From Chrysoperla carnea (Eukaryota; Arthropoda; Insecta; Neuroptera; Chrysopidae): DNA of 64,000 bases. The notes under the pieces are model-generated. The model was not told the origin of the DNA, made no database searches, and worked only from the letters and a program-made list of their open reading frames with translations. A program made the position numbers and the translations under genes. This document shows positions 1 to 64,000 of the stretch, piece after piece. Every line of letters starts with the position of its first letter. Position 1 is the first letter of the stretch. The DNA is taken from contig NC_058339.1 in the NCBI RefSeq assembly GCF_905475395.1, forward strand, positions 75,854,520 to 75,918,519, given 5' to 3'.

Positions 1-2438
1 CTTCTAGGTGTATATTATAATATTTATAGATAAATATTATAATATTTTTTATTAGGGGAAGGTGTTGTACCATGAATCAAAATTTACGTTTATGTCTAAA
101 AGCATTTTTATTTAAATATCGTTATGAAGAACTTCGAAATTATTAAACAAGCATCGATAAAAACGTGTGAGCCATTGTACAGGAAGTTGGACCATGGTTC
201 ACACTTCATGTACAATGGAGCATACCTTAATGTATCTAAGATTACCCCTACCGATTGCACCTTAAGGTATTTTCTGTAACATTGTACGTGATTGCAACAA
301 TGAGAACCTGCAGGTTTCGGTCATAGGTGTCTTATTGGCGTTGACTAAGTACTCTCAGCGTCCAGAAACAGATTCGACTGGCATTTTTAATGGTTAGGAA
401 TGAATGAGACTTCTTTTATCCAATTATACTTCGCCTATGGTAATCGGAAAAAATAGGTCCGAATAATTAGACCCCGAAAAATGGTCCGAAAATTTGATAG
501 ACCCAGAGTAATATGGGTTGAAGTTTTTAACCCTTGCGTTCAAAAATGGGACACTATTACAGAAATTCTTTTCGGCCTATTTTTTCCGGGTCTATTATTT
601 CCTAAATCCTACGCCTACATATACTTGATTACCCACAAAAAAAGAATATGATTGTAAAATTTTGTATATAGAGATGTTTGAAGTATAATTAAGAAGTTTG
701 GCAACATTAAAATTTTTGGATTTTCATAATATTTTTCAGTATTGAAAGTGGCCATTTTCGCATGTCTGGCACTATTAGTTTTAGAGAAAATTTGCAAAGT
801 ACATATTTGTTTTAAATTGTCCAAATTGTCTTAAAAACGTTTGCTCGTGGCATAACAAATTTTTGCTTCTTTTTCGACCTGGCAACATGCTTTTATATCA
901 TCAATAGGAAAATTTAGGAGAATCGTATAAGAAAACGAGGTGGAATAATTGTTTTGTGCTTATGCGCCAATTCGTACTGGATTATCAAGGTACATTTACT
1001 ACTGGACTCTAGGCACTAAATCTTACCCTATAGATTGAATATTAGATAAATGTGTAGATGATTAGTTTATAGTTAATCAATATTATGATGTTTTAATCTC
1101 TAAGTATTTTAATTTATTGCTTATAAAAAAAATATAAATAAAAATAATTATTTTAATTCTTAAAAAAAATAACTTTATTTTTTAATCAAAATACGAAAAT
1201 GAACGTGAAATTCGATATTACATAAATAGGCCAGTCTATAGTTCAAATAATTGGTTCAAAAGATTTTAACTCCATTCACATCAATGACTCCAAAAAATCT
1301 GTAAAATACATTTTTCAGCCTACTCTGACAATTCCCAATAACGTTTACTTTGGAAAATAACGATTTAATTAACGATTGAATTTTTTTTTGTATATTTTGC
1401 AAAATGATTTTTTTTCAAAACGATCAAAAATATAAAACTCAAAAAAAACTAATAAATGGTGTTAACATTTTTACATTTTTTAGGATGTAACAAAATATTA
1501 AGCAACATTCTTGTAACTTCTTCCTAAATGAATGAGATGATACAAAGATTCATTTTGAAATACCAGAAGATGGATTTTTTTCAATATTGAATCGAAAAGG
1601 AGATAATGCATTTCCTACTTGATTGAACTTGAACTTGAATATATTTACAAAGAAATTGTTTTTTAAATACAGTAAAACAGTTATAATACATACGTTTTTA
1701 TAAAATAATTATATAGGGTGATCAAAATGGTATTGTAAATTTTGAATTTGAAATAAATTAACAGTATTCTTAAATCCAAAACGACAATTTTGCTTATTCA
1801 CGAAACCATTTAATCAAAAAATGAACTGTTGACATTCCGAATGTGGGGGAATTTTTGCTAGTTAAATACGAAGTTTGATGGTCAGGGTTCGAGAGCCTGC
1901 TTAGCTTGGAGGCCTCAATGCACGGCACCGTATACCCTTTCGGTGCTACGCAACTGAGAAATTGTCACTTGAAATTGTTATTTGAAATTGAGAAAACCTA
2001 CGAAGAATCCACAAAAATACCCTTCTTGTACGTCTAAGTGGCGGTCATTTAAGTACATGAAATCATTTTTAACCGATTTCAAACAAAAAAGGAGGAGGTT
2101 CTCAATTCGACTGTTTTTTGTTTAATGATTCTTACCTCAGACCTTTCGATTGGCTAAACCGATTTTGATGATTCTATTTGAAAGCTGGTGCTTCTCGTGT
2201 GGTCCCATTTCAATTTGGTCTAGTTCTGGCAATGCCATCTATGAGAAAACCATTTAAGTCTTAAATTTTCACTAAGTATGTGCGCGACAAATGGACGAAT
2301 AATTCAAAAACACGCCAGCCGATTTCGATGATTCTTTTTTTAGTGACATTTAGTTTTTTTTTTTTAATTTAAAGTCGCTTTTTAACGGCGAGGTCGTTTA
2401 CTTCAGACTCACTAAAAATAAAAAACTTTTAACCATAT
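1..2438. other. AT-rich intergenic DNA, no gene seen
   Basis: No open frame here has coding character or splice support. There is a short imperfect inverted repeat (about 464-500 against 561-597, built on GACCCCGAAAAA and its complement) and a 16-bp hairpin at about 172-222 around CATTGTAC. A B-box-like GGTTCGAG occurs near 1888, but I see no A-box at the right distance. Confidence 0.5.
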
Positions 2439-2883
2439 AAAAACTATTCCAAAACAAATTAATATGCACTAAAAAGTAAAAAATAATTGCGAATTCTTCT
2501 TAATAACAAGCAATAAAATATTTTTTAGAGTTCTGCTAAGTAAAATGAAATAAAAAATATTAGACTCCTTAAAAGTCAATCAAATTATTACGATAATATG
2601 ATGTAGCTAAAATTATTGCTATTTTTGAAGTCAGTGTCAGCCAAGTTGATATAGCAATCTGTTTGCACAGTTGTTTCCTTGGCTGACACTGACTCCAAAA
2701 ATAGCAATAATTTTAGCTACATTATATTATCGTAATAATTTGATTGACTTTTAAGTATTCTAATATTTTCTATTTCATTTTACTTAGGAGAACTAAAAAA
2801 TATTTTATTGCTTGTTATTAAGAAGAATTCGCAATTATTTTTTTACTTTTTAGTGCATATTAATTTGTTTTGGAATAGTTTTT
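2439..2883. repeat. Foldback element with ~206-bp near-perfect arms
   Basis: Arm 1 (2439-2645) and arm 2 (2678-2883) are reverse complements with only scattered mismatches and single-base indels; the loop is about 32 bp. The outer ends read AAAAACTATTCC and GGAATAGTTTTT. No coding capacity. This is the form of a non-autonomous foldback or MITE-like transposon. The small divergence between the arms suggests a fairly recent origin. Full transcription would give a hairpin RNA of about 200 bp. Confidence 0.9.
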
Positions 2884-4879
2884 GTGAAGTCGGTTTTTTT
2901 TTATAAAAGTTTTTTTATTATCTAAATAAAAATGGCATAATTTACTGTCTAAAATTTAACCCAAAAAAATCATATTGATATGTTATACCGTTTTGTTTTT
3001 ATATCATTTGAAAAATGTATAGATCTTATTTGATCATTCTTTATGTATAAACTATTTTGTAAATACACAATATATCTAATAACTTTATTAAATTTAAATT
3101 ATTAAACAAAAAACCACAAAACCGATATAGCATCATAATGGTTTGATATACTCATGATTAAAGTTGTTTTTTTTTTTTTAAATTTAATATATAAAATAAA
3201 ATCTAGAAATATAAAATAAAATCTCACACCACACCGTTAATAAACCACGAAGTGCAGACAAGAATAATTATAATTATGTTGTTCACATAATACTAAATTT
3301 TTATGAAACATAGGTAAATTGTATAACTAACAACTTATTACAATTGTACCAATTATTGTCTTTATGTGAAATACTCATACGTACTTCCATATTCTTATAT
3401 TATGTGGATGTCATCATAGTTCAAGATGCGATCGATTAAAAACCTATCTTAATAATCGTACAGAACACTGCAATTTTACAGTACACATTTCGCACGTTAT
3501 CGTCCCGATTTGTTTGCTGATTGGGACGTAAAAACGACACCAAAAATCGGCCATTTTCATCTAGGTCACCTAGGAAACTTTTTCAAACGATTCAGCGATT
3601 GTGAAATTTTTTGTTTTATCATTTAAAAAAACTGAGTTGTGAAAGTTATCAGAAGTTAAAGATAACAAAGATAATTAAAAGTAAGTACAAGGATATTTTT
3701 ATGTTTTGCCATAAATATCCTGATCAAACCAATGTATCTACGAACACATTGGGTTCACTACTAAATCAAAAGTATGTCTTTTTTAAACTATTATTACAAT
3801 TAATTTATGTAGTAAAAGCTAAAAGTAGCTATAAAATGAAATTATTTAAAGAATCAAACAAGTATTTGATTTTTAAAATTAATAAGTACCAAGGTACGAA
3901 TGGAATATATTTCATACCAGGTTTCATACCCCACGACACCTCTCACTGTTTTTTTTTATAAAACCAAAATAAAAATTTTAATTTGTAAGTATTTATTTAA
4001 TATAATCTTTTAACTCTTCCCGTCTTGGCGGAATTTTCGTGAACTTTTAATTAGAAACGTTCCCAAAATATCACGTTTTCCTAGAATCATCTTCAAATTG
4101 TGTATATGCTATGCATTCTTCATTATTTAATACCCCTTATGGTGTTCAATTTCTAGATTTGAGCTGTTAAAATTTGCGTTTTTAACATATAAATGCTATA
4201 TTGATTTGCTTTTAAAAGTATACTTTATTATGTAACAAGGCTTATTTTCAGAAAATTAATTTGGAAAACTAATATTCATTAATCAAAAATATGACAAATA
4301 TTTTACCATAAAGAAATTTGTAACAAGCGGCACTCGTTTTTCCATAAAATACATTTAAAGTGATAAAATTAAATTTTTAATCTTTAGACATCAATATTTC
4401 AGAAACTATGGCATATATTGAAAAAATTTGACTCTTAATTTTCGTCTAACTTTTCCAAGTTCAAAATTTGAAACGTATTAAGCCTCAAATATTTGCATAA
4501 AATCATTTTTTTGGGAACGTCCTTAAGACTTTTTTTTATAATTTTAACGCAATGTACGGAATTTTTATACAATACACGATATTTTATAAAAGTAGAAGTT
4601 GTTTACTTTTTAATCTATAGAAGGTGGGGCAACATTCTCGAAAATGTACCTATGTTAAAATTTCACTTTTTAATGGTTACCCTAAATGCTTAACCCATTT
4701 TCTTCTATATGAACGATATCTGACCCTTGATTTGAAGGGAAAATTTGTATGGCAATGATTTCAAATTCGTAAACCTTTGGTAGAGACTTTGCCAAATACA
4801 ACCAAAGTCGATTAATACGACAAAAAATATTAAAGGGCTGCCAAAAAACACATATGACCTTCTCTTGGACTTAATAATA
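2884..4879. other. Intergenic DNA, no gene seen
   Basis: AT-rich, with poly(A)/poly(T) runs. An open frame of about 116 codons near 3611-3961 has no domain, biased AT-driven composition and no splice support, so I do not call it. A short direct duplication (ATATAAAATAAAATCT) lies near 3188-3225. Confidence 0.45.
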
Positions 4880-5405
4880 TAATAAACAAGTCAAACAAAC
4901 AATTGACTGAGTTAATTGTTGAAATACCATGTATAGACAGTGTTGATAACTCTATCACGTTACACATATACATGTCACATATACATAGCTGATATTCCCT
5001 TATAATACATACTATATAATTTGCGTCCTCACGAATAAACCTTGCTGTTTATGCAAGAATGTTTCAAACAAAAATTGTTTAGTTTTTTATAAGAAACATT
5101 TTTTACATTTAAACTTTTGTTCTATCTCTAACGGTTTACAAGAGGGGTCCTACGGACTCAAGACCCAATGGGCCTATGTTGCTTATTTCCGAACTCGATC
5201 TCACTTTTTATGTTGCTTATTTCCGAACTCGTCCTGAGTTATCGTGTTGACAGACGGACGGACGGGCGGACAACCGAAAACGGACTAATTAGATGATTCT
5301 ATGAACACCTATACCAAAATTTTTTTCGTAGCCTCAATATTTTTAAGCGTTACAAACTTGGAACTAAACTTAATATACCTTGCATATTACATATATACTT
5401 TGTAT
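4880..5405 (-). repeat. Dispersed repeat family A, copy 1
   Basis: Member of a family of about 550 bp with at least eight copies in this window. Shared landmarks in this orientation are ATTGACTGAGTTAA, ATACCATGTATAGACAG, TTCTATCTCTAACGGTTTAC, GAGTTATCGTGTTGACAGAC with a following GACGGACGG run, then CTATACCAAAATTTTTTTCG and GCGTTACAAACTTGG. Both ends carry the same ATACCATGTATA-like motif in opposite orientation. No coding potential. Confidence 0.85.
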
Positions 5406-7034
5406 AATAACGCGATTACTACGAAGATAAATAAAACAAACGGTTTTATAAAAATAAACATATTTTATTCTTTTGTAGTTGTTTTAAACTTGAATTAAAA
5501 TATAAAAAAAATCAAATATTTGAAATATTTATTTTATTATATAATATCATTTGTTTATATTAATGTAAACAGTTAAGTTTTCATTCACATTTTTATGCAT
5601 ATTTTTATTGTAGACATTTAAACAATTACATGTGAGCCAATTCTCATAAAAAAAAATAGAAATCAAATGTTTATGAGTATACTAAAATCTTTTTTGAAAT
5701 ATACTTAAACTAGCTCGACGGAATTCTGCTCCCGTAGTTACCGTAAACCTAATAAGCTTATTATTTAAATTTATGATACTTTTTTGTTCAAATTATTCTT
5801 TGTCACATCGATCTGTTAATAAATCAAAATCGGTTTTAATAAAAGAAAGATAATTTAATTGCAAAAATAATAGTTTAAGCTTGCCTGAAAAAACAATTCA
5901 TGCAAAAAATTAATTAAAAATAATTTAATTAAAAATAGACATGAACACTTTTCGATAGATAAACTGTGAAAGGAGTGTTTAAAAATCAAAAAAATTTCAT
6001 AAAAAATCTGTCTCATCTGGTTATCAAATAGGTGAAGATCGATTCGATTATATCGAATCTTAGACTTAGATCACAGTGATCTTAGATACTATTTAAATTT
6101 TATTAATTTACAGAATCAAAATTTTAATTTTCTGTTAAAAAATTTAGAAAGTACTGTAAAATTATAGTGGACTGTTCGATTAATCTTACAAAAAAACTTT
6201 TTCAAGTAATTTTACAGTTTTTTTGTGTTGATAAAAATGCCAAAATCATAAGAATCCTTTCTCTATAATAAATAATAAAAGCATTGTTACAGTAAATTAT
6301 ATCAACTCATTTTATTTTACAGTGTAAAAATTAAAAAAAGAAAAAAAAACTTGTATAACAATTAGATATAAATATGATTATCACATCATCAAAGTTAAGC
6401 ATAATTAAAAAATTCTCACATTAATTCACATGTATATGTCACATGCTATAAACCTCCAACTAAGTAGAAGACCTCCTTACCTTAGTCAACTTGTTAGTCA
6501 ACTGATAAAAATTTAGCGCAAATCAGTAATTTTCCACCTTCGAATAATTTTAATGAGACGTTGAATACCTGTTGAATAATTAACGGAAGTTTTTTTCCTG
6601 ATCATCTTAGTTAGTATAGTAAACGAATCTTTTTCTTACGAAAAAATTGTTTGCTGGGTGTATTGACTTGCGGTTTTTTGCAATGGTGGTTTGCAAAAAA
6701 GGATTTATATATTTTAAAGCGGAACTTTTTAGTTTTATCCCCTATGTCATTGGGGTGAAGAGGGTTCTAATCGTAAGTTAAATCGTATAGAATAATATAA
6801 CTTTTAAAAGATTTTAAAAAGGCCAAAAGGCTAAAGTAACCCAATATTGTGAGCTCAAATTTTGACACCATATACAACCCACTTCTAAGCTTCTTTTATT
6901 TATTTTTAATCCCTGGTGCAAGAGGATATGGAAGAGAGTATAAAATAAAGAGACATGATGTGTAGGTACATTATAAAACTGTAAGTGAAAATCAGTTCAG
7001 CCACAGTTTTGAGCCACGTCGAAGTGTGAAGTGT
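5406..7034. repeat. Mixed repeat-derived DNA, including family D copy
   Basis: At 5708-6045 there is a copy of a family also found at 18080-18370 and, inverted, at 45670-45900. The shared parts are the CATCGATCTGTTAA/AATCGGTTTT segment, a CATGAACACTTTTCGATAGA-like segment and a terminal ATAAAAAATCTGTCTCATCT. The motif CTCCCGTAGTTACCGTAA at 5732-5749 recurs inverted near 44694-44711. The rest is plain AT-rich DNA without genes. Confidence 0.6.
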
Positions 7035-7215
7035 TCAGGATTAAGAACACTCTTCAATTAACTACCTTTCAAACAAAACAAAGAATCGAAATCGGTTCAT
7101 CCGTTTAGGAGCTACGATACCAAGATCAAGCACATAGAATAACAGACTACCCACACACAAACAGCTTTTGAACTTATAGCACCCTCGTTTTTGCGTCGGG
7201 GGTTAAAAATGTCTC
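7035..7215 (-). repeat. Dispersed repeat family B, copy 1
   Basis: Contains ATCGGTTCATCCGTTTAGGA and ends GCGTCGGGGGTTAAAAA. The same motifs occur in the opposite orientation at 36675-36830 (TAACCCCCGAATC, then ACGGATGAACCGATTT). This pattern is widespread in insect genomes as a non-coding interspersed repeat; that is recollection, not shown here. Confidence 0.75.
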
Positions 7216-10200
7216 ATAAAAGGCTAAGAGTCATTAATTCCAATGCTTTGAAAAAGGTGATCATACACGGGAAATCTTTCTTACCGTAAGTAAAAGAGTC
7301 TTGAATTTGGCAACTAAATTTGTTTCCGAGATTGAGATGCTCCACATGGCATTCTGCCCTAAGCTTGATCTTGGGAGAATGTATGTGTATGTCTATGCAT
7401 GTTTGCGTTTTTTTTCAACATTAAGCTAAAAATCAAATTTCGAATTTTCTTAAACTTTTACTACGTTGCATATCTCAACAACCAATGAAAATTGAAAACA
7501 ATTTAGGAAATATGCTTATTTACAGCTTAATGTTGTTAACGCCTACATAGGGGAAAATTCTGATGTCGAATTGGCTACATTACGCATAAAAATGTAAAAC
7601 TAGACTTGAAACTATGACAAATTTTCAAAATAAAATTAAAATTTATTAAAAAACTAAAAAGTTAATAAGCAATCAAAGATAGCCCATCTCCTTTTAGCAA
7701 AACAAAATTTTATATGTAATCTCTATGGCAATACCCACGTATGACGTCACTATATCTTTCTCTTCTGATGACGTCACTATATCTTTGTTTAATTAGGAAT
7801 TTTAAACGTTCACATCTTGCATACTAATAAGGATTTTTAAAAACCGACTTCACTTTTCTGCACGTTCAGGGAGAATTCTTCATGTGAAGTGATAAAAAAA
7901 CCCCATATCCCCTATTCTTTTAATTTTCAATAAACGGGAAAAAACCACGGACAAAGCCTGCCAGAGGACATACAGACACAGACAGAGGACACTCGCAGAA
8001 ATTAATTTCTAATAATCTAAAAAAACTGCGTACTTTTTGGTTCTTTAATTGCTTCGAATTAAAAAAATAAAAAGACGCTAATTCTTTGTATATAAAATTC
8101 TTTTTGAATAATTTCCGTTAACCTTCGACTTAATAAAGTTTTTATCAGTATGTTAAAAAAACCTTCAACGTCATTCGAAGTAATTTTAGAGAGTGGCATA
8201 TTTCTGATAATTATTTTGATAAAGTTTATAATTAGTTTCAATGTTATCAAAAAAAAAAAGTTTTTGTACGTTCATAATTTTTTTTTATATTCTGAATCAT
8301 ATGACACTAATTTAAAGAAAAAATTTCGAAATGATTGTTTTAGAAAATGAAAATAAATTTTTGATATTTTCTTGATTCTTTTCCCTTTAGTATACAATTG
8401 CAAAAAAACGGGAAAAAATCCAGTAGTTTTAGATTTGGATAAAAATAATTTTCCAGAGCATTAATTTGACCCAAAAATTTTTTTAATCTTAATTTTCGTC
8501 TATTTTTCTTCAATTCTATGACAATCCAGACTCACAATTTGAAACGTAAGTCTTCAAATATTTTTATTCAGTTATTTTTCTGAGTGTCCTTATCTGAGTA
8601 TTCGCACCGTGTGTGAGTTTTATTGGAGGCATTTCCATGGTAACGATACACTACTTTAATTATATAGAATTGTATGGATGCATATATAATTGTATGGATT
8701 GCATTTATGAGTTACATTGCAAATTTAATATTATTATCTCACAAATTTAAATAAATAATTATGATAATTTACATTTGAAAAATAATATTTGTTCAATTTG
8801 ATTTCTTATTTTCACAATTTTTAATGTATTAAGTTTAATTAATTAGTGTTTTTCAATTATTTTAATTTGATATTTTCAATAACATTAACATGTAAAGAAT
8901 TGCAAATTAGTCATAACAGCGTCCTTTATCGCCAAAATTGTTCACTGGAAGCGCTGGAATAGTTTTTATTGTCCCTACCATGACTACGCCCACAACGAAT
9001 ACTCCCATCTGAGTTTATTCTGATCTAATAAATATTAATATATTAAAAGAAAAATAGGTTACTGTGATAAATATTTTAATTTTTATAAACATGAATGATC
9101 CATCCGTGCAATGCAAATATAATAAAATGAAATATTTCTTCTTGTTTCGTGTTGTTAATTTTTTTTTCTTCTTTGCTTTTGTAGGTTTTGTGAAGGTTAT
9201 ACTACTGTGTTTGATTGTAAGAAAAATTTATATGTCTATTGTTCTGTTGTCAACAATCGAATCACTCTGTTTTTCTTCATATATACCTACATTTTATTTA
9301 TTAATTTCACAGTTTGTTTGTTAAAACTCTTGTAAAATAAATATTACAATCTTTTTTTTTTTTTGTTATACTTCCATTTTTTGTGTGTGAAATACAAGTT
9401 TTTGGTAAAGGCTCTGCTAGACGTCTAATTTTCACACCAGGGCCAAAAAATGGTGAAATTTTTTTATTTTATTAAATATTTGTATGCAAATTTATGAAAT
9501 TTCTTATTAATTTCACTTTTTTCGGGGATATGTCAAATCACCTATCTACGCCAATAATTAACTAGAGACGATTGAACAATAGGGATTGGTTCAAAATATT
9601 TACTTCCTTAACTTTAATGACTGGTGTAAACAATGAATTAAAAATATAAAAAAAAATACATGAATATTTCATATTGTTCCAAAAAATGTGTGAAAATTGA
9701 AAAACGAGATTGCGCCAAATACGCGGCCATATGGGTAAAATTATATTAAAACATGAACCCCATAAAATTATCTTTCAAATAAAGCCAGTTTCATTGATAT
9801 TAGAAATGTATTTGTTTGTTTTATTTTAATTTAAAATTGTGGTTCTCTAAAAAAACTCTTTAGCAATTAAATCTTTAAAAAATTTGTGTTAAAGTTCTCT
9901 TCTCAACTGCTACAAATTAATTATTGTACATCTGCTAATAACCTCCCATACCAAGCGCATCTTAGAAAAGAAAAGATATCACTAACAAATTCTGGAGAAA
10001 TCTGATATTATGTCAATGATTTCTTATTTGAAACAATCAATGAAACGAAAAGAGTAGTAGAGCGAATGCAGAACCAACTTTTCCTATTTAGAAGTACTTC
10101 TAAGCACTTCTGGACTTGAAAGGTGAAATTAATTCACATTAGATATCGACAATGAAATGAATATACAATATGCGACTTATTCAGTCTGAAAAATTCGGTT

Positions 10201-10590
10201 TTATAAAAGTTTCATATCGAAACTTCGAATCGTATACAAGCACCTTTAAGTAATAAATTAATTCAAATATGAAAAAAATATAAATCTTTACGGTTCGTTG
10301 CGATTGGTGAATTTATAACTGAGTGATTGGAAAATATTGATTGGAGCAGAATATCTAGATTGAAACTGAAATCTCCTTTGAAAAAATATAGACTAAAATT
10401 TTATCACTATATGGTTGCTACTAATCAATAAACCAGAAGATAATTTTTTTTAAAGAAAGCTGCTTCCATAATTCAGGTTTTGTTTGTAATTTTTACTTTC
10501 AACCTTTGAAATATTTGTCGCTAGGGACAAATATTAATAATCTTTAGGGAGAAAAAAAGACTAAGGATGTAAATTAAATTAAAAAAAGAT
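7216..10590. other. Intergenic DNA, no gene seen
   Basis: AT-rich and without a supportable gene. Two TGACGTCA palindromes stand in a 27-bp tandem duplication at 7742-7776 (listed separately). A short AACCGACTTCACTTTTCTGC at about 7843 matches the GAAGTCGGTT motif beside the palindrome at 2886. The open frames at 8059-8350 and 9064-9324 look like chance. Confidence 0.45.
7742..7776. promoter_or_regulatory. Two CRE-like TGACGTCA palindromes in tandem
   Basis: Exact TGACGTCA octamers lie at 7742-7749 and 7769-7776, each followed by CTATATCTTT, so a 27-bp unit is duplicated. TGACGTCA is the classical CREB/ATF binding palindrome. No gene lies within several kilobases, so any regulatory role is speculative. 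Confidence 0.35.
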
Positions 10591-10870
10591 TGATTTTTTA
10601 TATGAAGTTGGACTAAGTCTAAAATCAATTCTGAAAATTTTAGAAGGGGGTACCCGATTATTTAAATAAATAAATGACTTCAAAATTAGGCATATTTAAC
10701 ATTGATTTTATGGTAAATTGGTAGATGGATGATATGTTTTCATAGATTTCTCTAAAATTAGTACCTTTATAAATCATTGAAAATAAGAAAAATCTATTGT
10801 GAACGACTAATTAAGGATACATGAACACAGTAGTGGGGACACAAATTTAAAAAAATATGTATGTTACAAC
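10591..10870 (-). repeat. Dispersed repeat family C, copy 1
   Basis: Reverse-complement match to the segments at about 14046-14390 and 41930-42285. Shared parts are a CATACATCCTTAATTA-like stretch, TTTGTGTCCCCACTA, ATGAAAACATATCAT and TTATTTAAATAATCGGG. Ages differ, since the copies have diverged by indels. Confidence 0.75.
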
Positions 10871-10886
10871 TTGACAATATAAGCAG

Positions 10887-11420
10887 GGACGTAGCTACCG
10901 CCGTATCAGCCGGATCAACGATACGGGGCCCCCGGGCTACAGAAGCCCCTAACGTGTGTAAGCCAAAATTAGTAAAATGTTATAAACCATTAGTTGCTCT
11001 AAAAATATGCTTAAAATTTGAAATTCAAAAAATCCATTCCATTAAAGAATTCATGGAATTATTGCTGATAAAATTCAATAGGCATCCGGTTTTCCGGGAC
11101 CTTAGGATTTCGATGGAACAGGAAAGGCTATCAGACTTGTCACTACTGTATATAGAGGCAGAAATTTTTGAAAAACTGAAATCATCTTCAGCTATGATTA
11201 AATAAATCAATTTGCCGAAAAAAAGATTAAAAAAAGTATATATTTAATTTGAATTGTTTGGCTAGCTGAATTTCTAAGAGAAAGTGATAACTTATAATCA
11301 ATAAATATTTAATTTAATTTAATGCAAACATTTTTGTTTCATTTATGAGAATTCTTTATCCTTAATTTGGGCCCTCTAACTAATTTTGATACACTACCCC
11401 TCCAAGCGAGCTACGCCAAA
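10887..11420 (+). mobile_element. hAT-like transposon remnant (dimerisation-domain tail)
   Basis: Begins CAGGGACGTAGCTA, close to the CAGGGGCGTAGC-type ends of some hAT elements, and is followed near 11408-11418 by AGCTACGCCAAAG, a plausible decayed opposite end. The frame at 10861-11205 ends with MEQERLSDLSLLYIEAEI, which fits the C-terminal dimerisation segment of hAT transposases (family pattern: a run like MxQERLxxLxLLSIE). The rest of a transposase is missing, so it is an internally deleted, non-functional copy. Confidence 0.6.
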
Positions 11421-12139
11421 GACGAAAAGTAAGAATACAATTTTCGATATCTGAAGTTATTTTCAAATTATCGAAAATTGAAAATTTTGTTTAATTATTT
11501 AGTTTTTGATATTTCGAAAATCAAGGCTGGTATCGACAAATTTTAATCTTATTTTTCGTCTACATTCATGAAAATTCGAATACTGTTTTTGCTTAATATA
11601 AATTCCAGTAATCCGATCTTCCATTTTTCTTAGAATTTTATCCTTTTCCATTACACACTCCAAATGCGATAAGTACGTGACTCAAAGCCTTATGAACAAT
11701 AAAGTATACAAAATAATTAAATAAATACAAGTGCATTATTAATCATATGTTTTATATTCATCAATAATTTAAAATCACTCCATACATATAAAGTAATTTA
11801 AATGCATATAAAAATGGGCTAAATATATAACAAATTTTTTTTTCGCCAGCTACTTTAACTATACTTTTAAATAACAGAGAGCTGTTATATTGAAAATAAA
11901 AATGTTTATTTGAAATCTAGTTAATAATATTGATAAATTACTTTATAATTTATTGTTTATAAAAATGTATGCAATAAAGACCGTGAACTCATAATAATGA
12001 AACCAATTTGATTCCATGATTCTTTTTACAATTGATAAAGGTGAGTTTCAGGAAATTTTGTGATCTAAATTGATTTATAATAATAATAATGGAGTCTAAC
12101 TCCGTTTCTCTGACATATACGCCTTATAACAGGGGCCAC
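11421..12139. other. Intergenic DNA with family C fragment
   Basis: About 11440-11600 shares TTTTTGATATTTCGAAAATC and TTTTTCGTCTACATTCATG with the family C regions at 39815-39890 and 41750-41880. The remainder is AT-rich with nothing recognisable. Confidence 0.5.
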
Positions 12140-12365
12140 CCACATCAATATTTGTTAATCTTTATTTATTTAACTAAATACATATTTACAATTACATTTT
12201 GATGTGGGTGGATTCGTTTACTTCGTTCTTATCCAAGCGACGACAATGTGATCAATTCTGCATCCCTATTAATTATAATTGTTCACACTGCCGCTGCCTG
12301 TCAGTAGCCAAACGGTCAAAGACTAACGCCTTAGACCACTCGACCACTGAGCCGGTTGATAAATT
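12140..12365 (-). mobile_element. tRNA-derived SINE-like element
   Basis: On the minus strand the segment starts around 12352 with CAGTGGTCGAGTGGTCTAAG, an excellent RNA polymerase III A-box/D-arm pattern as in tRNA-Ser or tRNA-Leu. A degenerate B-box-like ACGAATCCACC follows about 130 bp later, with an A-rich ATAAATAAAG tail. There is no tRNA cloverleaf beyond the D-arm. Short inverted CCACCCACATCAA / TTGATGTGGGTGG copies lie at about 12127 and 12196. Confidence 0.5.
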
Positions 12366-12399
12366 GATTTCTGAGAAATTAAAATAAGCAATTTGCATT

Positions 12400-12655
12400 A
12401 ATAATATGTATTTTATAATTGCTTTTTAAATTGATCGTAAATATACTAAATTCACAATTGGGTTAATAATTATGAAAATGATATTTGTTACAAGGGGGTT
12501 TTTGGGGTCGCTGAACACGAATATTGCTACAGAATTGCTCTCCGAGGTGTCTGGCGCCCATGTTCAGCGAATCCAAAACTCCCAAGTAACGAGTATGGAC
12601 CGATTATATTACGAATTTCCCAGAAAACTCCCGGAGACGACGGGGACACTGTGAC
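12400..12655 (+). repeat. Dispersed repeat family G, copy 1
   Basis: Matches the interior of the terminal-inverted-repeat element at 40468-41001: AAATATACTAAATTCACAAT, then TTTGTTAC, a GGGGTxGCTGAxCACGAATA stretch and CCGATxATATxACGAATTTC. The 60-codon frame at 12472-12654 lies wholly in this repeat and is not a gene. Confidence 0.7.
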
Positions 12656-12659
12656 ACGA

Positions 12660-13315
12660 TTTCAATAAATTCGACACTTAAGCCATAGTCTTGTTTACCA
12701 AACTTGTTTACCAAACATACCTTTAATAATCCTTAAAAAAATAAGCAAAATGAGTCATGGAAATTTCACTTCATTATGGGCTCACGGTCTTCTTTAAGAT
12801 ATTCAGTATAAAAAAATATAAATAAGAAAAAAAATGGAATCTGTATCTTATGATTAATTTCACGGACTATTAATTTTCAGTACACAGATATTTGATGCCA
12901 ATTTTAATTTTTTTTTACTTTTTTTAAGATAAAATACCATAATTTTAATTTGATTAATGATTAATATATATTATCTGGTATTAATAATTACTTTTAATTT
13001 ATAGTTTTATATGATGTTAGGAAATAAATAAAAAGCTTGTATAGGTTTCAAGGTCACTTCGTTTTCGAAAAACAAATCTTCTATCATTATTCGTTTTTTT
13101 TTTTTTTTTCATAAAGTGCAGCTTAATATTTTAAAGTTTTCTAGTTTCGCATATTAGTTATGAATCTGTCATCAGCTTAGGGAATTTTCTTAGAGCGTAG
13201 AGAGTGAGAAAACCGTCAACGGGCACCAAAATATTCTCAGTGCCTAAAAAATGATCTTTTTTGGGATATAAAACTTTTAATCTATAATTTTCATAATATT
13301 TTGAATTTAATATCT
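12660..13315. other. Intergenic DNA, no gene seen
   Basis: AT-rich; homopolymer T run near 13093-13109. Nothing recognisable. Confidence 0.4.
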
Positions 13316-13318
13316 TTC

Positions 13319-13461
13319 TTAATTAGGATAAGAAATAAAATTTCCAATTTACTTTGCTTAGTCCACTTTTATTTTTTAATAGTTTAATGATTTAAAATAT
13401 TAAAAATAAAAGTGGGCTAAGCAAAGTAAATTGGAAATTTTATTTCTTATCCTAATTATGG
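13319..13461. repeat. Short foldback, ~57-bp arms
   Basis: Arm 1 (about 13319-13376) contains AATTAGGATAAGAAATAAAA and TGCTTAGTCCACTTTTATT. Arm 2 (about 13404-13460) is its near-perfect complement. The loop is about 27 bp. MITE-like, non-coding. Confidence 0.85.
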
Positions 13462-13939
13462 AGTTCCACAAAGTAAAGCTCTCTACAATTAATTATCTTT
13501 CTTAATATAAATATTAATCGAATATTCATTCTTAAAGTTGAAACTTAAAGTAAAGATCTTGAAGTTGTTTTTTAATTCTAAAAAATTGATTTGAATTTTA
13601 AATAATATATTACATTCTCATTTAAATATTTGGTTTTCAATTTCTTTCATTTTTCATAGTTTCGATAAATCAATTAATCGAGAAACATCCTACCTTTCTA
13701 GGATGGGTAATAAACTGCGAGTGTGCATTGTCCACCTTTGCTCACCCCCCTAGCTACGCCAAAGAAACCTGTTATAAAAAATATAAGACGTATAGCGATG
13801 ACTCGAATAGATAACAAAGATTTTTGATTGATGATTTTCTTGACGAAATATTGTGCAGTAAACATTCTCGTGAACTTTTTGAAAAGCCTACCACTCTCAA
13901 AATACTTAAAAGTAATGGTACAAAAATTTTTTATAATTT

Positions 13940-14395
13940 TCAATTTTTTATATTTTGAAAGTCACTCCAGATATCGAAAAATTTGATTCTTACTTTTTGT
14001 CTTATATTGTCAAGTTATAACATAATTCAACATCAAAATTGAAAACATACATTTTTTTAAATTTGGGTCCCCACTAACGTGCTCATACATCCTTAATTAC
14101 TTGGTCACAACGGTTTTTTTTTCAATAATTTAGGTTTTAACTTTAATTTAAATAGCTTTTCTTTTATTTTCCACTGGCAAGTTTAGAAGCAATCTATGAA
14201 AACATATCATTCATCTACCATTTTCCCATAAAACCAATGTTCAATATGCCTACTTTTAAAATCATTGATTTATTTAAATAATCCGACAACCCCCCTAAAA
14301 TTTTCAGAATTAATTTAGACTTAGTTCAACTTATATTAAAAAATCAAGTCTTTTATCCAAAATTGCCCTGGCGTGCGTACATCCTTAAATATGAA
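13940..14395 (+). repeat. Dispersed repeat family C, copy 2
   Basis: Starts with a CAGATATCGAAAAATTTGAT segment, then TTGTCAAGTTATAACA, the GGTCCCCACTAACGTGCTCA stretch and CCTTAATTA, and ends CCCTGGCGTGCGTACATCC. It aligns along its length with 41830-42285 and, inverted, with 10591-10870. The CTAGCTACGCCAAAG just upstream (13750-13764) resembles the hAT-like end at 11408. Confidence 0.8.
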
Positions 14396-15715
14396 GCTAC
14401 AAAAATTATTGATATCAAATAAACACCATATATATATGTAATACCTCAGTCTAACTTCCACAAAACTCAAGGTCGTAGATAATTTTTTTCTGACAAGTTA
14501 TAATTTAAGAACATTCATTATTTTATTACATTATTTATTTATAAATATTATTTAAAACTAACTATATATATATAATTGTTTATGTTACAATTTATTGTTT
14601 TTATATGTTTATTAACACACTGTTCAGGTTGTCTAGAAGACGACTTGAGAAGTAGATTATTATAATATTCATAAAAATAATTGGAACAAAAATATCTGTT
14701 GTATATGTGCGCTTAGATACAGAATGATCAACTTGGTCTTATATACATTGTTAATTTGAATTAAAATCAAAACGATATACGATATCAATATGATTTATTT
14801 TTAAAAGACAAACTTTTATTGTACCAAAAAGTAGAAAGTTACCACAGATATGAATTGTCATTTGATTTACATAAGCATGCGAAACTTCAGCTCAAACAAA
14901 AATCGGGAAGTGGATCAAATTTTCATTGCAATATTACAGGACATACAAGTGAAGTTAAATAAAAGCTTTTAAAATTCCATATAATATAATGTTTAACACA
15001 GGCATGGGCGAATGTGACTCAGAGAAGTCCCTCGGACTCTTCACTTAAAATACGAGTAAGACAGTGACAACCTAACCAGCGACAACCTAAAATACGAGTA
15101 AGACAGAGAGATATTTTTTTCTACCTATCTCATTACTATTAGAGAAACTCAGATAGGTAGAAGATTCGTATTCCCGTCTCGCTTCCTCCTCTATGAGCAA
15201 TGAGGATTTGGATAAAGAGACACAGAATAGAGTTTATGACACACAATAAAGTTATAACAATGGTGGCTTCGACTTAAAATTACTCGTCCATGACTGAGTC
15301 TAACATAAAAGATAATCCCATTGATATCTTACACCGTTTTGTTTTTTCAATTTGAAATTGTATAACTCTTATTTGATCATCCTTTACTATATAGAGACAC
15401 AGTAGATATAAACATATTATTATTTTAATAATATATGAATTCATCTAGGTCTTCTTCATCTTTTATTGTAATATGAGAAATATTCCATCCATCCATTCTT
15501 TTGGTACGTCCACAAACTATAATATTATGGTAGTTTTATTTAGGTCTTAATGTTTTTTAGTTAGTCCTATTTTCTACGAGAATATAAACTGATGCACTGT
15601 ATCGAAGTTCAACGGAGAGAAAATGTCTAGGTTTTTTAAAAGAGTTAAAAAATTTTTAATATTTTGCTTATAATAATTTTTTTAAACTTTTTTGACATGA
15701 TGTTGTTAAGTATAT
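14396..15715. other. Intergenic DNA, no gene seen
   Basis: AT-rich. At about 15050-15115 the phrase AAAATACGAGTAAGACAG is repeated within 45 bp. Nothing gene-like. Confidence 0.4.
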
Positions 15716-15718
15716 ATA

Positions 15719-15850
15719 CAGTGTGTCCCCGGATAGAGGTAACTATACTTGTAAATTTTCTTATTTTGCATTTTAAGAAAAAAAGTCATTTTTTATAAGA
15801 AGTTTTGCTTATTATGAAAAGTATGTAGGAATATTTAAAACTTCTAAATA
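15719..15850 (+). repeat. Dispersed repeat family E, copy 1
   Basis: CAGTGTGTCCCCGGATAGAG followed by GTAACTATACTTG and TTTTGCATTTTAAG is shared almost exactly with 38596-38700. The CAGTGTGTCC start resembles a DNA-transposon terminus. Only the first ~110 bp are shared. Confidence 0.8.
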
Positions 15851-15854
15851 ATGT

Positions 15855-16320
15855 ACAGGGTAGCCAAAAATTTGGTATCACCTTTTTTTTTGGGTAGACT
15901 ATCCTTCGTTTTTAAAAATTGACAAAATATTACTAAAAACAGTTACTCAAAATTAACAATTATGACTCTATACAAAATATCAAGAAGATCTTTCCAACTT
16001 TGACAATTCCATTCTTAATGAATGTTTATCCGAGAAAATAAATTTTCTTTTTAATTTTCTAAACTAGTCCACAAAAAAATACACCATCGAATAGTACATG
16101 TTAATTGATTTATTATATTACTTTCTTTCTTACTTTTTAGAGCTTTTGTTCAAATAGAAAATAATGCTATAATTAAAGTACACGGATCTTCTTGATATTT
16201 TGTATAGAGTCATAATTGTTAATTGCGAGTAACTTTTCTTAGTAACATTTCGCCAACTTATAGAAAAGAAGGGTAGTTTACCAAAAATAAAATAGTGATT
16301 CCAAATTTTTCAAAGAGAAA
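15855..16320. repeat. Foldback element, ~130-bp arms
   Basis: Arm 1 (about 15857-15990) contains TTTGGTATCACC, CAAAATATTACTAAAAACAG and GACTCTATACAAAATATCAA. Arm 2 (about 16180-16318) is the reverse complement, with moderate divergence. The loop of about 190 bp has no coding signal. Confidence 0.8.
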
Positions 16321-16767
16321 ATATTAAAGTAAAAAATACTTCGATAATTAATTTAAATTAAAAATAGATCACGTAATACATTCATTCATGTAACTATTCA
16401 TGTCTATTTACAGTAATAATAGATAAATCGATAATAGAATATTAAACAGATATTATACATTTACAGGAAACACACAAAATTTAACTAAAACCAATTTCTA
16501 TGACATCATACAAATTCAATAAAAATGTATTTTAAAAGAATGTCACGTATATTTTTTCTCATCGATTTTATTTTCAATATTGAAACAAATTTTAATTTTC
16601 ACTTGTGTGAGTACACATATGCTTTTAATTTAACGGGTCTTTATTTTTTGCATTTATTTAAAATTTTTATTGATTTATTTAAAAAAAAATTAAGTATTAA
16701 TTATGCATAACATGTTTTATTGTCACTTGTTAAAAAATGAATTTTTCTCATGGGTGAATATTATGAT

Positions 16768-17280
16768 TTTTTATACCATGTATATGTGAAATATATCAAA
16801 GAATATTAAGTTTAGTCCCAAAATTGTAACGCTTAAAAATACTGATGCTACGAATAAAATTTTGGTATAAGTGTTCATAGAATCACGTAATTAGTCCATT
16901 TCCGGTTGTCTGTCCGTCAATCCGTCCGTCCGTCCGTCTGTCTGCCTGTCTGTGAGTAAGCACAATAACTCAAAAACGAAAAGAGATATCAAGTTGTTTT
17001 TGTGGCGTGCTTAGGACGTAGAAAGTGAGGTCGAGTTCGTAAATGAGCAACATGGGTCAATCGGGTTTTGGGTCAACCCATTCTGTAAATCGTTAGAGAT
17101 AGAACAAAAGTTTAAATGTAAAAAATGTTTCTTATAAAAAAATAAACAACTTTTGTTTGAAACATTTTTTTGTAAACATCACTGTTTACCCACTGTATGT
17201 ATTAATATGGGATTTTCATATGTATTAATATGGGAATATCAGTTATTAATATGGGAACATCACTGTTTACGCGTGAAGTC
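16768..17280 (+). repeat. Dispersed repeat family A, copy 2
   Basis: Same landmarks as the other copies: ATACCATGTATATGTGAAAT, TAAGTTTAGTCCCAAA, the GTCCGTCCGTCCGTCTGTCT run, ATAACTCAAAAACGAAAAGA, CGTTAGAGATAGAACAAAAG and CATCACTGTTTACCC. A private triplication of TATTAATATGGGA occurs at about 17200-17260. Confidence 0.85.
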
Positions 17281-17569
17281 ACCTTAGGTTGGAATATTAT
17301 ATAATATATACGAAATGTGTGTATTCGTTTCACTTGTTTTTAATAAATTCGAAAAGTTTAAAAAACCAACATATTTATGATTTTCAAAAAGTTTAATCAC
17401 CCAACCGTGATGAATCCCTTTGCGTGGAATAATATAACAAACGTTCTTAGTCGGTTCTTATGGAGCACGTAAGAACGTTCGCCGACTCACTTCCGCATAA
17501 CACTGTGAATGTGTGTGTACAACACATAGTTAGACAATTCATAAGTCTATCCCACTTGCACTTATCTCC

Positions 17570-17772
17570 AAAGCTTAGTCCTAATTTGCGTCTTCACGGG
17601 AAAACAGTGATGTTTACGAAAAAATGTTTATCTCTCTGGTCTATCTCAAACGGCTTACAAGACAGGCGGCAGACAATCGGAAATTTTGGTAGCATCAATA
17701 TTTTGAAGCGTTACAAACTTGGGACTAAACTTAGTATAACTTGATATATTTCATATATACATGGTATAAAAA
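17570..17772 (-). repeat. Dispersed repeat family A, copy 3 (internally deleted)
   Basis: Runs from TAATTTGCGTCTTCACGGG through TCTATCTCAAACGGCTTACA, then jumps to CGGAAATTTTGGTAGCATCA and GTATAACTTGATATATTTC, ending ATACATGGTATAAAAATT. The poly-GACG part is deleted. The open frame at 17460-17744 is made of this repeat and is not a gene. Confidence 0.8.
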
Positions 17773-18071
17773 TTATCGTTTTTCATTGAAAAATAGCATA
17801 TTTTATATATTCTCATAATTCAGAAATTGAAGATGCACGCAGAGCATATGGTTAGCATAAATGGTCCTTATGGTATCTATCAGAGCACACAATATGTTCT
17901 TAAAAACTATAAATTATTTATTTAATAATTTCAAATAATTTTATTTCCTGATATAGAAATATTAATACATATATTCTTAATTCATAAATATATAGTTTCT
18001 TCAAAAATATTAACACATTATTTTAAAAATTGTCATTATTTTCGTAATTTAATTATCTTTCTGAAAATAAT

Positions 18072-18375
18072 TTCGATTGATTAACAGATCGGTGTAGTTA
18101 CCTATATTGACTTGCCTGTTCATGGTATGAACAAATCTACACCGATCTGTTAAGCAATCGAAATTGGTTTAAGAAGAAGGTATTTTAATTACAAAAACAA
18201 CGGTATAGACGTGCCCGAAAAAAAATCGTTCATGGAAAAAATTGATTAAAATTAATTTAATGAAAAGTAGCCATGTACACTTTTCGATTGAAAAACTATG
18301 ATAGAAGTGTTTAAAAATCAATAAAATTTCATAAAAAATATGTCTCATCTGGTTATCAGATGGTAAAAGATCGAC
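18072..18375 (+). repeat. Family D copy with internal hairpin
   Basis: A 25-bp inverted repeat (TTAACAGATCGGTGTAG at about 18082 and CTACACCGATCTGTTAA at 18137) opens a copy of the family found at 5790-6045 and, inverted, at 45670-45900. It shares GCCATGTACACTTTTCGATT and ATATGTCTCATCTGGTTATC. Confidence 0.75.
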
Positions 18376-19050
18376 CTTATACCGTCTCTTGTACTATTAG
18401 AATAGCTCCTTCTTAGCCCACTTTTTAGAATATAAGAATCTTACATCTTTAAATTCATTGTGTTTGAACCTTGCGAACTGCAAATCAATGGTCTGTGAAA
18501 AGTGCCAAACCTTGACTTATCACTTGTGTATCACCTTACTACTGAAAAACTGTCTTCTCGCGAGACCGATATTTTTATCGACAAACAAAGGAAATTGAGA
18601 CTAAACCGTTAAAAAAATAACCAAGATTATTTAGAGTTCATATCGTTCGATACGAAACTGTATAAATTCCAGAAACTCATTCTTTAAAAACCTACAGAAA
18701 CTAATATTTTATAATTTTTTGACCACGAGGCCAAGAGGAACCCCTAAAAGAAATTATTAATTAATCAAATTGATTAATTGTATTATGTTTTAAGATTTTA
18801 TACTTTTTCGCTAAAAAAGCTACATAGAATTAATTAAAATAATGAAATCATGTTGGTATTTCTGAATGACCTCTAGATGTTATTTATAAATAGACATCCA
18901 TTACCTATACTAATCAAATCTGTTTAATGATTTTATTACGAGTGTGGTTTGACAAGTTCCATTACCTGTGCGAACTATTTGTTGATTGAAATATTCAATT
19001 CTAATTGAACTTGTAAAGATTTTAACTTATTGTTTAAGACAATTGGTAAC
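18376..19050. other. Intergenic DNA, no gene seen
   Basis: AT-rich; nothing recognisable on either strand. Confidence 0.4.
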
Positions 19051-19054
19051 TTTT

Positions 19055-19475
19055 CCATTTTAAGGTATTTTGATACCAAAAAAATGAAAATGGTTCGAAT
19101 GAAATAAAATTTTATTTACCAATTAATCAACCTTTTATTCGTCTTTTTTGAAAAATTCATATCGATTCTCTGTACGGTTTATGAGAAATTAACTATCCAA
19201 GTCAGTGTTTTTACCAAAAAAAGTTTTTCATTTTTATGCACAGTAATTTTGGTATGATTAAAAAGCTTAAACTTGAGGAAATATAACTGATAAATGTTTT
19301 TTATGTAAATGGTAATATTTTTAAAAGCACTTATTTTTCATATACCATCATGTAAAAAGAGCTGTTTTTAACAATTAATTTCTTGTGAACCGTACAAACA
19401 ATCGACTTGTTTGGATACTCATTAATTGACACACAAAATTTTAGTTTTTTGGTAAAACTTTCGTTTTGGTATCGT
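19055..19475. repeat. Degenerate foldback element
   Basis: Inner matches are GTACGGTTTATGAGAAATTA (about 19173) against TAATTTCTTGTGAACCGTAC (about 19377). Outer matches are a GGTATTTTGATACC segment near 19064 against a TTTTGGTATCGTTACC segment near 19463. Arms are strongly diverged, so this is an old element. Confidence 0.5.
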
Positions 19476-19479
19476 TACC

Positions 19480-21100
19480 ACGATTAAAATTCTTAATAAA
19501 ACAAGCTGTTACTGTGATTTCGATCCTTATAGTCCACATCATCAGCTTCTCGGATGATGAAACTAACTTTCCATAACTACCTGTAACACTATACAATATT
19601 AATAATTTTATTGCAAAAAAGATGTGTCTTAGAGACTAAACACCCAGTATTTGCAAAAATAATTTTTGAATTGAAAAATTCTTTAGCTGCGTTGAGCGAT
19701 TTTATTATATGTAATAGTTTTTTATAATGGAGTAAAAATTTTAGTTTGGTGGAAACCATGGTCTGGCTTGGAAACGACATGCATATTTTGGGACATACAT
19801 ATGTGTCACGATCGATCTCTGAAGTTCAGCAACATTAGGTACAAACAATCAGTACTTGGATGAAAGACCGTTTGAGAATATTATTTGCTGATTCCTTTTT
19901 ATTATGTATAACAGTTTTTTATACCCATTGTATATGTATAAAAATTTAGCTTCCGTATGTTTATGACCAAGAGTGTTTGTTGCATTTATACCCAAAAGTG
20001 TTTATATATACTTTGCATCCCGAAATTCTCACGGGAACGAATATTTAAATAGAACTAACAGCGAAATTTTGTCGGGTTTAGCTGTATGTTAATAATTTGA
20101 GTTTTTAAATTATGCAATTTTAATTATTCATACTATGTATTATAAATTTATAAATTCAAAAAAACACAGTTATCCCAAAATTTTAAGTTATTACTTTTGT
20201 CGACAAACTCCCTATTACTGCCTATCATTTTTTTAAATATTATTATACAAAATAAATGAGTCAATTATCGTAAATATTAGTTTTAAAGCAAAAAATGACC
20301 AGAACACAAATTATTGTTTAATTAATTTGCTACAACTTTACTAATTATAAAATTTTTCAGTTTCTTCATATTAACAGGAAAATTGCAAGTCTTATTTTTT
20401 CCCCTCCCAAACGCTCCATTTTTACGCGCTGCTTTAACTAGTCTTTCCAGCACACCTTGATGTAATAATGTATTAATTGATGCAAATCTTAGACCATTAA
20501 GTTACATAGACTGAGCGTCAAACGATTTTAAGCGTGCCAACATCTGAGGCCATTGTTTAGGGCAAATCCATCATGGGGTGGTGTTGAAGTGTCAAAACAA
20601 AGTGTTGTTGTCATACTTGCCATTGTAGATTCGTAAGAAAAATGCAAAGTGATTTTTTAAAGTTAAAAAGCGAAAAAGTTCAGTGAAATCACGATGTTTT
20701 ATGAAAATTTGACATTAAATGTTAGTTTTTTTGATAAATATCCCTATTTTCAATGTATATTTTTGACAAATGTCCCTATTTTCTTTTGATAATTGTATTT
20801 TTTTAAAAGTCCCTAGCTGACCCAAGCAATTACCTCAGATGATGGCACACCTCTCACGGTACGATAAGATAGGCGATGCTAGATCTAGGTACTATAATGT
20901 CAATGGTGCAAATCTAAAAACGGTATAACTTTTAATTCACGATAAATCGTAAAAGAAAAAATGTTTACGAACGAACGAGTATATTGTCCTAACTATGAAA
21001 CGTAAAAATGTTTTGAAAATTTCGATTATGGTATTTCGAGTCCAGTTATTAAAAAATCATTGTCTCAATTTACGATTAAAAATTTCATGTAAAATTTAGT
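19480..21100. other. Intergenic DNA; 5' flank of the 228-aa gene
   Basis: No supportable gene. Since the coding exon at 21129 starts right at a splice acceptor, a non-coding first exon and promoter of that gene probably lie in this stretch, but I cannot place them. Confidence 0.4.
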
Positions 21101-21128
21101 TTTAATTTCTGTTTTCTTTATTTTTCAG

Positions 21129-21815
21129 ATGCAGTTTTCCTGGAAAAATTTTCATGTAATGTCTTTCATATTAATTACACAAACAATCCTCAATAATGGA
21201 TCACCAATTAAAGATACTTCAGACATAGACGAAGCAGATGTAAAAAAAGTATCCAGTAGAAAACCAAAAGCCATAAATTTATATGATTTTTTATCGCAAG
21301 GTGGATTAAATGGTCCAATTGTAGATCCATCCGATTACTATAGTTACGATGACACCGACAATGAAGTTTTAAGTCGTGCCAACGGTCCTGGTTACTCGAA
21401 TAATCCACGACGTCATATTAACTCCCCAATTTATTACATCCGTTTACCCCCAGCACCATATATGTACGTTTCTGGTTTGGGTTATGTATCTCATCCACCA
21501 TCGGTATCTCCACTAGGTCCAACAACGAATTCTTTCATAAATTTACCTATAAGTTTTGTTTCAAATGGTAAACCATCAAATGTGTACCAATGGTCCGAAG
21601 GATATCGACCACCATCAATGGTCAAGCCTACAACAACGACTACATCTACAACAACCACACCAAAACCGTATCTTTATGCACCAAAACCCGATTCAACAAT
21701 ACATCGTTTACCGGGACAATATGTATTTAATGGGAAGCCACAGGATAATATTGTTGTGTTACGGGACTCGTATAATTCATTATATGCGGATGCGTTACAA
21801 AATTTCTATCCTTAA
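21129..21815 (+). CDS. Secreted Pro/Tyr/Thr-rich protein, 228 aa, unknown function
   Basis: A single 228-codon frame that starts exactly after a strong acceptor (T-rich tract ending TTTTTCAG at 21121-21128), so the first exon must be untranslated. Residues 1 to about 25 form a signal peptide with a hydrophobic core (VMSFILITQTIL) ending near a GSP. The mature part is rich in Pro, Tyr, Ser and Asn, has no evident globular domain and no cysteine pattern, and carries a low-complexity Thr tract ending TPKP near residues 168-179. A short motif, F/Y-V-x-NGKPxxN, occurs twice, near residues 145 and 200. Such composition is common in insect cuticle, chorion or secreted matrix proteins, but I do not recognise the family and assign no function. 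Codon use and the long open frame against an AT-rich background make the gene itself convincing. Confidence 0.85.
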   Translation: MQFSWKNFHVMSFILITQTILNNGSPIKDTSDIDEADVKKVSSRKPKAINLYDFLSQGGLNGPIVDPSDYYSYDDTDNEVLSRANGPGYSNNPRRHINSPIYYIRLPPAPYMYVSGLGYVSHPPSVSPLGPTTNSFINLPISFVSNGKPSNVYQWSEGYRPPSMVKPTTTTTSTTTTPKPYLYAPKPDSTIHRLPGQYVFNGKPQDNIVVLRDSYNSLYADALQNFYP

Positions 21816-21894
21816 AAATAAGTCTGATAATTAGATGGGGCAGAATTCAAATGGAAATCGATTCTCAGAAAATTTAATTTTTTCAAATAATTGA

Positions 21895-22440
21895 AAATGT
21901 AGTAATACGTCAGCAAAATCTTACAAACGCGATGTAAGGCTGCTTTTCTTTATGTTATTTGGACCCCTTAGAGCCTTTTCGGACTTTTTTCAATTTTTAC
22001 AGTTCAACTCAAAAACTATGATTTGACATTAGTTGCTACTATTATTTTGCTCCGTATGTCTAATAGTTTTTGGGATATAAAAATTAATATGGTTATCAGA
22101 TATGTTAAAATTTTAAGTTTTGTTTATTTTAAACTGTTAGAGATAGAACAAAAGTGTAAATGTAAATGTAATGTTCCTTATAAAAAAATAAACAACTTTT
22201 GTTTGAAACAATTTTTAGTAAACATCATTGTTTTCTCATGAGGGGGCAAATTAGAACAAAATTTTAGGGGAGTGTGAAACTATGTTTTGCAAGCAAAAAA
22301 AATTGTGCTACCTGCATTAGGTTAAAAACTGAAAAAAGTCAAAAATTTACATAACGTAGTTTCACATCCTAAGGTTTCCAAATAACATACCAAAAAAGGA
22401 GCTTTACATCGCGTTTTGCGATTATAATGCTGAAGTTGAC
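21895..22440. repeat. Degenerate foldback just 3' of the 228-aa gene
   Basis: The segment near 21932-21962 (CGCGATGTAAGGCTGCTTTT, then TATGTTATTTGGA) pairs with 22378-22418 (TCCAAATAACATACC, then GAGCTTTACATCGCG). A family A fragment lies inside the loop. Confidence 0.6.
22138..22245 (+). repeat. Dispersed repeat family A, copy 4 (fragment)
   Basis: Short piece running from GTTAGAGATAGAACAAAAG to GTAAACATCATTGTTTTCTC, nested in the foldback above. Confidence 0.8.
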
Positions 22441-25400
22441 TGGCGTATAAAATATTGTTTTCAATATCGAAAATTTAATAGTTTTAACAAAATTATATTT
22501 CCATTTAAATTCTGCAAAGTTCTAGATATATTTTTCCTATGAAGTTTAAATCACTGTGAATTCCATATTAATGCTAGAAATGCTAGAAAATTATAACAAA
22601 TTCTAAACATTTGAACATAGAAAGTGGAAATTGTAAATCCAATTAGAAAAAATAAAATTATAAAAAATATACAAAAAAATTAATTAATACTGGTATTTAC
22701 TATGTAAATACAACATATTAAAAAAATTATTATAGAAAAAAATTAAAAAAAAAAAGTCTGAACGACAGAGAAAATGGGACATAATATCATAAATTTAAAA
22801 AAATCATTTCAAACACAATTAACAGAAACTAAATTTTTCTTAATTTATTTCATTTTTACCCCAACTTTGTCAAATGAGGTATCGTTAGAAGCGTCTTGTT
22901 TGGCCGCTGATAGGCTATACGGCGTAACATTAAATTGAATATGGCGCCCTCTAGAGGACATAAAGCTATGATCGAAAAACAAATATCGATTTAATGGTAA
23001 AGTGTTTGTTATCAAATTAATGGGCGTAATTAGCACTTTTCAAAAATATATATATATCGTTATACTTAATCACGAAATTATTATCGGAAAATAGTTTAAA
23101 AGGAAAAGAGGTTCCCCGACTGTAATGACGATTTTACTTATCATAACAATTTCAGATGAAAATATTTTCTTGTTTTCATATTTTTATGAGCGCGGTTCTG
23201 TACTTGTCGGGGTTTTAGTTTTCAAACTTTATTTTATGTGGAAGAATTATAGAAACAAGTCAATTTTTATTAGATTTTGTGTTAGAATTCGACAAATTCG
23301 ACATGTGTCTATGTAAGATTTTACGCATTCTGTAAAACCAAAATTTAAATTAATTATTAATATATTCAGTGAATGAAACTATTCGTAGTTTTTCTCACGA
23401 CTTATCATTAATTAATTGATTTTATTTAAAGATTTTTGTCTCATTTTCTATATCTTTCAGATAAGTTACATAAATGTATTTAATTAATTTAATTTAAACA
23501 AAATGTATAAATTTATAAATAAATTATTATTGTAATAATATTCTATATACAAGTACACCCGTAGACAAAGAAACCAGCCACTAAACTCTCAGTAAAAAGG
23601 TCATAGCAACACTTTAAGTTAATTGTTCTTTATAAAAAAATCTATCAATGCAACTACTGTCAATTCAAACAAAATAATTACTTAACTGATAAGAAATTAA
23701 AGATTTCGAAAGAATATATTGGGTAGCGCTATAAACCACGTGGCTCAATTCCACCCTCTTTGGAACCCCTGAACTTTATTGCCATTCCCCTGCCGTAGGC
23801 CAGCGTAGCTTTTAAAATTATCTTCCCTCCTACGTACCAAGCTACGTGCCACATCTCAGTTTGATCATTCAATACTCATAGTGTTTCGATTTCTTTGTCT
23901 ATAAGTGTATCTTAAAATTATAATAAATGGTTATTATTTGCTATTTAATTTGAAATTAAACTGCCTAATTATGTTGTAAATTTATAATAATAATTTAAAA
24001 AACCTTTTCAAATTCAATTTAATTAATTTACTCACAAAATTGATCGAAAAACGTTCATAAAATTATTTGTCCATAAAAAATTGATTTTGAATTTTTGTTT
24101 TTATTATTAATTAACATAATTAATTGTTAAATAATTCCGTCCAAAAGTTTATAATGCCTTTGAAGATATTTTTGGTAAATTGTATTAAAAAAAGACAGCT
24201 TTGATAAGACACTTAATATAAGAATAAATTTAATATTTTATAATTTTTTTTTTTTTTGTTATTTATTAATTATTTTTTATTTCAATAAAATTTTTATTTA
24301 TTTATATAATTGCTGGTGTCTTTTTTATTCGAATAATTAACCAAGCACGAATGCAGAGAAGAGCAATTAGGACTAAAATCTTACACGAATTTTGGAGCGA
24401 TATCCCCGAAAAATGAAAAAGATTTTTCTGTTCTTTCGAAAAGTACCTAAATACATACTTGAATGAAAGAGCAATTTTCATCTTTAGGGATGGACTAAAA
24501 ATTAATTTGGTGTTGACTTAAATGAAGTAACACTTGCAGACTTTGCGCTATCCTCGTTTTTACTTTCAATTGGCTGAACACTTTAAAAACGCAGAAAATT
24601 TCCATGATTCCCTAGAAAATCAACAAAATTATTAATTGAATTAATTCAATTATTGAATCGAGTTTAGTCATTACACCACTTTCTATAGTAAAGAATTTCT
24701 AAATTTTAGGTTAAAATTACGGAAATTACAAAAGGGTTTTACTATTAGTAGGAATTACCAATTTTTAATAATAGGTTAAGAAATACCAAGGTTACAGGAA
24801 ATACTTATTCGAGCTGAATACAGAGTGTCCATCATTCTTTATAGCATAAATAACATATTTCTCAGAAGCAATCAAAATTTCTTACTTTTAATAATTTTAG
24901 AACTACTTGCCCCAAGAAACCCTTTTATGATAGACTGATAGGTCAGATAAACATATTTTTCTAGGACATCGAATTCAAGTTAAAAATTAATTATCATTTC
25001 GTTATTTGATCTGACGTATGGAATTATATATAGGTAAGTGTCTTGACTCATGCGATCGTCCCGTAAAGAAACCACAAATCTCGGATCATTTGAAGCTATT
25101 TTAGAAACATATTATTGATTAAAGTTGGACAGATTTGAACTCTGGGAGGTGGTCAAAGAATAAATGCTGCAAGTATGCTAGTCTTTTCATGGAAAAGCTG
25201 TGTAATAGTCCCATCAATTTAGGTGAAATTCCATACGATTTACTGTGGGAACAGCTATGCTCATTTTTAGTTTTTTATCTGTAGAATAAGAATTTTCATA
25301 TGCGTACTTTTTACTCGAAAACCATGAATTTTAGAGAAAAAATAAATCAGTTCAAAGTTATCGAGTGTAAAATTTCCGTTCGATTTGTGTATATAAACTA

Positions 25401-26100
25401 TTTCTTATCTTTCATATTTTCTGAAAAATGTACATCAATATACAATTTTCCGGGTTTTTTTAAGTTTACTTAAAAACCATGCATATTAGGGAAAGTTTTT
25501 AGTGGGTTGTTCAAATATTTGCTGGAAAGGCCACTCCATATATAATTGCTTGAAAATATTTTTTAAACTAAATGAAATTAATGTATGTTAATTCATTACA
25601 ACATGGATATACTGATAGTAATTCTGGCATCTAACTATTTATCATCATACGGTACAGGGAGTTTTTAAAATATTGATGGTTATAGTAGGTCTACGGACAA
25701 ACGAAACATATCACAGCCGTTTCACAATGGCTGGATATTCGAGAAATTCCTTGAAATTCATGTTGGGGATTTTTATCTTTCGAAAAACCAGTAATCTACA
25801 AAAAAGTAAACGTTTTTGTAAAGTAAAAAGTTGTTAGACACGATATTGACAACAGCTTCGTAAATTTGACAACTCGAAACATCGATGGTGAATTGCCAAC
25901 GGATGTTGACGATTTAAGAACTCATAAATCCGTTAAATTAAAGAATTCACTCATCAATTTTACGTTTGCATTGCAAAAAAACCCCCAGAGCCCCCTTCAT
26001 AATTTAACGAACTTCTTTTACACAATCTTTTCGTCAAAAAAAAAATTTCCCTTAAATTATTATTCAAAAATTTTTGAAATATCAATGAAAAAGAAAAGTC
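22441..26100. other. Intergenic DNA, no gene seen
   Basis: AT-rich with homopolymer runs (T15 near 24246-24258) and an (AT)n run near 23047-23056. A segment at 22856-22990 with ATATGGCGCCCTCTAGAGG has a mobile-element feel but no ends I can define. The 87-codon frame at 25866-26129 lacks splice or domain support and is not called. Confidence 0.4.
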
Positions 26101-26105
26101 CCGAC

Positions 26106-26142
26106 TATAAAATGTCTGTTATGATATGATATTTCCTCAGTT
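26106..26142 (+). promoter_or_regulatory. Core promoter: TATA box plus TCAGTT initiator
   Basis: TATAAAA at 26106-26112 and the arthropod initiator TCAGTT at 26137-26142; the presumed start is the A at 26139, 33 bp from the first T of the TATA box. This is textbook spacing. The predicted transcript has a 5' leader of about 118 nt before the ATG at 26257. The acidic-repeat gene at 41219 has the same TATA-TCAGTT arrangement. Confidence 0.75.
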
Positions 26143-26256
26143 CTAATAATCACTTTTTTTTACAAAGTCGATAAAGTAGAAATAAATACACGCACTTTTA
26201 ATAATTTTTTATTAATTTTTTCATAAATAATAATTTTAAAAAAAAATACGGTGAAA

Positions 26257-28084
26257 ATGATGAAAATTGTATTTACTTTTACTTTAATTTTCGTAATTTT
26301 ATGTATATTTTTGGAAAATGCTGAAGCAGGTATGTTGTCTATATAATTTTCTTCATATCGTACGAGAACTGGCAACTTTTTTGAGAGTTTGTTTTAAGAA
26401 GACTGAATTTCGGATATTTCTTTCTTCATTGAACTTAGTTACTAATAAAATCCATCTTGAAACCCAACCAGAAAAAAAATATCTCAAATTCATTTCGTGT
26501 TAAAATCAACTTTTTCGTGTGACTGTCAGTTCTTATATCAAAAAATTCGAAATTATATTCGAAATCATTTTGGATATAATAACGAATAGTAGAATATTGG
26601 GATTCAAACCTCCTATTAGACACAGAGGTCATCCAAATTATTGCTTTTAAACATGTTTTTGCGTATCGCCCAAATTTATTTCAACTTTAACATTTTTTGC
26701 AAGAAAGGGAATAGATAATACATGGCCTAGGATAGATTGTGCAACTGGAGGCGATTTTTTTATAGGGACTACGTCAACAATTGTGCAGAAAAACTGCACA
26801 AGAAGTGACAGTTACTTTTTTTGTTATCTTTAAGTTCGCTTACGTTTAGTTTGACTTTCATATCCTGAACTTTTTTCGAGTTGAAGCATAGTTATTAGAA
26901 GAAATATTACTATACTTGAAAAAAATTGCCTATTTAGAAATTAAGCTACTGGCGATAATTACAATCGAAATATCGATATTTATCGAAATGTCTGAGAGAA
27001 GTCTGCTGAATGTTTTTCAATAACATTTTTTAAACAAAATTTCTTAATATACAATTTTATTTCGAGTATCGTGATATTTATTTCATTAACGATACATAAT
27101 CTGTTTTTAAGATATTATCTCGTCAATTCATTAGATAAACAAAGTATTAAAAGTTTTGGAAACTCTTTTGGCGTGATCTTGTTAAATATATATGTATGAT
27201 TTTTTTTAGTTTATAATGAAAACGAAAAATTTCAGAAAATTTTCTTAATAAACAAGTGTCTAACTTAATGAAAAATTAACGTTAAGATAAATTTCCAACG
27301 GTAATAAATTCTTCAAAGTGTTAAGAATATACCATAATTTTTTTCAAATTTTTAAATTAATATTTAATACCTTAAAAAAAATTATTTAGTTTGAGATACT
27401 CGTTATTGGCGATATTACAACAATCTAAAAAAGTCGCAAAAAGAAATATTTTCAGTGTTAAATGAAAATTATAAATAATGGAGAAAGACTTCCGGGGTGG
27501 GAGTTTGTTATTGAAAATTTCCTCCTTTTTAAGAACCTTTTTTTAAATTTCTTAAATATATTTTATGAATTATTGGCGAAAAAAGAAATACTTTTTTCAC
27601 CTTAAATTATTTATAACTTTTGCAATTTTTTATGTGCTGAAAAACGCTTTTGACACATTTTTCTAGACGCCATTTCGAATCCAACGAGCTACCACATGTA
27701 TTTTTACGATCATTATTTCTATATTTCACCAATTTGAACTTGTTGACTAGACTAATCGATTTTGTCTTTCCCAGTTAATTTTTAATGATAATAAAAGAAA
27801 TTTAGAGAATTTTAATTCCAGGGATTCCATTACAAAGAATCGATGCAACACCATCATCTGCACTTTTTGGTATACCAGATTTTTTGAAATCAATATTTAC
27901 AATGGTTATTAAAATAATAACCGATGTTGCAACTGGACAATTTGTTGATATTCCAATTTCTGTTTTAAAATTTGTAATGAGTATATTCACTCAATTTTTA
28001 CCAGGAATGATAGGGGGAATAATGGGAATGATAGGGGGAATGTCTGGAGTACCAGGCGCAACCAGTAATGTACCTATATCGTAG
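26257..28084 (+). CDS. Secreted cysteine-free peptide precursor, isoform a (111 aa, two exons)
   Basis: Exon 1 (26257-26329) starts ATGATG and encodes a 24-residue signal peptide: a short basic start (MMK), a long hydrophobic core (VFTFTLIFVILCIF) and a NAEA cleavage region. It ends in GCAG followed by the donor GTATGT. The 1.5-kb intron ends at TTAATTCCAG, and exon 2 (27822-28084) continues in phase 1, giving a total of 336 nt and 111 residues. The mature part (about 87 aa) has no cysteine, two predicted amphipathic segments around IPDFLKSIFTMVIKIITDV and IPISVLKFVMSIFTQFLPG, and a Gly/Met tail (GMIGG repeats). It is homologous to three further terminal exons downstream with the same acceptor phase. 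Function unknown; the layout suggests a secreted effector, antimicrobial or structural peptide, but nothing proves any of these. I chose the first ATG; the second is equally possible. Confidence 0.8.
26330..27821 (+). other. Intron 1 of the peptide locus
   Basis: 1,492 bp between donor GTATGT (26330) and acceptor TTCCAG (ending 27821). AT-rich, with nothing recognisable except a tRNA T-arm-like sequence on the minus strand near 26600, without an A-box partner. Confidence 0.7.
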
Positions 28085-28269
28085 TGTTGAAGTGTGAAAA
28101 AATTAATTATAATTTTTTTATTTTTGTTCTACATGTATACAAAAAATATTATTATACTCTAGATAATTACAAAGTAATGTTTACAGTTATTTATAAACAA
28201 TATACTTCAATTAACTGTATTCCATTACGCAACGAAATCTAATGTAGAATAATATTTTTTGTATTTTGA

Positions 28270-28296
28270 AATAAATTTGTATTAAAACTGAATAAA
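28270..28296 (+). terminator. Poly(A) signals of terminal exon a
   Basis: AATAAA at 28270-28275 and 28291-28296, about 190-210 nt after the stop. The 3' UTR stretch CAAAAAATATTATTATACTC and the TTCCATTACG/AATCTAATGTAG part recur behind the other terminal exons, showing that the duplicated unit included 3' UTR and poly(A) signal. Confidence 0.75.
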
Positions 28297-29224
28297 ATGT
28301 TTACCAAAATGTTTTCCGTTTTTCGACAAATACACGGAAGTTTAAAAACATTTTACACACGATTTGATACGATTCAACACATGAAATTTTACGATTTACA
28401 CTTGAAAACCAAATACATTTTTTCATGTACATAAACGCTTCTATACAAAAATGATTCCTTTTTCAAAAAAACTTCTGCTTGAAACTTTATTTCCAAATAT
28501 TTTTTATCTTTCTACCTTTTTCTACATCTTAGTTCTTACGATTTCTGTGTTAATTTTAACTTCGCACAGTTTCAATTCACTGTTTCCTGTCAGCAAAAAC
28601 CTGTTTGCAAGGCTTTTGATGAACTTTTCCATAATATTTTCGCATATTTACGGACTATCTTCATAAATAGTCGCTTTAATTTATTTCGTAAGCTCCAGGA
28701 AAGTCTGCTGGTCATTGGTATATACTTTTCTTTTCAAATAAAAACCCAAAAAAAAGAACTTCAGTTGTTTGAAAGTCTTTTGATGAAATTTTCGCATATT
28801 TACGGACTATCTTCATAAATAGTCGCTTCCATTTCTTTAAGAAATTTTAAAGAAGTTTTTTTAAGAAATTTTTACTACTGCACATGAAATGATTTCGGTT
28901 TTTTTGGGTGGAAAACTTTTCTGTTGAATATATCCATTCTATGATTCTGGGGGGGGGGGAATATTAAAACTGATGATGATGACTATGAACTGTACAAAAA
29001 TTGAATCTGAACAAATCGGAAGAAGAAACAAAGGCTGCGTTTAGCTGAATTGAATGCTTGATCAGATTGTCGAGGTGTACTGATACTAGGTTTTTAATAG
29101 CGAGGGCTTCTTTCGACTGGACGCAGATATTTGTAGAACTGCATAATTTATACAGAATGTTCAAAATCCCCTAGATCTATAAACTTCGTTTACGATAACT
29201 AAATTTTTTAGTGCTTAGAGCTGC
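28297..29224. other. Intergenic/intronic DNA with short tandem duplication
   Basis: The phrase TCGCATATTTACGGACTATC plus TTCATAAATAGTCGCTT occurs at about 28638-28674 and again at 28792-28829. A G9 run is at 28951-28959. No signal-peptide exon or promoter was found here, which matters for the model of the downstream terminal exons. Confidence 0.5.
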
Positions 29225-29480
29225 AGTTTTGAACGAATAGGGTATTCTATGTTAGAAAAAGTACTTCAAACTGTTAATTTTCCTAATAAAAAGTCACAAA
29301 ATATATATATCGGCAAAAGAAACACGCTTTCTTGCCATAAAATTAAATTAAACTTTTTTTATTCTCGCAAAAACGCTGTCAGTCATTTTAGTGACGTCAT
29401 TATTGGTAAAAGCAACAGTCGTATATGTGATTATTATATGTATTATGGCTCAAAATAAGAATATTTAAGTATATTTCTAT
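29225..29480 (+). repeat. Dispersed repeat family F, copy 1
   Basis: Shares GGGTATTCTA, TTTTTATTCTCGCAAAAACG, CTGTCAGxCATTTT, CAACAGTCGTxTATGT and CAGAATATTTAAGTA-type segments with 62730-63120. Confidence 0.75.
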
Positions 29481-29689
29481 GTAAATTTTAATTTTTATCA
29501 AATTTCATAATTTATTTTTCACTACAGAAAGTATCCTGTTCAACGCCGTTTACCATATTTTATAAAAAAAATTATGTAGTTGTAATGGATTAAACTAATC
29601 TTCAATGATTTCAAATCAAGTCAGAATTCTGATCTCTGAGCTCGGCAAGTTTTGAATTGCTCCGCCATCTTAAAATTGATTGTTGTCTA

Positions 29690-30140
29690 TCATACTCTAA
29701 AGATTTCTCCATACTCTCGTGAAATAGCACACAGTCGAGCGAGGAACGGCAAAATCGAGGTGATACTTGTGATGCCTCGATTTTCTTCGCTTTGCCTTGT
29801 TTGACTCGCTATAAGGCGATTTTTTGATTCAAGAACAACACGAAGTGCCCACGCGAAGGCACCTCTCACTTCTACATTCTCATGATTTCCTCGTAACTCA
29901 AAAGTTCTTGTAATATACACAATTGTACTATCTAAGAGCTGCCGCAGCAATTGTTTCCATTCGAATGGATGGAATGTCAGTCATAGCAATGAGATACTTG
30001 CGAAATAAGATTAGAGTGAGTGCTTCAATTCGGCTAACTTTGGAGTATATACTCGTCGAGGATATACCGTGAGAGTGTGGATAAGGGGTACTAAGAAGAG
30101 AATCTACCTCCGACACTGTCAACTTTTTTCTGAAACTCAA
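29690..30140 (-). pseudogene. Possible frameshifted coding relic, identity unknown
   Basis: A stretch with visibly higher GC than its surroundings carries two overlapping minus-strand frames, 30140-29928 and 29950-29690, that are one base out of register. If joined by a one-base shift they would read continuously for about 150 residues, through ETIAAAALR into QLLDSTIVYITRTFELRG. I recognise no family. It could be a decayed retrocopy, a repeat fragment or chance. The plus strand also has an open stretch here, so even the strand is uncertain. Confidence 0.25.
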
Positions 30141-30893
30141 GATGGCATATTGAGTACCTTCAAAGCTGCAAATCGTTTTGAGAGAAAACTTAACTTTATT
30201 ACATTATTATTCTCAGTTGAAATTCAAATTTTATGGAGGGTAGAGATAAGGAGAACCATCTTTAATAGTGGTTAAAGTAAAAATGTGTTCAGCTAAAAAC
30301 AGTAAATAACAGTTCTAAAATTGGCCAGAATGGCGCTTGCGTAGCAAAAGGTGTTTAATGTGAGCTTCTCTATTCTTTGAGAACTTCTTTTAAAACTTAC
30401 ACTTTTCTACAGTAGCGTCATCCTTATTTGCTATGAATTCTATGAATTCAGCCACTATAAAAACTACACGATATGATCCAAACGCCTTCAGGCAACCTTT
30501 CTGTGAGAAAAATTTTATAAGTTACCTAAAACATTAGATTCAAAAACAATACTTCAAAAAGTTGTTGACTTCAAAGAGAGAGGCTATTATAAAGGCTTTA
30601 CATATTATTTTGAATTCAAATTCTATCGATCTATTTATAATTAGAAACAACGTTCCTACAAAAAAGTAGGGAATAATTTTCGAATTAAAGTGGTCTTCTA
30701 TCTCTTATCATTTACGACCTCAAGTTCATTTGAGGGCCCAAGTTAAATTCAATGTCTTTTTAAGATATTCTCTACTGACCCTGAAGCAGAAAAGCATAGT
30801 AAAAATTTAATCAAAAAATTTACTCCTATTATCAAAAAAAACCAAACTTTAATTTCATAATACAAAAGCATTTAAGCCAACTTTAAATTCCAG

Positions 30894-31147
30894 GAAAACT
30901 ACAAAGACTCAATACAACAAAACCTTCATTTAGAAATACAGCAGGAGATTTAATGGATGCAATACAGACAATGCTTGGCGAGATATTAAATGCTATTGGA
31001 GCCGGACGAGTTTTCAATATTCCAGTGGCCGTTTCAGAATTTGTATCGAATCTTTTCAGTAATATTATACCAGGAATTTTACCAGGAATTATAGGAGGAG
31101 GAGGGGGAGGAAATGGAAACGGGGAAATTAATATTGCAAGTGTGTAA
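30894..31147 (+). CDS. Alternative terminal exon b of the secreted-peptide locus
   Basis: Starts after TTTAAATTCCAG (ending 30893) in phase 1, so it joins perfectly to the signal exon at 26257-26329 (73 + 254 nt = 108 aa). The product begins GKLQRLNTTKPS and contains the family core: a helix (DLMDAIQTMLGEILNAIGAG), then FNIPVAVSEFVSNLFSNIIPG and a tail of glycines with NGNG. No cysteine. No in-frame signal peptide or own signal exon was found between 28300 and 30894. It is either an alternative last exon of the upstream gene or an orphan copy. Stop at 31145-31147. Confidence 0.75.
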
Positions 31148-31292
31148 TAAACAAAAATGGGAACGAATTCTTGTTCTCTGCATGTTAACAGAACAGTATT
31201 ATTATGAGTTAGATAGTTGCAAAGACCCGTTGCAGTTATATGTGCAATGTACTTTAGTTAATTGTATTCCATTCGAAATTGTATTAAAAATG

Positions 31293-31298
31293 AATAAA
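31293..31298 (+). terminator. Poly(A) signal of terminal exon b
   Basis: AATAAA within TGTATTAAAAATGAATAAAA. The context is homologous to the 3' UTR of exon a (TTAATTGTATTCCATTCGAA against TTAACTGTATTCCATTACGC). Confidence 0.75.
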
Positions 31299-31454
31299 AA
31301 TTTTTACCAAAATGTGTTCGATTTTTCGAAATATTACACGAAACACGAAACATAAAAATCTTACACATTTTCTTCACACATGATTCTACACACATGTACA
31401 CGTTAATACAATTAATATAGGGTTTTCCAAAAAGAGCGCTTGAATTTTAAATAA

Positions 31455-31880
31455 AATCGAGTGAAAACAAACAATTGACTTAGTGTTGAATGTTGATTAC
31501 CAAATCGTTTGTTTTTTCACGTCATGTAAGTAAAGAAAGATAGCCACACATACATACATGTCACACACACATTACTGATATTCCTATATAATACATACTA
31601 TTTAATCTTCACCTAATTTAGATCCTCACGGCTAAACAGTCAGACGAAAAAATGTATCTAACAAAAGTTATTAATTTTTTTATAAGGAACATTTTTTTTC
31701 ATTTAAACTTTTGTACTATCTCTAACGGTTCACAAGATGGGTCCCACGGACCCAAGACATGACTTTTTACGTCTTGAGCATGCTATAAAAATTTCGGCTT
31801 GATATTTTTTTTCGTTTTTGAGTTATCGTGTTGACAGACAGACAGACGAACAAACGGACAACCGAAAATGGACTTACTAA
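31455..31880 (-). repeat. Dispersed repeat family A, copy 5 (truncated)
   Basis: Runs from ACAAACAATTGACTTAG through TTTGTACTATCTCTAACGG and GAGTTATCGTGTTGACAGAC to CAACCGAAAATGGACTTA, then stops; the last ~120 bp of the family are missing. Confidence 0.85.
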
Positions 31881-32850
31881 TATGGCACTGTTTCACTGGG
31901 TGTTGCTGGGTATTCGAAAGATTCAATTTTGAATGACACGATCGCATAAATCGGTCTCAATGTCATTAATGGCATAAGTTATCTAACTAGAATATCCTTA
32001 AACTAAAATGCCAAACCGAATCACTGTGAATTACGGAGGCTAATAAAACTGTGAACGAATGAATGCTTTTTCTGAAACCAACAATTATCGACAAAAACAA
32101 AGGCCAGAACACTGGCTTACTGAAATTAACAAAAGAAAAAGGTGGGCGAACGAACAAATTTTTGTTGTTGGCTCCAATTATTATACACAAAGTTCAGCAG
32201 CGTGGAGATGGCCAATATAAAAAAGGAGCCATAGGTTTCGATTATGAATTTTTTTTTAAATTAAAAATTTTTTAAAATCTATTAACGTGTACGGGCTTTG
32301 AACTGACAACCTTCGTATTGGTAGCGGGTACTGAAGGCACAAAATCACGTACCATTTCGTTTCTGTTCGTGGCATTGATGTCACTTGTGTAATTCAATTA
32401 AAGGTGTCAAAATACTGAGTTTGTTAGCCTAGATCATTGAATCCTTCTCCTTCGTGGCAAATTTTTAATGTCATTTAAATTAGTTTCAAAAAGAAATTTA
32501 TTAAAATACATTTTATTGAAATTGGTTCTTTATAAAACCTTTTTCCACTGTATAAGTTCTGAGCTGTTGAAAATTTTATTATAGTCAACTTTCTTTCCTG
32601 TTACATACAAACCTAATTTTCCATCATCAAAGTCCGGGTAAAAAGTTTCTTTCTTACAAGAGGATGGTGGAAAGTTCTCATTCAGGAAACCTTGAATAAT
32701 TTTATTTGCTCAGCAGGCTTAAAAATGGCCAATATTCACAATGAGGGTACTTCAATAAAACAAAGGCCTCTTAACTCGAAAATACAACACTTGCCACTAT
32801 ACACATGAACTTTATAAAAAAAAATATACTTCAGCCTATTCTTATTCCAG
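31881..32850. other. Non-coding DNA between terminal exons b and c
   Basis: No signal exon, promoter or recognisable repeat end. The small frames at 31987-32275 are not credible genes. Within the peptide-locus model this is intron upstream of exon c. Confidence 0.45.
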
Positions 32851-33302
32851 GTAAATTACAAAACTTCAATGTAGCGTCACCTGCTTTAAGAGCAGATTCA
32901 GATACAGAATTAACGGATTCAATAAAAAAATTGGTTGATGATATACTAAATGCTGTCCAAACAGGGAAATTATTGGATATTCCAGGGGCTGTCATAGAAT
33001 TTATATCGAATTTATTCAGTAATGTTATTCCAGGAATAATCGGTGGAATCTTTGGAGGTATAAGAGGGGGAAATGCAGAAAATCTAAGAATGACTCTCAA
33101 TGCAGCAACACCTTTATCGAGAGCCGACGCAGAAACCGATTTAAGGAATTCAATACAAGGATTTACTGAGGATATACTAAATGCTGTCCAAACAGGAAGA
33201 TTATTGAATATTCCAGAAGGTGTCACGGAATTTGTATCCAATTTACTCAGTAATATTATTCCAGGAATAAAAGGGGGAAATGGAGACAGTAATGTTCAAT
33301 AA
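32851..33302 (+). CDS. Alternative terminal exon c, with two tandem peptide units
   Basis: Starts after CTTATTCCAG (ending 32850) in phase 1; joined to the signal exon it gives 174 aa (73 + 452 nt). After GKLQNFNVASPAL it contains the family core twice: unit 1 from RADSDTELTDSIKKL to IPGIIGGIFGG and unit 2 from RADAETDLRNSIQGF to IPGIKGG. The units are alike over about 55 residues (DILNAVQTGxLLxIPxxVxE, then FxSNLxSNxIPGI). Each unit begins with R-A-D, which could mark proteolytic release of two peptides; that is inference. The upstream in-frame ATG at 32805 gives no signal peptide, and the frame crosses a good acceptor, so I start at the acceptor. No cysteine. Confidence 0.8.
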
Positions 33303-33408
33303 AAAAATTTCATTACATATTTATTGTCTATATATGAACAAAAAATATTATTATACTTTAGATAATAGATTAATTACACAGATAATCCAATTTTCTACGA
33401 AACTGATG

Positions 33409-33965
33409 ACAAAATTGCTCTCAGAAAACAAAAAAAATACGTTGTTATAGAAGAAAACAAGCCGAGAAACATAGTGTTTTTTGTTTACAGCTAATGAATG
33501 GCTAAGTTAACCGAAAAAAATCTCAAAAGTCAAAAAAACGGTTTCCTTGCGATTAAAAAAAAAGTTGGCGTCTAATATAACGACTAGAGATTTGTGAACC
33601 AATTACTCAATAACTTACTACCTATTAGTAAATATCAACTTTAAAATCGAAAAAAAAAAGTTATAGGCAAATGTAAAAACGTCTATTTTCGCTAATTTTT
33701 TTAAATGTTTTCTCGTAACCTACGTATTCAAATCGTTACTAACCAGACGTTAATCGATAGCTTCTTTTAAGATCTTGAACTTTCCCTTTAATTTTTTTGC
33801 ATTGGATATCAAATTTTTTTATCGCAAGAAAACCTTTTTTTGATTTTTGCAAATTTTTTTTGGTTACCTTAGCCATTGATTAGCCGTAAACAAAAAACGC
33901 TATGCTTCTTTTCTTGTTTTCATCTATAACAACGTATTTTTTGTTTTCTGATAGCATTTTTTTTC
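33409..33965. repeat. Foldback element inserted in the 3' UTR of exon c
   Basis: Arm 1 begins GCTCTCAGAAAAC (33417) and includes ATACGTTGTTATAG and GTTTTTTGTTTACAGCTAAT. Arm 2 ends GTTTTCTGATAGC (33956) and is the complement at roughly 85% by eye over about 150 bp. The flanking 3' UTR segments (ATTATTATACTTTAGATAAT before, ACGAAATCTAATCTGG after) are adjacent in exon a, so the element split a pre-existing UTR. Confidence 0.85.
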
Positions 33966-34119
33966 AAATTAAACATTGAGCCTCCGTAGATTAATTGGAT
34001 GAAGAATGGATGTCAGCTGTATAAACATCATACAAATGACTGGACTCCATTCGCCACGAAATCTAATCTGGTATAATAATATTTTTTATATTATGAAATG
34101 AATTTTGTATCAGAAAATT

Positions 34120-34125
34120 AATAAA
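34120..34125 (+). terminator. Poly(A) signal of terminal exon c
   Basis: AATAAA in CAGAAAATTAATAAAATTAT, in UTR homologous to that of exon a, about 820 nt from the stop because of the foldback insertion. Confidence 0.7.
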
Positions 34126-35763
34126 ATTATTCTTAAAATGAATTTTATTACAAAGCTAGCATTTATACCTGTGATTTAGTTCACGTGGTTAAACAGAGAC
34201 AGTTACGTGGCGAAGAAGACTTGTCTTTTTTTGGGTAAAATTATAATATTTTAGACATTAATTTCCTATAACTTTTGAAAAAAAAATGCTCATTGAAGAT
34301 GAATTTTTGTAATATAAAAAACAGCGTTCAAATTAACCTTAAAGATATGTCTCATTAAAGAATGGTTGAAGAACTTCTTGGACATACCCAAGCTTGGATT
34401 TACATATTGGGCCACATGAGCCATGGCTCTAGGCGGCAAATTGATCGGAAGGTCAAAATATTTTTGCGCACATGTGAATTTGATCTTAGGCATGACAAAA
34501 AATGCTCAAGTTGTGGAAAAAATTTTATACTTTTGAATTTTTTTTATATCAGACATTTCTTGCTATTGCCCAAAAGCGATATTATTTGCTATTGTCCATG
34601 GGCGTTATTTTTGCTATTGCTCAAGGGTGGCACTTTGTATAAATCTGGTCCTGGGCATAAAATAACTAAAGTTTCATTCCTAATTCAATTTTTGAAAACT
34701 CAAAAATGAAAAGAGGTAGAAAGTTGAAATTTTCATATTGAGTTTATAGCTGAAAAGAAAAAAATATGATTATGAGTTTATGAAGACACGAAAATTGAAT
34801 TTTTTTTAAATATATATGATAATGTTAAGAATAATGTTATTTTTTGGGAGTCATTATATTTTAATACTTGTTCAACGTTTTATAAGTATCTCGAGTGAAA
34901 TATTTTTCCGGGATAAAAACTAACTCACAAGACTCGAACCTTTGACAATGTCTACATGCACAAAGATCCCGCCGATCGGAATTTTTCGTGTGATACATAC
35001 TTTACGCATCTCACAAGAATGATATATTTTATCCAGGCGAAAAGTAATTCATTTTACCCTGCGGCTGTCTTTGTGATCGGAATCTTACGTTTTGGAAAGA
35101 AAAAGCGCAGGCAATCAAACAAACTGAAATTGAAAACAATTTTTTCTGATTCGATCGGCTTTCTAAGATTTCGCAGACGAAATTCATTAACACAAAGTTA
35201 ACATTAACGCAAAGAAATTCATTAACCAGATGTCTTCTGGTTAAAAATTCTGACAAAAAAAGATATTTTTGAAGATATAAAAATATAATATTAACTTTTA
35301 AATATGCTACTATAATTCTCACTCGCTACTTTTATCCATTTAGTGAATTTCCTTTTGCACAATCTATAGGTTTTGTATCGATACTGGAATTTTGCAAAAA
35401 AAAAATATATTACGTGCTCTAACGGAATTTGGGAAAATATAAGAAGAGGGTTAGCGGAAAAGGTTAAACACAAGTTTTTCAATTTTTCGATTAATATGAA
35501 AAATAATATTTACGACATTTTTCCAGCTGAAATTTTTTTTTCATATTTGATATTTTCAGATCTTTTTTTATCTTTTATGTTCTAAAATACAAAATTTTTT
35601 TATTCGACTTTGAGTAACGATTTTTTGTATTTTCTACCCGACGCCAACGCTTCTATTTTGAATTTTATTGTAAAGTCAAATAAAGAAAGACATTTAGAAA
35701 GCTAGGAACTTTTACTAAAAATTTTTTATTCATATGAGTTTATACTTTCGAAAAATTTTTCAG
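34126..35763. other. Non-coding DNA between terminal exons c and d
   Basis: No signal exon or promoter seen. Several frames of 60-115 codons (34362-34709, 34956-35201, 35373-35585) are AT-driven and lack domains. A GGTTCGAGTC B-box-like sequence on the minus strand near 34930 has no A-box. Confidence 0.45.
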
Positions 35764-35987
35764 GGATTGTACAGGAGTTGCGGAGGACAATCCTTTCAAT
35801 GAGAGCTGATGCAGATTTAGTGCCTGCGATAAATCAATTGGTTAATCAAATTTTAGCCGCTGTTCAAGCCGGGCAAATTGATAAAATTGATGGTTATGTT
35901 ACGGATTTCGTCAACAATTTATTGAATAACATTTTGCCACCAGGAACTCTAGGAATGAAATTGATACAGGAGAAAAATTTGATCTAA
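35764..35987 (+). CDS. Alternative terminal exon d of the secreted-peptide locus
   Basis: Starts after AATTTTTCAG (ending 35763) in phase 1; joined to the signal exon it gives 98 aa (73 + 224 nt). The product begins GIVQELRRTILSM, then RADADLVPAINQLVNQILAA, VQAGQIDKIDGYVTDFVNNL and LNNILPPGTLGM. It shares the RAD start, the ILxAVQxG core and the FVxNLLxNI stretch with exon c, but the glycine tail is replaced by a short KLIQEKNLI end. No cysteine. The most diverged and most distal member; it may be functional or decaying, though the frame is intact. Confidence 0.7.
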
Positions 35988-36009
35988 GATTTTATTATAA
36001 AAGGAAGTC

Positions 36010-36325
36010 AAAACTCTTGACTTAATAAATAAGCTTATAAAGACGAACGAAAAAGTTATTTACCAAATTTCGATCTGAGTCCTAATTTCCCAGATAATTA
36101 TTAAAATCAGTTAATAAATTTATCCAATAATAGAGCTCTTAGAAATATAAAGATCTTTATCGTTGCATTTAATTATCATATTATTTATCACATTTCTAAG
36201 TGCTCTGTCATTGGATAAATTTATTAATTGATTTGGTTTATTATCTCGGAAATTAGGCCTCAGATCGAAATTTGGTTAAAGAGCTTTTTCGTTCGTCTTT
36301 GTTAGCTTATTTAGGAATTCAAGTG
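36010..36325. repeat. Foldback element in the 3' UTR of exon d
   Basis: Arm 1 (about 36010-36130) contains AAGACGAACGAAAAAG, AAATTTCGATCTGAG and CTAATTTCC; arm 2 (about 36205-36320) contains GGAAATTAGGCCTCAGATCG and CTTTTTCGTTCGTCTT. Loop about 70 bp. It is not the same sequence as the foldback behind exon c. Confidence 0.85.
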
Positions 36326-36557
36326 TTCTGCAGTCAATTATAGAACACCTTGTAATACAAGTATACCAAAAATATTATTTTAAGCTAAAAAGATAATAAT
36401 TTTATTTAAGTGTCACAGTGCTATAATAGGCCATAAAACACCTTAACACCATGGAAGTAAATATTCACATTCAAACTTAATAAAATTTCATTGTATAGAT
36501 GATAATAATATTTTTCGTATATCAGTATACTTATTAGATTTTATATCTGTAATTGAA

Positions 36558-36563
36558 AATAAA
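36558..36563 (+). terminator. Likely poly(A) signal of terminal exon d
   Basis: AATAAA in GAAAATAAATAAATAA. The preceding AAGTATACCAAAAATATTAT (about 36360) matches the 3' UTR of exon a, so the UTR was interrupted by the foldback. Confidence 0.6.
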
Positions 36564-36674
36564 TAAATAATTTTGTAAATGGAAACCTTTGAGAATTTTT
36601 TGATTATTTCAATGTTTCACATCATGAATTTTTCAGTATTTTAAGTAAACAGTAATAAACAATTTTTGAGTATT

Positions 36675-36830
36675 TTTAACCCCCGAATCAAAAAAAGGGT
36701 GTTATAACTTTGGCCGCTATATGTGTCTGTCTGTAGTATCGTAACACCTAAACGGATGAACCGATTTGGATTTTTTTGTGTCGTTTGAAAGGTAAATTAA
36801 TCTGGAGTGTTCTTAGCTATATTACAAGGG
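36675..36830 (+). repeat. Dispersed repeat family B, copy 2
   Basis: Starts ACCCCCGAATCAAAAAAAGG, followed by GTGTCTGTCTGTAGTATCG and ACGGATGAACCGATTT. Same family as 7035-7215, opposite strand. Confidence 0.8.
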
Positions 36831-36967
36831 CGTGTTTAGATTTCCCGGAGCCATTTTGATCTAATAACAAGTTACTATGGTAACTTTTTAATATTCTAAT
36901 TTTCTCAATAACTCATTACATGACAAACCTATATATATAATGGTACAGTAAATCTGGCATTTTGACA

Positions 36968-37890
36968 GGAAAAAATTACAATAGTGGATCTGAGGTTATG
37001 GATCGTTAGGGGGGCATGTAAATAACTTAAAAAAAATTAAGAGAATTTTTCGTTCCGCTGTTTTTGAGAAAATCCAAAAAAATGGGAAAAAAAATGGGAA
37101 ATCCAAAAAAATTTGGAATGCGTTTTTCTCGGAATCTATTGATTTAAGGGAAAAATTTTTCAAATAAAAAATGTAGCAGACACTGTCAGCTACATTTTAT
37201 GTCATTGGAGCAACGTCATACGAGTTAAATTACAAAAAGTAGGTGGCGTTAAAGTATTAAAAAAAGGGTTTTTCACGATTTTCATTAAGAAAAAATGATG
37301 TTTTTGTAAAAGTGTAAATGAAAAAGTTGTTTGACTCAAAATTAAACAATTTTTTTGTAAAACTTACCGTTTTTGAAATACAGCTTGCTAAAAAATCTGA
37401 AAGTTAAGTTTTTTAAAATTTTGAATAGGAGTACTTGATTTCGTTTTTATTTTCTTGGTTTATTTTAAACATACATTGTTTTACTATAGCTCGGAAACGG
37501 TAAGTTTTTCATAAAAATTGTTTAAATAAAAGTTGAAGCTAATTTTGAGTCAAACAACTTTCTCATTTACACTTTTACAAAAACATCATTTTTTCTTAAT
37601 GAAAATCGTGAAAAACCCTTTTTTTAATACTTTAACGCCACCTACTTTTTGTAATTTAACTCGTATGAAGTTGCTCCAATGACATAAAATGTAGCTGACA
37701 ATGTCTTCTACATTCTTTATTTTCCCTTAAACCAATAGATTCCGAGAAAAACGCATTACAAATTTTGTTTCCCCATTTTTTTGGATTTTCTCAAAAACAG
37801 CGGAACGAAAAATTCTCTTAATTTTTTTTAAGTTATTTACATGCCCCCCTAACGATCCATAACCTCAGATCCACTATTGTAATTTTTTCC
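36968..37890. repeat. Large foldback element, ~400-bp arms
   Basis: The ends are GGAAAAAATTACAATAGTGG (36968) and its complement ending at 37890. Long stretches such as GAGAATTTTTCGTTCCGCTG and GTAGGTGGCGTTAAAGTATT are perfectly inverted, and pairing continues to a centre near 37390-37490. No coding capacity. High identity of the arms suggests recent insertion, here between family B and another repeat. Confidence 0.9.
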
Positions 37891-37899
37891 AGGTCCGGC

Positions 37900-38430
37900 C
37901 TTTTTTTCGTCTATATTGACTGAATCATAATGCTTTGTCCTGAATGACTGGCTGACTAGATGACGGATCAACGTACAGTCTAAACCACTGATCGTAAAGA
38001 CTTGAAACTTGGAGGATGTGTTCTTTGTATGACGTAGGTATCCAATAAGAAAGTATTTTCCGAAGTTCTACTCCCAAGGGGATGAAAAACGGGAGCAAAT
38101 TTGTCGGGGACAACGTGATTCCTTGGTCAAATCTACTTCAAATTTTTCATAAATATATCTCTATACATATAAAATGAATTGCGAGATACAATTTATTATG
38201 GTCATCTGTTCAACCAGAGTTTTCGAATATTCTCAATGACGCCTATTTGACATTTTAGAAAATATCAAAAATTGTATGTACCTATACTTTTAGCTATGTA
38301 AAAAAATTCCTATCCATATTTCGAGTGTTATGGAAGGGGGATAAGTGAGAGCACGTGAAATGAAGGCTATATAACGAGGTGGTTGTTACTTACTACCCAG
38401 CGAAGCGCGCAGGTATCTTGCTAGTTTTAA
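37900..38430 (+). repeat. Interspersed repeat ending in GCGAAGCGCGCAGGTATCTT
   Basis: Contains TGAATGACTGGCTGACTAGA, CAACGTACAGTCTAAACC, TATGACGTAGGTATCC and ends CAGCGAAGCGCGCAGGTATC then TTGCTAGTT. This layout resembles a very common non-autonomous insect repeat. The minus-strand frame inside it is not a gene. Confidence 0.55.
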
Positions 38431-38595
38431 ATGATAATTACTGTTTATTTTCACATTTTAGAGAAGTAGATAAAGTTTTGTACAATACCCGTGTGAAAAC
38501 ACATTATTAACATACTTCGGCGCAAATTTCGCATACTTACGAGAATAATACTATTATCCCCACTTATATCGTAATTAGTTATTCCCTAACAACCA

Positions 38596-38700
38596 GTGTG
38601 TCCCCGGATAGAGGTAACTATACTTGTAAATTTTCTATTTTGCATTTTAAGAAAAAAATTCATTCTTTATAACAAATTTTACTTATTCTGAAATTCTATC
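38596..38700 (+). repeat. Dispersed repeat family E, copy 2
   Basis: CAGTGTGTCCCCGGATAGAG and about 90 bp after it match 15719-15850. Confidence 0.8.
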
Positions 38701-38704
38701 TTCA

Positions 38705-39302
38705 TTTTATACAAGTGAAAACAAACAATTGACTGAGTTAACTGTTGAAATACCATGTATAGACAGTGTTGATGCGCAGTCGTTTGTTTTTTTGACCTCA
38801 CGTAAATAACAAAAGATATTCACTTTTAAATAGACACACACACAACTGATATTCCTATATTAATACATACTATAAAATTTGCACCTAATTAACGCCCTGG
38901 TGAGTAAACAGTGATGTTTACAAAAAAATGTTTCAAACAAAAGTTTTTTATTTTATTATAAGGACCATTTTTTTCATTTAAACTTTTGTTCTATCTCTAA
39001 CGGTTTACAAGATGGGTCCTACGGACCCAAGACCCAATTGACCTATGATGCTCATTTACAAACTTGACCTCACTTTTTACGTCCTGAGTACGCTGTAAAA
39101 ATTTCAGCTCGATATCTTTATTCGTTTTTGAGTTATCGTGTCCACAGACGGGCGGACGGACAACCGGAAATGGATTAATTAGGTGATTCTATGAACACCT
39201 ATACCAAAATTTTTTTCATAGCATCAATATTTTTAAGCGTTACAAACTTGGGACGAAACTTAAAATACAATGTATATTTCATATATACATGGTATAAAAA
39301 TT
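38705..39302 (-). repeat. Dispersed repeat family A, copy 6 (near full length)
   Basis: Most complete copy: GTGAAAACAAACAATTGACT at the start, ATACCATGTATAGACAG, TCTATCTCTAACGGTTTACA, GGTCCTACGGACCCAAGACC, GGGCGGACGGACAACC and a final ATACATGGTATAAAAATT. Confidence 0.9.
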
Positions 39303-40467
39303 GTAATGCCAAAGAATAAGTAGTTATTTACTCATAAAGATTTTTAAAAAAACGTAATTTAGAGAATTTATATCTTTTTTGAAGTTAAGTGGACCTAAAC
39401 TAGTTCCGCTACCTTAGTTTAAAATTCAGACAAATTGACTGCAGTATACTATATTGATCATGATTTGATGCTTAATAAAAGAAGTCTTATTACGGCTACT
39501 CTGATATTGCTAATTATTGTTGGTTAAGTAAATAATTATAATAATATTAGATAATTAACCAAACATTTTAATTAATTAAATGTGACTTTCTAGTTACATG
39601 TTTATGAATTTCAAAAATTGCTATTTATGCTTTATTAAAAGCAAGATATGAAAAGGATATCATTAATAAAATTCTTAATTTTTTTTCATGGTTAATATTT
39701 ACGTACTTACGTGGTTAATTTAATGATATTTGCGAAAATAATTATTTTTAGCATTTTAATTTCCTGATGGGAAATGGTTGTTTCTATCCCGAAAATTTTT
39801 TTAGTTATATAGTAGTTATTTAGCTTTCGATATTTCGAAAATCAAGGCAAATATCGAAAAATCGTATTCTTATATTTCGTCTACATTCATGAAGTTATAA
39901 CAGAATTCATAATCAAAGTTGAAAATAAGTACGCTCGTACTACCTTAAAACTTAAAAAAAAGTATATAATTCAAATTTGATGAAAACGGTCCGATCTACA
40001 TATTTTATTCGTATTTTTCTCAGCAAACCCTTTCATTGGACACCCATATCATGAAAGTGCATAAAAAAAACCAGTCCACCATCTTTAATTTGTTTTGTTT
40101 ATTGAAAAATTCCAAAATTATATTCCTGATTTATATCTAGTGCATATCCTGTCCGTTTTGTAGCCCTTTTAACATATACCTTCAGACGATTTTACGATTA
40201 TGGCACTACTTACTCCCCTATGGCATCTAAGTTTCTCAATTATAATTGAATTCTCTTGTTTTATCTGTTTGCGTCCCTTAAAATGTAGAAATTTGTAAAT
40301 GGGGAATTTTTAGGGTTTTTTCTTTATAAAAAATACAAATACTAATCGAAAAGGAATGTAATCATCCTACAATTGACGTCAATGCTAAACTTGATATCTG
40401 TTAACGATAGCGCAAAATATACCTATATTTAAAAAAAATAAACAATGCTGCTATAATTATATATAGT
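39303..40467. repeat. AT-rich DNA with family C fragment
   Basis: 39790-39950 matches the first part of family C (CGATATTTCGAAAATCAAGG, CATTCATGAAGTTATAACAG). The rest shows nothing gene-like. Confidence 0.5.
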
Positions 40468-41001
40468 CGCAGAAACGAAGCAAAGAAGTTCGAAAAATTT
40501 GAATAGTAAGTCGAATTTGAATGCGGTTTCGGCATTCGATTCGTTAATAATATGCATTTTAATTTAACCGTAAATATACTAAATTCACAATTTGGTTAAT
40601 AGCGATGTAAATAATTCAAAATTTGTTACTTGAGGGATTTTGGGGTAGCTGAGCACGAATATTGTGACGGAATTAATCTTAGGAGTACCCCAGGGCCCAA
40701 GTATCTGGTGCCCGATTCTGTCGCGACATTCGTATTCAGCGATCCCAAAAACTCCCGAGTAACGAGTTAGGACCGTCTATATAACGAATTTCTTGAAAAC
40801 TCCAAGAGACGGCGTATACCGTTTACCCTGGGCACCAGGTACCTCGGAAACTTATTCTGGCGTTCCCAAAAACCCTCGAATAACAAGTTTGGAATCATTT
40901 TCATCACTATTAACCGAATTGTATTAACCCACATTCAAAATTCGACTTACTGTTCAAATTTTTCGAACTTTGACCGTTTTTAATGTGTAGTTTCTGCGAC
41001 T
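40468..41001. mobile_element. Terminal-inverted-repeat element (MITE-like)
   Basis: Ends GTCGCAGAAAC (40468) and GTTTCTGCGAC (41001). The inverted pairing extends about 60 bp inward (TTCGAAAAATTTGAATAGTA against CTGTTCAAATTTTTCGAA). TA flanks both ends, so a TA target duplication is possible. The interior (about 40545-40930) is family G, with an internal inverted repeat around a GGGCACCAGGTACCT-like core. No transposase. Confidence 0.8.
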
Positions 41002-41108
41002 AATAAAATGAGAAGCATTTTCAATTAACGGCTTTCAAATTTTTGTGCAATCATATCTGAAAAATTGTTTGAATTTCATTTAAAAAAAAAAAAACTTCTA
41101 ATTGCAAA

Positions 41109-41143
41109 TATAAATGGAAGGTTTTTAAATATTACAATCAGTT
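41109..41143 (+). promoter_or_regulatory. Core promoter: TATA box plus TCAGTT initiator
   Basis: TATAAAT at 41109-41115 and TCAGTT at 41138-41143; the presumed start A at 41140 is 31 bp from the TATA box. Leader to the ATG at 41219 about 79 nt. Same layout as the promoter at 26106. Confidence 0.75.
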
Positions 41144-41218
41144 AGTCGTTTCAAGTGTTTTGTGGCAAATACCCTAAACTGAAAGAGTATTTTTGTCATT
41201 TTCCAGTAGAAAATCACC

Positions 41219-43651
41219 ATGAAATATTTACTATTCATTTGTTTAACTTTCATCTGTTTATCCATCTACTGTGGAAATGTTGAAGCAGGTATGAAAAATT
41301 TAATTTTTTTAATTTATAATCGCTTAAAAAATCATGTTTTTTTGGAACTGGCAACGTCTGGAAAGAGTTGATTTCTTATTGAAATTGGGTGGGAAGGAAT
41401 TACGTTATGGCACTTGAAAACGGTTGAGTAGAGTGTGTTTAGTTCGTTTCCACTCTCTAACGTTAAAACTGCTGGTTTGAAGAAAATTTATTATTAACAG
41501 TATATTGCGACTTTTGGCCAGAAAGTTCGATTTTCTAGCGTATGTGATATAAAGGCCGGAAAGAAATCAAGGCATAATATCACAGACGCCAAGGTAGCCA
41601 ACATTCGGGCCATAATTTGTATACTATTTTTCTTTATCCTCTTCGTTTCTTCTATCCATATCGTTTAAGGTAGCACGAACGCCAAGGCAATTATAGACTT
41701 AGGGTTGAAATTATTTGTACCTTATTTGCAACTTTGACGATGAATTTTTTTATCACTTCATGAATGTAGACAAAAATAAGCCTTGGTTTTTGAAACATCG
41801 AAAGCTAAATAATTAAGCAAAATTTTCAATTTTCGATATTTTGAAAATTACCTCAGATATCGAAAAATAGTATTCTTACTTTTCGTCTTATTTTGTCAAG
41901 TTATTCACCATCAAAATTGAAAATATATTTTTTTTTAAATTTGTGTTTCCCCTACCGTGCTCATACACCCTTAATTAGTCTAGCACAACGGGTTTTTTTT
42001 TGTTTTCAATAATTTATTAAGGTTTTAACTATAAATTAAATAGTTTTTTTTTTTTTTCGTCCAACTAGTCTTGGAGAAATCTATGAAAACATATCATCCA
42101 TCTACCGTTTTATTCATAAGATCAATGTTAAATATGCCTACTTTAGAAGTCATTTATTTATTTAAATAATCGGGCAATCCACTAAAATTATCAGAATAGA
42201 CTTAGACTTAGTCCAACTTCATATAAAAAAAATCAAGCCTATAATCCAAAATTGCCCTGGCGCTCGTACTTCCTTAATTCATTTGATTATGATTTAATTT
42301 ATAATCAATTTTAACATGCCAGACATAAATTTGGTTGCTATACTAACGCATTTCATGTGAGTATAGACTGATTTTTGCTGTTCAGAGCATGAGTTGATTT
42401 TTAAACAATTTAATCAGTTTAGGTCAATTTTTCCCAAAATAGCTTCATTCCTCTTCTTCAACTTCTTCAACAAATTTTCAGCTTGATTACTTAAAATGGA
42501 CACTATTGCCTCAAAATTTATTACAACTAATTTACATTACAACAAATTTCGTGCAACAATAGCATCGTCCACCTGTTTTAACAATTTTTCTCATTTGTAC
42601 ATTTTTAAATTTTTCTATTTTTGACAGCTTCAGCGGTTAATACAGTTCAAAGCTGTTTCTATGGAACTTGTCAGTCCAGGCATTTTTCCGAAAATATGTT
42701 TGGTTAAGAAATTTTCCGCTGGTTTATTTAAAATGGGCACTATTGTCTCAAAATTTATTACAACTAATTCCGCTTTTGTACAAAAGATAGCATGTTTAAC
42801 TGATTTGGGTTATCTTTTATACGTTAGCGCTTGCTTCGTATTTTTAACACTTTTCCATGAAACAATTTCCCTCATTTGTACAATTTTAGTTTTTTCTATT
42901 TTTGACAGCATCAGCGTCACGACAGTTCAAAGCTGTTTCTATAGGACGAGAAGCTGATACTGCAGATGATGATCAAACTATAGAACCAGAAGATGGAGAT
43001 GAAGATAACGATGATGATGATGATGATGCAACTATAGAACCAGAAGCTATGTCTCTGAAACTAGAAGGTGTTTATATGAGACCAGAATCTCTTTTTATGG
43101 CACCAAAAGCGTATTCTATGAAATCCAAACGGTCCAATAATGCTGAAGATGAAGATGAAGATAACGATGATGATGACGATGATGCAACTATAGAACCAGA
43201 AGCTATGTCTCTGAAACTAGAAGGTGTTTCTATGGGACCAGAATCTCGTTTTATGGCACCAAAAGCGTATTCTATGAAATCCAAACGGTCCAATAATGCT
43301 GAAGATGAAGATGAAGACAACGATGATGATGACGATGATGCAACTATAGAACCAGAAGCTATGTCTCTGAAACTAGAAGGTGTTTCTATGGGACCAGAAT
43401 CTCGTTTTATGGCACCAAAAGCGTATTCTATAAAATCCAAACCGTCAAATAATGCTGATTTAATGGTAATGGTTATGAAAATGATGCAATATGCACAAAA
43501 TAAACAGTGGGATCGTCTCATTGAAACTGGAATGCAATTAATGAATCAAGTAATGGCACAAATGGGATCAGGTGACTTACAAAGTAGCTTAAAAACCTAT
43601 CTTCCATTAATCGAAATGGTTGCAACTATGCTTTTAAAACAATACGGATAA
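41219..43651 (+). CDS. Secreted acidic protein with three 52-aa repeats (270 aa, two exons)
   Basis: Exon 1 (41219-41288), in a good Kozak context (CACCATG), encodes a 23-residue signal peptide (MKYLLFICLTFICLSIY, then CGNVEA) and ends GCAG before the donor GTATGA. Exon 2 (42909-43651) follows CTATTTTTGACAG in phase 1; 70 + 743 nt = 270 aa. The mature protein starts ASASRQFKAVSIGREAD. Three 52-residue units (DATIEPEAMSLKLEGV, then SMGPESRFMAPKAYS, KSKRSNNAEDEDEDNDDD) are nearly identical, a 156-bp period in DNA. A methionine-rich helical C-terminus follows (NADLMVMVMKMMQYAQNKQW to MLLKQYG). No mature cysteine. The Asp/Glu blocks suggest metal or cation binding or a basic partner; this is inference. 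I do not recognise the family. Gene architecture and promoter match the peptide locus upstream. Confidence 0.88.
41830..42285 (+). repeat. Dispersed repeat family C, copy 3, inside the intron
   Basis: CAGATATCGAAAAATAGTAT, TTTTGTCAAGTTATTC, CCGTGCTCATACACCCTTAA, ATGAAAACATATCATCCATC and CCCTGGCGCTCGTACTTCC match 13940-14395. It lies within the 1.6-kb intron of the acidic-repeat gene. Confidence 0.8.
42470..42942 (+). repeat. Tandem duplication covering the start of exon 2
   Basis: Unit A (about 42474-42660) and unit B (about 42711-42942) share TTAAAATGGxCACTATTGxC, TCAAAATTTATTACAACTAA, CTCATTTGTACA, TTTTTGACAGC and CAGTTCAAAGCTGTTTCTAT. The offset grows from 237 to 281 bp because of an indel. 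Unit B carries the real exon 2 start, unit A a relict copy. Confidence 0.85.
42628..42707 (+). pseudogene. Relict or cryptic copy of the acidic gene's second exon
   Basis: Follows the same CTATTTTTGACAG acceptor as the real exon. In phase 1 it reads A-SAVNTVQSCFYGTCQSRH and stops at 42705-42707. A one-base insertion relative to the real exon (CAGCGGTTAATACAG against CAGCGTCACGACAG) throws it out of the QFKAVSIG frame. Use of this acceptor would give a short secreted peptide with two cysteines; more likely it is a dead duplicate. Confidence 0.6.
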
Positions 43652-43745
43652 ATATTGGATGGTACAACGGCATACAGGAATACTGATAATTAATTATTTA
43701 TAAATTTTTAGAAAGTAATTATAAAAATGTATTATTTTAAACTGT

Positions 43746-43751
43746 AATAAA
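43746..43751 (+). terminator. Poly(A) signal of the acidic-repeat gene
   Basis: AATAAA in CTGTAATAAAAAAATTG, 95 nt after the stop codon. Confidence 0.75.
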
Positions 43752-44059
43752 AAAATTGTGTTCCTTCCTTTTAATAATTCTTATATAATTGCGTAGCCCA
43801 CTTAAGCACGGATTCAGAAAGTTTTGTAGATACTCACGGTCTACAAATAAATGGTACTCTTAGGAAAAAATTTTAAATTTTATATAATAAAGTTCAAATA
43901 GTTCAAAGTTCAAAGTTTATTAGGCAAACATGTTAGTTTTTAGAAATTCTCTCCTAATACTCTAGACATTTAATACTCAAAACATTAGTAGGCAAACATG
44001 TTAGTTTTTACAGATGCTCTCGTAATACTCTAGAAGTCTAGACATATAATTACTATTTT

Positions 44060-44585
44060 TATACCATGTATATATGAAATATACATAGTATATTAAGTTT
44101 AGTCCCAAGTTTGTAAGGCTTAAAAATAATGATGCTAGGAAAAAAATTTTGTCATAGATGTTCATAAAATCACCTAATCAGTCCATTTCCGGTTGTCCGT
44201 CCGTCCGTCTGTGGACACGATAACTCAAAAACGAAAAAAGATATCGAGCTGAAATTTTTACAGCGTACTCAGGACGTAAAAAGTGAGGTCAAGTAAATGA
44301 GCATCATAGGTCAATTGGGTCTTGGGTCCGTAGGACCCATCTTGTAAACCGTTAGAGATAGAACAAAAGTTTAAATGTAAAAAATGTTCCTTATTAAAAA
44401 TTAAACAACTTTTGTTTGAAACATTTTTTCGTAAACATCACTGTTTACCCGTGAGGGCGCCAATGAGAATATCAGTTATGTATGTGTCACATGTTTGTAT
44501 GTGTAATGTGAGAAAGAAATCAACACTGACTATGCATGGTATTTCAACAATTAACTCAGTCAATTGTTTGTTTGCACTTGTTAAA
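44060..44585 (+). repeat. Dispersed repeat family A, copy 7
   Basis: ATACCATGTATATATGAAAT at the start; TAAGTTTAGTCCCAAG, GTCCGTCCGTCCGTCTGTGG, ATAACTCAAAAACGAAAAAA, CTTGGGTCCGTAGGACCC, GTTAGAGATAGAACAAAAG and CAATTAACTCAGTCAATTG at the end. The 84-codon frame at 44412-44666 is repeat-derived. Confidence 0.9.
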
Positions 44586-45665
44586 ATATATTCTCCTAAT
44601 ATTAATTTAAGAACTTTCGATTTTTTCCACCATTTTTCTGCGAAATTTGTTGGATGTTGTTTTTAGCCACAGTTTTTTTTTGTGTAACCACGGGTTACGG
44701 TAACTACGGGAGCGGCATTCCGCACGAGTCGAGCTAGTATAGTATATTAGTGGAGAGCCGTAAAGTTTATACCTCGGAATCCAGGGCCTTTAATCAATCA
44801 ATCTTTATTAAAACTTTTCGACTACATTGTTTAATGCTGATATAAAGAAGTTAAAAAAGAAACTAGTGCGATCTTGCCCAGGGGGTTGAAGCCACCCCTT
44901 CTCGAGGGTGTAAAAATTTATGTTGAAAATGGCAACGGAAATCAATAGAAGAATGACTTTTAAGAAAAAAATGTCATTCAAACATATTTTGAAAAGTCAA
45001 TACTTATCGAGTTATTGGCGATTTAAATTCGGATTATGTACCGTCAAATAACTAAAAAATTGGAAGTTTTTTGAAGAAAGTATATTATATCATACACTTT
45101 TAAAGTACTATAAAAAACCATGAAAATGAAAAAAGTTTCAAGTCATTTGCATGGAAATTGACAGAGTTATAATGAAAACAAAGTTTTTCATACCTTTCTT
45201 TTTATGTTTTATTCAGTTCAAAAACTGAATTTATTACGGGAACTAAATTAATGCTTGCCGCTATCTAATTAACTTAAATTTTGGTACTGGCAACATACTC
45301 CAAAAGTTCAAGCAGTTTCGGAAATTCATTTTTTGAAATATTGCAATTTAAACGTAAAATTTTTTTCGAAAAATACATAAAATCTCTTTATTGTTAAATA
45401 ACTCGTTTAAATATATAAGATTTTATTGGACTATAAAACGAAACAATTTTGAATGTAGACCAAAATAATGAAAAAATTAAAAATGCGGATTTTCTCATGA
45501 AAATCGATGCATGGATATAAAAAATATTTTAACGATTTTTTCAAAAAAATTTTGTTCGATATCTCTAACGCCAAGCAAAATATTTAGAATCAGCACTATT
45601 TATCAATTTGTACTTTTGTAGTAAGTTGAGTTTAAAGTTCACATTTCGGTTCAACAAACTTCAAC
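44586..45665. other. Intergenic DNA, no gene seen
   Basis: Contains TTACGGTAACTACGGGAG at 44694-44711, the inverse of a motif at 5732. The rest is AT-rich with nothing recognisable. Confidence 0.4.
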
Positions 45666-45905
45666 CATCCATGGTAACCAGGTGAGACATATTTTTTATG
45701 AAATTTTATTAATTTAGAAACACACCTAGCATAGTTTTGCTATCGAAAAGGGTTCATGGTTATTTTTAATTATATTAATTTTAATCAATTTTTTTATCTT
45801 GCTTCTGATACCAATTTCGATTGGTGTAGCTCATTGAGTATGAACAGATAAGTCAATATAGGTAGCTTTACCGATCTATCAACCATATTCAATTCTATTT
45901 TTATA
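45666..45905 (-). repeat. Dispersed repeat family D, copy 3
   Basis: Inverse of the copies at 5790-6045 and 18080-18370: GGTGAGACATATTTTTTATG, TTTGCTATCGAAAAGGGTTC, TAATCAATTTTTTTATCTTG and ACCAATTTCGATTGGTGTAG. Confidence 0.75.
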
Positions 45906-46349
45906 GGACATATTTTCCTACTATAATTACTAGATCCGTGTATTTTCCTAATGCCCGATCTTAGACTATATTTGGTATCAGGATTTCGGAAATTGTCTCT
46001 TGGACTATTTTTTCAAATGCCACTGATGAAAAATTCTCAAAATTAAGTTAATTTTGACATTCATAAAATGTATAAAAATTCACGTTTTAAATAATTACAC
46101 AACTAAAATAAAAATATAATTCGAATATTTTTTTAAAAAATTACCAATAAAATTAAAAAATTGAACCGAAAAATTTGCAGTTCCCCAAAACTACAAATAA
46201 TATGGAGGTAATTTTTACAATATAATTAGAATATATCACGATTTTCACAACAATTCATTTTTTCCAAAGTATAGAAAACGTTTTTTCTGACGTCAAAAGC
46301 CCTATCTAAAAAAATCAAAATTTTCGGTATACCAAATTTTCTGTAATAT

Positions 46350-46570
46350 ACCATGTCTACATGAAATATATCAAGGTATATTAAGTTTAGTCCCAAGTTT
46401 GTAACGCTTAAAAATATATTGATGCTACGAAGAAAATTTTGGTATTGGTGTTCATAAAATCACCTAAAAAATCCATTTCCGGTTGTCCGTCTGTCCATCA
46501 CACGATAACTCAAATACGAAAAGAGATATCAAGTACCCCGAAATTTTTATAGCGTGCTTAGGACTGATCA
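46350..46570 (+). repeat. Dispersed repeat family A, copy 8 (truncated)
   Basis: ATACCATGTCTACATGAAAT, TAAGTTTAGTCCCAAGTTTG, GGTTGTCCGTCTGTCC and CACGATAACTCAAATACGAA, then breaks off near AGCGTGCTTAGGAC. Confidence 0.85.
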
Positions 46571-47244
46571 TTTTTTCTGTAAGTCAAATTAACAAAAAGG
46601 CTGAAAAGTTCGAAAAATTTCATTACCTACCTACATCGCAACCCTCCGGAAAATCGAAAATATTTTTCGAAGTTTTCTGTGAATTTGGCTTTATTTCGAG
46701 TCGATTGGTGAAAATTAAGTCAAAAATTTTTACGGGATGTAGTTGCGTAAGCTTCAAACTACAAATAAAAATTTAATACGTATTAAAAATATTATTTTTT
46801 CATACACTTTTTGAGAAGTAAAAATCGCGCTTTTTCAAATTTGACAAATATTTTATTCGAAAACTGGAAGGTTAAAAGAAAAATGTCTAAGAACATTTTT
46901 TGTTAATTTTGACCCCAATTAAACAATTTACTAAGCGATTCGGCCAATTTTATTTATTTGTTTAAAAAAAATTAGTTTAAACAATATCCTATCGGATTAC
47001 CCACCGGCAACCTGCACTGTTACATTCAGGAGCATTTTTTAGATCGGATCCTGCAAAAATTTTCCATCAGAAAATTACGCATGCTCTTTGACGAATTTTG
47101 CCGGGTCCAACTTCATTTTTGTATTTTTCCATTCAAAACCCAAAATGCCTATTAAATTACCATCAAAACCTACTATACTTCATTCTTGTAGTTTTGCTGA
47201 TGTTTTTCATTCTAACAGATGCACTAATAAGTGAGAAGTCTGTG
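46571..47244. other. Intergenic DNA, no gene seen
   Basis: Nothing recognisable. The frames at 46483-46776 and 47098-47325 are respectively repeat-derived and foldback-derived. Confidence 0.4.
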
Positions 47245-47785
47245 ACAGAAAAACTGCACTTACACGGATTTCGAAATTTCGCATATGAATCAATGCTATT
47301 TAACGATAGGTACAATATGCATTAGTCTAGGTGTGCCAGCGTTTATCCTGGCAGAAATATTTTTATATTTTTAATAATTAGAAGTATTTTGCACTTTCAT
47401 GGAAATTAATTTGTAAAAGACCAATTTAATGCAAATTTTATTTATTTTCAGTAAAATTTGGTGTCATAGCTCTTATCGTGGCAGAAAGGCCTGTCACATC
47501 GATTATTAATATATGAAGCCAATAAAATTTTACTCTAAGCTCGGAATTTCTTTTTTTTATTTTTTTATTTGTTCGTTTTGAGTTCTACTTTGGAAATATC
47601 TCGGTGTGACAGCTCAAAACTTGACCGAAATATCTGTCACACAAAAAAAATAAAAAAATCCTGGCAAAAAATATTTCTCCCAGGATAAACGCTAGCACAC
47701 CTAGTACATATTGTACCTATCGTTAAAGAGTATTCATATTCATATGCGAAATTTTGAAATTCGTGTATGTGCAGTTTTACTGTCC
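47245..47785. repeat. Foldback element just upstream of the large disordered-protein gene
   Basis: Arm 1 (about 47247-47370) has AAAACTGCACTTACACGGAT, TTCGCATATGAATC, TAACGATAGGTACAATATGC and TCTAGGTGTGCCAGCGTTTA; arm 2 (about 47660-47782) is the complement. It ends about 65 bp before the acceptor of the first coding exon at 47850. Confidence 0.85.
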
Positions 47786-47861
47786 CGGACTCCAGGGCTA
47801 TACCTAACATAAATAATTTTCTCCTTTCTAATTTTTTTCTGTTTTGCAGAATTTACACAAA

Positions 47862-50808
47862 ATGTCTGTAAATTACATCAATGCAGAATTCATAAAATCT
47901 TTCGTAAATAATTGTAACAACAATAATTGTTATTGCAATAATATGATTCGATTACGTGCTGGATCTGACCGTTTAGTTGCTGTTGAAAAATCAAAACCAA
48001 TACCATTTCGTGCGTTAAATACACGACGTGCAAATGCAATGCGTTACATTTTATTAGATTATATTAAAGAAAAGCCAACACGTGATATGCGTGGTTTATA
48101 TGTGATTCTATCGAAAGATAAACGAAAGGCAATGGAGAATATTGCTGCGGATGCATTATTTCGAAAAAAAGATGCATATCCACCAGAAGAACGATTTTAT
48201 CCGTTGCATGTAAAACCAACAGGTATGAAGTAATTTTTTTAAGAACCCTAACACACTTTTACACAGTTAGTACAGTTAGAGATGTTACAAATAAAGGAAA
48301 ATGATAGAAACTTATACGTACACGTTATACATGTGTAATAGTTTTCGATTATTTGACAAACACTTAACATTTACGTCATTCAAGTTGCCTATTTACTAAT
48401 TTTTTTAAGTGAATTTTAACATTGATCGTTTCATTGAATTAAAAAATTATAGTTTATTAACAAATAGAAACATTTGCATCACTGACTCATGCCTTTTTTT
48501 TTAATTAATACTGGCTTCAGCCAATTTGCTATATAGCAATTACCCAAAGAAAAAATACAATTATATTACAATAAATAATAAATAGATCAACAAAAAAATT
48601 AACATTCAGGAAAAAAAGTTCAATTTAGAAATTTAAAAAAAAAAATTAAATTGTTTTCTGGTTTGCAAAAATAAAAAGATGAATCTCAAACAGAAAAAAA
48701 ATGATATAAATTGTAATTAAATAAAAAAAATTTCAGTTAAAAAAAGAGTAGTGAAAAAAAAGTAAATGAAACATACTTTTCTATTTTACGAACACAAGGA
48801 CACATATGGAATTAGTTAGGAAGTGCGTCGTCAGAACCGATCGAGACTTTATACAGAGGAAATATCACGAAAAAAAACATAGGTTGGGGACCGCGGGAGG
48901 GCTAACAGTAGAGTGGGCTACGCACAAATTTTTTAATATAAACCAAAAAAATAGATAAGAAGGAGGGGAGGTTGTATTTAAATTTGAACTTTGGACTTGT
49001 TGAGGAAGTTGCAAATTGCAGAGAAGATTTCAAGCTTATTTAAAGATAGGAGATGGGGAATATAATACAGACCAAAACTCGTGCCTTACTAATGATATTT
49101 AACACCTAAGAAACACATTCTATTAGGTTTTAGCAAAATAACAGCGGTTTCTTTCATTTTCCTTTTAATAACCGCTGTTTGTAAAAAAATAAAAATTAGA
49201 GAAATTAAGACAGACCCTGGATTTTTTACGAATTTAGCTAGACACCAAATTTTTACATTGATTTCAGTCCTGAAAACGACTGCATTTTTTTTGCATATTT
49301 CAAACTGATTGGAGTACTTTTAGTTTTTTTGATAATAATAAGTTATTTATATTTATTTTAATTTATACCTTGATCTGGAAACCGGATACACACCTCGAAA
49401 ACTGAAATCTAAAAACTAAGAGATGCCAATTCCCTTTTCGAGCTGTGATCTGACTCGTGACGCAACATATATTTACTTTTTATATTTTAGATGATACGTA
49501 TTATATACCTGAAAAGAAGATCGATCAAATGGCATATGTTGTAAATAAATTTCGAAAAAAATCAAACGAGTCAATTATCAGTGATGTAACATGGGAAGAA
49601 TCTGAAACAAATCTACAAGAATCTGATGAAATTGTTGATTTAAAAACATACAAAATATGTGAAAATATTGCAAAAGCTGATCATTTAGTGGATCTTTTAG
49701 AACAATACACATTTGTGGACAAAGAAGATTATGTACCACCAAAATTCAAACAAATGAATGAGTCAATGGGGAAACCATATCGATCAATTTATGAAAGTAC
49801 TACTCCCACCACTACAACATTTGAATCATCGAATCGTATTCCGGGTAATTAGGAATATTTGGATTTTTTAATTGTATCAAAATGTAAAAAATGTCGATTG
49901 CCTGAAGACTTCCGTTATTGCAGCCGATCGAAGTTTCCCACAATTTTTTTTTCATTCCTTATTCACTTAACCCAAAATTCGATTCAAAACATACCACACA
50001 CACAAAAATTTGTTCCAAATTCTCCTTCTTTTTTATACATATCTCTAATCTAGCCTTATAAAAAAACACAATTTTTATGCCTCCCTGGTGGAAAAAATAT
50101 TTGAAGAAAGAATAAGTCTTAGAAACTCTTAAAAGTCTTGAGGTAGTTCGGCTGTTTGAGCAAGTACGATTAATGTGCATTTTTCAAGTTTTTTTGCGGT
50201 AAATGACAGTTCAAAGTCACTTGATCACAATAAACAAAGTTTTGAGGTCTCTTGCGGGGCAAAATTTTGAATTATTTCTTTTTAAAATTTTTAACACAGT
50301 ACCTTATGGAAGAACTGACAATAATGTTGTACAAAAATTAATCGATGGTTGAGCTTCAAAAAAGTTTTCATCATTTATAAAGTTTTCAATTTATCACAGA
50401 TTTTATTTATGTAAATAAAACATTACCTTACGACGCTTTCCAAAAAGAAAACATTGGTTTATGACGCTTTTACGATATTTTAAGAGCATTTTATTACAAT
50501 TACGTCATGCAAATTGCCTAATTTACGATACATATTATTACATTTACGTCATACAAATTGCCTAGTTGCCTAGTTACGTGACGATCGAACCACTTTAAGA
50601 ACTCTGAAAAACTCTTCGGAATTATGAATAACTCTGAATTTCTCAACGTTTTTGGACTGTCTAATTCAGAGTTATGAAGACTTATTCAGTCAGAATTAGA
50701 CAGTCCAAAAACGTTGAGAAATTCAGAGTTATTCAGAGTTTCTAAGACTAGTGTAGACTTTTTCTTCCTTCAAATATTTTTTCCACCAGGGCATGTTCGG
50801 AATCTTAG

Positions 50809-50840
<32 letters not shown>

Positions 50841-53800
50841 CTATCTAAAATTCTTAAGACAGAGAGAAAGCTTTTATTGGCTGTTTAATATTTTGGAACT
50901 CATAGTTCGGGTATGTAAATGAACACGATTTTTCTAATATTTGGGTCAAAATAACTACAAAAGATTTTCATGAAGATCAGAACCAAACAAAAATTCCGTA
51001 ATATTTCTAAGCCTCGGCTTCAAGCGGTAGAGGATGATAACCATTCGAATGGCTTGGAGATTATCCTAATTAGAAAATAGACCATTTCCCTCTGAGATAT
51101 AGCTCTGTGAAATTTCGCATACATTTTAATTTTTTTCAAAGGGAAAATTTTTTTAAATATCTTTTGTATTTTTGCCAAGAAAAATCGAAATAAAAATCTG
51201 TTTTTGTAATTTATTTAGGGGCAAATGCCTTTTTTGAAGAGCACTGTGAATGTGCGTCAAAAACAAGATTAGGCCATCCAAAATCAATTAGCGCAACGAT
51301 TATACCACAAGATGAGCCATGTTCATGCAAAAGTTCAATTTCCGATTTAGTTGACAAAAAGGGAGAAATATTTTCTACAGTAGCTACATCACAACAAGAT
51401 CTACCTCGAGAATCCAAAGTTAACGAATATCAACCAAACAAAAGAATTGCGTCGCGAGGCAGCTGCGGTACAAATCGTGAATTTGATAAAGAAATACCAC
51501 TTATTAATCTCAGTCAACCGCAAGACATAATAATTAACAAACAAAATTCAAAAGGCTGTATTGCTTTATGCGTAGCAAAAAATAATAATAATAAGGTGCT
51601 TGTTACCCCTGATCCATCTCAAGTAGGATTAAGTAGCAAACAAACTTTAAAATGCTTTGAAGAGCAAGCCTTGGCTAATATGACTCAACAAGGGTTCAAT
51701 AATAAGACATCGAACAAACTAACCTCAGAAACTTCAAAATGCTTTGTTCCAATTCAAGAATCAGAAAAGAAAATAGCAATTAATCAATCTAAACAAAAAC
51801 TAACTAAAAAACAAACTTCAAATTGTCGCGTTTCATCTCGAGATTCGAATAAAGAAGAACAAAATCAACAAAAGCAAATTAAGAAGCAAAGAAGTTCATC
51901 ATGTTGCCTACCAATTCGAGAATCACAACAAGAAATTCCATTCAAGATGACAATTAGTCCAAAGCAATCACAATCACAACCAAAGAATACTTCATACTGT
52001 GATCCAATTTTAAATGAAATACAAGAAACTAAAAGCTATCTAGAAACAAATCAAGATAGATCTTCTAAGAATGGAATTATAAAACGAGAATCACTTAATC
52101 CACAAAATTCAAAAAGTTCAATTAAAAGTACTGTATCTGAAAAGAATCGAGATAATATCATAGATCAATCTCTGCAACATCGAATTCGAAAGCGAGAGTT
52201 ATGTGATCAAGCAAGTTCATCAGAAAGTGGTCCGGGATCCGGAATCTTATCTAAGTACCAACAACAAATGTATAATGTGACAGAAATTAAAATGAAACGA
52301 ATCCCGCCATTATCGTTATCAAATGCCCCATTAAAGTTGATGAAAGAAAATTTCCCGTTAGAGAAAAAAAGTTCAGAAACAGTCGATTTATTAAAATTGT
52401 ATTCGCAACCAAAAATACCCATCGATGAATTTCTAAATACAACATTACAACGTTTAAAGAAACATCAAATAGAACAACAAAATTTGGAAAACTTATCTGA
52501 TATACCAACCGATGTTCCAAAATACAGAAAAGATCCTCATAAAAAAGAAACATTAGAAAAGTTACCGAGCACATCAATAGATTCACTCAAACTTAGAAAT
52601 ATTTCATCATCGAAACGTAAATGTCCAAAATTAAAGTCTCTTATCAGTGATAAATCAGAATTAAGCAGAGACACATCATCGAAGCATGAATTAAAAATAC
52701 CTACCGATTTTTCAAATCCCACAAAATATAATTGGTCTAAGCCGAAACGTCACATACCAATATATCGTCAACGTGATAAATCTAAATTAAGCGAAGACAC
52801 ATCTGATCAATCTCAAGAAGAAATAGTAGTTAAACGACAGAAGTATTCAATTCATTTTCCAAGACATAGAAAACGAAAATCTTCTAGACACAAACGTCCA
52901 AAATCAACGTCTCATCTCAGAGATGAATCTGAAGTAAGATTGAATACATCTGAGCAATCAAAACATGAAATATCTAAAAAATTATCTACTTCGCCCACTG
53001 TATATTCAGCTCACAGAAAACGTACATCTTCTAGACACAAACGTCAAAAATCAATGTCTCCTGTCCGACACAAATCTGAATTAAGCGTGAATACATCTGA
53101 ACAATCTAAACATGAAATATTCAAAAAATTACCAAATATACCAACTAAATTGTCAAAACAGAAAAAACGTGAAATGTCTAGAGAAAATAGCCAAAAATCA
53201 GTGTCTAGTGTCCAAGATAATCCAGAATTTTTCGTGGCCGCATCTGTGGAATCAAAACAAAAATTACCAAATTCACCAAATGACTTGTCACCACATACAA
53301 AAAATACATCATCTAAACACAAACGTGCAAAATCTACACCGCATCAGAGGGAAAAAACTGAGGACAGATACAAACGACAAAAATCACTATCTCCCGATAA
53401 AACTCAATTAATCGAAGACACAACATCACAATCGAAACAAAAAATATTAGAAAACCTCCCAAATATAATAAGTGATTTTCAAAATTTCAAAGAACAAAAA
53501 CTGTCTAGACATAAACGACAAAAATCTGTGTCGCCTTCCCATGATAAATCAGACACATGGATCAACCAATCTAAACGATCAAAATCAGATATTTTAGAAA
53601 AACCGACCGATATGCCCAAGCATAGAAAAAAGTCTAGACATCGAAAACACCAAAAATCAGTATCTCGTTACAGTGATGATTCAGAATTAATACTGGAAAC
53701 AACTAACCAATCAAAGCAAAACACATCAGAAACATTACTTGTTGCATCAAAAGATAGATCGAATCAAAGAAGACATAAATTGAGACACAACCGACAAAAA

Positions 53801-56800
53801 TCTGAAATAATAGATAGATCGTCTGATGCATCAACTGATTTATCGATGGAAAAACGAAACAAAACTAGACACAAACATCGAAAATCAATATCTCCCAATA
53901 ATAAACCTGAAAGTTGTGTATTTAATGAATCCAAAACAACAAAAGAATTGCCTGATGTATCACATGAAAGTTCTAGACTCAACGACCAAACAATGTTTCC
54001 TTTGACTGATCAACCTAAAATAAACCCTTCGATATTGTCTGATGTATCAAGTGAAACATCAAGACTCGAAAACCAAACAACAATTGCTTACACTGATCAA
54101 ACTAATATTAATCCTTTCATATCGCCCTTACGACATCAAATAACTCAACCATTAGATTCTAGATCACAAAAGGGCACATTCGAATTATTACCTGAATCGA
54201 GAAATAATTTATCAAAACTATCACGAGATAAACCATCAAAAACCCGGAAATTTTTACACAAAACATTAGAAAAACTATCTGGGACACGCAGTAAAGGTTC
54301 AAATTCTAAGTATCAAGGTCAAGTGATTTCTTCGACAAACAAACCCGAAACCAATTTGGAAGCACCAAAACACTCGCAACAATTAGTATCTGCAGAACCT
54401 AGTGTTTTGTCAAAACCTAAATATTTTATGGATGATTCAAATCCTTCAACTAGAAAATCAGAAGTACATATTAACACATCATTAAATTCGGAACATTATG
54501 TGACTTTTGAATCGAATGAGTTACCGAACACGAATCAACATGGGCGTATATCAATTGCTACTTCTAATAAATCTCAAGTGCTTATTGATGATGACACATC
54601 CAAACAGTCGAAGGCTAACATCTACAAAGATTTGTCAAAATCCAAGCATCGTAGGCATAAATCCAAAGTTGATAAAAATCATTTAAACCAATCAGTGCCT
54701 GATTCACCGATAATAGATTTATTAAAATCTAGACGACATAGAATAAAGTCAAATTCTCCTACTGTGACTTGTGATTTATCAAAATCAAGTGAATATCTTG
54801 AAACTTCAAAACAATTCCAACACTTACTACCCAATACGCCTGGTGACTTAGCAACACCAAAGCAATCACAAAATTTGATCTTCAATACCCCCAGTGATTT
54901 ATCAAAAATAAGACCAAATGTAGGTAGTTCAGACTTACTTGAATCATTTAGATTGCATCAATCTAAATTAACTTCCTCCACTAATTTATTCAAGGTATCA
55001 TCACGTCATTCAAAACTTGAAATAGATAAACCACTCATTACAAATCGTAATATTTGTCAATCCCCTAACAGACCTGAATCAACCATGAAACAATCAAAAG
55101 ATTCGAAATATGAAATAGATAAATTGTTCACAGAACCTCTGTCTAAATCATCCAAACGTAAATCGTCTAGACATAAACATCAATCAGTTACGTCTTCTAA
55201 TAATTTCGGAATTCGTACAGAATCAACAAAACTTCCTGTCGAGTCTAAGGAACGTTATACAATATCCGGTAATAAATCTGTTACGCACACTTCTAGACCA
55301 TCGACTTGCAATCAAGATAGAACTGAATTACTGCTTAAAGCAACTAAAGATAAATTGATAAAACAACAGAGTACAACAATTTTAAATGATTTACAAGGAT
55401 CTCTACTTGATGAAACATCAAGAAAAACCAAACATAGAGGTAAAAAGCAAGAAAATCGATTGCAAAATAACCAAGTAATCATTGAGCCCCAACCGAGTGA
55501 AATTTATACTATGTCGGCAAATTCTATCACTTCAAAAGATCAAACTTTCAAGCTTATGAAACCTTCAACAAGTGTCTTCACACCTGCAAGTGCTATGGCA
55601 CCAGAAATTAGCCTGATGACAACAGGAAGTCTTAAAAAACCGGAAAATACTACAACTCCAGTAAGTATTATGTCATCAACGAGAGTGAGGACACCAGTAA
55701 GTGCTGTCACTCCAGCAAATTCTGTCACGCCAGCTAATATTATGACACCGGCAAGTTTCATGACACCAACAAGTTATATGACACCTGCAAGTAATACAAC
55801 ACCAGTAAATACAATGACACCTTCAAGTTTTATGACCCCAACAAGTGCAATGACACCTAATAGTTCTACAACACCAGTAAATACAATGACCTCTCCAAGT
55901 TCCATGACCCCAACAAGTGCTTTGACACCATCAAGTTTTATGACATCAGCAAGTATAACACCAGCAAGTCGCATGACTCCATTAAGTTATATAACTCCTA
56001 CAAGTGCTATGACATCAACAAGTGGAATGATACCAGAAAGTAGTATAACGCCAGAAGATCACACAACTTCAACAAGTCGTATAACATCATCAAGTCGTGT
56101 GTCCCCATCAAGTCACATATCATCGCCAAACTGTTTCACATCTGCAAGTCGTTTAACATCCGAAAGTAATTCTACACCAGCCACTAGCATGATGCCTTCA
56201 ATAGATGCTACTCCAGAAGAAAAAATATATCATGCTTACAATTTGGTAGGGATTGAACAAGGTACGCCGTTTAAATCCAACTTGGAAAAAATTTATGAAG
56301 ATATGATTGAAGTATCACCCATTAAACATAAAAAATCCAAATCAATTACTGGCATTTTAAAAAATAAAAAAACAGAACCTGATACGGTAGAAAATGTTGA
56401 TAACATTCAAAAAAAAGAAGCATCTAGAAGTCATCATTCAAAGTCATCAAAATCTGTTTCTCCAACATCAAAACACAAACATCAAGACCGTCATAGAACA
56501 CGATCAAAAAGTCCTAAAGATCGAGAAAATCGTAAGCATACAAACATAAATAAAAAAGATCAAATAGTAGATTCAAAAAAACGTTCAAAAAATCCCAAAG
56601 ATCACGTAAATCGAAAGGATACAAACATAATTAAAATGGATCAAACTATTGACCATAGAACACGTTCTAAAAGCCCCAAAGATCGCGCAAAACGTAGGCA
56701 TTCTGACATAATTAAAAAGGATCAAACAGTTGACTTAAATTTAGTTAAACAAAAATTGGAAAACAAAAGTTTGAATTCTGTTACTGGCGATAAAATACTT

Positions 56801-57328
56801 GATTTACCCAAATATTCAAAGGAATATCTTGAAAAAAAAATATCATCAAAAACTAAGAATTCATTACAGGGACAAAATGAAAATAAAACTCAGATTGTAA
56901 CAAGCCAACAATTCTTTATGAAACCAACGGAAGACTCTCTTTCTTCTTCTGTTGATGAAAAAAGCACCATAAACGTGTTAGATTGTGTGCGAAAGATAAA
57001 ACAACATATAGGCGATGATAATAACTCTAAAGATAAAAAAAATTCCGGTTATGAACCTATAAATTTTTCCTCTTTACAACAGGATAAAAACAACACTAAA
57101 ATTATAACGGAAAAGACAAAAGAGGGAGATACTTCAAATCAATTTTTCTTACATAAAATAGTAGAAGCTGGTGCAAATACAAAAATATTTAATTCCTTAT
57201 TTAAGAGAAAGTCAAAAGAAAGTACCCACAAACAAGATAGTAAAAGCTCAATTAGTAAGGCCTCAGGATCATCAATAATTCAATTATTGAAAAAACATTC
57301 AAAAATCTCGAAAAAGAAAAAAAATTAA
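47862..57328 (+). CDS. Large, mostly disordered Ser/Lys/Thr-rich repeat protein (~2,274 aa, three exons)
   Basis: Exons 47862-48222, 49491-49844 and 51219-57328 join in phase 1 at both introns (donors AG/GTATGA and GG/GTAATT; acceptors TATATTTTAG and TTTATTTAG); 6,825 nt in all. An acceptor (TTTTGCAG, ending 47849) lies 12 nt before the ATG, so an untranslated or short coding upstream exon is likely. Residues 1-240 look ordered: a Cys/Asn-rich start, a basic segment (RALNTRRANAMRYILLDYI), then an acidic segment. I recognise no domain. Exon 3 starts with a few cysteines and then becomes low-complexity. About ten degenerate ~45-residue repeats around RHKRQKSxSP and KSEL...TSxQSK cover residues ~700-1130. 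A Met-Thr-Pro-x-Ser tract covers ~1700-1900, three ~28-residue RSKSPKDR repeats ~1995-2080, and a lysine-rich tail ends KKHSKISKKKKN. RS/KSxSP motifs are typical of phosphorylated nuclear proteins, so nuclear or chromatin/RNA-linked roles are possible; this is inference. Confidence 0.85.
48223..49490 (+). other. Intron 1 of the large disordered-protein gene
   Basis: 1,268 bp, donor GTATGA, acceptor TATATTTTAG. Oligo-A rich (48,540-48,770); no repeat ends or nested gene recognised. Confidence 0.75.
50079..50796. repeat. Nested foldbacks in intron 2 (49845-51218)
   Basis: Outer arms: CCTGGTGGAAAAAATATTTG at about 50084 against CAAATATTTTTTCCACCAGG ending near 50790, with CTTAGAAACTCT / AGAGTTTCTAAG. 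Inner arms: 50622-50668 and 50693-50740, about 47 bp and almost perfect (ATTTCTCAACGTTTTTGGAC, CTGTCTAATTC). A 26-base A run follows at 50815-50840. The intron is otherwise featureless. Confidence 0.85.
50815..50840 (+). repeat. Homopolymer A run (26 bp)
   Basis: Uninterrupted adenines, longest homopolymer in the window, directly 3' of the outer foldback arm. May mark a retroposed end, or be simple slippage. Confidence 0.9.
52640..53900 (+). repeat. Degenerate coding repeats with RHKRQKSxSP core
   Basis: About ten units of ~45 codons within exon 3 of the large gene. A unit reads roughly S-R-H-K-R-Q-K-S-x-S-P, a KSEL segment, T-S-x-QSK, an I-x-x-x-LP segment and a basic linker. Units diverge strongly at DNA level, so the array is old and apparently kept at protein level. 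Confidence 0.75.
55560..56210 (+). repeat. Met-Thr-Pro-x-Ser coding micro-repeat
   Basis: Runs of 7-9-codon units such as MTPASFMTPTSYMTPAS, with variation at the first and fifth positions. Thr, Ser, Pro and Met make up nearly all of about 200 residues. The periodic composition gives the spurious minus-strand frames at 55540-55974. Confidence 0.8.
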
Positions 57329-57737
57329 TTGATTTTACAAAACATTTGAGGGTTAAAAAACCGTAAATGTTTTGTAAAAAGCTAATAATTACTTTTTCCT
57401 TAAAAATATGTTAATTAAAAATTATAAATTAATCTACCATAGATTAACATATTTAATGTTGATTTCCCCTTCCTGGTTTCAAAAAATACTGTAATGTGCT
57501 CTACGTACCTGAAATATTTGGAAACAATTGTTTTTTTAATTGAATTACGTCATATTCCATGGCTAAACTTTAAAATTCTTGTGGTGTAGATTTTTTTCAA
57601 ACTAGGATGGAAAAAAGGAAATTTACATAAGTATGATTGTTTTTATTGAGAATTTTCTTCTCTATAAAACATTTTAAGCTTGTGAAATATTAATATTTTG
57701 TTTTGTTTTTACTGTAATTGACATATTGATTAATGTG

Positions 57738-57743
57738 AATAAA
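57738..57743 (+). terminator. Likely poly(A) signal of the large disordered-protein gene
   Basis: AATAAA in GTGAATAAATCATTG, 410 nt after the stop at 57328. Confidence 0.5.
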
Positions 57744-58400
57744 TCATTGTTTAATTGTTTTTTCTTTTATTAGAGAAATAGTTTTCAGTAAAAATTTTGA
57801 GACTTTTGCAACTTTAAACTTGAATCAATTATAAATCAATGGGGCTTTTCATCATGTCTTAAGCGCAAGCGCAAACTTTGTTTTTTCGTACAGACAGTAA
57901 TAACTAATAAGTTACTATAGAAGACTATAATAGAAGATATTTGTTATTCATTTTATCACATTGGTTATTAATCAGTGTGTACGAAACAAAAGTGAATCGT
58001 AATTTTATAATGAAAAGCTCTATATAGACCTTTTTATCGATTTGCTTTTGTTTCGGACAGTTGTCAAAAAACTATTCAACCTAAGAAAGTTAAATGTATT
58101 TTATCTTTTTCAAGCAGCGCTTTTTGACAAGGAAAGAAGATATAAGATATGCCTTTACTTGATTGAAAACAGTCCGAAACAAAAAAGAATCATTTTGTAA
58201 ATGAAAAGCCCTATTGAACAACAACTATTGCCATTTTTAAATAGAAATAGTGCAGTCAAGGACAGGGCCAAAATTTAGTGGAGAACCCTAAAATTTTTCC
58301 GTATATAGTGGAGTAAACTCAAGTAAAATAATATGATTACGCAAAGCATATTATGAAAAAGTTTATTCTTGTATTATATTTGCACACAGCTGACAATCGT
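57744..58400. other. Intergenic DNA, no gene seen
   Basis: AT-rich. A CAGGGCCAAAATTTAGTGG at about 58262 may be a degraded end of the hAT-like fragment that follows. Confidence 0.4.
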
Positions 58401-58403
58401 TTA

Positions 58404-58625
58404 TTAATTCTGATTATCAAAATATATATCGCGGAGAATATCGCTTTCCAAACTGAGAAGCATGAGATTCGACAAACGTTCTTTCGTCATCGACCTTCGC
58501 AATTTGTTCTTTATAATCTTTAGTTTTGAAAATGATATTTCCCTACTGCAATTAGCTACCATCATCGATAAATAAATACGAAGTGCCACTTCTGAATTAC
58601 AAAAATATTTTGTATTTTAAATACA
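58404..58625 (-). mobile_element. hAT transposase C-terminal fragment
   Basis: The minus-strand frame reads VALRIYLSMMVANCSREIS, FSKLKIIKNKLRRSMTKERL and SNLMLLSLESDILRDI. This is the dimerisation domain of ZMYM-type hAT transposases (family pattern: xxERSFSKLKxIKxxLRxxM followed by ERLxxLxLLSIE). No upstream catalytic part is present, so it is a fossil. It may belong to the same family as the remnant at 10887-11420. Confidence 0.8.
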
Positions 58626-60217
58626 TCGAAACTCGAGATAGATAACTGTGGGCGATAATGAAAATGAATATGTATATCTAAATATAGCTGTGGACGTCTT
58701 GCACGCCCTTAGCGCACAGAAATTATAAGCGCAATTTATTGATTAGTCAATTAAAAAACAAAAATAAAAGCATATAGAATCACATTTTGTTTTTATTAAA
58801 CAACAAACACTTTTAAGTACAGAGTTGAGCATTTTAGTGTCGACATTTCAATTAAATACCTACGATTCCTTAGCTGAAAGTACGACCGATGCTTTCTATA
58901 CCTAGAAATTTAACAAACATGTGACATGAAATTTGGCAAGTATGTGGCCTGAAATTTAAAATGCATGTGACTATTTCCCGGAAAATATACAAGTTTCATG
59001 TCTATTTTTCCGTATGACATCGTATTTACAGCTAAGGTACCACACCATATATGAATAACGAGATAAAATTTATAAAATAAATTAACAAAAATATTTTTTA
59101 ACAATAAAATTTTTAACAACCAAAAACAGAATATAAAGACAAAATATAAAAATAAAAATTAAATTAATATTAATAAGAAAATAGGTCTGCAGGTAAAGGC
59201 GTATTATTTGACAGTTGGGTTCATAATAACTGGAAATTTGAGAAGCTTTTATCTCAAGGTTATATTTAAACACAAGTATGACTCAGCTTTACATTTATAC
59301 ACGAAACGATTGAAAATTAAATTTCAATTCTATAGTAATTTTGAAATATTAAGTGTTTTAAATTAGTTTGAATAAATTTAGTTCACCCCGTATTCGTTCT
59401 AATTAATAAGACAAGAAACACCCTAATCCATTATGGTAATTCTTAAAAATCATATAATGCAAATTAGTATTTTAGGATATGGGACGTAAAAATAAACCCT
59501 AATGGCGGTTTCGGAGTGGGGTGGGATTGAAGTAAACCGGAAAAAGTGAATCCTAGCCGGATAAAACATGTACTTTTATGGAAAAATAGTGCCACACACC
59601 GCAAAATGGCAGTATGACGGTAATTTGAAATAAACATGGGAGAATTCAACTAAAAAAATTTCTACCGCTTGCAAACGTTATCCGAAGTGGCACATATTTC
59701 TCCCCGCCCCGTAGCAAACGAACCACTTTTACTAATTGGGGGTAGTTTCGGGGGGAAGAGGAGTGTAGGAAATGTTTTCCAGTATTGTGTAATACTGGCA
59801 GACACCGCTTCTCTCTCGAAAATGGTCGTTCTGCCATATATATTTCCTCTGAGAGAAAATACTCCACAACGACTCAGGAGTTTATTTACTACTGAAAGTT
59901 AGGGTTCGTGGATTTTTTTACCCGCCATATCCTAGAATATAGCTTTATCTTAATTTTATTCGATAAGTTTCAACCTACTGCATGCGAAAGGAAAAAAATA
60001 GAAATCAATCGAGTATTTCTGGCTAACTATAGTTGCTGGCCAGGTTCTGTACAATAGACCTCTAAAAACCAGTCGCTGTGAAATGACTGTCAAATATTAC
60101 GCACAATCCCAGTCCTATAATAATAATAATAAAACACCCATAAAGTTATTAGGGAATATAATAAGTATCCTTTATATAATAATTAAACACTTCAACTATT
60201 AAAAATGACATTAAAGA
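58626..60217. other. Intergenic DNA 3' of the PAF-AH gene
   Basis: No supportable gene. 59480-59940 has higher GC than its surroundings and opposite-strand frames (59464-59649, 59646-59902) without domains; it may be an unidentified repeat. Confidence 0.4.
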
Positions 60218-63200
60218 TCAAGACCATGGTTTTGTAAGACCTTCAACAACATTTGGTGATTGGGATGATAGATAATCTTCAATTGTTTTAATATCACTAG
60301 GAAAACCTACATACGAATAAAATATATGATTAAATTATTTTAAAATCACTAGTAGAAGTAGTTGATGTTAAGGTATTTCTAACGACATGAGACTAAAAGT
60401 ATTTTTGCACGAAATTGTGCAAAGAGGTAGTTTTCAACGACGTAATAAGTTGTAAAACAATTGTAGAAGCATTAACTGCCTCTGTTAGATGCTCTAAACT
60501 TTCAAAGTTGTCCGTTTAAAAGCTGCATCAATGTTCAATCTACCTATGTGCTGCGACCATGTGTGCACAGATGAGTAAGATATGAGAGTATTCGTTGTAG
60601 CGTTGACAGTTATACTGCACTAATACAAATACTATTTAGAAAACTATATATTCCCTCTTTCTAAGATATTCTCTCTCACTCCGATAGAAATACCTTAACC
60701 ATAAGGACAATCCCTGCTAAAATTGTTTACTCACCGGCACAGAATTATAAAAAAAAATTGACGTAATGTCAGAAACCTGTATAGCACAGGCTGAGAATTT
60801 TCATATTAAAATCCGTTCGGGCAAAGACGTAGACGGCTCAAATTGTAGCTTTTAATGATATCATTTTGTAAAACCTCTGCATAAATATTAATCTCGTAGA
60901 TTCATGATGAAACCGTGAAAACACAAAGATAAACGGAAATTTATTTTTAAATTCCCGTTTTGCTTTTCGTTATCACGGTTCCATCATGCATCAACGAGAT
61001 TAATAATTATGCAGAGGTTGTAGAGCAAATCTTATCGAAGAAAATGCTTCTTTTTATTAAATTGCCGAAGCAAATATTTTTGCATTTTTGCAATTTGTGC
61101 GAAACTTTAAATTATTTTGCAACAAAACTTATTTATAAAAAGATAAAATTAAAAGCTTCAATTTGAGCCCGAACGATTTTCCTGCGAGTCATACAAGACG
61201 AGAAAATAAAGAGAGATAAACATGATTTTATACTTTGTTTTCTCTTAAAGTTTCCATCGAATTTGATTTAGCAAATCTCATTTTCTACAGCCCTCTACTT
61301 TTTGTTTTCTTTACTAAAATGCTTTTTCCGCCTTTTTTGGCGTAAAATTATTTTTACGCACCTTTCCAATTTTTTATCAAGTTGAAAAAATGGACGTGTT
61401 AATTTTTTTTAATACTGAAGTATTTTGCGTCGCACATACTGCACTAGTATCTCCATAGAAAATGATCGGATTTTGACCGTATACAGTACATTCGACAATA
61501 TGCAATTGCGTGCCGGTGAGTGTATTTTCTAGGATTTATATACTTACCGACATGTTTATGCAAAAAACGTAAAATTAAACAATTATTGATTTTAATGGCA
61601 GTTAATGGATTCAGCTTTTTCATAAACCAATTTAGCCAATATCCCCAAACAAATGGCGAATCACATTGACTCTCATGGGTTGTATGTCTGAAAACAATTA
61701 ATGTTTCATGACGTAAAGATCTAAGATTTAGAGAGTAAAAAGAAAGCAGATATCAAAAATCATAGGCGGATTAAGAAATTTTGTGACCGTAGGCAGTTTA
61801 AAGGTTCTTTTTATTTCTTCAGTTTCAAGTTCTTTATTTCTTAGAACCTGTGAAATCGTTTTGGTTTTTTGGTTTGCTCGGGATGTCAAAGTTTACTTCA
61901 TTAATTCATTTACTGTAAAAATTGATGTACAATTTTCGCCTGTTTTGAAATTCAACCAGAAGCCTTTATATATTAACTAGATACACTGTCACTCTGAATG
62001 TTTCCCGACCAAATAATGAAAAAAGTAATATTTTCGTCAGATTCCACTGCTGTGAGCTTTCTCTTCCGTATCTTCTTTGAGCCCCTTTCATATCTTTGAC
62101 TGTTGAAAGTTCCAAGGCTTGCTGTTCATTTGTATTAAAATGTTCCCTTTCTGCAGAAATTATATGAATTAGACTGTCATACATTCGAATAACTGTACAT
62201 ATTTACACTTTTACGCCCCTTGGTAACCTCGCGCCTGTAAGGATAACCTACCTCTTGTCAAAAAATACTTACAATAAAGTATACATTTGTCGATCTGATA
62301 GATCAGTTTTTACTAATAACTTCTCCATGGCATTCACATTACTGGCTATATGGAACGTTTGTGTATTTATAAATAGTAATGGTTGATGTAACTTCTCAAA
62401 AATTGGTGTTTCATCTTTAATTGGAAACATCCATGGATCAAGTAATATACCTTGCCTGAAATCCACAAAATTTACATAAATTAATAAAATTACAGTTAGA
62501 AAGTTGAAAGACAATTGCTGTGATTGCCAGCTCTGGAAATTCAGCCGTTCCGTTATTTTGAAACGCTTTCTTAGCGTATAAGTATAAGGTAGCAAAAACA
62601 GACATCGAGAAAATAATATCCTTATTTAAATAGGTTGAAATTCTTACAAAGTGCCGCCATTTTGAGAAAAAACGTTTCGACCTAAATCTCCGTAACCGTG
62701 TACGAAATTTGTAATGATTTTGTGCATTTAAATAGGGTATTCTACTAAGTTCACAAAAGTCACAAAAAAATATATTTTGGCAAAATAAATATACAACCGT
62801 GAAATTTAAAAATGAAATTTAATGTTAAATTTTTTTTATTCTCGCAAAAACGCTGTCAGCCATTTTGTGTGAAGTTATATTGGTAAAAACAACAGTCGTG
62901 TATGTAATTATTATATAAATAAATTTGATGGTAACATAACTTACAATTACTAACAAATTAGTAATTAATGCATATTATTTTTGCCTATATGTCATTGGCT
63001 TGTGTTTTAGGTCACATGTTGTACAGATTAAAAATTACGACTTTTAATTTTAATATAATAAAACAATAATGTGCTTTTATGACTCTAAATCAGAATATTT
63101 AAGTACATTTCTAACGGTACAAGATACCGGCGCAGCGGTTTTGAAGCGATAAGTTGATAGTATAGCAATCAGAAATTGATATAAATCTTAATAATTAGCA

Positions 63201-63718
63201 ATAGGGTTTTGTAAAAAAGAAAGCTCGAGCAGCTTATTCGGGAAGCTAATTTGTCAGAAAGGGAAAAAAAAAGAAAAATTTAGAAAATTTCAACTTACTT
63301 GAGTCGAACATCACTAGCAAGTGTTAATAATGAAGTAGCACCCCCAAATGAATGACCCATCATCGTTATATCTGATAGATCCAAACAATTATGAAACGCT
63401 TCAAGACTTGTTTCTGTACGTTCATTTTGTACATCTTCTAAAACATTTCGGGGTGCTCGACCTTCATTTATCGCATAAATTAAATTTATCAATTTTATGC
63501 ATTCTTCACTCCGGTATTTAACCTGAAAGAAAAAACAAATTTGATAAAATTTACTGTTTTTTACTCACTCATTCATCGTTTTAACACTCACTTGACGCAT
63601 TCTGGCTGGTAAATGATTTTCTCCGAAATTAATACGTGCATATTCGATAAAAGTACGTTTTCCACGTTTGGCATCATCTTCACTACTATAATAATAAGTA
63701 CTACAACAGGATTCATCT
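60218..63718 (-). CDS. Platelet-activating factor acetylhydrolase, last five exons (5' end outside window)
   Basis: An alpha/beta-hydrolase that cleaves short or oxidised acyl chains from the sn-2 position of PAF-like phospholipids. Minus-strand exons, in order: 63718-63592, 63522-63299, 62455-62273, 61687-61548, 60306-60218. Donors and acceptors are canonical and all phases match; the stop TGA is at 60220-60218 and 253 whole codons are visible. It reads RDESCCSTYYYSS, then the nucleophile elbow GHSFGGAT, GILLDPWMFP with the catalytic Asp 23 residues after the Ser (as in human plasma PAF-AH), PLLFINT, and HTTHESQCD with the catalytic His. The end is FVWGYWLNWF, ILRFLHKHVG and VVEGLTKPWS. The Ser-Asp spacing equals that of the human enzyme, while the Asp-His spacing is about four residues longer if the His before Glu is catalytic. 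Upstream exons with the N-terminus lie beyond 64000. Confidence 0.93.
60810..61185. repeat. Foldback element in the last PAF-AH intron
   Basis: Inner arms AACCTCTGCATAAATATTAA (60872) and TAATAATTATGCAGAGGTT (61018), with ATGATGAAACCGTGA / TCACGGTTCCATCAT. Outer arms CGTTCGGGC, CTCAAATTGTAGCTTTTAAT and ATTAAAAGCTTCAATTTGAG, GCCCGAACG. The frame at 60960-61166 lies in it and is not a gene. Confidence 0.8.
62730..63120 (+). repeat. Dispersed repeat family F, copy 2, in a PAF-AH intron
   Basis: GGGTATTCTACT, TTTTTTATTCTCGCAAAAAC, GCTGTCAGCCATTTTG, ACAACAGTCGTGTATGTAAT and ATCAGAATATTTAAGTACAT match 29225-29480; about 130 bp of unrelated sequence interrupt this copy. Confidence 0.75.
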
Positions 63719-63894
63719 CTAAAACAAACAAAAATTATAGATTTGAATTCTCAAAATTTCAAATATTATAAATTCAGGAATGAATTTTATAAAGGTTTTT
63801 ATAGAGTGGGTTCTTTTTCGTCTTCGAAAAACTTTTTGTGAGCGATTTCCGGGATAGTCTTAACCCCGTACAATAACTTCTATGGACCCCATTG

Positions 63895-64000
63895 ACCAGA
63901 GGCGTAGCTAGGTATTCAAAGGCCCTGGTGTAAAAAAACTGGGGCCCTAACTAAACTGTTTAAGTTTAATCAAATAACTGCAAAACTTATTAAAACTTCT
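63895..64000. repeat. Possible transposon terminus
   Basis: CAGAGGCGTAGCTAGGTATT resembles the CAGGGACGTAGCTA end at 10887; the element would continue beyond the window. It lies in a PAF-AH intron. Confidence 0.4.

Follow-up and report, generated by a model that had tools for sequence, protein, structure and literature searches.

Whether a single signal exon can serve four complete secreted peptides is the question raised by a locus in the window, by which we mean the whole 64-kb stretch of DNA that was analysed. The initial annotation had interpreted the locus as a cassette in which one shared signal exon is joined to any of four last exons, and this remains the best reading of the layout of the DNA. 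Based on the sequence, we consider it probable that the locus is a single gene for secreted peptides whose four alternative last exons (a to d), each with its own poly(A) site, arose by tandem duplication. The 5′ part of this gene (gene 1) had been placed at 26106-26329, and we found its coordinates, its phase-1 donor, and its strict TATA/TCAGTT match as claimed:

26106..26142, plus strand, TATA box and TCAGTT initiator (strict motif match)
26257..26329, plus strand, coding part of the signal exon, encoding MMKIVFTFTLIFVILCIFLENAEA and the first base of a Gly codon

TATA/TCAGTT is a promoter form pointing to insects, and strict matches to TATA..TCAGT(T/C) occur three times on the two strands of the window, i.e., at 26106, 41109, and 48705. 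The last of these (48705-48738) has no strict signal exon behind it. The signal exon of gene 1 encodes 24 residues plus one base of the Gly codon and ends in the donor GCAG/GTATGT at 26329. Using a scan for signal exons (ATG, hydrophobic stretch, small-residue end, and phase-1 donor), we found at strict settings two donors on the plus strand of the window (26329 and 41288) and none on the minus strand; in 30 replicates of Markov-1 random sequence, the mean was 0.07 signal-type exons per strand and the maximum was one. The strict scan, a purely mechanical one, found no signal exon within 28084-35764, i.e., between terminal exons a and d, as had been claimed. The donor at 41288 belongs to a neighbouring gene, which serves here for comparison and lies outside the cassette:

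41109..43660, plus strand, gene 2, with TATA/TCAGTT at 41109, signal exon at 41219-41288, and last exon from 42909

The signal exons of genes 1 and 2 are homologous, with a local alignment score of 40, a value that none of 5000 shuffles and none of 4967 other stretches of the window attained. The promoter and 5′ UTR pieces of the two genes have no alignable homology beyond an A run. Because the scan picks up the diverged signal exon of gene 2, it has some power.

That gene 2 owns a homologous signal exon also speaks for a different explanation, according to which a to d are four separate genes and the promoters and signal exons of b to d are too diverged to be recognised or are split over two exons, an arrangement that would escape the scan. 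The claim that 28084-35764 lacks a TATA-TCAGTT promoter holds for strict matches but not for relaxed ones, which we found between the terminal exons at 28719, 34020, and 34638. When the donor score was lowered to 5, the scan returned up to 21 donors on the plus strand and 20 on the minus strand of the whole window, compared with a Markov mean of 12.9 for one strand, and a donor score of 4 gave 56 and 55. Inside 28084-35764, these looser scans yielded only a weak signal-like open reading frame between c and d (34816-34885), to which the score of 4 added a piece of exon b; the stretches between a and b and between b and c were empty apart from exon b itself. The open reading frame at 34816-34885 has a poor donor and no signal-peptidase-type end, and the best match to the conserved end of the signal exon in this region is 13/19, compared with 19/19 in both real exons, from which the 19-position motif was itself derived. 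For lack of a credible signal exon, we rejected 28719, 34020, 34638, and 34816-34885 as separate starts, and we consider four separate genes very unlikely.

The four terminal exons behind the donor of gene 1 are as follows:

27822..28084, plus strand, terminal exon a, 87-aa product after the signal (in-frame join, homology)
30894..31147, plus strand, terminal exon b, 84-aa product after the signal (in-frame join, homology)
32851..33302, plus strand, terminal exon c, 150-aa product with two tandem peptide units (in-frame join)
35764..35987, plus strand, terminal exon d, 74-aa product after the signal (in-frame join, homology)

Each has a CAG acceptor, joins the signal exon in frame in phase 1, and ends in a stop, which bears out the earlier description for all four; the precursors comprise 111 (a), 108 (b), 174 (c), and 98 aa (d). 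Their proposed paralogy is far beyond chance. In a tblastn search of the 64 kb with exon c, the matches listed include b (4e-20), a (8e-10), and d (7e-9), and a profile of the peptide unit, run against all six frames of the window, matched exons a to d only; the next match had an E value of 0.17, and the profile search detected no further copy of the unit in the 64 kb. Exon c carries the unit twice in tandem, 231 nt apart (c1 and c2), and the alignment of the five units has eight invariant columns. The coding sequences of a to d differ from one another at 33-50% of the aligned sites. Among all C/T-AG acceptors in 26330-41000, those giving an in-frame product of at least 60 aa are the acceptors of a to d, sites within exons a, b, and c, and 29241/29256, which represent one overlapping open reading frame and the sole such product outside a to d. 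Two direct repeats of 61 nt, 152 nt apart and 89% alike, lie between exons a and b (28626-28838). The locus has the anatomy of alternative last exons, i.e., one donor, compatible terminal exons, stops, and AATAAA, with the poly(A) signal of d being ambiguous. This anatomy is real and unlikely to be due to chance, and the fact that one signal exon, of a type expected 0.07 times per strand per 64 kb, precedes four in-frame exons argues for alternative last exons.

The sequences downstream of the stops were analysed as a second line of evidence:

28085..28339, plus strand, 3′ UTR and poly(A) region of a, with AATAAA at 28270 and 28291, homologous to b and c
31148..31343, plus strand, 3′ UTR and poly(A) region of b, with AATAAA at 31293
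33303..34140, plus strand, 3′ UTR of c, with AATAAA at 34120, split by a fold-back repeat at 33427-33947
35988..36567, plus strand, presumed 3′ UTR of d, with fold-back repeats at 36009-36330 and a provisional 3′ end

By itself, AATAAA is weak evidence because its background density is 2.2 per kb; what counts is its homologous placement at 28291 (a), 31293 (b), and 34120 (c), the last 817 nt downstream of the stop. The 3′ UTR of a can be aligned with the 3′ UTR of b and, as two separate pieces, with that of c, which is interrupted by an inverted repeat with 134-nt arms (84%). The homology between a and b extends from the exon to 43-45 nt beyond AATAAA, and that between a and c to 15 nt beyond. 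Thus, homologous 3′ UTRs with AATAAA, originally proposed for all four exons, are confirmed for a to c. For d, the proposal is weak because the whole alignment with a differs at 97 of 214 sites (with 431 gap columns); one clear block of 33 nt (E value 9e-6) and weak matches of 17-21 nt are shared. The presumed 3′ UTR of d contains fold-back repeats with 97- and 62-nt arms (85% and 81%) and five AATAAA motifs (36024, 36113, 36479, 36558, and 36562), the first 36 nt past the stop. In the introns upstream of the acceptors, we found no colinear homology at an E value of 0.05; four short plus-strand matches of 19-31 nt, with E values up to 0.05, do not adjoin an acceptor.

These borders of homology bear on the main rival explanation, in which only exon a is functional and b to d are slowly decaying orphan terminal exons of tandem gene duplicates whose promoter and signal exon were lost or never copied. 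The poly(A) region has been kept in a to c, and the exons can still be aligned when the sequence around them no longer can, both of which argue against decay; however, the shared borders could also be chance ends of duplicated segments. There are precedents for orphans: in the available portions of a study of ant venom peptides, orphan mature-peptide sequences that have an incomplete coding region and no reads are described as lying between the venom peptide genes (PMC10800049), and the window itself contains a partial copy of the start of the last exon of gene 2 (at 42628), which, if spliced to the signal exon of that gene, runs out of frame and terminates at 49 aa. The four frames of a to d, in contrast, are intact and have AG acceptors, a state usually broken by neutral drift. 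In simulations of drift with 17.5% change per lineage (4000 trials per exon; the lineages of a to d are not independent), the probability of remaining stop-free was 0.15 (a), 0.12 (b), 0.017 (c), and 0.13 (d). These values are not to be multiplied freely because the lineages are non-independent and the exons were found as open frames, and the simulation tilts toward function because the reading frames were spotted for being open.

Substitution patterns give the orphan-exon explanation some of its weight. Pairwise dN/dS values of 0.61-1.45 are near 1 and indistinguishable from neutral in all 10 pairs of the five units (400 neutral simulations per pair, at a divergence slightly below that observed); purifying selection is not supported by dN/dS, and it does not decide whether b to d are orphan exons. 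In four of the 10 pairs, second codon positions accounted for a smaller fraction of the changes than in 95% of the neutral simulations (d/c1, 0 of 400; b/c1, 0.005; b/d, 0.03; a/c1, 0.048); this fraction was unremarkable in the remaining six. We also compared coding sequences with 3′ UTRs, a comparison that favours UTR identity because the UTR pieces were picked around matching blocks. With this bias, coding sequence differed more than 3′ UTR for a/b (99/246 vs 49/176, p 0.0097), a/c1 (92/225 vs 45/201, p 5e-5), and a/c2 (99/216 vs the same 45/201, p 6e-7). For exon a, divergence is greater in the peptide than in the 3′ UTR. As a general rule, a mature peptide outpacing its 3′ UTR was rejected and has no part in the probabilities given here, the effect being absent for b and c (75/225 and 75/213 vs 57/153; p 0.44 and 0.74) and barely present for a/d (108/216 vs 97/214). 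Relaxed or diversifying selection with fast evolution would fit a to d, and the case for constraint on b to d comes from their open frames, their acceptors, and the poly(A) regions that are shared, rather than from dN/dS. Overall, we judge it unlikely that b to d are orphans.

The preferred reading of one gene with four alternative last exons is supported because a to c share homology from exon to poly(A) region, because the introns lack colinear homology, because the frames are open despite expected drift, and because changes at second codon positions are scarce in four of the 10 pairs. It is weakened by the neutral-like dN/dS and the unremarkable second positions in the other six pairs, by the promoter-like sites and the open reading frame at 34816-34885 between the exons, and by the invasion of the 3′ UTRs of c and d by repeats, with the 3′ UTR of d barely alignable. 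According to this model, transcription would start at ~26140, the single signal exon would be spliced to the acceptor at 27822, 30894, 32851, or 35764, and the transcript would be cleaved at the poly(A) site belonging to the chosen terminal exon. Thereby, the secretion signal would stay constant, and the whole mature peptide would swap with the terminal exon. We propose that cleavage at a proximal exon competes with splicing to a more distal exon and that this competition makes the choice, that all four ends are used, and that the tandem exon duplicates behind one signal exon encode fast-evolving products. Some use of any intact acceptor downstream of a functional donor is to be expected, and it is conceivable on this general ground that the alternative ends are read-through by-products of one dominant isoform with unregulated choice; four open frames and a poly(A) region common to a to c suggest that the gene has kept more than one of its ends, and by-products are the least probable of the explanations considered here.

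The products of a to d were described as cysteine-free, amphipathic peptides with Gly-rich tails. Indeed, they have zero cysteines, and their 11-residue helical hydrophobic moments reach 0.53-0.73; a, b, and c contain 11, 15, and 17 Gly residues, but d, with five in 74 residues, lacks a Gly-rich tail. A clear net positive charge is a criterion for cationic linear antimicrobial peptides, and the net charges of the whole, unprocessed products are 0 (a), 0 (b), −6 (c), and −1 (d). We infer that they are membrane-active defence or venom-type peptides of near-neutral to acidic character. The assertion that they belong to no recognised family stands in the collections searched. The four precursors had no Pfam-A match above the curated cut-off (best E value for the five units, 0.011), and none of the products matched the serpin domain; a profile of the five units had no match among PDB sequences to an E value of 5 by sequence comparison; 90 pattern matches of the unit alignment in viral contigs and 109 of exon c, the only exon searched, in prokaryote genome contigs gave no confirmed relative; and six peptide fragments had none in full-text papers. 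These absences say little because the collections do not include insect genomes.

The last exon of gene 2 is a different peptide exon. It has no significant similarity to a to d by the unit profile, and its tail was not supported as a homologue of their family (3.2 bits). From 42909, it consists of three 156-nt repeats (97% matches) with acidic stretches and KSKR/KSKP sites, followed by a Met-rich tail. Tandem copies span its intron-exon border at 42469-42942 (42580-42662/42861-42942, 88%; 42469-42532/42706-42769, 89%), and the upstream copy of the exon start at 42628, which stops early, retains an AG acceptor. Elsewhere in the window, an open frame at 21093-21815 matches DUF4786 (E value 2.9e-29), an arthropod family that, together with the promoter form, suggests an insect source for this DNA, and a frame of 2044 aa at 51194-57328, open from stop to stop and with several tandem repeats, had no Pfam match to an E value of 1 and no PDB match to 0.01. 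An Rfam search of the window at gathering scores gave no match, and a tRNA search gave no result.

The locus was initially presented as the best candidate in the window for an undescribed system. For the mechanism, "undescribed" is too strong because secreted proteins with alternative last exons or with duplicated C-terminal exons are known (PMC10513286, PMC6700725, and PMC12758981, in their available portions); the peptide family may qualify. Among the closest systems are insect serpins, in which a shared 5′ part is spliced to any of numerous C-terminal exons, and the available text reports 21 C-terminal forms of PpSerpin-1 of Pteromalus puparum, secreted forms, the origin of some of these exons by duplication, a splice that in 161 of 192 such genes falls one nucleotide past the hinge codons, and a dN/dS greater in alternative than in constitutive exons (PMC10513286). 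In those excerpts, serpins vary the last 44-50 residues on a constant body, whereas here the constant part is the signal peptide and one Gly; moreover, a to d have no serpin match in Pfam. Arthropod venom genes are also similar in that events of this type are tallied as a class of their own, with 30 alternative-last-exon events (28.3%) in the house spider (PMC6700725) and further cases in lacewings (PMC12758981); the portions of these papers at hand describe no four-exon whole-peptide cassette. Likewise, the literature retrieved by topic terms, as partial texts, contained no account of peptides related to those of a to d or of a cassette that swaps whole peptides four ways.

We tentatively suggest, at somewhat less than even confidence, that the locus represents an undescribed family of secreted insect peptides that diversifies mainly by duplicating exons behind a single export exon and less by duplicating whole genes, in which one promoter, together with the choice of poly(A) site, determines which of four complete mature peptides is made, and in which a cluster pairs homologous export exons with unrelated peptide exons. 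If the ends are used as proposed, poly(A)-site choice at one locus would replace the entire secreted product; if true, this would be a compact test case of whether fast-evolving defence or venom peptides can diversify through alternative last exons in place of gene duplication. Another close parallel is provided by the skin peptide genes of pipid frogs, for which the accessible part of one paper describes related export exons, tandem peptide exons, diversifying mature peptides, and a terminal exon attached by alternative splicing (PMC3731216); "homologous export exon" appears there in the title of a cited reference. By the description in that part, the duplicated Xenopus exons are nearly identical and are set apart from a to d, which differ by 33-50%, and in Silurana two 5′ parts (cpf-St4 and cpf-St5) share one common terminal exon, the reverse of the layout of a to d. 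Genes 1 and 2 have the frog-type export-exon layout, i.e., homologous signal exons and dissimilar last exons, which is a likeness rather than membership, and the homologous signal exon of gene 2 in front of a different peptide suggests export-exon reuse.
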